64,000 nt of DNA from an uncultured Holophagaceae bacterium (GTDB taxonomy: Bacteria > Acidobacteriota > Holophagae > Holophagales > Holophagaceae): NCBI GenBank assembly GCA_903913215.1, contig CAIWKE010000011.1:1-64000 (forward strand), read 5' to 3'. Of this stretch, positions 1 to 64,000 are shown in pieces. Position 1 is the stretch's first letter. Each line of letters opens with the position of its first letter. The notes below the pieces were generated by a model. It was not told the origin of the DNA, did not search any database, and was given only the letters and a program-made list of their open reading frames with translations. Both the position numbers and the translations under genes were made by a program.

Positions 1-2
1 AC

Positions 3-137
3 TTTCCCATCCACACCAGCCTGATCGAAGGCGTGAACAACAAGATCAAGCTCATCAAGCGCATTGGCTACGGCTACCGGGACGATGCCTACTTCTTCCT
101 CAAAGTCCGCTCAGCCTTCCCCGGAATTCCCGGATGA
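3..137 (+). mobile_element. C-terminal fragment of ISL3-family transposase (cut by window start)
   Basis: Frame from nt 3 reads FPIHTSLIEGVNNKIKLIKRIGYGYRDDAYFFLKVRSAFPGIPG*, typical ISL3 transposase C-terminus. Confidence 0.8.
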
Positions 138-240
138 ACCCGAAATATTGGTCGTAAGTCTTCCGGTCGGCGCCATTGATGAGGTGCAGTAGGCGGATGC
201 GCCAGTGGCCGTGGGTCACGATGGCTTCGTCGAAGTCCAT
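100..240 (-). pseudogene. N-terminal fragment of a CZB (chemoreceptor zinc-binding) domain protein, truncated next to the transposase fragment
   Basis: Minus-strand translation from 240: MDFDEAIVTHGHWRIRLLHLINGADRKTYDQYFGFIREFRGRLSGL*; H-x-x-W-x-x-x-L CZB-like start, then runs into IS sequence. Confidence 0.6.
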
Positions 241-528
241 GTCTCCTCCGGGGCTCCTGTGGGAATCGATGGATACGCGGAAAAGGCACGATCAGGGGCC
301 AGGGGCCTTACTGATCGCGCCTTCGACTCACGGGACTCAAACCCGCCTGGCAAGCCATTCTGCCCCACGGGCGGAATTTGAAATCTGCTCTAGTGTTAAA
401 TATTCTGCTTATCGGCCCACCTCAGCCAAAATCAGGAGCTTCATGGGCATGGGTGGAGTGTGGGCCGATAAGCAGGAAATATTATCAAATAACTAAAAGT
501 CAGTCTGAAATCTCGTGGCCTGGACAGT

Positions 529-1257
529 TCAGATCAGACCCGCCATGAGCGCTATTTTGACCAGAGACACGGAGTTGTGAAGGTTCAGTTTGGCCAGGAT
601 GTGGCTGCGGTGGACGTCCACTGTGCGGTGGCTGATGCCCAGCCGGGGGGCGATCTCTTTAGATGAGGCCCCATCGCCGATGAGCCGGAGGACGTCCATT
701 TCCCGGCGCGTCAGGCGGGCTTCCAGGAGCTGCCCCAGGGCCGAGGGTTCCGGTCCGGCCCCCTCCTCCGCTGCCAGGGCCTCGCTCAGCTGGCGTCGCT
801 GATCGGTCAACTGGATGTGCTGGATCAGAGCCTCATCCACCGCCTGCCGAATGACATCCCCGTGCACAGGCTTGGCCAGGAACCGGAATACCTGGCCCTG
901 GTTGACGGCGCGGATGGCCATGGGCAGATCCCCCTGGCCCGTGAGCATGATCCGCACGGTATCCGGGACCAGCTCGCGGCAGTGAATCAGGAGGTCGATG
1001 CCGTTCATACCGGGCATCTGGTAATCGGCCACCAGCACGGCAGGCGCCCCCAGCTCGACGATTAGCTCCAGGGCCTGGGCACCGGAGGTGGCCGTGCGGA
1101 TCCTGAACTGGTCGCAGAGGCTGCGCCGCAGGCTGTCCAGCAGGCGGGGCTCATCGTCCACGAAGAGCACCCAGGCGGACGGGGCGGACGGGATGGAAGC
1201 TGCCCCGGGGAGGACCTCCTGGACGGGGCTGAGGGTGCTGATCATGGGCGTCAGCAT
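529..1257 (-). CDS. Two-component response regulator, REC + LuxR-type HTH
   Basis: VLFVDDEPRLLDSL...LVADYQMPGMNGIDLL...LTRREMDVLRLIGDGASSKEIAPRLGISHRTVDVHRSHILAKL. Confidence 0.92.
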   Translation of the reverse strand: MLTPMISTLSPVQEVLPGAASIPSAPSAWVLFVDDEPRLLDSLRRSLCDQFRIRTATSGAQALELIVELGAPAVLVADYQMPGMNGIDLLIHCRELVPDTVRIMLTGQGDLPMAIRAVNQGQVFRFLAKPVHGDVIRQAVDEALIQHIQLTDQRRQLSEALAAEEGAGPEPSALGQLLEARLTRREMDVLRLIGDGASSKEIAPRLGISHRTVDVHRSHILAKLNLHNSVSLVKIALMAGLI

Positions 1258-1853
1258 GGGGACGCCAAGGTGCGGGAGGTGGTGCGGTTGATGCGGGTCT
1301 TCTCCAGGAGGCGACCGCCCCCGGGCGCCGGAACCTTGAAACCCTCACGTCGATAGCTGTCGAGCTTGTTTCGCACCGTACGAAGCGCGATGCCCAGCCG
1401 TGCCGCGCACTGGCTGCGATTGCCCCGCAGGGCGTGCAGGGTGCTGAGGATCCAGAAACGCTCCAGCTTCTCCAGGCTGAGACCCAGGTTGAGGGAGACG
1501 GGGCGCCCCAGGGCCACCTCCGTGAGCGGCTGTTCTGGATCGGCCAGGTGGACCCGGGCCTGCAGGCTCTCCGCCAACAGCGCCGTGGAAGCCTGGATGA
1601 CCTCCAGGTGCTTCTGGAAGGATTGCAGGTGAAAGGCCTCCTGAAACAGTTCGTTCCAGAGCAGGGCCTCGCCCTTCTGGCCAGGTAGGATCTCGCCCGA
1701 GGCGGCCACCACACGGCGCTGGTTCTCCTCCACCAGGCTGCGCAGCCGCTGGGTGGTGGCCTGGATCTGGGCCAGGGCCTCTTCGCCCAGGGCCAGGCTG
1801 TCCACCGGGCCTGGGAGTCGCGAGGTCGCCGTCGTTGGTTGCGGATTAGTCAT
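1251..1853 (-). CDS. Fis-type HTH regulatory protein
   Basis: C-terminal ALRGNRSQCAARLGIALRTVRNKLDSYRREGF resembles Fis/NtrC C-terminal HTH; overlaps the downstream response regulator start. Confidence 0.7.
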   Translation of the reverse strand: MTNPQPTTATSRLPGPVDSLALGEEALAQIQATTQRLRSLVEENQRRVVAASGEILPGQKGEALLWNELFQEAFHLQSFQKHLEVIQASTALLAESLQARVHLADPEQPLTEVALGRPVSLNLGLSLEKLERFWILSTLHALRGNRSQCAARLGIALRTVRNKLDSYRREGFKVPAPGGGRLLEKTRINRTTSRTLASPC

Positions 1854-2283
1854 GGTCTGCCTTCCTCCCGGTCTGCCGCCACAAGCCTCGACAGGTTCGG
1901 GTGATCATGATGAAGGCTAGTGGGTGCGAGGGTTTCCAGCCATAAGCTCGATCACCTAGCCGGTGACTTGACGGAGTCAGCGCTGCGCGAAAGGCTTTCG
2001 ATGCAACGGCCTGGTGGCGCAATGGTGAATTATTCGGAGTTACCAGGACCTGGCCACGGTATCGTCTTCATGCCTCAGCCCGGCTCGGTCCGGGCCTCTG
2101 GAGCTCCCGTGTCTTCTGAACTCATCCCCAACGCCAAGCTCATCGCCTTGCTGCGACGGTTCATGATGGAGCACGCCAAGTCTGCCACGCGGTCCGTCTG
2201 CCTCTGTCCCATCTGCGTGGATGCCCGCAAACTGTTGGAGAAGGCCTACCCTCATAATCCTGGCCGCTGAGCGGGAGTTGAGC

Positions 2284-2937
2284 ATGCGCTTCATCCTTGA
2301 GCAGGTGCGCACCGGCGGGGACCGGAACTTCGGCTACCTGCTGGGAGATCGGGAGGCAGGGGAGGGCGTTCTCATCGATCCCTCCTTCGACCCGGAGCTG
2401 CTGGTGGCCCGGGCTCGGGCCCAGGGCCTGCGCATCACGGCCATCCTCAACACCCACGGCCATGCGGACCACAGCAACGGCAATGCCCAGGCCCGGACCC
2501 TCACTGGGGCACCGGTGCTGGGGGGACCGGGCCATCCGGAGCCCCTGGATCGGGTGCTGGAGGACGGGGAGCGCCTGCCCTTCGGCGCCTTCCACCTTGG
2601 CGTGTGGCGGGTGCCTGGTCACTGCCCGGACCACCTGGCCTTCCTCGTGGAGGAATGGGCTGCGGGGATCACTGGGGACCTCCTCTTCGTGGGCAAGGTG
2701 GGTGGCACCACCAGCTCCGCGGATGCCCGCACCGAGTGGGTGAGCCTCCAGCGCCTGCTGCGGGACTGGCCTGAGCACACGACCCTCTGGCCGGGCCACG
2801 ACTACGGCGCCCGACCCAGCTCCACCCTGGCCTGGGAGCGGGCCACCAACCCCTTCCTGCTCTGTGCCGATGTCGAGGCCTTCGTGCAGCTGAAGGCCGA
2901 CTGGCCCGAATTCAAGGTCCGACACGGGTTGAGGTAG
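2284..2937 (+). CDS. MBL-fold metallo-hydrolase (glyoxalase II-like)
   Basis: NTHGHADHSNGN motif; MRFILEQ start after GAGTTGAGC chosen over upstream ATG at 2221. Confidence 0.9.
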   Translation: MRFILEQVRTGGDRNFGYLLGDREAGEGVLIDPSFDPELLVARARAQGLRITAILNTHGHADHSNGNAQARTLTGAPVLGGPGHPEPLDRVLEDGERLPFGAFHLGVWRVPGHCPDHLAFLVEEWAAGITGDLLFVGKVGGTTSSADARTEWVSLQRLLRDWPEHTTLWPGHDYGARPSSTLAWERATNPFLLCADVEAFVQLKADWPEFKVRHGLR

Positions 2938-2979
2938 GCGTCTCGGCTATCCTTGGGGACGTCCCCGAAAGGCTAAGCC

Positions 2980-3993
2980 ATGACTGAAACCGCCATCACC
3001 TTCGACGACGTGCTGCTCGTCCCTGCCTATAATCACCACGAGTCCCGACGCATCGTGGATATCGGCATGACGGACAAGACGGGTCGCCTGACGCTCGAAC
3101 TGCCGATCATGACGGCCAACATGGACACCATCACCGAGGACGGCATGGCCAACTTTATCGGTGAGCGGGGGGGCATCGGCACCCTGCACCGGTTCTGCTC
3201 CGTGGAAGACAACCTGGCCATGTTCAAGCGCTGCACCACCAAGGCCTTCGTCTCAGTGGGCACCTCCGAGAAGGAGATGGAGCGCGTGGAAGCCTTGCGC
3301 GATGCTGGGGCCGAGTACTACTGTGTGGACGTGGCCCACGGCCACGCCAAGTATGTGGGGAAGATGGTCAAGCGCATGCGCCTCATGCTGCCCAATGCCT
3401 GCATCATGGTGGGCAACGTGGCCACCTACGCGGGCGCGGACTACCTGGCCTCGGTGAAGGCCGACATCATCAAGGTGGGCATCGGCCCTGGCAGCGTGTG
3501 CACCACCCGCATCAAGACGGGCTTCGGCGTGCCCCAGCTCACGGCCATCCGGGAATGCGCCCGGGCGGACCGTTCCATCGTGGCCGATGGCGGCCTCCGC
3601 CACCCCGGCGACATCGTGAAGGCCCTGGCCTTCGGTGCGGACTTCGTCATGGTGGGCGGCATGTTGGCGGGCACGCGGCCCACCCCCGGTGAGCCCCTCC
3701 TCGATGAGCAGGGCCAGCCCACCCACAAGAGCTACCGCGGCATGGCCAGCAAGGAGGCCGCGGATGACCACCTGGGCGGGCTGACGGGCTGGAAGACCGC
3801 CGAAGGCGTGTCCACCAAGGTGCCCTACCGGGAGGACGAGGAAGACATCATCGCCGACATTGTGGGCGGCCTGCGCTCGGGCCTCACCTACGCCGGCGCC
3901 AACACCATCCGCGAGCTGCAGCGCAAGCTGAACTACATGGTGATCTCCCAGGCCGCCCGTGTGGAAAGCTTGCCGCACAAGCTCATGCAGTAG
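2980..3993 (+). CDS. guaC: GMP reductase / IMP dehydrogenase family (no CBS domains, GMP reductase-like)
   Basis: TFDDVLLVPA...GIGPGSVCTTRIKTGFGVPQL...IVADGGLRHPGDIVKALAFGADFVMVGGMLAGT; 337 aa. Confidence 0.85.
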   Translation: MTETAITFDDVLLVPAYNHHESRRIVDIGMTDKTGRLTLELPIMTANMDTITEDGMANFIGERGGIGTLHRFCSVEDNLAMFKRCTTKAFVSVGTSEKEMERVEALRDAGAEYYCVDVAHGHAKYVGKMVKRMRLMLPNACIMVGNVATYAGADYLASVKADIIKVGIGPGSVCTTRIKTGFGVPQLTAIRECARADRSIVADGGLRHPGDIVKALAFGADFVMVGGMLAGTRPTPGEPLLDEQGQPTHKSYRGMASKEAADDHLGGLTGWKTAEGVSTKVPYREDEEDIIADIVGGLRSGLTYAGANTIRELQRKLNYMVISQAARVESLPHKLMQ

Positions 3994-4005
3994 TCATCCC
4001 AGTAC

Positions 4006-4039
4006 AGGAAAAGGCCCCTCGATGAGGGGCCTTTTCCTT
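4006..4039. terminator. Bidirectional intrinsic terminator between convergent genes
   Basis: aggaaaaggcccctc-gat-gaggggccttttcct inverted repeat with T-run. Confidence 0.85.
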
Positions 4040-4052
4040 GGGTGGGGTACTA

Positions 4053-7000
4053 CTAGAACTTCACGCGCACGCCGAACTGCATCTCGCGGGTGTTCTGGTC
4101 GAGGGTGTTGAGGTAGCCGTAGGTGGCAGAGCCGGCCGTGGTCTGGTTGGTGCTGAAGTTGGCCCAGTTGAGGACGTTGAAGATGTCGATGTTGGCTTCC
4201 ACCTCGAACTTGGGGCCGATCTTCCAGCCGCGGGTGAAGCGGAGGCTGGAGGACTTGGTGGCAGGCTGGCGCTGGGCGTTCCGGCCGCCGTAGCCGGGGG
4301 CGTAGTCGTTGGTGCCGCCGTCCCCGTTGAGGTCGCTGGAAGCCAGGGTGGAGAAGGGCAGGCCGGTCTGGTAGGTGACCATGGCCATGCCGCGGACGCC
4401 CCAGTAGATGGGGAAGTAACCCGCGAAGACTCCGCGGAATTTCGCATCGTAGTCGCCGGGGGCCAGGTTGGCCTGGGGATCAGCGGGGTTGTTGCTGTTG
4501 GAGGCGGCAGACAGGCCGTTGGTGTTCCGCTCGTTGGAGTTGATGTCCTTGGCGCTGGCGAAGGACAGGCTGCTCTGGAAGCCGAAGCCGCTGTCAGACT
4601 GGCGGGCCGCCGTCAGCATTAAGGCCTTGTAGTTGCCCTTGCCGGCATTCTGGGACAGGAAAACATCGCCGAAGCCCGTGAGGTCCACGCGACGACCGCG
4701 CACGATGGCGAAGCCTGGGCGGGCCGTGGTGACACCGGCGCCGATCTTGTTCGTGAAGGAGTTCAAGGTGGTGGCGTAGCCGTCGTTGTAGTAGCCGTTG
4801 GGATTGATGGTGCCATCGGCGTTCTTCTGCCAGAGGTTGATGTCCCGGAAGTACTGCTCGTTCTCGAAATCGGCATAGGCGAGGCGGACGCCCAGCACCA
4901 CGGCGTTCGGCAGCTTGTGCTCGAGGCCCAGGCTCGCGCGCTTGGCCTTGAACAGCTTGTTGTCGGGATCCCAGAGCTGGCCCGTGAGGGTGGGCGCGGC
5001 GGTCACCAGGCCCAGGAGGGAGGGCTGGTCCAGCTTGGTGAGGGTGGTCCCACCGGCCGTGCGGTTGGCATAGGAGAGCACACCGCTGTTCCAGGCCGCC
5101 AACTGAGACTGGGTGATGGTGTAGACGGAGATCGTCTTGCCATTGGAGGTCATGGTGTTGGAGACCGTCAGGCTGGGGTTTGGGCTGCTGAACCAGCCGT
5201 AGCCGCCCCGCAGCATCGTGGTGCCCTTGCCATCGAGGTCATAGGTGAAGCCGATGCGCGGATCGATGGCGGTGCTGCTGTTGGGGGCGTCCAGACCCAC
5301 GAGCTGGGCGTTGGGACGCGGGTTGTCGGCCTGGTCCTCCTTGGTGGCGCGGAAGCCACCGGTGAGGGTCAGACGGTGGTCCAGGAGACCCGAGTACTGG
5401 GCCTGGAGGTAGCCGCCGAAGCGGCGGGAGCTATAGTCGATCCAGCCGCCGGTGGGGCTGATGGAGCCCTTGTAGGAGACCGTGTTCGCGGCGGTGAGGG
5501 TGCCAGTCTTCCAGGCGTTCGCCGTGGCGTAGTCATTGAACTGGAAGTAGCCGCCCAGGTACTGGGGGAACAGGTTCTGGTAGTGGAACCACTGCAGATC
5601 CGCGCCGGCCTTGAAGGTCCAGTCGCCCTTGGTGTAGGTGAGATTGTCGATGAGCTGCTTGGAGAACTCGTTCAGACCGCTGGGGCTGGCCCAGTACTGG
5701 CCGGCGGAGAAGCCGGTGAAGCCGCCACCGGAAACGATGATTTCCGGCGTGGCCATGGAAGCGGAGGCGCGGGGACGGCGCTCGGTGCCGATCTGCAGGC
5801 GGGCCTCGTTGGTCATGTTGGGGCTGAGCAGGCTGGTGAGCTCAGCGACCCAGGAGATGCTGCTGATGTCGTCAGTGTAGTTGCCGCTCTGGCCGATGGA
5901 GCCGACAGGGAAGGTGCCGTTCTCGTTCGTGAACTTCTGGGTATTCACACGGAAGTTGAAGCGGTGGTCCTCGTTGATGGTCCAGTCCAGGCGGGCGAAG
6001 ACGGTGGTGTTCTTTTTGTCGTTGATGACGCCCAGGCCGTTCTCGGAGGCCAGGGTGTGACCGTTGGCGCCCACCGGGATGTTGCCGAAGTTGGTCATGA
6101 AGGTGCCGAACTGGGTCAGGGAGTTGTTGCCCGTGGCTCCCTGGTTCTGGAAGGCGGTAGTCGAATTCTGACTGTAGGTCTGCGTCTCCAGGCCCAGGAA
6201 GAAGTGCAGCTTGTCCTTGATGATCGGGCCACCGAAGGTGAAGTTGTACTGCTTCTGGGAGAACTCCCGGGTCCGGGAGGCGGTGGTGTTCGTCGTGGCG
6301 CTCGTCGGCTGAGGCACGGGCTTCATGAGGGCCACAAGGCTCGAGGGCCGGAACTGCATCAGGAGGGACCCGGCAAAGTCGTTGGTCCCGGTCTTGGAGA
6401 CGGCGTTGATGATGCCGCCGACCGCATCACCATACTGGGGATCGAAGGCGTCCTGGATGACCTGGAGTTCCTTGATGGTGTCCAGACCGAAGGCGAAGGG
6501 GATCGCCACACCGCCGCGCTGCTCGCCGTAGAAGTTCGAGTTGTAGCTCGCCCCGTCAATGGTGAGGTTGTTCATGATGCCGCGTCCGCCCTCCATGAGC
6601 TGGCGGCCAGGGGTTGTGGGATCGGTCACGGCGCCAGGCGTCATGCGGACGAGGTCCGTGAAGTTGCGGCCGTTGAGGGGGATGCCCTGCACCATTTTCT
6701 CGTCGATGGTGGTCAGGGTGTTCACCTGGGTGGCATCGAGGCCCTGGGCGGAACCCAGCACCACGACCGTGGCGGCGGCCTCGGCCTTGTCCAGCGTGAA
6801 GGTGCTGGTGGTGGCCTGGCCCAGGCTGACCCGGAGCGAGGAGTCCTTCACGGAGGACATGCCCTTGGCCTGGACAGTCACATCGTAGGGGCCGATGGGC
6901 AGCAGGGAGAAGGTGAACTCACCCTGGGCATTGGTGCTGGTGGTCCGGCTGAGGCCGGTCTCCTGGTTGCGGATGGTAACGGTGGCCGAAGCCACCACAC

Positions 7001-7121
7001 CGGCGCCCTTGACGCGGACGGTGCCCTTGAGGGCGCCAGACGTGAGACTGGACTGGGCCTGGGCCACGGTGGCACAAGTCAGGGCGGTGAGGAGGAGGAG
7101 GGGGGTTCGATAGCGCTGCAT
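4053..7121 (-). CDS. TonB-dependent receptor, Oar-like with carboxypeptidase regulatory-like N-terminal domain
   Basis: Signal peptide; GTVRVKGAGVVASATVTIRNQETG...; IPLNGRNFTDLVRMTPG...; GGPIIKDKLHFFLGLE; terminal F. Confidence 0.9.
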   Translation of the reverse strand: MQRYRTPLLLLTALTCATVAQAQSSLTSGALKGTVRVKGAGVVASATVTIRNQETGLSRTTSTNAQGEFTFSLLPIGPYDVTVQAKGMSSVKDSSLRVSLGQATTSTFTLDKAEAAATVVVLGSAQGLDATQVNTLTTIDEKMVQGIPLNGRNFTDLVRMTPGAVTDPTTPGRQLMEGGRGIMNNLTIDGASYNSNFYGEQRGGVAIPFAFGLDTIKELQVIQDAFDPQYGDAVGGIINAVSKTGTNDFAGSLLMQFRPSSLVALMKPVPQPTSATTNTTASRTREFSQKQYNFTFGGPIIKDKLHFFLGLETQTYSQNSTTAFQNQGATGNNSLTQFGTFMTNFGNIPVGANGHTLASENGLGVINDKKNTTVFARLDWTINEDHRFNFRVNTQKFTNENGTFPVGSIGQSGNYTDDISSISWVAELTSLLSPNMTNEARLQIGTERRPRASASMATPEIIVSGGGFTGFSAGQYWASPSGLNEFSKQLIDNLTYTKGDWTFKAGADLQWFHYQNLFPQYLGGYFQFNDYATANAWKTGTLTAANTVSYKGSISPTGGWIDYSSRRFGGYLQAQYSGLLDHRLTLTGGFRATKEDQADNPRPNAQLVGLDAPNSSTAIDPRIGFTYDLDGKGTTMLRGGYGWFSSPNPSLTVSNTMTSNGKTISVYTITQSQLAAWNSGVLSYANRTAGGTTLTKLDQPSLLGLVTAAPTLTGQLWDPDNKLFKAKRASLGLEHKLPNAVVLGVRLAYADFENEQYFRDINLWQKNADGTINPNGYYNDGYATTLNSFTNKIGAGVTTARPGFAIVRGRRVDLTGFGDVFLSQNAGKGNYKALMLTAARQSDSGFGFQSSLSFASAKDINSNERNTNGLSAASNSNNPADPQANLAPGDYDAKFRGVFAGYFPIYWGVRGMAMVTYQTGLPFSTLASSDLNGDGGTNDYAPGYGGRNAQRQPATKSSSLRFTRGWKIGPKFEVEANIDIFNVLNWANFSTNQTTAGSATYGYLNTLDQNTREMQFGVRVKF

Positions 7122-7371
7122 GCAAGGTCTCCTAGGCTCGGGGCCTGTTAGGGGGGAACCTCAAGGGTAGAACGGAGTGCCAGTCCTGGGCAGGGCCGGA
7201 TTGCCCCGTCCCTGCTGCAAATTGCGTTCGGTTTCTCGATTTTGTCCAAACCCGGGGATCTTGGTCTCCAGGCTGTGAAAAGACAACCCGACGGCTCCCA
7301 CCAAGGCGCTGAAGGCCCCTGGAAAGTGCGGCGTTTCCTTGTAGAATCAAGGGTTCCAGTGGAGTCGACCC

Positions 7372-9798
7372 ATGCCCTTCCAGCCCCTGACCCAGGAACC
7401 CGAGATCCAGCGCCGCTGGCTCGAGTCCGGCGCCTTCCACGCCAAACGGGCTGCGGAACTGCTGCCGGGCTCCAAAACCTTTTACATGCTGGTCATGCTG
7501 CCGTATCCCAGCGGCCGCATCCACATGGGGCATGTGCGCAACTACACCCTGGGGGATGTCACGGCCCGGTTCCGCCGCATGCGGGGCTTCGAGGTCATGC
7601 ACCCCCTGGGCTGGGACAGCTTCGGCCTCCCCGCCGAAAACGCCGCCATCAAGCACGGCATCCACCCAGCAATCTGGACCCGCTCCAACATTGAGGAGAT
7701 GAAGGGGCAGATCCAGAAGATGGGCATCAGCTACGACTGGGAGCGCGAGATCGCCAGCTTCCAGGACGACTACTACCGTTGGAACCAGTGGCTCTTCCTG
7801 AAGATGTGGGAGCGTGGCGATGTGTTCCGCGCCATGCGCACCGTTAACTGGTGCGAGGCCCTGGGAACCGTGTTGGCCAACGAGCAGGTGGTGGACGGCA
7901 AGGATGAGCGCACGGGTCACCCCGTCACGCAAAAGCCCCTGGAGCAGTACTTCTTCAAGACCACCAAGTATGCGGACGAGTTGCTGGCCTGCATGGATGG
8001 CCTGGATTGGCCTGAGAACGTGAAGACCATGCAGAAGCACTGGATCGGCCGCTCCGAGGGGGCCCGCATGGCCTTCGACCTGGAACAGGGTGGCCAGGTC
8101 GAAGTGTTCACAACGCGCCTGGACACCCTCTTCGGCGTCACCTTCATGGCCCTCAGCACGGAGCACCCGGTCATCGAGGAGGCCGCCAAGACCGATCGCG
8201 CCCTCCAGGCCTTCTGCGACTCTGTGGCTGCCGTGAGTCGCGAGGACCGCCTCACCAACGATGTGAAGCTGGGCCACCGCACGGCCCTCTCGGTCATCCA
8301 CCCCTTCACTGGTGAGAAGGTGCCAGTCTTCGCCGCCAACTACGTGCTCATGGACTACGGCACCGGCGCCGTCATGGGCGTGCCCGCCCACGACGAGCGG
8401 GACTTCGAGTTCGCCACCAAGTACGGCCTGCCCATCCCCAAGGTCATCGAGTCCGAGAGCGAATGGGATCTGGGCACTCTGGTGAACAGCGGCGAATTCA
8501 CCGGAATGAAGAGCGAAGACGCGGTCACAGCCATGGTCGCCAAGCTGGGCGAGCGCGCCGCCAAGACCACCACCTACAAGCTCAAGGACTGGGGCCTCAG
8601 CCGCCAGCGCTACTGGGGCACGCCCATCCCCACCGTGCACTGCTCCAGCTGCGGCGTTGTCCCCGAGAAGCCCGAGAACCTCCCTGTGCGTCTCCCCGAG
8701 GATGTCGCCTTCCACGGCGTCGGTCCCAGCCCTCTTACGACATCCCATTCCTTCTTGGACACGAAGTGTCCAAGCTGTGGCGCGGCCGCTCGTCGTGAGA
8801 CCGATACGATGGACACCTTCGTGGACAGCAGTTGGTACTGGCTGCGCTACCTGGATCCCAAGAACACCGAGCTGCCCTTCGCCAAGGCCGAAAGCGACGC
8901 CTGGATGCCCGTGGACCTCTACGTGGGCGGCATCGAGCACGCCACCATGCACCTCATCTACGCCCGCTATTTCTACAAAGTGCTGCGGGACCTGGGACTG
9001 GCCAGCGGCCCCGAGCCCTTCCAGAAGCTCATCTGCCAGGGCATGGTGCTGAAGGACGGCTCGAAGATGAGCAAGTCCAAGGGCAACATCGTGGATCCCG
9101 ACGAAGTGATCTCGCGCTACGGCGCCGATGCCCTGCGCCTCTTCATGATCTTCGCGGCCCCCATTGAAAAGGAGATCGACTGGACCGGCTTTGAGGGCAT
9201 CGAGGGTGCCAGCCGCTTCCTCAAGCGCGTCACGCGCATGGTGGACGATCATGCGGTCTCCACCGAGCCCCTGCCCACGAAGGAGCAACTTAGCGCTGAG
9301 GAGAAGACCTTACTCCTCAAGCTCAACCAGACCATCGCCCGCCTCACGGACGACCTGGAACGCCGCTACCAGTTCAATACCGTGGTCTCGGGCCTCATGG
9401 AGTTGTCCAACGCCCTGCTGGACCTGCCTGCCACGGCGCCTCATCGCGGGGCAGTCATGCAGCACGCCCTGGACGCCTTCGTACGCATGATGTCCCCGGT
9501 GGCGCCGCACCTCGCGGAACAGCTCTGGACCTCCCTGGGCCACCCCGGTCTCGTCATGAAGGCCGCCTGGCCCGAGGCGGACGCCGCCTTCCTTGAGGCT
9601 GACGAAGTGCTCGTGATCGTGCAGGTGAATGGCAAAGTGCGGGGTCGCCTGACTCTGCCCGCCAGCGCCACCGAGGACCAGCGCCGCGCAGCCGCCCTGG
9701 CCTGCCCCGAGGCTCAGTCCCACCTGGCGGGCAAAGAGATCGTCAAAGTCGTCCTGCCCCCGGGCGGGAAGCTCGTGAGCATCGTGGTCAAAGGCTGA
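7372..9798 (+). CDS. leuS: Leucyl-tRNA synthetase
   Basis: LPYPSGRIHMGHVRNYTLGD and KMSKSKGNIVDPD signatures; 808 aa. Confidence 0.98.
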   Translation: MPFQPLTQEPEIQRRWLESGAFHAKRAAELLPGSKTFYMLVMLPYPSGRIHMGHVRNYTLGDVTARFRRMRGFEVMHPLGWDSFGLPAENAAIKHGIHPAIWTRSNIEEMKGQIQKMGISYDWEREIASFQDDYYRWNQWLFLKMWERGDVFRAMRTVNWCEALGTVLANEQVVDGKDERTGHPVTQKPLEQYFFKTTKYADELLACMDGLDWPENVKTMQKHWIGRSEGARMAFDLEQGGQVEVFTTRLDTLFGVTFMALSTEHPVIEEAAKTDRALQAFCDSVAAVSREDRLTNDVKLGHRTALSVIHPFTGEKVPVFAANYVLMDYGTGAVMGVPAHDERDFEFATKYGLPIPKVIESESEWDLGTLVNSGEFTGMKSEDAVTAMVAKLGERAAKTTTYKLKDWGLSRQRYWGTPIPTVHCSSCGVVPEKPENLPVRLPEDVAFHGVGPSPLTTSHSFLDTKCPSCGAAARRETDTMDTFVDSSWYWLRYLDPKNTELPFAKAESDAWMPVDLYVGGIEHATMHLIYARYFYKVLRDLGLASGPEPFQKLICQGMVLKDGSKMSKSKGNIVDPDEVISRYGADALRLFMIFAAPIEKEIDWTGFEGIEGASRFLKRVTRMVDDHAVSTEPLPTKEQLSAEEKTLLLKLNQTIARLTDDLERRYQFNTVVSGLMELSNALLDLPATAPHRGAVMQHALDAFVRMMSPVAPHLAEQLWTSLGHPGLVMKAAWPEADAAFLEADEVLVIVQVNGKVRGRLTLPASATEDQRRAAALACPEAQSHLAGKEIVKVVLPPGGKLVSIVVKG

Positions 9799-9811
9799 AC
9801 CACCGATTCAA

Positions 9812-9955
9812 AAAGAAGAACACCGATAAACACCGATAAAAGCTGATGAACACCACATGAAGAAGGTCCTAGGCAGCCCGGTCAGCCATTTCTCGTTCAA
9901 TTTATTTTTATCATTTTTTTCATCAGTTATCTGTGTTTTTCGGTGTTCCCTGTCT
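9812..9955. repeat. Imperfect inverted repeat of tandem AACACCGATAAA-type units
   Basis: Left arm gaacaccgataaacaccgataaaagctgatgaacacc; reverse complement of right arm gaacaccgaaaaacacagataactgatgaaa. Confidence 0.6.
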
Positions 9956-9991
9956 TTTGGTTTTTCGTTGTTTCCAGGTTCTGGAGTTTCT

Positions 9992-10633
9992 ATGTCCCTC
10001 TCCCCTGCTGATCTCGCTGGTTGTTTGTTGGAAGTGGGTGCGGTGCGGCTGCAGCCGCTGGATCCCTTCACCTGGGCCAGTGGTCTGAAGTCCCCGATCT
10101 ATTGCGACAACCGGCAACTCTTGGGCTTTCCCGAGGTGCGGAACCAGATCATTGAGGCCCTGGTGGGCGCCTCGGCGGCACTGAGGCCCACGCTCATCGC
10201 GGGCGCGGCCACGGCGGGTGTGCCCTGGGCGGCCATGGTGGCGGATCGCATGGGGCTGCCCATGGCCTATGTGCGCCCCACGCCCAAGAACCACGGCATG
10301 GGCCGCCAGGTGGAGGGGCCCATGGCCAAGGGGCACCGTGTGGTGCTGATCGAAGACTTGATCTCCACGGGCATGTCCAGCCTTAAGTGCGCGGAGGCCC
10401 TGCGGGCTGAGGGCGCTGAGGTTCCCGCGGTGCTGGCCCTCTTCAGCTACGGCCTGCCCCAGGGCGTGGCAGCCTTCCAGGCGGCTGAGGTCGGTCTGGC
10501 CGTTCTCAGCTCCTTCGAGGTTCTAGCCGCCGTGGCCGAAGCCAAGGGCCTTCTGGATGCCGAGGGCCAGGCGGCCCTTCAGACTTGGTCCGCAGATACC
10601 GTGGCTTGGAGCCGCGCCCGCGGCGGGGCCTAG
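9992..10633 (+). CDS. pyrE: Orotate phosphoribosyltransferase
   Basis: GLKSPIYCDNRQLLGFPEVRN...RPTPKNHGMGRQVEGPMAKGHRVVLIEDLISTGMSS; start MSLSPADL preferred over upstream low-complexity extension. Confidence 0.93.
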   Translation: MSLSPADLAGCLLEVGAVRLQPLDPFTWASGLKSPIYCDNRQLLGFPEVRNQIIEALVGASAALRPTLIAGAATAGVPWAAMVADRMGLPMAYVRPTPKNHGMGRQVEGPMAKGHRVVLIEDLISTGMSSLKCAEALRAEGAEVPAVLALFSYGLPQGVAAFQAAEVGLAVLSSFEVLAAVAEAKGLLDAEGQAALQTWSADTVAWSRARGGA

Positions 10634-10688
10634 GTATTGATCTAGAATTGCGCAGAGGCCGCGCCGGGTGCGCTGTTTGGGAGTCCCC

Positions 10689-11246
10689 ATGAAGCTCTAC
10701 ACACGCACCGGGGATGATGGCTCCTCAGGCCTCTTTGGCGGGGACCGCGTCAGCAAGTCCCACCTGCGCCTGGGGGCCTACGGCACCCTGGACGAGCTCA
10801 ACAGCATCATGGGCCTCCTGCGCCTGCACGCCACGCCCGCCTGCGCCACGGATGAGGCTCTGCAGCGCGTTCAGCACGACCTCTTCGTGCTTGGCGCGAT
10901 CCTGGCCACACCGGCGGACAAGCAGGCCCTCCTGGGCGCCCGCATGAGCACCCCCACCTGGGGGCTGGCAGACATGGAGCAGGACATCGACCGCCTCACG
11001 GCCCTGGCCCCGCCCATGACCGCCTTCGTGCTGCCCGGCGGCACCTCAGCTTCGGCCCACGCCCACCACGCCCGCACAGTCTGCCGCCGCGCTGAGCGCG
11101 AGGTGGTGACCCTCACCCAGAGCGAACCCATGAATCCCGTGGTGGTCTCCTACCTGAACCGACTCAGCGACTGGCTCTTCGCCCTGGCAAGAGCCGAGAA
11201 CGCCGTGGCGGGGGTGGAGGATGTGATGTGGGTGGCGAAGGACTAG
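10689..11246 (+). CDS. PduO-type cob(I)alamin adenosyltransferase
   Basis: MKLYTRTGDDGSSGLFGGDRVSKSHLRLGAYGTLDELNSIMG...LNRLSDWLFALARAEN. Confidence 0.93.
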   Translation: MKLYTRTGDDGSSGLFGGDRVSKSHLRLGAYGTLDELNSIMGLLRLHATPACATDEALQRVQHDLFVLGAILATPADKQALLGARMSTPTWGLADMEQDIDRLTALAPPMTAFVLPGGTSASAHAHHARTVCRRAEREVVTLTQSEPMNPVVVSYLNRLSDWLFALARAENAVAGVEDVMWVAKD

Positions 11247-11305
11247 GTGCATTCCACGGCATGCATCCCGCACCCTGAATGGTGTGAACGGAAAGAGAAA
11301 TCAAT

Positions 11306-11340
11306 AGAAAAGGGGAGGCCAGCTGGCCTCCCCTTTTCTT
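11306..11340. terminator. Bidirectional intrinsic terminator
   Basis: agaaaaggggaggccagctggcctccccttttct perfect inverted repeat. Confidence 0.88.
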
Positions 11341-11357
11341 AACTACTTCCAGTCAGC

Positions 11358-14300
11358 TTAGAACTGGAACTTGAAGCCCAGGCGGACCCGACGGGACTGC
11401 TGGTAGGCAAGGACGTTGCCGTAGTTGCCGTTGGCCACGCCGTATGACACATCCAGGTTCTGGTCGAACCGGGTGGCGGTGTGGGTGTTGAGGAAGTTGA
11501 AGATGTCAGCGCGGAAGGCGATGGACTTGGTGCCACCGAGCTTCATGAGGTACTGGGCGCTGTAATCAAAGGCGATGGTGTTGGGGGTGCGACCCTCAGC
11601 GCCACGGCCACCGGCAGGCAGTTCGCCGGAGTTGTCATAGTCCTGCAGGCCGTAGAAGGCGCTCAAGGGAGTGCCGGTCTGGAACTTGGCCAGGATGGTA
11701 CTGCTGAATCCGCCGTCGAAGTTGTAGGTGAAGCCGGCGTTCATGATGACAGCACGATCGTTGGGCAGGGGGCCCCGGGCGTACTGTTCCTTGCCGGTGA
11801 GACCGCGGGTGTCCGCGTGTTCCTGCGCGGCGAGATACTCAAGGGAGAAATCGTAGAGCGAGGTAATGTTGGGGTCGCTCTGGCCATTGTCGTTGCGGAA
11901 CAGGCCCTCGTAGTTACCCTCGAGGCGGGAGAGGCGCAGGTTGAAGAAGGCCGCGACCTTCTTCGAGCTGTAGTTGACGTCAACCTCGTAGGCCCAGTAA
12001 TCGCGCACGGGCTTGGGCCAGGTGGCCTTCGTGCCGCTGCCCACCAGGGTGGGGTCGATCTTGAGGGACTCAGCGGCAATGCCAGCGGAGTTCTCGCCGG
12101 GGTTAGCGATGTAGTAGGGCAGGTTGTTGCCGCCATCCACACCCATGTCTTCCAGGGCGCGGCCGAGGGAGCGGAGGATCAGGCGGTTGCTCACCGTCAG
12201 GCCTTCACGGACCTGGGTGTCCCAGCCCAACACGTACTCGTTGGTGAAGGGGAGCTTGGTGCCGGGCATGACGGGGGTGAGGAAGCCGGCGCTGCCCGTG
12301 TAGTGGGAGAACGCAGAGGCGTTGGTGGAATTCAGGAAGCGGTTGGAGACTGTGCCAGTGGCCGCGTTGGGCCCGTTGTAAGGGTTGGCGGAGATGATGC
12401 CGGTGCCGGACTGGATGGGGTTCAGCAGGCGGCTGCCATCGGCGGAGAGGTTATACCAGTCGGAGCGGCTGGCGCCGATCTCCTGGGAGAGGGAGCGCAC
12501 GGCCAGATCGAGGGGGACCTTCTCGAAGTACTTGCCGTAGAAGGCGTAGATCTTGTTCTTGCCATCGCCGGCGGGATCCCACGTGATGGAGATGCGGGGC
12601 GCCATGGCGTCGGAGGCCTTGAAGGTGTAAGTCTCCTGCTTGCCCTGCATGTCTTCCGTCTCCCAGCGGAGGCCGGCCTTGATGAAGAGGCGGTTGTTCC
12701 AGGAGTACTTGCCCTGGATGAAGTAGCCTTCCCAGGGAGCGGTGGTCTGCGTGAGGGGGGGCGTGAAGCGGGCCCGGCTGACACGGTAGTAGGGGGCGAG
12801 ATTGGAGGTGGGCGTGGTGCCGCCGTTGCCGGTGGCGTTTGCCACGATCAGCGCAGGGTTGATTACGTAGAACAAACGAGAGACGAGAGCGCCCGTGGTG
12901 TAGGCGCCGCCATTGGCGCCGCCATTGCTGCTGGCGGAGGTGGCACCGGGCACAGTCCAGGTCTGGGCCGTGTGGGTATCCACCTGGCCGGCGAGCCCCT
13001 GGTAGGCGAAGCCCCCCGCGTGCTCCAGCTTCTGGGATTCGAAGCCAGCCTTGAACTCGAAGTCGCCGAAGGTCTTGGTGACCTTGATGTCGAACTGACG
13101 GTTCTTATCCTCGGCCGTCTCCATGGATCCGGGGCCGCCGAAGACGAAAGCGCCGTTGTTGGAGTCGATGACGCGGAAGTGGCTGTTGGCGCTGGGATCC
13201 AGAACGGCCTTGAACTTGGACTTGGCCTGGGAGATCTGGGCCTCCACCAGGAGGTCATTGAAGAAGATGCCGTTGTACTTCAAGCTGGCATTGGTTCCGC
13301 CGTATTCCAGGCCAACCCAGGTAGTGGGATCACCCTGATAGTCACGGTTCAGCTGGGGTGCAGTAGGATTCTTGCCGGGATCACCAAAGACGCTCATCTC
13401 GAGGCTCTGGTTGCTGGCGACAGCCCAGTTCAACTTCACGTAGTAGGTGTCGGTCTGGCTCTTGGTGGTGGACTGGCGGCCGTAGAAGGCGCGCTTGGGA
13501 TCATCCTGGGACTTCTTGACTTCCTGGCGGATGGGGTTGTAGCCCACGAAGTAGAAGAGCTTGTCCTTGATGATGGGGCCGGCCACGGTGAAGCCGATTT
13601 CCGTGCGGCTGGAGCCGTCGAAAGAGGGTGCCAGGGTGAGGGTGGGATCCTGGATGGGGGGCACCTTGTCCCGGGACTGCAGGGCGTCGATGTCGAAGTA
13701 GCCGAAGACCTGGCCCTTGAAGGTGTTGTCGCCGGTCTTGGTGACGGCGTTCACGCGGCCACCGGTGGATCCGCCGTACTCGGCGTCCATGCCGAAGGTC
13801 TTCACCTGGACTTCAGAGATGAAGTCGGTGTTGATACCCGTGCCCAGGGAGCCGTAAGTGATGGAGTAGGCACCGTTGGCGCCGTAGCCGGTGCCGGTGG
13901 TGTTCACACCGTCAATGACGTAGGCGTTCTCCAGGCCGGAGGAGCCACCCATGGAGGGGTTGTTGGAGTCAATGCCGGAGCTGCTGACGCCGGGGGCGAG
14001 GTTCACCACGGACGAGAAGGAGCGGCCCAGGGGCAGGGCGGACACGGTCTCGGAGGAGAACGTGGTGCCGGAGGTCTGGGTGGTGGTGTCGATGACCTGG
14101 GCGGTGGAGATGACCTCGACCACCGTGCCGGCAGCCTTGGACATGGTCACGCGGACCGGGGTAAGTGTATTGATGGAGGCGGCGGCTGACAGCTTGGCAG
14201 CGGTCTCGTAGCCGGGGGCCACCACGGTGATGCTGTACTGGCCCGGGATGAGGCCCGAGGCCTTGAAGGCGCCGTTGGCGTCGGTCATGCGGACGATCTG

Positions 14301-14471
14301 GCCACGGCCGCCGTCCAGGATGACCTTCGCGCCTGCGACCAGGGCTCCGTTGGGACCGGAGACGGTCCCAGAGATGGCGCCGGTCGTAGAATCCTGGGCG
14401 TAGCCCATGATGCTGCTACCAGCCACCAAGGCCAGGGTGGTGAACCCCAACCGGTTAAAGATTCGACTCAT
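11358..14471 (-). CDS. TonB-dependent receptor, Oar-like
   Basis: MSRIFNRLGFTTLALVAGSSIMGYAQ signal; AISGTVSGPNGALVAGAKV; VAGPIIKDKLFYFVGYNP; terminal GFKFQF. Confidence 0.92.
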   Translation of the reverse strand: MSRIFNRLGFTTLALVAGSSIMGYAQDSTTGAISGTVSGPNGALVAGAKVILDGGRGQIVRMTDANGAFKASGLIPGQYSITVVAPGYETAAKLSAAASINTLTPVRVTMSKAAGTVVEVISTAQVIDTTTQTSGTTFSSETVSALPLGRSFSSVVNLAPGVSSSGIDSNNPSMGGSSGLENAYVIDGVNTTGTGYGANGAYSITYGSLGTGINTDFISEVQVKTFGMDAEYGGSTGGRVNAVTKTGDNTFKGQVFGYFDIDALQSRDKVPPIQDPTLTLAPSFDGSSRTEIGFTVAGPIIKDKLFYFVGYNPIRQEVKKSQDDPKRAFYGRQSTTKSQTDTYYVKLNWAVASNQSLEMSVFGDPGKNPTAPQLNRDYQGDPTTWVGLEYGGTNASLKYNGIFFNDLLVEAQISQAKSKFKAVLDPSANSHFRVIDSNNGAFVFGGPGSMETAEDKNRQFDIKVTKTFGDFEFKAGFESQKLEHAGGFAYQGLAGQVDTHTAQTWTVPGATSASSNGGANGGAYTTGALVSRLFYVINPALIVANATGNGGTTPTSNLAPYYRVSRARFTPPLTQTTAPWEGYFIQGKYSWNNRLFIKAGLRWETEDMQGKQETYTFKASDAMAPRISITWDPAGDGKNKIYAFYGKYFEKVPLDLAVRSLSQEIGASRSDWYNLSADGSRLLNPIQSGTGIISANPYNGPNAATGTVSNRFLNSTNASAFSHYTGSAGFLTPVMPGTKLPFTNEYVLGWDTQVREGLTVSNRLILRSLGRALEDMGVDGGNNLPYYIANPGENSAGIAAESLKIDPTLVGSGTKATWPKPVRDYWAYEVDVNYSSKKVAAFFNLRLSRLEGNYEGLFRNDNGQSDPNITSLYDFSLEYLAAQEHADTRGLTGKEQYARGPLPNDRAVIMNAGFTYNFDGGFSSTILAKFQTGTPLSAFYGLQDYDNSGELPAGGRGAEGRTPNTIAFDYSAQYLMKLGGTKSIAFRADIFNFLNTHTATRFDQNLDVSYGVANGNYGNVLAYQQSRRVRLGFKFQF

Positions 14472-14736
14472 AGAAACTCCTTTGGGAGGGTGCGGCGGGG
14501 GCCGCAAAAAACGGGAAAAAGTTCAATCGTACCAACCAGGGAGCCCCTCCAGGAGGGGGTCGAGGCGATTGACCAGGGGATGGACAAAGAGCGGACTAGT
14601 GTCGAAAGGATAGGACAGGTTCCCTGGACCTTACAATTTTTTTTTACCGCCCTCGAAAAACAACTGCCGCTAAATCAATTTATATAAACGATGACGGGGT
14701 CATTTTTAGACCTACAGGGGGCCATCCATGCATAAA

Positions 14737-14764
14737 AAAACGAGGCCCGTGAGGGCCTCGTTTT
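14737..14764. terminator. Intrinsic terminator downstream of TonB-dependent receptor
   Basis: aaaacgaggccc-gtga-gggcctcgtttt. Confidence 0.85.
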
Positions 14765-14782
14765 GGGTGGTACCGGGGTCGC

Positions 14783-17725
14783 TTAGAAGCGGAAGCCGGC
14801 GGACATGACCACGGTGCGGGGCGTGGCGAAGTTCAGGTAGCTGGTGGGCAGGCCGAAGCTGGAACCCTTGACCCAGGGGGAGTTCACACCCTGGCCAGCC
14901 ACGCCGTAGGTGCCGGTCGCGGCGGCGTAGGACGTGTTGAAGGTGACCACCTGCTGGTGGTTCAGCACGTTGCCGATGTTCAGCTTGCCGAAGGCCGTCA
15001 CGTTCTTGCTGCCCACCTTGAAGAGGGGGAAGTCGTGGGTGAGGGCCAGATCCAGGTAGGACTGAGCTTCGTAGACGCCTGCGCCGCGCGTCTGATCCTC
15101 GTACTGGGAGCCGCTGGCGCCCCACTGGGAGGACATGGCAGCGCCGCCGAGGCGGGCGCGGGTGATGGTGCGGGCGTTGCTGTAGTGGGCGCCGGAGTCA
15201 AAGCGGTAGACGAGGCCGATGGAGGTCTTGCCGTACTCGCTGAGGTAGGTGCGGCTGCCGGTGATGCGCGACCGGATGGGCTGGTGGCCCGTCAGGTAGC
15301 CGCTGGGGGCAGTGTCCAGGGGGTTGTAGTTGGTCACGCCGTTCTGGACATCAAAGTTGTGGATGCCTTCGCCGCGGGCGGGGCTGCTGGTGCCTTCACC
15401 CTCGTAGTTGCCCTTCAGCTGGCTCCAGGTGATGTTGCCCAGGAAGCTCCACTGATTGACGTTGTACTGGGATTCCAGTTCCAGGCCCTTGTAGGTGCGC
15501 TCGGCATCGGGATTGTTCGCCCAGACCTTGATGTAGACGGGGCCGGTGGCGGTGGCCACGGTGCCGTTGTTGCCGACACTGTAGTCGATGAGGTTCTTCC
15601 ACTTCTTGTCGACGCCAGTGACCTTTAGGTAGCCGTCGCCCATGGGGCCGAAGTTGAAGGAGAAGGCGTAGCTGGCCTGGACCTCGTCCGTGGTGGGAGC
15701 CTTCAGGTTGCTGGCGAGCTTGATGTTCAGCTTGGGGTCGTTGTAGTACTGCACGCCAGCGGGCGTGAAGTCGTAGTTGGCCAGGTTCTGCAGGACGGCG
15801 AAGCTCTGGGGGCCGCCGGGTCCCTTGTAAGCGTAGTCGATCTCGGTGGGGTTGCCCTGGCTGGTGACGGAGTTGGTGATGCCTTCCAGGACCTTGGCGT
15901 TGTAACGGGCGAAGCTGGCACCGAAGATGTGCTTGCTGTCGCCGTTCAGATCGTACTTCACGCCCAGGCGGGGGCTGAGGCCACTGGCGCCAGCCGTCTG
16001 GCTGCCACTTTCATTCTTGGCGTTGTACTTGTCGTAGCGCAGGCCGGCCTGGAAGTTCCAGTGCTGGTCGACGCTCCACTTGTCGTTGACATAGAGACCG
16101 ATGGAGTCGTTCTTGGCGGAGCCGGAGCCGTTCTGGTACGTCCAGATGGACTCGCCGAAGGCCACGCGGGCGCCCACGGTGGTGCCGGCGGGGTACTGGA
16201 GGGCGGGGCTCAGGTTGAGGCCGTAGACCTCAATGATGTAGCCCGAGGGGGTCTGGGAGTTCTTGGCCTTGCGGGTGCCCTCGTAGTAATCAACGCCGAA
16301 GTCGGTCTGGTGGCTACCGGCGGCATTCCAGAAGAGGCTGGCCTTGAGGTTCAGGGTCTGGTTGTCACGCTCGTCGCCGCCATCCGTGCTGTCGAAGATG
16401 CCGTTGTTGTAGTAGTAGCCGTTGTCATCGTTGTAGAAGGGGCTCTGACCGTTACCGGCGCCGCCTGCGGACAGGTTCTGGTGCTTCTTGCCGTAGCGCA
16501 GTTCTGTGGTCAGGTTGCTGGTCCAGGCAGAACGGAGCGCCATGTTGAAGAAGTCAGAGGTGCTGATCTGGGGAACCAGGGACAGCAGCTCACCGGCGGA
16601 GTAGTTGCGGTTGATCTGGTTGTTGGCATTCCGCATGTAGGAAGCCACCAGGGTGTGGTCCTGATTGATGGACCAGGTCAGCTTGGCCTGACGGCGAATT
16701 TCAGCCGAGGTCAGCGTGTAGCCGGCGTTGAGGCCAATGGCAGGATCGTTGAGGTTCTGGGCGGTAGGGGGCACACCAATCTTGGGGTAGTAGCCAGCGC
16801 CGGCGCTGAGGTCAGCGGCGATACCCGAGGTGGAGCCGCTGTTGGTCTTGAAGTAGGAACCCGCGAACCAGAGCTTGTCCTTGATGATGGGACCGCTCAA
16901 GTAGAGGGTCTTGGTCTCGTTCATGACGTTCAGGATCGCGGCACGATTCTGGGTGGGGGCGGTGGCATTCCAGGCGCCGTCGCTCAGTTCCCAACGCAGG
17001 GAGCCCGAGAACTCATTGCTGCCGGAACGAGTGATGGCGTTGATGACGCCGCCGTCCACATCGCCGTACTCGGCGGACATGGCACCGGTGACGACCTGGG
17101 TCTCTTCGATGGAGTCGTCGATGAGGGTGACGCCGCGGTTGTTGTAGGCGTTGTCAGCGATGTTCTGGCCGTCCAGCAGGTAGAGGTTGCCAGAGGTCTG
17201 GGCACCACGGATCTGGACGCGGCCGCCGACGCCGACGGTGACGCCGGGGGTGAGGAGGGCGACGCCTTCCATCGTGCGGGCGTTGGGCAGCATGTCGACG
17301 TTGTCGGCACGGTAGTTGGTGGCGGTCTTGATGTCCGTCTTGTCCACAGCGGGAGCGGCGGCGATCACTTCAACCACAGCGCCGCCAACCTTGGTGAGGG
17401 TCACCTTGGGGCTGAAGGTCTGGTCGATTCCGATCTGCTCGTTGATCTTGCGGGTCTCGAGGCCATCCTTGGTGTACTGGATGGTGTAGTAGCCGGGAGG
17501 CAGCAGGCGGGCGATGAATTTGCCGCTCACGTCCGTGGTGTAGGTGCGCACGCCCTGGAGGGCGGGGGAGCTGAGGCGGACAACCACACCAGCGAGGGGA
17601 GCGCCAGCGGCGTCCACGACCGTGCCAGTGATATTGGCGGTCTGGGTGCCCTGAGAGTAAAGAGCAGCCCCGCCCAGGGCGATGAGGGCCGTGATGCGGC
17701 CCAGGCGGTTGTTCAAGAGATGCAT
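14783..17725 (-). CDS. TonB-dependent receptor with carboxypeptidase regulatory-like domain
   Basis: MHLLNNRLGRITALIALGGAALYSQGTQTANITGTVVDAAGAPLAGV...; LYLLDGQNIADNAYNNRG; paralogue of 22418-25351. Confidence 0.92.
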   Translation of the reverse strand: MHLLNNRLGRITALIALGGAALYSQGTQTANITGTVVDAAGAPLAGVVVRLSSPALQGVRTYTTDVSGKFIARLLPPGYYTIQYTKDGLETRKINEQIGIDQTFSPKVTLTKVGGAVVEVIAAAPAVDKTDIKTATNYRADNVDMLPNARTMEGVALLTPGVTVGVGGRVQIRGAQTSGNLYLLDGQNIADNAYNNRGVTLIDDSIEETQVVTGAMSAEYGDVDGGVINAITRSGSNEFSGSLRWELSDGAWNATAPTQNRAAILNVMNETKTLYLSGPIIKDKLWFAGSYFKTNSGSTSGIAADLSAGAGYYPKIGVPPTAQNLNDPAIGLNAGYTLTSAEIRRQAKLTWSINQDHTLVASYMRNANNQINRNYSAGELLSLVPQISTSDFFNMALRSAWTSNLTTELRYGKKHQNLSAGGAGNGQSPFYNDDNGYYYNNGIFDSTDGGDERDNQTLNLKASLFWNAAGSHQTDFGVDYYEGTRKAKNSQTPSGYIIEVYGLNLSPALQYPAGTTVGARVAFGESIWTYQNGSGSAKNDSIGLYVNDKWSVDQHWNFQAGLRYDKYNAKNESGSQTAGASGLSPRLGVKYDLNGDSKHIFGASFARYNAKVLEGITNSVTSQGNPTEIDYAYKGPGGPQSFAVLQNLANYDFTPAGVQYYNDPKLNIKLASNLKAPTTDEVQASYAFSFNFGPMGDGYLKVTGVDKKWKNLIDYSVGNNGTVATATGPVYIKVWANNPDAERTYKGLELESQYNVNQWSFLGNITWSQLKGNYEGEGTSSPARGEGIHNFDVQNGVTNYNPLDTAPSGYLTGHQPIRSRITGSRTYLSEYGKTSIGLVYRFDSGAHYSNARTITRARLGGAAMSSQWGASGSQYEDQTRGAGVYEAQSYLDLALTHDFPLFKVGSKNVTAFGKLNIGNVLNHQQVVTFNTSYAAATGTYGVAGQGVNSPWVKGSSFGLPTSYLNFATPRTVVMSAGFRF

Positions 17726-18193
17726 AGCATCCTCCAAAAGGTCGGGACGGGTAGTAGGGGGGGGTCCCGAAGGGAAAAGCGGCATTCAATCCGGGACGGG
17801 AATTGAGTCCTCAACGGCGGAAGAATTTTTTATAAATTCATGCCGGGATTGAAATGGGGTTGGGAAAGAGCTTTGGGACGAACGGGTAACAATACCAGGG
17901 GGGACAAGGAGATTTTGTAAGATTAACGAAATGTCAGGGAACTAAGTTCCCTGGATCGGCACCTGACTGGCCCGAATATCGTCCATATTTCGTCACTTTT
18001 CTCCAGCTCAGCCGCGATTACACGCTCCTAGCCCAGCTTTTAGGCCTGGACTTGATCGAAAAGGTGCGTCCGGAGGTGGTGGTCTGCGGTAGCAGTAGGG
18101 GATCGGGGTATTCTTGATCCAGGTTCCTGAATGTCCCAAGGCCCAAGAAACAGCGATCGAATTCGATGACGGGATTCACCTTTAGGGTAGCGC

Positions 18194-19498
18194 TCAGCAA
18201 CCTATGCTGCCGAGCAACCACCCCTTCGCCTCGGCTGCCACCTCGCTCCAAGCCACCGTATCCTGGTAAAAAGCCGTGTTCACCTTGGCGCCTGTTTTGG
18301 CGTAGACGGTGAAAAGGGGATCACCCTTGTGCACCTTCTGCCCAACGGTCACCCGTACGCGGATGCCCACGCCCAGGTCCAGGACGTCGTTGCGATCCCG
18401 GCGCCCAGCGCCCAGGTCCATGGCGAGGATGCCCAGGGCGCGGCCGTCCATGGCGCAGATGTAGCCGTCGCGGGGGGCCAGTACCTCCAGGGCCTGTCCG
18501 GGCTGGGGCAGGCGGCTGAAGTCATCAAGGGCCGCGGCATCGCCGCCATTGAGCACCACAAAACGGCGCAGGGTGTCCAGGGCGGAGCCATCCTGGATGC
18601 TGGTCTGCACCCGAGCCAGGGCCTGTTCCAGCGTGCAGGCCACGCCGCCCATGATCAGCATCTCGGCGGCTAGGCGGAAGCTCATCTGGGCCAACTCAGA
18701 ATCGCCGTGCTCGCCGCGCAGGATCTCCACGGACTCCATGACCTCCAGCGCGTTCCCGATGGCCCAGCCCAGGGGGGCGTCCATGCGGGTGATGAGGGCG
18801 CGGATCTGCATGCCGTGGGCGCCGCCCACATCCACCATGCTCTGGGCCAGGGTGGTGGAGTCCTCCAGGGTCTTCATGAAGGCCGTGGGGCCGCACTTCA
18901 CGTCCAGCACCAGGGCGTCAGCGCCGCCCGCCAGCTTCTTGGACATGATGCTGGCGGTGATGAGAGGGATGCTCTCCACGGTGGCGGTGATGTCGCGCAG
19001 GGCGTAGAGCTTCTTGTCCGCCGGGGCGATGTCGGTGGTCTGGGCGGAGTTGGCGAAGCGGGTCTCAGCCAGGCTGCGCAAGAATTCCGCCTCACTCAGC
19101 TCGACCTTGAGGCCGGGGATGGCCGCGAACTTGTCCACGGTGCCGCCGGTGTGGCCCAGGCCGCGTCCGCTGAACATGGGGCAGGGCACGCCACAGGCCG
19201 CCACGATGGGCCCCAGGATGAGGGTGGTCTTATCGCCCACGCCGCCGGTGCTGTGCTTGTCCACCTTGAGGCCGGGCACGGAAGACAGATCCAGGCGCTT
19301 GCCGGAGTCGCGCATGGCCAGGGTGAGGGCCAGGGTCTCCTCAGTGGTCATGCCGCGCCAGCAGGTGGCCATGAGCAGCGAGGCGCTCTGCTCATCAGGG
19401 ATGCTGCCGTCGGCGGCGCCCTTCACCCAGAAGGCAATCTGCTCGGGAGACAGGGCTCCGCCCAGCTTCTTGGTGTAGATCAGGTCGTACATCCGCAT
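18194..19498 (-). CDS. Thymidine / pyrimidine-nucleoside phosphorylase
   Basis: MRMYDLIYTKKLGGALSPEQIAFWVKG...VDKHSTGGVGDKTTLILGPIVAACGVPCPMFSGRGLGHTGGTVDK. Confidence 0.95.
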   Translation of the reverse strand: MRMYDLIYTKKLGGALSPEQIAFWVKGAADGSIPDEQSASLLMATCWRGMTTEETLALTLAMRDSGKRLDLSSVPGLKVDKHSTGGVGDKTTLILGPIVAACGVPCPMFSGRGLGHTGGTVDKFAAIPGLKVELSEAEFLRSLAETRFANSAQTTDIAPADKKLYALRDITATVESIPLITASIMSKKLAGGADALVLDVKCGPTAFMKTLEDSTTLAQSMVDVGGAHGMQIRALITRMDAPLGWAIGNALEVMESVEILRGEHGDSELAQMSFRLAAEMLIMGGVACTLEQALARVQTSIQDGSALDTLRRFVVLNGGDAAALDDFSRLPQPGQALEVLAPRDGYICAMDGRALGILAMDLGAGRRDRNDVLDLGVGIRVRVTVGQKVHKGDPLFTVYAKTGAKVNTAFYQDTVAWSEVAAEAKGWLLGSIGC

Positions 19499-19522
19499 GG
19501 GATGACTCCTCTATGTGTGAGT

Positions 19523-20203
19523 TCAGATGCTCTGCAGGCGGGCTTCCAGGGCGGCAGCATCCCCGCGGCCCTTGAAGCGGGCCTTGTATTCCGCCAGGTC
19601 CTTGAGAGCCTGGGAGCGGTCCGAGGCCAGGGCATCGGCATCAAATTGGGCGGCCCAGTAGGCCTCAGCCCAGGCTTCGCCCGGGGTGGCCTTGGCGCGG
19701 AGGGGATCGAGCTGCGTGCGGGCCTCCTGGGTCTGACCCAGGGCGATGGCGCGCTGAGCCAGACGAATCTGGCCCCAGGCATCTTCAGCCTTGGTGGGGG
19801 CAGCGCCCTTGCCATCCAGGGCCAGGCGCCAGCTGGCCAACAGGCCGGCGGTGATCTCCCTGCGGGAGGAGGGCGCAGCGGTGACCAGAGCCTCTAAGCG
19901 GGGCAGGCGCTCACGCATGCGCTTCTCGGCTTCGGGGACGGCCACCGGGGTGACACCGTCGCCCTCAACTTCCATGACCAGGGCTGAGAGGGCGCTCTCA
20001 TGCTTCTCGGCGGTGGAAGTCTGCCAAGCATTCCAGGCACCGAAGAGGATGCCGACGACCACGACGGAGGTGATGCCGATGAGGATGGGCTTCAACAGTC
20101 CGCCATCCTCCTCCTGCCCCTGGCCAAGCTTGGTCTGGAAGTGGGCCAAGCTCTGCGCGGGCTTCTGGACCTGGATCTCACGATGACTGCTGGGACGTGC
20201 CAT
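19523..20203 (-). CDS. Single-pass membrane protein, tetratricopeptide/YfgM-like hypothetical
   Basis: MARPSSHREIQVQ...LLKPILIGITSVVVVGILFGAWNAWQTST, then helical repeats; start at 20203 avoids overlap with the tRNA. Confidence 0.65.
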   Translation of the reverse strand: MARPSSHREIQVQKPAQSLAHFQTKLGQGQEEDGGLLKPILIGITSVVVVGILFGAWNAWQTSTAEKHESALSALVMEVEGDGVTPVAVPEAEKRMRERLPRLEALVTAAPSSRREITAGLLASWRLALDGKGAAPTKAEDAWGQIRLAQRAIALGQTQEARTQLDPLRAKATPGEAWAEAYWAAQFDADALASDRSQALKDLAEYKARFKGRGDAAALEARLQSI

Positions 20204-20310
20204 GACGAACCTCGGCTGAACGAAGAATGCACCAAACCATTGAGGATGCACCAATCCGTCCATTCCTGGCACTTGAAAATGCGCCTCCGCCTGATATCCT
20301 TGTCCTTCCT

Positions 20311-20386
20311 GCCTGGGTAGCTCAGTTGGTAGAGCAATGGATTGAAAATCCATGTGTCGGCGGTTCGATTCCGTCTCCAGGCACCA
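20311..20386 (+). tRNA. tRNA-Phe (anticodon GAA), CCA encoded
   Basis: gcctgggtagctcagttggtagagcaatggattgaaaatccatgtgtcggcggttcgattccgtctccaggcacca; anticodon arm atgga-ttgaaaa-tccat. Confidence 0.97.
20336..20386 (+). repeat. attL: 51-bp direct repeat (3' part of intact tRNA-Phe)
   Basis: aatggattgaaaatccatgtgtcggcggttcgattccgtctccaggcacca, identical to 45950-46000. Confidence 0.95.
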
Positions 20387-20402
20387 GTAACCACGCACTT
20401 CT

Positions 20403-20429
20403 AGCCCCGGCAACCAACCGGGGCTTTTT
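20403..20429 (+). terminator. Island-supplied terminator downstream of tRNA-Phe
   Basis: agccccgg-caaccaa-ccggggct followed by tttt. Confidence 0.8.
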
Positions 20430-20437
20430 GCTACTAC

Positions 20438-20459
20438 GCCACTTTGGCGCCACTTTGGC
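20438..20459. repeat. Tandem 11-bp repeat (possible integrase arm-type site)
   Basis: gccactttggc gccactttggc, just inside attL. Confidence 0.4.
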
Positions 20460-20581
20460 TCCGTACGCCTAACCACCACCCATCAAGGAGGGAGGCCGGT
20501 CGCCTTGTGGGACTTCGGGAGCGCTCAATCCTGTCGCCCCTGAAAACCCCGTTCAACCGATCAGGCAGCGATGAGGGCCTA

Positions 20582-20740
20582 CTAATGGTTAGAGTCGGCT
20601 TCGAGCAGGGCGATGAGGGCCTCGAACGCCTTCCGGGTTTCGCCCATAAGAAGGCGCAAAAGTGCACTGAAGTGAGCCAGGGACTTCCGCATGTTGTGGC
20701 CGGCATCGCAGAGGATGAAGTTTTGCGCGTTTCCGACCAC
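20582..20740 (-). pseudogene. Remnant of a transposase C-terminus (possibly IS5-like)
   Basis: Minus frame VVGNAQNFILCDAGHNMRKSLAHFSALLRLLMGETRKAFEALIALLEADSNH*, preceded by in-frame stop, no start. Confidence 0.45.
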
Positions 20741-20794
20741 TCACTCCCTTGTGTCAGTGGCCTGGCGTTTGAAATTCCAGCATGCAAGTGCACT

Positions 20795-22105
20795 TCAGAT
20801 TGGGAGGTGCGGCCGTGTGAGGTTGCGATGGCCAGCGGCGGTTACCAACAGATTGTCTTCGATCCTTATACCTCCGAAGGGAGTCAATTCGTCAATTAGT
20901 CTCCAGTCAAACATTGCCTGATGCTCGCTTTCCCGGAAGGGACGCAAGAGCATGGGAATGAAGTAGAGTCCTGGTTCCACGGTAAACACCTGATTCTCCG
21001 CGGTGGTGCAGGTTGTGCGCAAGGTCGGGTGCTGCAAGGGCGGAGGAGCAAGTGTTCCATCAGGGGCGGCCTGCCGACCTGCAACATCGTGAACCTGGAT
21101 GCCGAGATGGTGGCCTAGGCCATGGGGAAAGAAAGGGCGGCTGAGACCCTTCTCAACCGATTCTTCGGCGCTCTCTCTGAGGATCCCGCTATCCCTCAGC
21201 AAGCCAGCGATCAATATGTGGCCTTGGTGATGAAGGTCGCCATAGGGCATGCCGGGTTTTACAAGGTTGCAAAGCTGTGCTTGGATTTCCCCCATACCGG
21301 TGATGAGCGCCGTGAATCGGTTATCGCAATGGGGGGCAGGCATGGTGCGCGTTATATCTGAGGCATAGCCTCGCACCTGGGCCCCAGCATCGATTAGCAG
21401 GACGGCCCCATGCTTCTTCTTGCGCTTTCCTTCGTAGTGGAGGGTGGCGCCCATTTCGTTGAGGGCCACAATGCTGCCGTAGGGCATTTCGTGATCTACA
21501 ATTCCGGCGGCCTGGATGTATGCAAAGTGAATTTCCAGCTCACTGCCGCCTCCCAGAAAAGTGGATCTCGCGGCCAAGTGTCCGCGGGCGGCGATGATGG
21601 TGGCCTCTTCGATGCATGCGACTTCGTAGGCGGATTTGGTTGTGCGGTGCCAGTCCAGGTGTGCCGTGATGAGACTCGGGTTAAGTTCAAGGCCGGCCAA
21701 TTTGGCCCGATCAAACTCATTGCCGATATAGGCGGCACTTTGAGGGGTGCCCAGTTGCTTCCATACATCTTCGATGGTGCTAGCCTCTTCAATTTCAAAT
21801 TCGGAAGCCCAGAATGGGCCCCCGAGCGGGGGCTGCTCATACCAGAAATCTTCGGGAGCAAAGCGGATCAAACGTGGGCGTTTGCCAGGCCGGATCACCA
21901 GCACATGATGTGGCCCGGGCATGGGGCACCAGTGGGCGAAGTGGGGCGTCGGGTGGAACGGAGCAACCTGATCATCAGCAAAATGGGTGTAGACCTGTCC
22001 GCTGGAGATCACTAGCGTCTCGAATCCTGTCTGGGCAAGAGCTTCTTCTGTTGTGCGCTGCCGGTCAGCGATGTGGGTTTGGAAAAGGGAGGCTAGATCA
22101 GTCAT
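20795..22105 (-). CDS. pepQ: Xaa-Pro dipeptidase (prolidase), peptidase M24 family
   Basis: LLIDAGAQVRGYASDITRTMP...FFPHGLGHHLGIQVHDVAG...VFTVEPGLYFIPML...GGIRIEDNLLVT metal-ligand motifs; N-terminal PepQ-like domain. Confidence 0.88.
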   Translation of the reverse strand: MTDLASLFQTHIADRQRTTEEALAQTGFETLVISSGQVYTHFADDQVAPFHPTPHFAHWCPMPGPHHVLVIRPGKRPRLIRFAPEDFWYEQPPLGGPFWASEFEIEEASTIEDVWKQLGTPQSAAYIGNEFDRAKLAGLELNPSLITAHLDWHRTTKSAYEVACIEEATIIAARGHLAARSTFLGGGSELEIHFAYIQAAGIVDHEMPYGSIVALNEMGATLHYEGKRKKKHGAVLLIDAGAQVRGYASDITRTMPAPHCDNRFTALITGMGEIQAQLCNLVKPGMPYGDLHHQGHILIAGLLRDSGILRESAEESVEKGLSRPFFPHGLGHHLGIQVHDVAGRQAAPDGTLAPPPLQHPTLRTTCTTAENQVFTVEPGLYFIPMLLRPFRESEHQAMFDWRLIDELTPFGGIRIEDNLLVTAAGHRNLTRPHLPI

Positions 22106-22327
22106 TTGGTAGTCCAGGCGAAAGCTCAGGGTGGCCAAGCCCCACTTCTGGGTCCCTGAGACTGGCCACCAGGAGGGTCCGTACAACTGCTTCTGCTTGG
22201 TCTACCAGGCAAAATCTCATGCAAGCTTCGGTGAGAGTGAGCATCCCGGTATGTTTCAAACATTCTGGGGTTATTGCGCCAAGGCTGCCCTTCCCACGGC
22301 TGAGACAACCGCGGAAAACTAGGCCGA

Positions 22328-22376
22328 GTGGTGTCTCAGGTAGGGTCCAGCAAAGGAACCCACCTGCGACACCACC
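22328..22376. terminator. Interrupted stem-loop between TonB receptor and pepQ
   Basis: gtggtgtc-t-caggt ... acctg-c-gacaccac. Confidence 0.45.
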
Positions 22377-22417
22377 AGGACTCACCGAAGGGCGAACAGC
22401 AGCGGTTTCCTCACCAC

Positions 22418-25351
22418 CTAGAACTTCAGGCCAGCCGAAAGGGAAATGATGCGGGCGTCACCGTAGTCAGAGGAGGCCGTGGGCTGCCCGAAATTCGAGA
22501 TGGGAACCCAGGGGGAGGCCAGGCTGCCTGCGGCTGTTTGGGGCACACCGTTATACCCGGTGCGGAAATAGATAACCTGCTGGTGATTGAAGACATTGCT
22601 GATGCCCATCTTCAGGAAGGCTTCGAGCTTCTTGTCACCCAACTGGTAAACCGGCAATGTGTGGGTGATGGCCAGATCGAGGAAGGCCGAACCGTTGTAC
22701 ACGCCCTGGCCGCGCGCCTCGTCTTTATACTGGCTTGTATATTGAAACGCGCTGGGGAGGCCCGGGTTTAGCTGCGCCGGATAGATGGTTCGGTAGTTCG
22801 AATAATGGGAACCCGAATCGAACCGGTAGACAAGGCCGACATTCGTACGACCATAGACGTTGTTGTACTCGCGGCTGGCCGTGAAGCGCATGCGGATGGG
22901 CACATCCCCGGTCAGGGGGCCGTAGCCATTGGTCGCCCTCCAATCGTACATCGTGGTGCCCTTGTAGACATCGTAGTAATGGATCGATTGGCCGCTGACG
23001 GGCGTCAACGCCTGTTCCCCCTCGTAATTTCCCTTCAGGGAACTCCAGGTAATGTTGCCTTGGACGGTCCAGTCCTGGACATGGTACTGGGCTTCCAATT
23101 CCAGGTCCTTGTACTCACGCGTGGCGTCCGGGTTGTTGCTCCAGTACTTCACGTCCACCTTGGTTTGCCAGTAGTCCGGAAGCGTGACCTGGCCGTTGTT
23201 GCCCACGCTCACGTCGATCAGGTTCTTCCACTTCTTGCTGACGGCGGTGAGTTTCAGGTACCCATTTCCATAGGCGCCGATATCGAAGGGATGGGACAGG
23301 CTGGCCTGCAATTCGTCCACGGAAGGGGGCTTAATCTTCGGATCCAGGCGCACATTGACGGTAGGATTGCTGTACCCGGCGACCCAGGAGGTGTCGTAAT
23401 TCGCGGGATTCGTTATTGCCGAGAATGGAACACGGTTGTGGGGGTTTATGGAGTAACCGGCATATTCATAACTAGTCGCGTAGTACGTCGTGACGGTGGG
23501 ATTGCCCTGGCTGGTCACCATATTGGTGAGCCCCTCCTGGACCTTGCCGTTGTAACGGGCCGCACTGAGGCCAGCGATCCAGGCCCCGTCTCCCTTGACA
23601 TCGTAGGTGAGACCCAGGCGTGGGGACCAGTTGGAGGCGCTCGCCGATGTTGCGCCCGTATCGTTCTTGGCGCTGTATGTGTCCCAGCGCAGGCCCATTT
23701 GCAGACTCAAATGCCGGTTGACGGTCCACTTGTCGTTGACATAGAGTCCGTGAGAAAGGCTCTTAGCTTCGCCGCTTCCGCTTTGGTAGACATACATGGC
23801 ATAGGGTATGCCGGAAGGACCGGGGTAGGCGGGGGTGCTGCTGGTGGCGGGGATGGTGGTGAGGTTGGTGTAGCCGTCGGAGAAAATGATATTATTCCGG
23901 CCCTGCTGGTTTCGGGAACTGCGAATGCCCTCCAGATAGTCCACCCCAAAATCGAGTGTATGTTCCCCAGCCAAGGAAAGGAAAAGGGTACCCTTGAGGT
24001 TGCCGGACTGGTTGTCGCGATGGTCCCCGCCGTCCAGGCTACCGACCCATGGTGTGGCGTTGTAATAGGCACCGGCGCTGTAATCCCAGATTGGGTCCCG
24101 AGTCGTGCTACCGGTGGTGGCGTTCACATATTGTTTCTTGCCAAACCGGAGTTCGCTCGTGAAATTGCTGGACCAGATGGAGCGCAAGGCGACGTTAATG
24201 AAATTCGAAGTGACGGTCTGAGAATACAGGGCATCCAGATTCCCAACTGTGGACGCGCCATCGACGGTGTCTCGCGCATTGCGCATATAGGATGCGACGA
24301 GGTTCTGGTCCTGCGTGATGGCCCAGGTGAGCTTGAGCTGGCGGCGGATGTCCTTGGTCCCAGTGGTAATGGATGAGTTGAGGCCTCCGGGGCCATTGCC
24401 GGCACCGTAGTACGAAGCATAAGGGACGGAGCCAAGGTCATAGCCGATGCTTTGAGACAAGTCTGAATCGGTGGTGAAAAAGGAGCCCGAGAACCAGAGC
24501 TTATCCTTGATGACGGGGCCACTCAGCGAGATCGTCTTCGTCTGCCCCAGGATATTCTTTACGCCCGCGCGATCCTGGAGGGGCTTCATGGCGCTCCATG
24601 CCGGATTGGCCAAGTCCCAGCGCAGGCTTCCCGCAAAGGCGTTGCTACCGGACCGGGTGATGGCGTTCATCACCCCCCCCTCCACGTTTCCATACTCGGC
24701 CGACATGGCGCCGGTCACCACCTGGACTTCATTTACCGAATCGTCGATGATGGCGACGCCGACCGATTGATAAAAGTTGTCGGTAATGTTCTGGCCGTCA
24801 AGAAGGTAGAGATTGGTCGTGGTCTGGGCGCCTCGGATCTGCGTCCTGCCGTTAACCCCAGTCGTTACCCCCGGGGTGAGCAGGGCGATGGCGTCCAAAG
24901 ACCGACCCGTCGGCAGCTGATCAATGGAGTCCGCGCTGTAATTGGCGGCGCTTTTGACTTCATGCATATCCAGGGCCGCCGTCATGGCCACAACCTCGAC
25001 CATCGCCTGGCTCACCGTTGTCATGACGATCCTTGGTGAGAAGGTCTGATCAATGCCGAGCTTTTCACTGATCTTGCGGGTCTCGAGGCCCTCCTTGGTG
25101 ATCGTGAGGTTGTAGAAGCCGGGCGGCAACAAGCGAACGAAGAAATGACCGTCTTTGTCGGTGGTGCTGACCCGCACGCCCTGGAGCTCCTTGGCGGTCA
25201 TGCGCACCGTCACGCCGGCAAGGGGAGCTCCCTGCCCGTCCACCACGGTGCCCGTTATGTTGGCGGTCTGGCTGCCTTGGGCGATCAGGGGGGATGAGCC
25301 CAGAACAAGGATGGTCAGGAGGCGGTTTGATAAACTGAACCGTGATTTCAT
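22418..25351 (-). CDS. TonB-dependent receptor (island cargo)
   Basis: MKSRFSLSNRLLTILVLGSSPLIAQGSQTANITGTVVDGQGAPLAGVTVRM...; LYLLDGQNITDNFYQSVG; GPVIKDKLWFSGSF. Confidence 0.92.
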   Translation of the reverse strand: MKSRFSLSNRLLTILVLGSSPLIAQGSQTANITGTVVDGQGAPLAGVTVRMTAKELQGVRVSTTDKDGHFFVRLLPPGFYNLTITKEGLETRKISEKLGIDQTFSPRIVMTTVSQAMVEVVAMTAALDMHEVKSAANYSADSIDQLPTGRSLDAIALLTPGVTTGVNGRTQIRGAQTTTNLYLLDGQNITDNFYQSVGVAIIDDSVNEVQVVTGAMSAEYGNVEGGVMNAITRSGSNAFAGSLRWDLANPAWSAMKPLQDRAGVKNILGQTKTISLSGPVIKDKLWFSGSFFTTDSDLSQSIGYDLGSVPYASYYGAGNGPGGLNSSITTGTKDIRRQLKLTWAITQDQNLVASYMRNARDTVDGASTVGNLDALYSQTVTSNFINVALRSIWSSNFTSELRFGKKQYVNATTGSTTRDPIWDYSAGAYYNATPWVGSLDGGDHRDNQSGNLKGTLFLSLAGEHTLDFGVDYLEGIRSSRNQQGRNNIIFSDGYTNLTTIPATSSTPAYPGPSGIPYAMYVYQSGSGEAKSLSHGLYVNDKWTVNRHLSLQMGLRWDTYSAKNDTGATSASASNWSPRLGLTYDVKGDGAWIAGLSAARYNGKVQEGLTNMVTSQGNPTVTTYYATSYEYAGYSINPHNRVPFSAITNPANYDTSWVAGYSNPTVNVRLDPKIKPPSVDELQASLSHPFDIGAYGNGYLKLTAVSKKWKNLIDVSVGNNGQVTLPDYWQTKVDVKYWSNNPDATREYKDLELEAQYHVQDWTVQGNITWSSLKGNYEGEQALTPVSGQSIHYYDVYKGTTMYDWRATNGYGPLTGDVPIRMRFTASREYNNVYGRTNVGLVYRFDSGSHYSNYRTIYPAQLNPGLPSAFQYTSQYKDEARGQGVYNGSAFLDLAITHTLPVYQLGDKKLEAFLKMGISNVFNHQQVIYFRTGYNGVPQTAAGSLASPWVPISNFGQPTASSDYGDARIISLSAGLKF

Positions 25352-25644
25352 TTCTGGCTCCTCGGTAGGTGCAGTGGGGTTTGGCGATGGTCCTGGGAGA
25401 GAGAAAGGCTCAATGTCTTCCCTGGGGTTCTGCGTAGTCAGAACTTTCGGGATGTGGTGAGAATTCTGCCCTCCGAGCGCGGGCCGCCACGCCTCCAGGT
25501 TCCCCGCACGGCTGAGCTGTATCGCCATACCGCGCAGCTGTCGCTCACATCCGCGCACCCGTCCTACTTCCCTTAACCAGGGCTCAACCGCATCCACATT
25601 CCTTGGTGAAGGTGCAGGGCTCGGAAGCTACCATGGTGGCCATG

Positions 25645-26397
25645 ACCGCCTTGAGAATGGCCTTGATTGAAGACGAACCGGTGGCCCGGAGGAGGTTGGT
25701 GCGCCTGCTGGAAGATGCCGGTTGCGTTGTGGTCGGAGCCTACGAACACGGCGAGGCCTTTTTCGCCGACCAGGCCCGCATCGCCCCCCTCGACGGGCTG
25801 TTTCTGGATATACAACTCCCCGGAGCGAACGGCTTCGAGATCCTGGCGGAAATTCCAGATCCTCCCGCCATCATTTTCGTTACGGCCTTCTCCGATGAGG
25901 CGGTGCGGGGATTTGAGGTCCGTGCGGTAGATTATTTGGTAAAGCCGGTTTATGCGGACCGCCTGCAAGAGACCCTTGTCCGGGTGCAGGACTGGAAAGC
26001 GCGGCGGCACCTGCCCGGAAGGCCCCCCCACGACACCCCCAAAGCCACTCAACCCACCTTGGTGAGCCGAGTCATGGTCAAGGCCGGTGATGGGCGGTTG
26101 TTTCTGGAGATGCGCAGAATCACCCATTTCGAGGTCGAACAGGAAGTGGTCTGGTGCTGGTCCGGTGGGCAGCGTTACCGGACCCATTGGACCAACGCCC
26201 GGGAAGTTATAGAAGCCCTCCATGGGGTCGAACTCATTAAAATTCAGCGCAACTTGCTTCTTCGCCCAGAGGCTGTCCTTGGTTACAAACCCCTCATGGG
26301 TGGTCGCATCAAGGTCCGGCTCATCGATAACTTGGAACTAGAGGTGAGTCGGAGTGCCACGCCGCAACTGAGGGACTGGCTTTCCAATAAGCTGTAG
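25645..26397 (+). CDS. LytTR-family response regulator (REC + LytTR DNA-binding)
   Basis: MALIEDEPVARRRLVRLLEDAGC...GLFLDIQLPGANGFEIL...FVTAFSDEAVRGFEVRAVDYLVKPV...; LytTR-like C-terminus. Start uncertain (M at 25645, 25660 or upstream). Confidence 0.88.
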   Translation, partial: TALRMALIEDEPVARRRLVRLLEDAGCVVVGAYEHGEAFFADQARIAPLDGLFLDIQLPGANGFEILAEIPDPPAIIFVTAFSDEAVRGFEVRAVDYLVKPVYADRLQETLVRVQDWKARRHLPGRPPHDTPKATQPTLVSRVMVKAGDGRLFLEMRRITHFEVEQEVVWCWSGGQRYRTHWTNAREVIEALHGVELIKIQRNLLLRPEAVLGYKPLMGGRIKVRLIDNLELEVSRSATPQLRDWLSNKL

Positions 26398-26414
26398 CCA
26401 CGTCCCGGAACGCG

Positions 26415-26835
26415 GTGAAAGGTGACAATTCGGCGGCTCTATGGTGCGTTGGTTTCGGTAAGCTCCCAAGGGTTAAGGGGCATGCGAGAATTTCGCATAT
26501 GCATCAGGTTTCCTCTGCACCAACCAGTCCGGGGCCAGACCGTCCACTGGGACGAACCTCCACCCGCCCTACGTTTCCCCTGTGGGGCTTAATGACGGTC
26601 GTTGCGGTATCAACCTGGATCTGGTTCGACACGCTGAAAGCAGCTCTCCTATGTCCCTGGACCTGGCTTACAGGTATCTCTGCCTCACAGATCATTACCA
26701 TAGGACTCGCATGGGTCAGCCGCCTGCCCTGGCCCTGGCTTTGTTCTGCATGGGGCTCACGTTTCTTCCTCAAACGGCTGGACACGGGCCATCTCGTTTG
26801 TGAAAACCTCGGGGGCCATCTCCCCGCTGTCCTAG
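26415..26835 (+). pseudogene. Truncated duplicate of the N-terminal membrane half of the LytS-like histidine kinase at 31249-32319
   Basis: MHQVSSAPTSPGPDRPLGRTSTRPTFPLWGLMTVVAVSTWIWFDT... parallels MHQVSSAPTRPGPGRPLGRPSTRLTFLLWGLTTVIASSVWIWFDT...; homology lost around 26830, no kinase domain. Confidence 0.85.
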
Positions 26836-27452
26836 CTACGACATTCATCCCCGGCGTTGGGATGTCGCCGAGTCCATGCATCCCAGGGCTGAGTTGGACA
26901 CCGACCGGGACGAGTTGGGAATCGATGTCATCCATACTGCATGGGCACGGAACCTGCTCACACTTTGCCTCTGCCGCGACGAGTGGATCCTGAACGTGGC
27001 CCCGGGTGGCAGACCAATCCAGGATGTGCCTGACCACTTCAACTGTGTGCAGGAGCAATACCAGCATTGGACAGGGGAGGTGCCCGAAATGCACCACCGG
27101 TTAAAGCTCGATCCAGAATCAAGCTTGCGGACCCTGCAGGGCGAGGATGTCCTCCTTGTCATCGACCGCCCCAGGCGGTGGAGCGCGTGGCGCCCGGCTT
27201 GTCGACGGTGGTTTGGCATCTGGGTAAAGTCCACCCCGGTTCTGGACCCTTCATCGAGACCCTGGAAGTTATTAATCCGAATCGCCGGGTCGCTGGGTCG
27301 CCGGGGTCCAGTGGCACCCCGAATTCTCATCTGACTCAATGACCCTGTCGGCGATGCCGCGCGGGACCTCTTCGTCGGTTTCGTGTTGGGAGTAGATCGA
27401 AGCTGACCCACAACCTCCAAGGCTCTGCCCCACACTCCAAAGGAAAGCACCC

Positions 27453-29567
27453 ATGAAACCCATTCAACTACTCCTTGCGATCGGCCTGCCGTTGCTCAGC
27501 CAGACCGCACCCATCCAGGTCAAATCCATGCCGGAATCTGCAACCGCAGTTCCTCAGGATCCCTACCTCTGGCTGGAGGATGTCACCGGCGAGAAGGCCC
27601 TGGCCTGGGTCAAGGAGCGGAATCTGGAATCTGCCCAGGAACTGGAGGGTACCTCCGCCTACCAGGCCTTGCAGGATGGCATCCTGAAGATCCTCGATTC
27701 CGAGGCCAAGATCCCCTACATCAGCAAGGAAGGGGCCTATTTCTACAATTTATGGCGGAACGCCAAACATCCCCGCGGCCTCTGGCGGCGCACCTCCCTC
27801 GCCGAATACCGGAAACCGGAACCGAAGTGGGAAGTGGTGCTCGATATTGATGCCCTGGGCACGGCCGAAAAGGAGAGCTGGGTTTTACATGGAACCAAAT
27901 TCCTGAAGCCTGGCTTCACCCGTTGCCTGATCACCCTTTCCCGCGGCGGTTCAGACGCCGCCGTGGTGAGGGAATTTGATGTGACAACCAAGTCCTTCGT
28001 GAAGGAAGGCTTTCAGCTGCCGCAGGCAAAGAGTGAGGTGAGCTGGATCGACCGTGACAACCTCTTCGTGGGCACGGATTTCGGACCGGAGTCCCTGACC
28101 ACCTCCGGCTACCCTCGGACCGCGAGGCGCTGGACGCGCGGAACGCCACTCTCCATGGCCAAGCAGGTGTTTGAGGGACAGGTCAAGGACGTGGCCGCCG
28201 GCGCTTACCATGACGCCACGCCTGGGTTCGAGCGCGACTTCGCCTTCCGTTCGCCCGATTACTTCACGCGCCAGACCTTCCTCCTGGACAAGGACGGCCA
28301 CGCCCGGAAGCTCGACCTGCCTGACGATGCGGAGCCATCGGTCTGCCGCCAGTGGCTGCTGGTGAAACTCCGCACTGTCTGGACCGTGGGTGGTCACACC
28401 TACGCCGCAGGCTCCCTGGTTGCCACGGACTTCGACGCCTTCCTGGCCGGCGAGCGGGTGTTTACCGTGCTCTTCGAGCCCACTACCACCACATCCCTGG
28501 AGGCCTACACCTGGACCCGGCACCACCTCATCCTCAACCTGCTGGAGGATGTGAAGACCCGGCTTTATGTGCTCACGCCCGAAAAGGGCGTGTGGAAGCG
28601 GGCGGCCCTCAAGGGTGCGCCGGCCATTGGCACAGCTTCGGCCTGGGGCGTTGATCCGGATCACAGCGACGACTACTTCTTGCAGGTGAACGGCTTCCTC
28701 ACCCCCGACACCCTCTACTACGGCACCCTCGGCAAAGACCCCGAAAAGCTGAAGGCCTCCCCTTCCTTCTTCGACACCAAGCGGCTGGAGGTCAGCCAGC
28801 ACTTCGCCAAGTCCAAGGACGGTACTCGGATCCCCTACTTCCAGGTCTCCCGGAAAGGCCTCAAGCTCAATGGCTCGCACCCTACCCTACTCAATGGCTA
28901 TGGAGGCTTCGAGGTATCCATGCTATCGAGCTATGCCGGCATCCGCGGCCTAGGCTGGCTCGACAGAGGTGGCGTATTCATTCTGGCCAACATCCGGGGC
29001 GGAGGAGAGTATGGACCAGAGTGGCATGGGGCTGCACTGAAGGCGAACCGGCATAAAGCCTATGAGGACTTCGCCGCTGTGGCGGTGGACCTAATCACCC
29101 GTAAAGTAACTTCATCCCAGCACCTGGGGTGCCTGGGCGGCAGCAATGGTGGGCTGCTGGTGGGCAACATGCTCACCCAGTACCCGCAGCTGTTCGGGAG
29201 CATCGTTTGCCAGGTGCCCCTGCTGGACATGAAGCGCTATACCCACCTGCTGGCGGGCGCTTCCTGGGAGGGTGAATACGGCGATCCCGACAAGCCAGAA
29301 CAATGGACTTACATCAAGACCTTTTCGCCCTATCAGAACGTGAAGGCCGGGGTGAAATATCCCCCCACGCTCTTCATGACCACCACCCGGGATGACCGGG
29401 TGCATCCCGGACACGCCCGCAAAATGATGGCCAAGATGAAGGATCTGGGCTGCGATGTGCGCTACTTCGAGAACGTCGAAGGTGGCCACGGCGCCGGTGC
29501 CGACAACCACCAAAGTGCCCACTTCTGGAGCTTGGCCTACACCTTCCTGTGGCAAACGCTCAATTAG
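27453..29567 (+). CDS. Prolyl oligopeptidase family serine peptidase (S9)
   Basis: DPYLWLEDVTGEKALAWVKERN...; NIRGGGEYGPEWHGAALKANRHKAYEDF; GGSNGGLLVGNMLTQYPQLF; DDRVHPGHARKM; N-terminal signal-like. Confidence 0.95.
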   Translation: MKPIQLLLAIGLPLLSQTAPIQVKSMPESATAVPQDPYLWLEDVTGEKALAWVKERNLESAQELEGTSAYQALQDGILKILDSEAKIPYISKEGAYFYNLWRNAKHPRGLWRRTSLAEYRKPEPKWEVVLDIDALGTAEKESWVLHGTKFLKPGFTRCLITLSRGGSDAAVVREFDVTTKSFVKEGFQLPQAKSEVSWIDRDNLFVGTDFGPESLTTSGYPRTARRWTRGTPLSMAKQVFEGQVKDVAAGAYHDATPGFERDFAFRSPDYFTRQTFLLDKDGHARKLDLPDDAEPSVCRQWLLVKLRTVWTVGGHTYAAGSLVATDFDAFLAGERVFTVLFEPTTTTSLEAYTWTRHHLILNLLEDVKTRLYVLTPEKGVWKRAALKGAPAIGTASAWGVDPDHSDDYFLQVNGFLTPDTLYYGTLGKDPEKLKASPSFFDTKRLEVSQHFAKSKDGTRIPYFQVSRKGLKLNGSHPTLLNGYGGFEVSMLSSYAGIRGLGWLDRGGVFILANIRGGGEYGPEWHGAALKANRHKAYEDFAAVAVDLITRKVTSSQHLGCLGGSNGGLLVGNMLTQYPQLFGSIVCQVPLLDMKRYTHLLAGASWEGEYGDPDKPEQWTYIKTFSPYQNVKAGVKYPPTLFMTTTRDDRVHPGHARKMMAKMKDLGCDVRYFENVEGGHGAGADNHQSAHFWSLAYTFLWQTLN

Positions 29568-29605
29568 GAAGATGAACCAGCCTGAAATCTCACACGGAGT
29601 GAATC

Positions 29606-30715
29606 ATGAATTTATTTAGAATGAGCCTGCTAGTTCTCATGGTTGTGCCTGCGATCCTGGCCCAGGAAACAGACTTGACCCTGAACGATGCCATGGCCGA
29701 CCGTTTCGCCTCGATGGCCCTCAAGTGCGTCCGGCAGGAATTCCCCAACAGGCCTGATCATGTGTTGAATAAGTTGGAAGAGGTGAAGGCGCCCAGGTTG
29801 ATGCATCCAGCTTTCTACGGTTGCTACGACTGGCACTCATCCGTGCATGGTCACTGGATGCTGATAAAGCTGCTGCGGGAACATCCCGGGATGGCCCGGG
29901 CTGCTGACATCCGAGCCGTACTGGACGAAAACCTCTCGCCAGACCGCATCGCGACTGAGGTGGCTTACCTACACCAGAACAATCGCAAAAGCTTTGAGCG
30001 CACCTATGGCTGGGCCTGGCTTCTGAAGCTTGAGGCCGAGTTGCTCACCTGGGAGGATACGGGTGCACAGCGCTGGTCCATGGCACTGAAGCCTCTGGCG
30101 GATGAGCTGGCCACCCAGTTCCAGGCCTTCCTTCTGAAACAAACCTACCCCATTCGCAACGGTATTCACCCCAACACGGCTTTCAGCTTGGAGTTGGCCC
30201 TGGAATACGCTCAGGTCAGTAAGAATACCCGTCTTGAAGATTTGATCCGCGACCGCGCCCGGACTTGGTTCTTACAGGACCGCAACGGTCCACTCAGCTG
30301 GGAGCCCGGGGGCGAGGACTTCCTGTCTCCCTGTCTGGAGGAGGCGGCCTTGATGGCGCGAGTGCTTCCCCATACAGCTTTCCGCCGCTGGTTCGACAAG
30401 TTCCTACCTGAGGCACCAAAGGGGATCGTACCTGCGGTGGTCTCGGACCGCACGGATTCTAGGATCGTACACCTGGATGGTTTGAACCTTAGTCGGGCCC
30501 GAGCCCTGCACAGCATAAGTAAGGCCCTCGGCCCCTCAGATCCAAGGAGATCCGCCCTGTTACAGAGCGCGGATTTCCACGCACGCGCCTCCCTTCCACA
30601 TCTCGCTTCTGGTAGTTACGAGGGCGAGCATTGGCTGGCAACCTTTGCTGTGCGGATGTTAGCGGAGCGCCAGTCAATTACTTGGCCTGACAAAACACCT
30701 ACAATGCAGAGATGA
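29606..30715 (+). CDS. DUF2891-like exported protein
   Basis: Signal peptide; LMHPAFYGCYDWHSSVHGHWMLIKLL signature; SWEPGGEDFLSPCLEEA. Confidence 0.85.
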   Translation: MNLFRMSLLVLMVVPAILAQETDLTLNDAMADRFASMALKCVRQEFPNRPDHVLNKLEEVKAPRLMHPAFYGCYDWHSSVHGHWMLIKLLREHPGMARAADIRAVLDENLSPDRIATEVAYLHQNNRKSFERTYGWAWLLKLEAELLTWEDTGAQRWSMALKPLADELATQFQAFLLKQTYPIRNGIHPNTAFSLELALEYAQVSKNTRLEDLIRDRARTWFLQDRNGPLSWEPGGEDFLSPCLEEAALMARVLPHTAFRRWFDKFLPEAPKGIVPAVVSDRTDSRIVHLDGLNLSRARALHSISKALGPSDPRRSALLQSADFHARASLPHLASGSYEGEHWLATFAVRMLAERQSITWPDKTPTMQR

Positions 30716-30890
30716 AGCCAGGGAGGCTGCACCACAAGGAAGGGCTCGAAGGACAAAGCGGTCCAGTCGCATGTGCCTACCACCTGTACCCAGGCTGGCC
30801 TAGTTGGTCACACCTTAGTGCGGCTTCCAATCCTCTTGATGGTTAAAGGCCTCCTTCACCATCCCACACTAGCTGTGTTGCAATGAAGCC

Positions 30891-31147
30891 ATGAGGACGC
30901 CCCCTGCCAAGCCAAGCCAGATCCTGATTGTCGAGTATGAAACCCATGCATATCATCGAACGAGTATTCAAGGGTCTCTTGCTGAAAAGTGACGGCTCAG
31001 ACCTAACTCCCCACCAATATCGACCCGACGTTATAACCGAGCGACCAATCGCACTGCCGTAGCCCAGTTGGGTGCCTGTGACTCACTGCGCTATCAGGGA
31101 GGGATCTTGCAGGACAACTGAGGGCCTGGCTTTCCAATAAGCTGCAG
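30891..31147 (+). pseudogene. Possible response regulator relic upstream of second kinase copy
   Basis: MRTPPAKPSQILIVEYETHA... (REC-start-like) ends early; 31115-31143 matches the final codons of the 25645-26397 regulator with TAG changed to CAG. Confidence 0.4.
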
Positions 31148-31248
31148 CTACATCCCGGAACGCGGTGAAAGGTGACAATTCGGCGGCTCTATGGTGCGTT
31201 GGTTTCGGGAAGCTCCCGAGGTTTCAGGGGCATGCGAGAATTTCGCAT

Positions 31249-32319
31249 ATGCACCAGGTTTCCTCCGCTCCAACCCGTCCGGGGCCGGGCCGTCCACTAG
31301 GACGACCCTCCACTCGCCTTACGTTTCTCCTATGGGGATTGACGACGGTCATTGCGTCATCGGTCTGGATTTGGTTCGATACGCGGAAAGCCCCTTTCCT
31401 GAGTCCCTGGATCTGGATTGCCGACATCTCTGCGGCACTGGTCATGACCACTGGGCTCGCCTGGGTCGCCCGCCTGCCCTGGTCCTGGTTCGGTTCTGAA
31501 TGGGGCTTACGACCCTTCCTCAAACGGCTGGGCATGGGTTTACTTGTTTGTGAAGCCTGGGAGGTCATCCACGTCCTTGTGGGGGTCACCCTCAGGAGAA
31601 AGGCTGGACTTCCTGTCGAGGCATGGGACCTGCTCATTCTTCAACTGTGCATTTCCGGTCCTTTCATGGTGATGTTTGGCGGCCTGATTTGGGGGCAGGA
31701 CCAGGCTGTTCAGGACCGTGAAGCCATCCGACAGGAAGCTGTTTCGGCTCAGCTCCAGGCGCTTCAAAGCCAGATCCAGCCCCATGCACTCATCAACAGT
31801 CTGAATGGTCTGGCGGAGCTGATCCACGAGGATCCGGTCCAAGCGTCCAATGTGGTTCGCGCCCTCACTCGGCTTCTACAAAATATCCATGGCTGCATCG
31901 AGAACATCACCATTCCACTCTCCAAGGAATTCCGGATCCTGGAGGATTACCTTTTCCTGGAAGGCATCAAATTGGGAGACCGGCTGCAAGTGCTTTGGGA
32001 AAGGGATCCCTCCCTTGAGCAGGTGTCCATTCCGCCCCTAGCACTGCAATGCCTCGTGGAAAATGCCCTGAAACATGGCATTGCCCCCTCGCCTCAAGGT
32101 GGTCAGGTCAGAATCCGGACGACCAGCCAGAGCGGGCGCGTCCTACTGGAAATCTGGAATACCACCGGCCCTGGCCACCAAAACGCCGGCCAGGGAACTG
32201 GACTCGGCAACCTCCGGGCGAGGCTGAACTTGATCTTTGGTGGAAGCGCCCAATTCTCTATGAGGCGTGAGGGTGATTGGACCGTTGCGACGATCGACCT
32301 AGAGCATCCGGAACCCTGA
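31249..32319 (+). CDS. LytS/YehU-like sensor histidine kinase (membrane N-terminus + His_kinase + HATPase)
   Basis: LQALQSQIQPHALINSLNGLAELI; PPLALQCLVENALKHGI; GTGLGNLRARL; several TM segments. ORF opens at 31165, 31249 start preferred. Confidence 0.9.
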   Translation: MHQVSSAPTRPGPGRPLGRPSTRLTFLLWGLTTVIASSVWIWFDTRKAPFLSPWIWIADISAALVMTTGLAWVARLPWSWFGSEWGLRPFLKRLGMGLLVCEAWEVIHVLVGVTLRRKAGLPVEAWDLLILQLCISGPFMVMFGGLIWGQDQAVQDREAIRQEAVSAQLQALQSQIQPHALINSLNGLAELIHEDPVQASNVVRALTRLLQNIHGCIENITIPLSKEFRILEDYLFLEGIKLGDRLQVLWERDPSLEQVSIPPLALQCLVENALKHGIAPSPQGGQVRIRTTSQSGRVLLEIWNTTGPGHQNAGQGTGLGNLRARLNLIFGGSAQFSMRREGDWTVATIDLEHPEP

Positions 32320-32372
32320 AGGAGGCTCTTTCCATCCCGCGCCTCATGCGCACCCATTAAGGGAGCTGAAAC

Positions 32373-33269
32373 ATGGAAATGAAGCAAGCCGTCCTGGATC
32401 TTATTCCCGGCAGGCTAGTGCGAATCTTTGCCTCGCCCTATGTGGCCGGGAAGGGCCTCATCAGTGGTATCCGGAAGGCCGAAGAGCTCCACCTCAAGCA
32501 AGGACTTTGTACCACCCTTGACCTCCTAGGCGAAGAAGTCGTCAAGGCCGAGGAGGTGAACGCGACCGTCGACCTCTATTATCGGATGATTGAAGAGGCC
32601 GCCAGCAAACCCTACATCACCATCAGCCTGAAACCCACCCAGCTCGGGATCCTCCAGGGGGAAGCCGAGTGCCAGCAAAATCTCAGGCGCATCGTGGCAC
32701 TGGCAGCGCAAAAGGGCGTTCGGGTCACGCTTGACATGGAAGACCACCTACTTACTGACGTTACGCTGCGGATGTTCAAGGCCATTCGGAGTGAATTCGA
32801 CAATTTTGGCATTGTTCTTCAAAGTCGCCTCTTCCGGACGCCTGAAGATATACAAGCTTTACACCTTCGTCCCTGCAGGGTCCGAATCTGCATAGGCATC
32901 TACCGGGAGCCCAGCGCAATCGCCTATCAAGATAAGCCGGTGATGAAACAGAAACTCCTGGAGTGTGTGAAATTGTTGCTCGACCACGGCCACTATCCGG
33001 AAATCGCGACTCACGATGAATCGCTGATTCGCAAATGCATCAACTACCTAGACAGCCTCGGTGTCCCCAAAGACGACTACGAATTCCAGATGCTCCTTGG
33101 CGTCCCACGAACGGCCTTACAACAGGAAATCGTCAAGCGCGGCCAGGTTATGCGGATCTATGTCCCTTTTGCGGAGGAATGGGAATTCGCCATCCACTAT
33201 CTTAAACGCCGGCTAGGTGCCAACCCCTTCATGCTGGGGATGGTCGTTAGAAACATTTTCAGTCGTTGA
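32373..33269 (+). CDS. Proline dehydrogenase (monofunctional PRODH family)
   Basis: ISLKPTQLGI...VRVTLDMEDHLLTDVTL...GIVLQSRLFRTPEDI...CRVRICIGIYREPSAIAYQDK...EIATHDESLI...FQMLLGVPR...MRIYVPFAEEWEFAIHYLKRRLGANP. Confidence 0.92.
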   Translation: MEMKQAVLDLIPGRLVRIFASPYVAGKGLISGIRKAEELHLKQGLCTTLDLLGEEVVKAEEVNATVDLYYRMIEEAASKPYITISLKPTQLGILQGEAECQQNLRRIVALAAQKGVRVTLDMEDHLLTDVTLRMFKAIRSEFDNFGIVLQSRLFRTPEDIQALHLRPCRVRICIGIYREPSAIAYQDKPVMKQKLLECVKLLLDHGHYPEIATHDESLIRKCINYLDSLGVPKDDYEFQMLLGVPRTALQQEIVKRGQVMRIYVPFAEEWEFAIHYLKRRLGANPFMLGMVVRNIFSR

Positions 33270-33308
33270 ATACTGCTTACTTCGTATTACCAAAAAAGTA
33301 CCAATAAC

Positions 33309-33332
33309 CAGAGGTGCCATTAGGTACCTCTA
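33309..33332. terminator. Stem-loop downstream of proline dehydrogenase
   Basis: cagaggtgcc-atta-ggtacctcta; no T-run. Confidence 0.4.
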
Positions 33333-33539
33333 GCTATTGATTAAATATCTATAAAATCACCAATCATTCATGTTGAATCTTCGTTAAACTTCGAAGAATT
33401 TTCAGTCCAGGATGAGCCTCGGCCAACAAAAGAGGCTTACCGGACTCGCCCTGGGCCTAGTGCAGCAGAATGAAGGACTGGTTGTAACGGATGAGTCCGG
33501 GTTGAGCGGAGGGTCAGGCTGAATGAGCGACGGGTAAAT

Positions 33540-34025
33540 TCATGCTTTAACTTCAAGTTCTATGACATTATTTCGAAAAATGGTCCTAAAAATGAATCTC
33601 ACCAAAGGGCCAATGAAAAATATTTGTGTGAAAAATGCAAATGGGAAGTTAAAGACCATTTTTTGAAACCAATTCGAAATAATATTCACATTGATTCCAT
33701 TATGAATGGCTGCTGCGATCAGACTCATTGCTGGACACATTATCGCAACGTTCATGGACGTTATTGCCAGAATAATTAACTCAGGTCGATCTTTTTTGGG
33801 ATCGACAAACTGGAAAGCTAGTCTCAGGGCGGCTTTATAGACGAAGGCTACCTCAAGTGAAAAAGCAAAAATGAACTCAATAGGTATTTCTTTTATCGCT
33901 ACAGGGAATACGTCATTACTCATTGATCCCATAGAAATTGCTACATTGTATATAGCAAAGGCGGTGACTGATATTGTCACCGTTATAAACATGAAAACGA
34001 TCTTTTCGAACCTTGATTGCGGCAT
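33540..34025 (-). CDS. Small membrane protein, DUF2798-like
   Basis: MPQSRFEKIVFMFITVTISVTAFAIYNVAISMG...; four hydrophobic segments; AT-rich gene. Confidence 0.7.
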   Translation of the reverse strand: MPQSRFEKIVFMFITVTISVTAFAIYNVAISMGSMSNDVFPVAIKEIPIEFIFAFSLEVAFVYKAALRLAFQFVDPKKDRPELIILAITSMNVAIMCPAMSLIAAAIHNGINVNIISNWFQKMVFNFPFAFFTQIFFIGPLVRFIFRTIFRNNVIELEVKA

Positions 34026-34367
34026 ACAATACTCCTGTGGTTATGTGAGTACTGGTGCCGTGATCAGATTTACGTGCTATGCACTACGTGTGTCGTTTTC
34101 CAGTTAACCAAATATAGCTAGTGGCTTTAAATCTGTCAATCGATGAGCCTCTTCATGCTGAGGGGAGAGCCTAACGGAGGAAGCTGACCTGACGTCAATC
34201 GGCGTCCCCCATCAGCCACCAATCGTCGTCCAAAGTGATGCCACATCCCAAGGCTTGACATGGAACAGCCTATATCAGGCGAACAACAATGTGCCCCATT
34301 TGCAGAACTGCCATCCCCACGAGTGGAGCCTCAGGAATGTTAAGGCTTGAACAAGCAGTGACCTAGC

Positions 34368-34443
34368 AGCCTGCTCCGTCTGGGTCCCAGCCATCACCCC
34401 CCTTTTGTGAGGGGCGACGGCTGGGACCCAGACGGAGCAGGCT
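34368..34443. repeat. 76-bp perfect palindrome (25-bp arms)
   Basis: agcctgctccgtctgggtcccagcc ... ggctgggacccagacggagcaggct. Confidence 0.95.
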
Positions 34444-34449
34444 AAGAAG

Positions 34450-34476
34450 AAGGCCGGCGACCGCGTCGTCGGCCTT
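34450..34476. repeat. Second stem-loop adjacent to the 76-bp palindrome
   Basis: aaggccggcgac-cgc-gtcgtcggcctt (12-bp stem, one G-T pair). Confidence 0.8.
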
Positions 34477-34607
34477 GGCCGTATAAAGCCGGGGGGCTCA
34501 AGCTTCCCCACCGGAGCGGGCAGTTGTTTCGAAGCATCCAAAGTTACTGAGGTTCTGGCATCCGGCTGCCGATAGGCATGACCTGTGTCCAATCAAAGGG
34601 GGCTTCA

Positions 34608-35039
34608 ATGTTCGTGGTGGAGATGCACCGATTGCCGCGGCCAAAATCAGGGCGGGACAACTTCGATTGCCCCATCTCCCATTGGGAAGAGCTGAAAGAT
34701 CTCGGAATGGCCTTCGGTTGGGTGCCGGCTGGTGCCATGAGAAAGGATTCAGTCATCCAGGGGGATCGGGACTACGACTATCGCCCCGGAGACTACGGAG
34801 CTACTATGCCGATCGTAGAAGCCACAGATGCCGCAGATTGGGCCAAGGCGCTTGAGCGTGCCAGCTTTCACCTGAATGAGTTGAAGGTAGATCTTCCTCC
34901 CCGTGGACCCCTTGTCCTCAACCTAGGCGAACATGAGGCCCTGAATGCCTTGGCCAACGGTGGTTTGACCCGGGGCTTTGCAGAGGAATTCAGGGCCTAC
35001 CTGCAGCGGGGTGCCTTCGACTTCGCCTGGGACGATTAG
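34608..35039 (+). CDS. Hypothetical protein
   Basis: MFVVEMHRLPRPKSGRDNFDCPISHWEELKDLGMAFGWVPAGAMRKD...; coherent composition, no recognised family. Confidence 0.55.
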   Translation: MFVVEMHRLPRPKSGRDNFDCPISHWEELKDLGMAFGWVPAGAMRKDSVIQGDRDYDYRPGDYGATMPIVEATDAADWAKALERASFHLNELKVDLPPRGPLVLNLGEHEALNALANGGLTRGFAEEFRAYLQRGAFDFAWDD

Positions 35040-35075
35040 ATTGGACGGCTGGAATTTCGAGGGCCTGGATCGCCA

Positions 35076-35462
35076 TCAGGCCTGATCCAGCATCCTCGAT
35101 ACCCTTGCCAGCATTGCATCCGAATCCGCCATGGTCTGGTAGATCATGGCGAGTTGCATTTCAACGCTACGCCGTTGTTCTCGCATGAGTTCTTGGGCCA
35201 ACCCCAGGGTATCGGTGAGTTCCCCGATGGGGGAACCCGGCTCAAGGGCGTGCTGAATTTCGCAATGCTGACTGTGGCCCTCCTTCTCATGCCCTCCACA
35301 GAATGGACACCCCAGGGGCAGGGTGCCGCCCCATTGAATGAAGCGAAGAATGGACTCCATTCGGTGTAACCTCGTCGCTACCTGCAACAACACCCTTGCC
35401 TGGCTCGCATGAGGTCCCCTTTCCAACAGAGGAAGAACAAGATCCTCGCGAGGCTCATCCAT
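35076..35462 (-). CDS. Hypothetical protein with Cys/His cluster
   Basis: CPFCGGHEKEGHSQHC putative zinc-binding motif. Confidence 0.5.
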   Translation of the reverse strand: MDEPREDLVLPLLERGPHASQARVLLQVATRLHRMESILRFIQWGGTLPLGCPFCGGHEKEGHSQHCEIQHALEPGSPIGELTDTLGLAQELMREQRRSVEMQLAMIYQTMADSDAMLARVSRMLDQA

Positions 35463-35516
35463 GGGTATCCCTCCAGGCCGTTAAGACTGCACCCATCCGC
35501 TGGAAGAGGGAGCCCC

Positions 35517-36227
35517 CTAAATCAATTCGGAATCGGAATCTTCATCAGGTTCCCAAGGGGTAAACAGGTAGCCTGCCCAGGCCGCAGCGAAGGCCCAGGA
35601 TCGCACCTGCCCTTCCGGCAGAGCGGCAAATCCACCCTGGATCTCGGCGCCGGTTACCTGCTCAAAACGGGTGTTCCCATCCATCTGAAGGGGATTCAGG
35701 ATTACCAGCGGGCCCCTGCCGAGGGCTGTCATCAATGCGCTAAATTTCGCGTGGACAAATATCAACCCCATCGAGCTCGGGCAAGCGAAGAGCTGGCATC
35801 TTCGATCCCCGGGAAACCCTCGGAGGCAGGAGAGTCGAATTCGCTTGATCAGATCCTCTACTGCTTGCCGCTCTGCTGCCTTTCGGAAGCCTTCCCGGTG
35901 GCGCTGCAGAAGGACCTTTAGCTCTCGAAGACGCTCGACCTGGTGTTGATGGGTCAGCTCCTGCTGTTCAATCCAAGACCAAAGCTCGTCCCATCGTTGC
36001 TGCACATCAGGGTGAATCCCCGGGGCCATGCACTGAGGCAGTGGTCGAGGCTCAGCCCCCGGTCCGATGAGCTTCCTCTCCAGATACACGCCGACCGGCC
36101 ACGGGGCGGTATCGCGGATCAAGCCCGCGAAGAACCCCTTGCCAGTGGCGGTCGAAGTCGAATGGCTTGATCCGTTCAGGATCGACGATTCTGCTGCCGC
36201 CGGTGTACTCCCCATCCAGACCTCCAA
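35517..36227 (-). CDS. Hypothetical protein, possibly mobilization accessory
   Basis: Same strand and overlapping the 3' end of the relaxase gene; coiled region followed by globular C-terminus. Confidence 0.5.
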   Translation of the reverse strand: MEVWMGSTPAAAESSILNGSSHSTSTATGKGFFAGLIRDTAPWPVGVYLERKLIGPGAEPRPLPQCMAPGIHPDVQQRWDELWSWIEQQELTHQHQVERLRELKVLLQRHREGFRKAAERQAVEDLIKRIRLSCLRGFPGDRRCQLFACPSSMGLIFVHAKFSALMTALGRGPLVILNPLQMDGNTRFEQVTGAEIQGGFAALPEGQVRSWAFAAAWAGYLFTPWEPDEDSDSELI

Positions 36228-36996
36228 TCAAGGCAAAGAAGCGCTTACCCGAGAGTTCTTTGACACCCAAGCGGCTGGCCGGAATCGTGAATCCTGTGCT
36301 CACCTCCCGCCAGCACACACCAATCGGATGCCCATCCCGCCACGTTGTGTTCGGCTCCCATCCCCGCCGATTCATTTCCAAGAGGACCCCCCCCTTTCGG
36401 AAGCCCGCAGCCAGCACAGCCTTAAGTTCCTCACGGAGGGCCTGCTTTCGCGTCGCCTTGCCGCGCTGGGCCACCTTCTTTTCCCGGTTGGTAGCCTTTG
36501 GGCCTTCCGATCTTCCATGGACCGACCGTGGCCGCCGCGGCGATTCGACACGGCGGTACCCATACTGAATTTCCATGCTCCTGAGGATTTTCTCAATGCG
36601 ACGGAATTCCCTGAGATGTTCACGGGAAACCCGGCCATCCGGGTGGACTCGAGTGCCGATCATATGAAAATGTGAGTTGGCCGAGTCCTGATGCTTGACG
36701 ACCACATAGGCACCCCAGCCCTTGGTCTCGGCAAAGGTGGCAGCCATTTCCAGTTCCCTGGAGGGATCTGCCCATTCTCCCGGAGCCAGGGAAATCCACC
36801 CATGTTCGATGGGATTCCGGACATCCGGTCGCAGGCGGCACAGCCAGTCGAAATGGGCGATCAGGTCTTCCTCACCCCCCACCACCAGAGTGCCCCCCAG
36901 GATGTAGCCACGCCATTCCCCTGATCCTGATTTTGCACGCAGGAGGTAGCGCACCAAGGGGGCGGCCTCGGCCATTTTGGTCAGCCCGGCGATCAT
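36052..36996 (-). CDS. Relaxase / mobilization nuclease (MobA/VirD2-like)
   Basis: MIAGLTKMAEAAPLVRYLL...; HGWISLAPGEW...; VVVKHQDSANSHFHMIGTRVHPDGRVSREHLREFRRIEKIL (H-x-H motif); ATGA overlap with mobC. Confidence 0.85.
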   Translation of the reverse strand: MIAGLTKMAEAAPLVRYLLRAKSGSGEWRGYILGGTLVVGGEEDLIAHFDWLCRLRPDVRNPIEHGWISLAPGEWADPSRELEMAATFAETKGWGAYVVVKHQDSANSHFHMIGTRVHPDGRVSREHLREFRRIEKILRSMEIQYGYRRVESPRRPRSVHGRSEGPKATNREKKVAQRGKATRKQALREELKAVLAAGFRKGGVLLEMNRRGWEPNTTWRDGHPIGVCWREVSTGFTIPASRLGVKELSGKRFFALIGGLDGEYTGGSRIVDPERIKPFDFDRHWQGVLRGLDPRYRPVAGRRVSGEEAHRTGG

Positions 36997-37445
36997 GGCA
37001 CCTGCTCCAACACCTGCCGAATCTCGACGACCGCCCGAAGGGTGTCCTCCACAGCAGCACAGGACGCGCCTTCGGAATGAAGCCGACGAATGGCCTGGTT
37101 GAGGTTCACCCCCACCCTGTTGAGTTCCCTGGCCAGGGCCATGTGCCCCTCGGATGGCAAGGGGCGACCTGCCTGTGCTCTCAGCCAGATGGCCCGCGAG
37201 AGGCTGATGCCCATCCGCCCAGCCTCTTCCGACCATTGACTGTAGTCTACGGGCCTGAGGGTGATCGTGACCTGGATGGTGCGAGCTTCTTCACGGTTTA
37301 CTCGGCGCGGTGACACGGACTCTGCCTTCCTTCCTGTTTGGAGTTCCCTGAGGTATCGAAAACGCCGATTCCTCAACCCCTTGCAGCAGCCTGCCGTCGC
37401 CATGCGAACACGTCCAGGCAAACTCAGGGGCTTGGCATGGTCCAC
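36993..37445 (-). CDS. MobC-like relaxosome protein
   Basis: ELNRVGVNLNQAIRRLHSEGASCAAVEDTLRAVVEIRQVLEQ; start possibly 37403. Confidence 0.8.
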   Translation of the reverse strand: MDHAKPLSLPGRVRMATAGCCKGLRNRRFRYLRELQTGRKAESVSPRRVNREEARTIQVTITLRPVDYSQWSEEAGRMGISLSRAIWLRAQAGRPLPSEGHMALARELNRVGVNLNQAIRRLHSEGASCAAVEDTLRAVVEIRQVLEQVP

Positions 37446-37644
37446 CAGGTGGAGGACGGATTTGGAGTTTGCACTTCGAGAGGGGATGCAGAAAGGGCAA
37501 GCAGGGCAAACCCATCCAGTGGCACCCCCTGACGGGTGTGGCCATGGGGGTTGCGCAGGGCGCCACGGATAGGCGGGGAATGTCTAGTCACTCGCCGCAT
37601 CTCCCCTGGTACCCTCGAGAAATTCATCCAACCAAGGAGCAGAA

Positions 37645-38400
37645 ATGGACCTACCAGGGCTTCAAACGCATTTGACGGCTGACAGGCGTCATAACGGGAG
37701 GCTTGAAAAATCGCCGAGAGATTCAGCGCTCAACTGCACTGACCAACTGCTGGCCATAGGCCTTGAATATTCGATGCGAAAAGCTGAAGCCGATGGCAAG
37801 GAAATTCAAATTGGAAAGGTCGAACAAGAATTGCAATGGATCGTGACTGCGTTTGAGGAAGCCCCCAGGCGAATCATGAAAATGACGAATGAACTGCGAG
37901 GCCTTCTGGTGAAGATGTCAGCCGATATGGATGTCGCACTCGGGCATGCCTCCTACAAGGAAGCGAGTGGAGACGATATAGAGGACTGGCCAGAATTCAG
38001 CCCAGAATTCAGGAAGGCTTGGGTCCAATCACGGGCACCTGAATGGCTCGGCATTGCATCCAAAGCGATGGCTGCCAGCGATGATCAAAGCCCCATGGCT
38101 GTTGAATCAGATCAGGCATCCAAGGCAGCCATGATGGTTGCATTCTCAGCCTGCATGGGATTGGCTCTTGAAGACCTAAAAGCCCTGAAAATGGTACGCG
38201 CCAAGCAGGGTGTAAAAACGATCAGTCCTCCTCTCGATCACACAGGCTGGCTTGTGCACAGTGTTGCCACGAGCGTCGTGGGATCGGGGGGAAAGCGTTC
38301 CCATGTGCTACCCATTGCCCAAGTGATCGCCGAATGGGCTGATCCTTCATGCGAATTGGGAGATCAATGGGGCAAATCCGCTTTGGCAAGGGTCAAATAA
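37645..38400 (+). CDS. Hypothetical protein
   Basis: 251 aa, coherent composition, no recognised family. Confidence 0.55.
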   Translation: MDLPGLQTHLTADRRHNGRLEKSPRDSALNCTDQLLAIGLEYSMRKAEADGKEIQIGKVEQELQWIVTAFEEAPRRIMKMTNELRGLLVKMSADMDVALGHASYKEASGDDIEDWPEFSPEFRKAWVQSRAPEWLGIASKAMAASDDQSPMAVESDQASKAAMMVAFSACMGLALEDLKALKMVRAKQGVKTISPPLDHTGWLVHSVATSVVGSGGKRSHVLPIAQVIAEWADPSCELGDQWGKSALARVK

Positions 38401-38472
38401 ATAGTAATATTTTCAACAAGTTGCACGATATTTTAAGTCGATACCCAGATCGTCCACCCTCCCGCCTTCTGG

Positions 38473-38510
38473 TCGAGGGGGGGGGGGGACGGTAGGACCC
38501 TGCCCCCCTC
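38473..38510. repeat. G12 homopolymer within a potential hairpin
   Basis: cgagggggggggggg-acggtaggaccctg-cccccctc. Confidence 0.7.
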
Positions 38511-38864
38511 AAATCCAGGAGGGCGGGCGTGCCTTCCGATTCCCTCCATTGCAGACTCCATTTGTGGCTGATGGAACAGCCCACAACGGAGACAAGATGA
38601 TCGCTTCCAACCACCCCTTCCCCATCCGCTCACCGAGCCCGGCGGCACCCATTGGCCCGCTCCTTCCACGGTTGTTTGGGCCTGGCCAGGCCATCCACCA
38701 TCGATACTCACCGGGTCCTGCGTAAAGACCCCACCCAATCTAGTTCATCGAGATGCTCCAAGGCAGGCCTTGAAGGGCTGATCCCTTAGGAGCCTCGAAA
38801 TCCCACCGCATGTCATCAGGCCATCGGCCTGGGGCGGGATTCCTTTGCCTACATGAAAGGAAAC

Positions 38865-39449
38865 ATGTCCCTGAAAAACGTTTTGATCGTTCCCCGGAGC
38901 CACACCGGACTCCCGCCCTTCGGTATCCACCAGGGGGAAGCCTACCCCATCCCACCCCCCAGCGGGATGCAGATGGTCAGCCTGGAGTCTTATGTGGATG
39001 GCTCAACCATGGTCATGAATGTCTGCCTGAACACCCCGAGTTCCTCGATGTTGCGCGCCTTTCGCAGCAGCATTCGCCTGGCGCTCTACGAAGGTCCGGA
39101 GTTGCGGGGCGGCCTCCTGCTTTTCCGCATGACGCACACCAGGGGGCTGCTTGGGATGGTGCTGGCCTGCCCCTTCAACCCGCCGAAACACGAGCAGGCG
39201 TGGCCCAAGACCCTTGATGCCTTCTACACCACCAGCCGGGTGGCGCTCCTCACCATTCTGACCGATACGGGCGTCGCTCCCCCGGTGGTTAAGGGTATCC
39301 GGCTGCTGGAATTGCCCGAGGCCTTGCGTGACCACCTGCGGGTGTTGTGGAAGGATTCCGGCGCCTACTCGAATTACGAAAAGGAATTCTGCGATGTCGT
39401 GAAGGAAAAGCCCCTGCAACAGCTCTGGCGCGAGGCGAGCAAGTTCTGA
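38865..39449 (+). CDS. Hypothetical protein
   Basis: MSLKNVLIVPRSHTGLPPFGIHQGEAYPIPPPSG...; preceded by aaggaaac. Confidence 0.6.
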   Translation: MSLKNVLIVPRSHTGLPPFGIHQGEAYPIPPPSGMQMVSLESYVDGSTMVMNVCLNTPSSSMLRAFRSSIRLALYEGPELRGGLLLFRMTHTRGLLGMVLACPFNPPKHEQAWPKTLDAFYTTSRVALLTILTDTGVAPPVVKGIRLLELPEALRDHLRVLWKDSGAYSNYEKEFCDVVKEKPLQQLWREASKF

Positions 39450-39574
39450 TCCCCGCCGCAACCCGCAACCGGACCTGAATCCAGGTCCGGTGGTTGCAGG
39501 GCGGTTTCACTCAACCCAATTCAGACTCCCGAACATCTGGCGGCTTGCCGTTCGGGATCGGTCTGCCCATTCAT

Positions 39575-39808
39575 ATGAGGATCCCAATGGATCTGTCCAA
39601 GTACCGTCTGCTCACCGTCGACCAATTCTGCGATTTGGCGAACATCACGCGTTCTCAGTTCGACGTGGAACGCCGTGCGGGTCGCCTCAAACCCATCATC
39701 CTTGGCATCCGGGCGCTCCGGATCACCTTCGAGGATTACCTGGATTGGGTGATGCTGCACAAAGCTGGAACTGCCCGCACCCCTGCGAGCAAAGGGGGCG
39801 CGCAGTGA
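39575..39808 (+). CDS. Excisionase/AlpA-like helix-turn-helix protein
   Basis: YRLLTVDQFCDLANITRSQFDVERRAGRLKPIILGIRALRITFEDYLDWV; upstream of primase-helicase with GTGA overlap. Confidence 0.7.
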   Translation: MRIPMDLSKYRLLTVDQFCDLANITRSQFDVERRAGRLKPIILGIRALRITFEDYLDWVMLHKAGTARTPASKGGAQ

Positions 39809-47280: not shown

Positions 47281-50200
47281 TCAGACCGTGGCCAGGGCGA
47301 CCAGGTAGGGGCGGCCTTCCAGAGTCATTTCCTGGACGCTCAGGTGCCAACCCCGGGCCAGGGCCTCACTACCCCCCAGGCGCCTCAGGACCAGGGCACC
47401 GGAGCTGTCAAGGCCGAGCTCGACTTGATCCAGACCGAAGGCGAAACCCTGGCCCAGGGCCTTCAGGACGGCTTCCTTGGCCACCCAGAGCGCCAGATGC
47501 CGACGCCAGTGCAGGGCGGAGGGGAGTTCCTCCGCCCAGGCCCGTTCCGAAGGCAGCAGCAGTTCTGAGGCTCGCAGGAGTGACTCGGTCGGACGCAGGG
47601 CTTCCAGATCCAGGCCCACGCGGCATAGAGGACTCTGGGCGCTGAAGCAGAACCCGTCGGCATGGGAGCGGCTCTTGGACCAGGCTCGGCCCACGTCATC
47701 CACGCAGCGGGGCCGACCCTGCAGATCAGCGCCCAGGTCGTGGAGGGGTTTGGCAGCGCGGACTTTCTCCGGGTCCGCCGCGGCGGACCTGGGTAGGGTC
47801 AGGGGCCCGCCGCTGGAGGGCAGGTTGGCAAGGGGCTGTACCAAGGGCTGGGAGGGACGGGCCGGGGAGCCTTCCCAGCGGGTGCCGGCGGGCAGGCTCT
47901 CGCCCTTCATGAGCAGGGACAGGTCGCCCAGCACGGAGCCCGCCTCCATGCGGGAGCCGTAGAGCACCACCGAGTCCGTTCCCACAGCGCAGCCATCGCC
48001 GATATCCACGCGATCCTGCTTCATGACCCGGTCCTCGAAGAGGTGGGTCTGCACGGTGCAGTCAGCGTTGAGGCAGACATCGTCGCCCAGGCGCACCAAG
48101 TCATATTCCGTGAGCCAGGTGCTCTCCAGGCAGGCGCGGCGGCCGATGCGTGCGCCCAGTAGGCGGAAATACAGGGGGACGAAGGGCGTGCCATGCAGCA
48201 TGCGGAGCAGCCAGGCATCTGCAAGGTTCTCGTGGAGGCCGCTGACCAGTTCCGTGCGCCACACAAAGCCGCACCAGAGGGGGTGTTCGCCGATCCGGTA
48301 GACGCCCATGAGCAGCCACTTGACGGCGATCACGAACAGGCAACTCGCCAAGCCCGCGACCAGGTAGAGGAAGGGCAGGGTGGCGGCGGCGAAGCCCAGG
48401 GAGGTGTAGGTTTCGATTTCCGTGAGGGCCGTGAGCAGGAGGCTGGTGAGCACCACGAAGCCCGTGGCAGGGAGCAGGACGCGGAAGTGCTCGATAAAGG
48501 CCCGATGGAGGACCAGGCGGCGGGGCGGGCGGAAGGTGGCCTCCTCGCCAAAGGCCGTGCTGGTCTGGCGCCGGGGCAGGTAGATGGCCGGTGAGCCCAG
48601 CCAGCTGCCGTCCACGCGGGCAGCTTCTTCGGGCGCCGTGGGCGGCAGGGACAGCACGCCCACCAGGACGCTGTCGCCCAGCACCGTGCCACCGGGTACC
48701 AGCGCGCTGTTGCCCACGAAGGCCCGGGCGCCCACCTTCACGCCGTCGAGGGTGATGCGGCCCAGGTCCACCCGGGGCGGGCCGAAGGAGACACAGTCGG
48801 CAATGAAACTATCTTCGCCCACGTCCAAAAGATCCGGCATGCCCGCCCCCGCCGTGGAGACCTCAGCCCAGGCCCCCATCTTGGCGCCCAGGAGACGGAA
48901 CCAGGGGGGCAGGTACACCGTGGCGTAGAGCGGTGCCAGCAGGTCCAGGCCCATGCTCATTAGGCGGTCCACGTACCACTTACGCAGCGCGAAGCCGCCA
49001 TGCAGGTCGTAGGTGCCGGGCCGGACGCGGCCCAGCAGGAGCCACTTGGCCGCAGTGATCTCCAGGGCCAGCAGGACAATGAAGGAGAGGGCCACCAGGG
49101 GGGCCACCACCAGGTAGGCGAAGTAGCCGTTGGTAATGGAATACAGTTCGTTGATGAAGATGAGGCCGGGGAAAATGGCAGCCAGGAAGGCCACGGGCAC
49201 CATGAGCACACCGAAGCCCTGGGCCATGGCCACCAGCAGTCGCTGCGGGAAGGACACGTGCGGCGTCGGAGTGTTGGCCCGCAGCCGGTCGGCCTCTGTG
49301 GGCGGCAGGGGTCTTGCCGGCGAGCCGGTCCAGCGGTGGCCTGCCGGAATCCGCCCTCCGGTTGGAAGGAGGCTCAGATCCTCCAGCACCGCGCCGTCCT
49401 CCAGCTCAGTGTCCAGGCCCAGGATGCAGCGGGAGCCCACGTAGCAGCGCCGGCCGATGCGGATGGGACCCACCACCAGCCAGCCCCCCTCCAAGGTATA
49501 GCCCGCGAGGCGGGCATCCACGCCGATGCTGCTGCTGTCGCCGATCTCCAGAAGGTCGAAGGCGTCCACGGAGGTGCTGCCCAGGTGCACGCCGGAACCG
49601 ATGCGGGCCCCCATGAGGCGGAGATACAGGACCAGCCAGGGTGTCTCCACCAGATAGTCCAGGGGCGTGGCGGCCAGCAGCCGGTGAGTCAGCCACCAGC
49701 GCCAGTAGTAGAAGCCCCAAAGGCGGTGGCGGCCAGGGCGGATGCGGCCCAGGAGCAGCCACTTCGCAGCGATGGAGAGCAGGAACATGGCCGGGTAGAG
49801 CAGGGTCAGGGCGCCCAGGGCCCAGATGAGGCCTGTGCTGCGTTTGAAGTCATGGTCCTGGCTCCAGCTGTAGACCAGGTAGGGCGTGAGCCACTGGAGG
49901 GCGAAGTAGCCCAACAGGGGATAGAGCGACATGGTCTGGGCCAGGGCGCAGAGCCGATGCCGCCAGGGCGAGGGTGGGGCCGGTTGCACCAGAAAGGAGG
50001 GGGCCTGGACCCGGGCGGCGCGGGCATCAAATTCCGCAGCCAGGGCCCGGGCCGTGGGAAAGGCGTAGACATCGGGCACGGCCAGGCCCTCGAAGAGGGG
50101 CAGCCGCCGCAGTTCGGAGACCATGCCCGCCGCCAGGAGGGAGTGGCCGCCCAGATCCCGGAAGAAGTCCTCGTCCAGACCCGGCTGGCGGCCCTGGAAG

Positions 50201-51894
50201 AGCCTGGTCCAGCAGGCCCGCAGGCAGCCCTCGCGCTCTGTGGCGCCCTCCTCATCCTGGCCTGGCGCCATCACCCGTGGCGGGGGCGCGGGGAGCCGCG
50301 GGCGGTCCACCTTGCCACTGGGCAGGGTGGGCAGGGCGGACAGGAACACCACCTCCGAGGGCACCATGTAGGCGGGCAGACGCAGGCGCAAGGTGCGGAG
50401 CAGGGCCGCTTCATCAGTTCCGGCGCCATCCCCCGCGCCACCTCGAGGCACCACGTAGGCCACCAGGCGTTCCAGCGTCTCGTCTTTGCACAGGGCCACG
50501 GCCGCCATCTGCACGGCGGGTTCCGCCATGAGCGCGGCCTCGATCTCCCCCAGCTCGATGCGGAAGCCCCGCAGCTTCACCTGGGCGTCGATGCGCCCCA
50601 GGAACTCCAGCTCACCTTCCGGGTTGAAGCGCACCAGATCCCCGGTGCGGTAGAGGCGCTCGGTGTACGGGCCATCCATAAAGGGGTTCGGAATGAAGCG
50701 CTCCGCCGTGAGCTCTGGGCGGCCCAGGTAGCCCCGTGACAAGCCCACGCCCGAGAGGTGCAGTTCACCGGCTACGCCAGGCGCACAGAGCTGGCCCGCC
50801 GCGTCCAGCACGTAGACCCGGTCCTTGGGCACGGCCCTGCCGATGGTGACGGGGCGGTCCGGCAGCAGCTCGGCCCAGGTGGAGATGACCGTGGCTTCCG
50901 TGGGGCCGTAGGTGTTCACCATCCTAAGGCCGGGGCGGCTCCAGCGCTTCACCAGCTCCGCAGGACAGGCCTCGCCCCCCAGGATCAGGAGGCGGAGGGT
51001 GGGCAAGGCGCCCTCCATCATCCCGAGGAGGGTGGGCACCGTGGAGAAGATGCTGACCTGGGCTTCGGTCAAGCGCAGGCCCAGGTCCGGGCCAGACTGG
51101 AAGAAGCGGGGCGTGCCCGCCACCAGGCAGGCGCCGCTGGCCAGGGCCAGCCAGAGTTCCTCCACGGAGGCGTCGAAGGCCAGGGAAAAGCCCTGGAAGA
51201 CCCGGTCCTCGGGCTGTGGTCCGAAGAGCCGTGCCTCGGCCCGCACGAGGGTACAGACGGAGCGGTGGCTCACGGGCACACCCTTGGGCGTGCCCGTGGA
51301 GCCCGAGGTGTAGATCACATAGGCCAGATCCTCTACGCCGCTCTGGGCTGGCAGAGCCTCGGGTGAGGAGGAGGCCAGTTCGTCCGGGAGGGCCTCCAGA
51401 TCCAGGGTCGGGCAGGGCAGTTCCTCCCCGAGGGGCAGTCGGCTGGAGCTGAGCAGCAGGGCCATCCCGCAGTCCTGGGCCACGGTGCGCACCCGGGCCC
51501 CCGGGAATTCGGGATCCAGGGGCACGTAGGCCGCGCCGGCCTTCAGGATGGCCAGCAGGGCTGTGTAAGTGCCCAGGCCCCGGGGGAGTCGCAGGCCCAC
51601 GAAGGAGCCCCGGCCTACGCCCCGAGTCTGGAGCAACCGGGCCAGGCGGTTCGCTCGGGCCTCCAGCTCGGCATAGGTGCAGACCCGGCCCTCCTCGTCC
51701 ACGGCGGGGCGCTGGGGATGCCGGTGAGCTGCGGCCTCGAAGCGTTCCTGGAGGGTCTCGTCCCGGCTGAGGTCGGGGTCGTGGGCGGCCCCAGACCAGG
51801 GCCCCAGGAGCAGGTCTCGGGCTTCCCGGCTGAGGACCGTGCACCCTGACGCGGGGTCCGGCAGGAGGCTGGGGCTGGCTTCAGGTGCGGACAT
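47281..51894 (-). CDS. NRPS-like protein: adenylation + carrier + NRPS-terminal (membrane, LbH) domains + C-terminal 4'-phosphopantetheinyl transferase
   Basis: YVIYTSGSTGTPKGVPV, YGPTEATV, YRTGDLVRF, FRIELGEIEA; GGHSLLAAGMVSEL carrier site; repeated GxRIGxxxxLxxT hexapeptide-like regions with TM segments; GLDLEALRP and WVAKEAVLKALGQGF PPTase motifs. Confidence 0.88.
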   Translation of the reverse strand: MSAPEASPSLLPDPASGCTVLSREARDLLLGPWSGAAHDPDLSRDETLQERFEAAAHRHPQRPAVDEEGRVCTYAELEARANRLARLLQTRGVGRGSFVGLRLPRGLGTYTALLAILKAGAAYVPLDPEFPGARVRTVAQDCGMALLLSSSRLPLGEELPCPTLDLEALPDELASSSPEALPAQSGVEDLAYVIYTSGSTGTPKGVPVSHRSVCTLVRAEARLFGPQPEDRVFQGFSLAFDASVEELWLALASGACLVAGTPRFFQSGPDLGLRLTEAQVSIFSTVPTLLGMMEGALPTLRLLILGGEACPAELVKRWSRPGLRMVNTYGPTEATVISTWAELLPDRPVTIGRAVPKDRVYVLDAAGQLCAPGVAGELHLSGVGLSRGYLGRPELTAERFIPNPFMDGPYTERLYRTGDLVRFNPEGELEFLGRIDAQVKLRGFRIELGEIEAALMAEPAVQMAAVALCKDETLERLVAYVVPRGGAGDGAGTDEAALLRTLRLRLPAYMVPSEVVFLSALPTLPSGKVDRPRLPAPPPRVMAPGQDEEGATEREGCLRACWTRLFQGRQPGLDEDFFRDLGGHSLLAAGMVSELRRLPLFEGLAVPDVYAFPTARALAAEFDARAARVQAPSFLVQPAPPSPWRHRLCALAQTMSLYPLLGYFALQWLTPYLVYSWSQDHDFKRSTGLIWALGALTLLYPAMFLLSIAAKWLLLGRIRPGRHRLWGFYYWRWWLTHRLLAATPLDYLVETPWLVLYLRLMGARIGSGVHLGSTSVDAFDLLEIGDSSSIGVDARLAGYTLEGGWLVVGPIRIGRRCYVGSRCILGLDTELEDGAVLEDLSLLPTGGRIPAGHRWTGSPARPLPPTEADRLRANTPTPHVSFPQRLLVAMAQGFGVLMVPVAFLAAIFPGLIFINELYSITNGYFAYLVVAPLVALSFIVLLALEITAAKWLLLGRVRPGTYDLHGGFALRKWYVDRLMSMGLDLLAPLYATVYLPPWFRLLGAKMGAWAEVSTAGAGMPDLLDVGEDSFIADCVSFGPPRVDLGRITLDGVKVGARAFVGNSALVPGGTVLGDSVLVGVLSLPPTAPEEAARVDGSWLGSPAIYLPRRQTSTAFGEEATFRPPRRLVLHRAFIEHFRVLLPATGFVVLTSLLLTALTEIETYTSLGFAAATLPFLYLVAGLASCLFVIAVKWLLMGVYRIGEHPLWCGFVWRTELVSGLHENLADAWLLRMLHGTPFVPLYFRLLGARIGRRACLESTWLTEYDLVRLGDDVCLNADCTVQTHLFEDRVMKQDRVDIGDGCAVGTDSVVLYGSRMEAGSVLGDLSLLMKGESLPAGTRWEGSPARPSQPLVQPLANLPSSGGPLTLPRSAAADPEKVRAAKPLHDLGADLQGRPRCVDDVGRAWSKSRSHADGFCFSAQSPLCRVGLDLEALRPTESLLRASELLLPSERAWAEELPSALHWRRHLALWVAKEAVLKALGQGFAFGLDQVELGLDSSGALVLRRLGGSEALARGWHLSVQEMTLEGRPYLVALATV

Positions 51895-52043
51895 GGCTGC
51901 CTTGGGATCGGAAGACCGGACGAGATGGCCACGACCCGTTGCCGCACTCCGCTCCTACCCACTGACCCATCATGGACCTAGTACGTTTAAGAAGGGCCCT
52001 CGCGGGGAGGCGTTAATCTGGTGGTTTCTGTTTCGGAGTGACC

Positions 52044-52634
52044 ATGTCCCTGCTGCTCGTCCTGCCCGCCCTCATCGCCCAGGCGCCCCCGGCCCAGGCT
52101 CCTGCTTCCCTGGAAACGCTCCAGGCCCAACTGGCCGCCATTCCCGAGGCCCTGGTGGCCGGCAAGGCCGGCTCCATGAAGGGCCTGGTGGCCAAGACCA
52201 AAGCCGAGTGGGACAAGGCGAAGCCGGGCCTGGCCAAGACCATGCCCGAGGCCGAACAGGTCTTCGTGGACAAGCAGCTGAAGGCCATGCAGAAGATGAA
52301 GCCCACGGAGCAGGCCGCTGGGGCCCTGGGCATTGCCAACACCCTCTCCCGGTTCCAGCCCAAGCCCAAGGACCAGGGCTTGATCCAGGCTCGGCGCGCC
52401 ACCCTCCTGGCCTGGTGCAGTGTCGATGCGGCCCAGTGGGAGCCCATGCCCCGGGTGGGGGAGGCCCTCAAGCTGGCCGTGGACCAGGACCAGGGGCGTC
52501 ACACCTTGGCAGCCATCGGTGCCCAGGATGCTCTGAAGCGCTTCGAGGAGAGCCGGAAGAAGAAGCAGGCCGTCCCCACCAAGAAGGCCCTCAAGGATCT
52601 GCTGGGCTTCCTCGATGTGCTGGCCAAGCCCTGA
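52044..52634 (+). CDS. Exported hypothetical protein
   Basis: MSLLLVLPALIAQAPPAQAPA signal-like, helical body. Confidence 0.65.
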   Translation: MSLLLVLPALIAQAPPAQAPASLETLQAQLAAIPEALVAGKAGSMKGLVAKTKAEWDKAKPGLAKTMPEAEQVFVDKQLKAMQKMKPTEQAAGALGIANTLSRFQPKPKDQGLIQARRATLLAWCSVDAAQWEPMPRVGEALKLAVDQDQGRHTLAAIGAQDALKRFEESRKKKQAVPTKKALKDLLGFLDVLAKP

Positions 52635-52695
52635 ATCAGGCCGATGGACATGGCGAGGCCCCCGGTTGGGGGCCTCTGGTTGTTTGCAGCTGAAG

Positions 52696-53295
52696 CTACT
52701 CGCCTGCGGGGCGGTAGTCGTCGGCCAGAGTGACGGGCACCTTGGCCTTGACCTCCTTCAGGATCTCCTCGCTGAGGGTGGCCATGCGTTGCTGCTTATA
52801 GCCTTCCGCCAACTGGCCCTTGACGGCCTCGAAGGGGGGGACGCCCTTGGCCTGGCCTGATGCTTTCAGGCGCTCGACTTGCTGGTTGTAGTAGCCCCGC
52901 AGCTGCTCTTCAGTGGGGTCCACGGTGGTGGTGCGCTGCTTGGCCAGTTCCTGGAAAAAGACGCTGGCCTGCTGCTGCTCCAGCTGGCGCTTCACGGCGG
53001 GCTTCTGGTCCAGGCCGGTCTGCTTGGCATAGGCGGTGATGGCCCGGGACATGGCGATGCGGCTGGCCAGTTGGGCGCGGTCATCGCGGGCCGCAGGGTC
53101 CGTGAGGAAGGACTGGGCGGCCTTGGGATCCGCGGACAGGGATCTCACCATGTCCTGGAACTCGGCCTCGGTGATCTTGTCGCCGCCCACGTTGGCGATG
53201 ACCCGGCTGGAATCGGGCTTGCTGGTCTTGCAGGCCAGGGAGAAAACAAGGGCTGCGCCCAAGAGAAGGGCGGCGCTGGGGGTCAGCTTGGGCAT
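52696..53295 (-). CDS. SurA_N-like periplasmic lipoprotein (peptidylprolyl isomerase-related)
   Basis: LLLGAALVFSLACKT lipobox; VIANVGGDKITEAEFQDMVRSL. Confidence 0.75.
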   Translation of the reverse strand: MPKLTPSAALLLGAALVFSLACKTSKPDSSRVIANVGGDKITEAEFQDMVRSLSADPKAAQSFLTDPAARDDRAQLASRIAMSRAITAYAKQTGLDQKPAVKRQLEQQQASVFFQELAKQRTTTVDPTEEQLRGYYNQQVERLKASGQAKGVPPFEAVKGQLAEGYKQQRMATLSEEILKEVKAKVPVTLADDYRPAGE

Positions 53296-53350
53296 GGAAT
53301 CTCCACGAAGGGCATCAAAGGATCCAGAATGACAGCATCTGGAGGTTCTT

Positions 53351-53644
53351 ATGACCCGAATTGATGACCTGGAGGGGCTGGATCTGGCCGTCTACAGCGC
53401 GACTTGGTGCCCGGATTGCCGGCGCCTGGAGGCTTGGCTGGCGGAGCACAAGATCGCCCATACAAAGGTGGACATCGAGACAGCACCCGGCGCTGCGGAA
53501 AAACTCGAGACCGAGACCGGCAAGCGAGCCATTCCGTTTGTGCTGGTGGGGGGGAGGCGCTGGGTCCGGGGCTACCACAAGGAGCTGCCCCAGCGGTTCA
53601 GCGGGGATTTGTTTGTTGAGGAATTGGTGGCGGCGGGGGAGTAA
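53351..53644 (+). CDS. Glutaredoxin family protein
   Basis: VYSATWCPDCRRLEAWL ... KRAIPFVLVGGRR. Confidence 0.85.
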   Translation: MTRIDDLEGLDLAVYSATWCPDCRRLEAWLAEHKIAHTKVDIETAPGAAEKLETETGKRAIPFVLVGGRRWVRGYHKELPQRFSGDLFVEELVAAGE

Positions 53645-53756
53645 CCCGCCCCGAACACAGAAGAACTTCTTCTGTGCAGATCGTGGACGCTCTTCCCAGG
53701 ATCTGCACAGCCTCGCTGGCTGTTCTGCCCCATTCATGGCACCCTAAGGGGTTCCC

Positions 53757-54812
53757 GTGGAGTCCCCTGTGGCCAGTATTTTTTCCAGCCAGTTCTGGTC
53801 CAATCTGTTCAATTCAGACTTGGCCATCGACCTGGGCACCGCCTCGACCCTGATTCACACGAAGCAGGCCGGGCGCATCGTCATCTATGAACCCTCGATC
53901 GTGGCCGTGAACACCGTCACGCATGAGGTGGAGGCTGTGGGCGACGAGGCCAAGCAGTTGCTGGGCCGCGCTCCCCAGGGCGTCCGCACCATCCGTCCCA
54001 TGAAGGACGGCATGATTTTCGAGGTGGACGCCGCCGAGAAGATGCTGGCCCAGTTCATCGCCAAGGCCCGGCCCAACCGCGGCATTGCCCGGACCCGCAT
54101 CGTGGTCAGTGTGCCTCCCCGGGCCCACCAGGTGGCCCGCCGTGCCGTCAAGCAGGTCTGCTATGACGCCAAGGCCGGCGAGGTGTTCCTCGTGGACCAG
54201 ACCATGGTGGCCGCCATCGGCGCCGGGCTCGCTATCAACGAAAAGCGCGGCTGCATGATCGTGGACATCGGCGGTGGCACCACGGATGTGGCTGTCATCA
54301 GCTACAACGGCAAGGTCTTCTCGGATTCCATCCTCATCGCCGGCGACGAGATGGATGAGGCTGTGATCAAGTACATCCGCGAGAAGTACAACGTGCTCAT
54401 CTCCGAGGCCTCCGCCGAAGAGGTGAAGTGGACTCTGGGTTCGGCCTCGCCCTCGGAGCTCACCCGCACCATGGAAGTGAGCGGCCGCGACCAGTTCGAG
54501 GGCCTGCCCAAGACCCTCACCCTCAACGACGCGGAGATCCGCGAGGCCCTCGCCGAGCCCATCAACGCCATCATCGATCTGGTCCGCAAGGCCCTGAACG
54601 AGACGCCGCCCCAGTTGGCGGCGGACCTCATCGACCGCGGCATCTGCCTGACGGGCGGCGGCTCCCTGATCCAGGGCCTGGACGAGCGGCTCCGCAAGGA
54701 GACCCACCTGCCGGTCTTCCGCGCAGAGGATCCGCAGACCGCCGTTGTGCGCGGCACCGCCCTGTTGCTGGAGAACATCCCCCTCCTCCGCCGCATCCAG
54801 ATTCTCGATTAG
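53757..54812 (+). CDS. mreB: Rod shape-determining protein MreB
   Basis: DLAIDLGTASTLIHTK...GCMIVDIGGGTTDVAVISYNG...ICLTGGGSLIQGLDERL. Confidence 0.96.
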   Translation: MESPVASIFSSQFWSNLFNSDLAIDLGTASTLIHTKQAGRIVIYEPSIVAVNTVTHEVEAVGDEAKQLLGRAPQGVRTIRPMKDGMIFEVDAAEKMLAQFIAKARPNRGIARTRIVVSVPPRAHQVARRAVKQVCYDAKAGEVFLVDQTMVAAIGAGLAINEKRGCMIVDIGGGTTDVAVISYNGKVFSDSILIAGDEMDEAVIKYIREKYNVLISEASAEEVKWTLGSASPSELTRTMEVSGRDQFEGLPKTLTLNDAEIREALAEPINAIIDLVRKALNETPPQLAADLIDRGICLTGGGSLIQGLDERLRKETHLPVFRAEDPQTAVVRGTALLLENIPLLRRIQILD

Positions 54813-54824
54813 GGGAGTCCCCGC

Positions 54825-55712
54825 ATGCCCGTCCGCGCCTCCAGATGGAGATGGAACCGTGCGGGCTGGGAACGCTTGGCCCTGGTTCTGCTCTGGCTGG
54901 GCCACGGCACCTGGGTGCTCCTGGGCACGAATCCGGGCCGCCACTGGACCCGCGCTGCGGGGCTCCTCTCCCGGCCCAGCCAGGGCCTGGCCACCCGCTG
55001 GGAGGCTTGGCGGAGCTCCCGTCGGGAGGCCGGTCGCACCCTGACTACCCTTCGTGCGGAAAACGAGCGGTTGGCGGCGGAGTTGGGCCAACTCAAGTTG
55101 GCGGAGGCCAAGGAGGCCCCACGCCGGGTCGATGCCGATGCCGCTGTCCACCTGCTGGGCCTCAAGCAGCAAATCCCCCTGGAGCTGAAGGCGGCCCGGG
55201 TCATCTTCACCACGCGACCCGCCACCTTCGGCGGCCTCATCCTCGATCGGGGCCAGGACCTGGGCCTGGTGCCGGACCAGGGCGTGCTGGCGCCCGAGGG
55301 CATCGTGGGCCGCCTCTGGTCCGTGGGCCCCACTCAGGCCAAGGTGCTGCCCGTGGACGCGCCCAATGCCTCTGTGGGCGTCATGCTCATGCGCAGCCGG
55401 GCCACGGGCGTGCTTCAGGGGCTGGGCTCGGGGCAGGCGCAGATCCGCTACGTCAGCAACCAGGAAGTGGTACAGGTGGGCGAGGCGGTGCTAACCAGCG
55501 GCTTGGACCGTGTCTTCCCCCGGGGCTTGCTCGTGGGTTACGTGGCCGCCGTGGTCAAGGGCGAGCTGGAGCTGCGCGTGACCGTGAATCTTTCGGCTCC
55601 CCTGGACCGCTTGAGCCTCGTGCTCGTGTTGCCGACTCAGCCGCCCCTGGAAGTGCAGCCGCCTTTCGTGGCTCCCGATGAAAAGCCGCAGCGGAAGAAG
55701 GGGACGCCATGA
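54825..55712 (+). CDS. mreC: Rod shape-determining protein MreC
   Basis: Position after mreB; coiled-coil then LKAARVIFTTRPATFGGLILDRGQDLGLVPDQGVLAPEGIVGRLWSVGPTQAKVLP. Confidence 0.9.
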   Translation: MPVRASRWRWNRAGWERLALVLLWLGHGTWVLLGTNPGRHWTRAAGLLSRPSQGLATRWEAWRSSRREAGRTLTTLRAENERLAAELGQLKLAEAKEAPRRVDADAAVHLLGLKQQIPLELKAARVIFTTRPATFGGLILDRGQDLGLVPDQGVLAPEGIVGRLWSVGPTQAKVLPVDAPNASVGVMLMRSRATGVLQGLGSGQAQIRYVSNQEVVQVGEAVLTSGLDRVFPRGLLVGYVAAVVKGELELRVTVNLSAPLDRLSLVLVLPTQPPLEVQPPFVAPDEKPQRKKGTP

Positions 55713-56194
55713 GACTGCCCGCCCCCTCCGCCACCCGCCAGCAACTCCTCTGCGCTGCGACCCTGGGCCTGATCTTCCTCAGCGCGCCCTTCCCCTGGGT
55801 GCAGGCCATCCTGCACACCACCCTGGTCCTGGCCCTGGCTCCCCGCCCCGGGAAGCCCCTGCCGGCGGCGCTTTGGGCTGTGGCCGCAGGCTGGGTGGTG
55901 GAGGGCACCCTGCGCCTCTATCCCCACATGGGTGGCACCGCCTGGGCGAACCTGACCCTCACGCTGCTGGCGGGGGGCCTGGCCAGCCGCTGGCCCCTGG
56001 AGGGCCTGAGGACTTGGCTGGGACGCCTGGCCCTGCTGAGCCTCCTGCACATCCTCCTGCTCCACGGCGCCGTGCGCCTGGCCGCAGGACCCCATCCCTG
56101 GGGCTGGAGCTGGCTCGGGGTGCTGCTCAGCCTGCCCCTCTGGGGCTGGGCCACCTGGCGCCTGCTGCACGGCGCCCAGCCCGGGCGGCGCTGA
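55709..56194 (+). CDS. mreD: MreD-like membrane protein
   Basis: Hydrophobic 161 aa, ATGA overlap with mreC, precedes pbp2. Confidence 0.75.
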   Translation: MRLPAPSATRQQLLCAATLGLIFLSAPFPWVQAILHTTLVLALAPRPGKPLPAALWAVAAGWVVEGTLRLYPHMGGTAWANLTLTLLAGGLASRWPLEGLRTWLGRLALLSLLHILLLHGAVRLAAGPHPWGWSWLGVLLSLPLWGWATWRLLHGAQPGRR

Positions 56195-56197
56195 ACT

Positions 56198-64000: not shown

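Follow-up and report, generated by a model that had tools for sequence, protein, structure and literature searches.

An integrative and mobilizable island inserted at a tRNA-Phe gene carries what is probably a composite cargo, built stepwise from second copies of core genes that lie scattered over the chromosomes of its genus, apparently Geothrix. A preliminary description of the window (the whole stretch of 64,000 nucleotides analysed here) had presented the same genes as an undescribed, transferable and co-conserved system for using proline-containing peptides. The gene identities, the mobility of the element and its intact enzymes under purifying selection all stand, whereas the idea that these genes form a transferable, co-conserved system does not. 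Judged from sequence comparison, the cargo reads as a patchwork assembled piecewise from the chromosomes of relatives, and a new proline-scavenging system is not supported. A cluster that resembles a transferable pathway can thus be a patchwork of extra core-gene copies, and scars reveal part of its assembly.

The island and its cargo

The island is 25.6 kb long and has the same 51 bp of the tRNA-Phe end, repeated exactly, at either border. The tRNA-Phe (GAA) gene found by ARAGORN (20311..20386, forward strand) is the attachment site and contains the left repeat, attL (20336..20386, forward); the right repeat, attR, lies at 45950..46000 (forward). Inside these borders are a tyrosine integrase (44533..45816, reverse), a MobA-type relaxase (36052..37236, reverse) whose reading frame is probably over-extended at its start, and a MobC/NikA-like mobilization protein (36993..37445, reverse). 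A further ORF (39490..42126, forward) is named from its sequence motifs as a primase/AAA ATPase-like element replication protein and had no match in NCBIfam. In the relative G012 the site is empty: deoA and tRNA-Phe are joined, over at most 89 bp, to sequence matching the window from 52013, which makes the island an insertion. With att repeats of the tRNA end, an integrase, relaxase and mobilization genes and an empty site in a relative, the claim of a tRNA-targeted mobilizable element is confirmed. No conjugation machine was seen among the island ORFs examined.

The island is a real, mobilizable and composite one, at tRNA-Phe in a Geothrix-like soil bacterium; the closest matches of its DUF2891 protein outside this genome are in Holophagaceae bins and Geothrix limicola. 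Its G+C content is about 0.57-0.61 across most of the cargo half, compared with 0.61-0.71 outside. Relatives of the relaxase occur in three of 395 other genomes of the phylum, at identities of 40% or less.

All the families named in the preliminary description are present, with strong profile matches. The cargo begins with a PepQ-type Xaa-Pro dipeptidase, or prolidase (PepQ_N and M24 domains; 20795..22186, reverse), whose true start is probably at 22105 (MTDLASLF), and an OAR-type TonB-dependent receptor (CarboxypepD_reg, Plug and beta-barrel domains; 22418..25597, reverse) with a signal-peptide start near 25354. Divergent from the receptor is a response regulator (25603..26397, forward) with a receiver and a LytTR-like domain, the latter scoring just under the Pfam cut-off (22.3 against 22.6 bits). 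An S9 prolyl oligopeptidase with a signal-like N-terminus (Peptidase_S9_N and S9 domains; 27453..29567, forward) is separated by 38 bp from a DUF2891 exported alpha/alpha-toroid protein (29606..30715, forward). A LytS-like sensor kinase (His_kinase and HATPase domains; 31165..32319, forward) lies 53 bp before a monofunctional, Thermus-type proline dehydrogenase (Pro_dh domain; 32373..33269, forward) on a long branch. The divergent TonB/LytTR arrangement points to control of at least the receptor by the two-component pair.

Alignments with PDB entries show that the catalytic motifs of S9, proline dehydrogenase and PepQ are intact. The best match of the S9 protein is a 'post-proline cleaving enzyme' (410 bits; oligopeptidase B scores 141 bits), and its beta-propeller and Ser-Asp-His triad (GGSNGG, DDRV and GGHGAG) place it in S9A. 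The closest match of the proline dehydrogenase is the Thermus enzyme; compared with 2ekg it keeps the K in ISLK, the D in MED, YREP, the Y in YVP and RR, which we take to be conserved proline/FAD-site residues. PepQ is closest to prolidases of the organophosphate-anhydrolase type. For DUF2891, a predicted structure (mean pLDDT 81) matches the solved Campylobacter protein Cj0554 with a TM score of 0.80-0.90 at 39% identity.

These genes had been described as a complete-looking path from uptake to oxidation. Among the island ORFs neither an inner-membrane transporter nor a P5C dehydrogenase was recognised, so the island does not by itself hold a complete path from uptake to glutamate. Candidates for the P5C dehydrogenase of the host are chromosomal aldehyde dehydrogenases, which match TIGR01237 only below the cut-off.

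Second copies, scars and donors

The host holds its own copies of all five enzyme and receptor genes, and the island therefore adds no new pathway and no new capacity. The chromosomal copies are 75% identical to the island gene for PepQ (contig C21), 73% for S9 (C26), 67% for DUF2891 (C8) and 66% for proline dehydrogenase (C35), while the TonB receptor has a counterpart of 52% identity within the window itself (14783-17785). Across about 47 genomes of the same genus, PepQ, proline dehydrogenase and DUF2891 occur on almost every chromosome, at sites that are scattered, and S9 is present in fewer members; in the single-contig genome G019 they lie at 1.64 Mb (PepQ), 1.71 Mb (proline dehydrogenase), 2.68 Mb (DUF2891) and 4.09 Mb (S9).

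The search for co-occurrence in relatives found no co-conservation beyond this genome, an outcome that the preliminary description had itself named as counting against a system. The cargo set was not found together in 60 relatives or in 77 family-level genomes, where its genes are scattered single loci. Of 80 GTDB loci of DUF2891, none has PepQ, proline dehydrogenase or a TonB receptor as a neighbour; a different type of S9 gene accompanies one locus, and a generic kinase/regulator pair accompanies two. For the kinase, no relative in the genus exceeds 41% identity over most of its length, a GTDB scan with exact short peptide patterns (a weak test) gave 33 pattern matches but no relative by tblastn, and a plasmid search returned only generic histidine kinases below 60% identity. 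Our searches also found no element carrying part of the cargo as an intermediate, and no paper joining these enzymes with TonB in one cluster.

Scars are visible on both sides of the S9 gene. A 456-bp duplicate comprising the tail of the regulator and the start of the kinase (26365..26820, forward) is 83.6% identical to 31115..31570 (forward), where the regulator tail has lost its stop codon and leads into the start of the intact kinase. The first copy holds a truncated, drifting kinase fragment (26415-26807) that ends at about kinase residue 130. Its differences from the intact kinase are nearly equal at the three codon positions (21, 19 and 28), and by this pattern the fragment is changing as a pseudogene does. 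The same copy runs directly into a pseudogene for a Peptidase_C26 (class-I glutamine amidotransferase) protein, which lies between the regulator and S9 (about 26834..27385, forward) and has decayed: it shows 42% identity, a disturbed frame, a stop codon and the loss of its first quarter. Both remnants had been missed in the preliminary description.

On the chromosomes of the host, G003 and G068, S9 is immediately preceded by an intact Peptidase_C26 gene, and in the tree the island S9 is most closely related to the copies of G068, G003 and the host itself. This shared order indicates that S9 came from a chromosome of this kind together with a piece of the adjacent gene. A known RNA had also been considered for the conserved 535-bp stretch before S9 and was rejected: Rfam returned only tRNA-Phe and its att copy over the island, with no tRNA-Ser or tRNA-Lys remnant, and the stretch is the Peptidase_C26 remnant.

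Gene trees place the cargo copies in different parts of the genus. The island proline dehydrogenase falls inside clade B (G002/G032/G024/G014 and others; support 97/93) and its joining to clade A is rejected (AU p = 0.003), although its long branch makes this placement less sure. Conversely, the island DUF2891 falls inside clade A (G019/G003 and the host's own copy; support 98/89) and its joining to clade B is rejected (AU p = 0.0003); for both tests the clades were defined once the first trees had been viewed. The PepQ tree lacks resolution within the genus. On these phylogenies the island copies are from at least two Geothrix lineages, and one common donor for all the cargo is rejected by the AU tests.

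Simple counts of dN/dS against the host copies gave 0.22 for S9, 0.20 for DUF2891, 0.08 for PepQ and 0.11 for proline dehydrogenase. Most differences between these four genes and the host copies are at third positions, a sign of present or past purifying selection. Combined with intact catalytic motifs, and with the decay of two remnants in the same stretch, this makes extra peptide and proline degradation by the island enzymes plausible.

Taken together, these data show an island inserted at tRNA-Phe whose metabolic genes are each a diverged, xenologous second copy of a scattered chromosomal gene, with different donors and with S9 arriving together with a piece of Peptidase_C26 between the duplication scars. 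We propose that elements docked at tRNA-Ser (for DUF2891), tRNA-Lys (for proline dehydrogenase) and tRNA-Phe (for the TonB receptor) took flanking chromosome with them, and that the captured pieces were merged by accretion or homologous recombination, with S9 and PepQ added by recombination. The genes that were kept may give extra or differently controlled peptide uptake and breakdown, with proline as one product, and these products would pass to transporters and a P5C dehydrogenase that belong to the host. Through the divergent receptor/LytTR arrangement, the use of peptides and proline could be raised or re-regulated.

Weighing the alternatives

The reading closest to the preliminary description is a purpose-built, mobile and regulated scavenging module, in which the receptor takes up peptides, the exported S9 enzyme cuts after proline, PepQ splits Xaa-Pro dipeptides, proline dehydrogenase oxidises the proline and LytTR/LytS provides control. 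Having at least three proline enzymes among seven cargo proteins gives a p value near 4e-6, computed post hoc by taking 10 confident S9, about five M24-like and two proline dehydrogenase genes, about 17 in all, in an estimated 3,500, and an excess this unusual keeps a functional contribution in play as a rival. The operon-like gaps, the intact catalytic motifs and the purifying selection also fit such a module. We nevertheless regard it as unlikely, given that the set is not co-conserved in the relatives, family genomes and DUF2891 loci searched, that every enzyme is already present in the host, that the cargo comes from different donors, and that no inner-membrane transporter or P5C dehydrogenase was recognised on the island. 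The genus, moreover, keeps a linked PepQ/S9/POT-like transporter locus on the chromosome. Even less probable is that the cargo consists of neutral, decaying relics in transit without current use: the kinase start and Peptidase_C26 are indeed broken between intact genes, and proline dehydrogenase has its long branch, but none of the seven cargo frames is interrupted, and in the four enzymes compared change is biased towards third positions, while the two remnants beside them decayed.

Location alone might instead account for the cargo, if elements docking at tRNA genes captured the core genes flanking those sites with no selection for proline metabolism. Of 30 DUF2891 loci in the genus, 23 lie 52-118 bp from tRNA-Ser(CGA); 6 of 11 proline dehydrogenase loci sit 163-168 bp past the 3' end of tRNA-Lys(CTT), and in 9 of 9 relatives the TonB receptor is 2.4-6.2 kb from tRNA-Phe. 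In the host genome the space between tRNA-Lys and proline dehydrogenase is occupied by a 7.8-kb element that has an integrase and a 48-bp repeat. Under uniform placement, and with tRNA positions taken from two closed genomes, a distance of 2.6 kb or less from a tRNA for three of five genes has p of about 0.001-0.002; this test was picked after the data had been seen. On the other hand, the chromosomal copies of PepQ and S9 are 18-42 kb from tRNAs, and location therefore explains only part of the cargo. The island also lacks remnants of tRNA-Ser or tRNA-Lys in Rfam, DUF2891 and the TonB receptor are found 5' of their tRNAs rather than at the end where insertion usually occurs, and the cargo genes are still under purifying selection. 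As a sole explanation, capture by location is doubtful.

A broader version of the same idea is that tRNA-docking islands, when they acquire second copies, favour the core genes that flank tRNA sites. The apparent metabolic theme of a cargo could then be dictated by chromosomal geography, with selection maintaining it afterwards; this island, with three of its five core-derived genes next to tRNA genes, would be a worked example. We put this forward tentatively, as more improbable than not; capture by location is the more interesting, and unproven, residue of the analysis. If the link between cargo and tRNA-adjacent position were general, it would change how the 'functions' of island cargo are read. 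The stepwise composite of core-gene copies remains the reading we favour. It too sits beside observations that go against it: three of the seven cargo proteins (PepQ, S9 and proline dehydrogenase) act on proline bonds or on proline, a proportion rare in random sampling whose theme, noticed post hoc, allows for functional selection. In the genus neither PepQ nor S9 adjoins a tRNA gene, the proline dehydrogenase branch is long, and the searches yielded no partial-cargo intermediate.

Relation to known systems

Within the genus itself, the closest parallel is a chromosomal locus in which a prolidase, an S9-family peptidase and a peptide-transporter-like (POT-like) MFS gene lie within about 7 kb (L098, L102, L224 and L225; in L223 the transporter lies outside the stretch read). 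Unlike the island, this locus is chromosomal and conserved, and its peptidase belongs to another S9 subfamily with no significant match to the island S9. The island proline dehydrogenase shares its fold family and, in the alignment, its conserved proline/FAD motifs with the monofunctional enzymes of Thermus and Deinococcus; it differs in its island location, in having a sensor kinase as its neighbour and in lacking an accompanying P5C dehydrogenase.

The DUF2891 protein has the same fold as that of Campylobacter jejuni, where cj0552-4 is a DUF969-DUF979-DUF2891 operon whose mutant loses growth on 5-oxoproline (PMC12795558; PDB 8ieu/8iev). Because that operon is needed on 5-oxoproline, the island DUF2891 is as likely to be tied to cyclised glutamine as to proline. 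In contrast with Campylobacter, no DUF969/979 transporter was recognised beside the island gene. An arrangement of DUF2891 beside a 5-oxoproline transporter was likewise rejected for the genus, where the loci read adjoin carB and tRNA-Ser, as judged from their ORFs.

As a mobile element, the island most resembles the ssrA islands of Dehalococcoides, tRNA/tmRNA-targeted elements for which the accretion of tandem islands has been discussed (PMC3146451). Both have direct repeats of the end of an RNA gene and an integrase, both have mobilization genes with, in the island ORFs examined, no sign of a conjugation machine, and both carry composite cargo with discordant phylogenies. The differences lie in the target, here tRNA-Phe, and in the cargo, which consists of second copies of genus core genes rather than an accessory respiratory trait.

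tRNA-Phe as an integration site

The tRNA-Phe used by the island is a repeated docking site, as seen in the related genome G002, where a mini-element of ~1.8 kb containing a broken integrase-like frame is flanked by two identical copies of this tRNA gene (locus L219, 3000-4914). Past attR, window positions 46001-52012 hold a further non-core insertion, with a G+C content mostly of 0.65-0.71, which encodes a protein of 1,537 aa whose sequence resembles adenylation domains. In the empty-site relative G012, sequence matching the window from 52013 on directly follows tRNA-Phe.

Hairpins and a Schlafen-like protein within the island

The island also contains a perfect 26-bp hairpin (42183-42239) and a 33-bp hairpin (94%; 34368-34443), which are candidates for oriT or terminators. 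A Schlafen AlbA_2/RecG-C-like protein (42846-44606), whose gene overlaps the 3' end region of the integrase, may be an element regulator or a defence gene.

Other loci in the host genome

Host contig C35 carries a 7.8-kb integrase-bearing element with a 48-bp repeat at tRNA-Lys (30471-38328; loci L227 and L097), bordered by this tRNA on one side and the chromosomal proline dehydrogenase gene on the other. On host contig C8 (locus L110, 4318-9683), a gene for a LanB-type lantibiotic dehydratase is oriented divergently from the nearest kinase-regulator pair of the genus.
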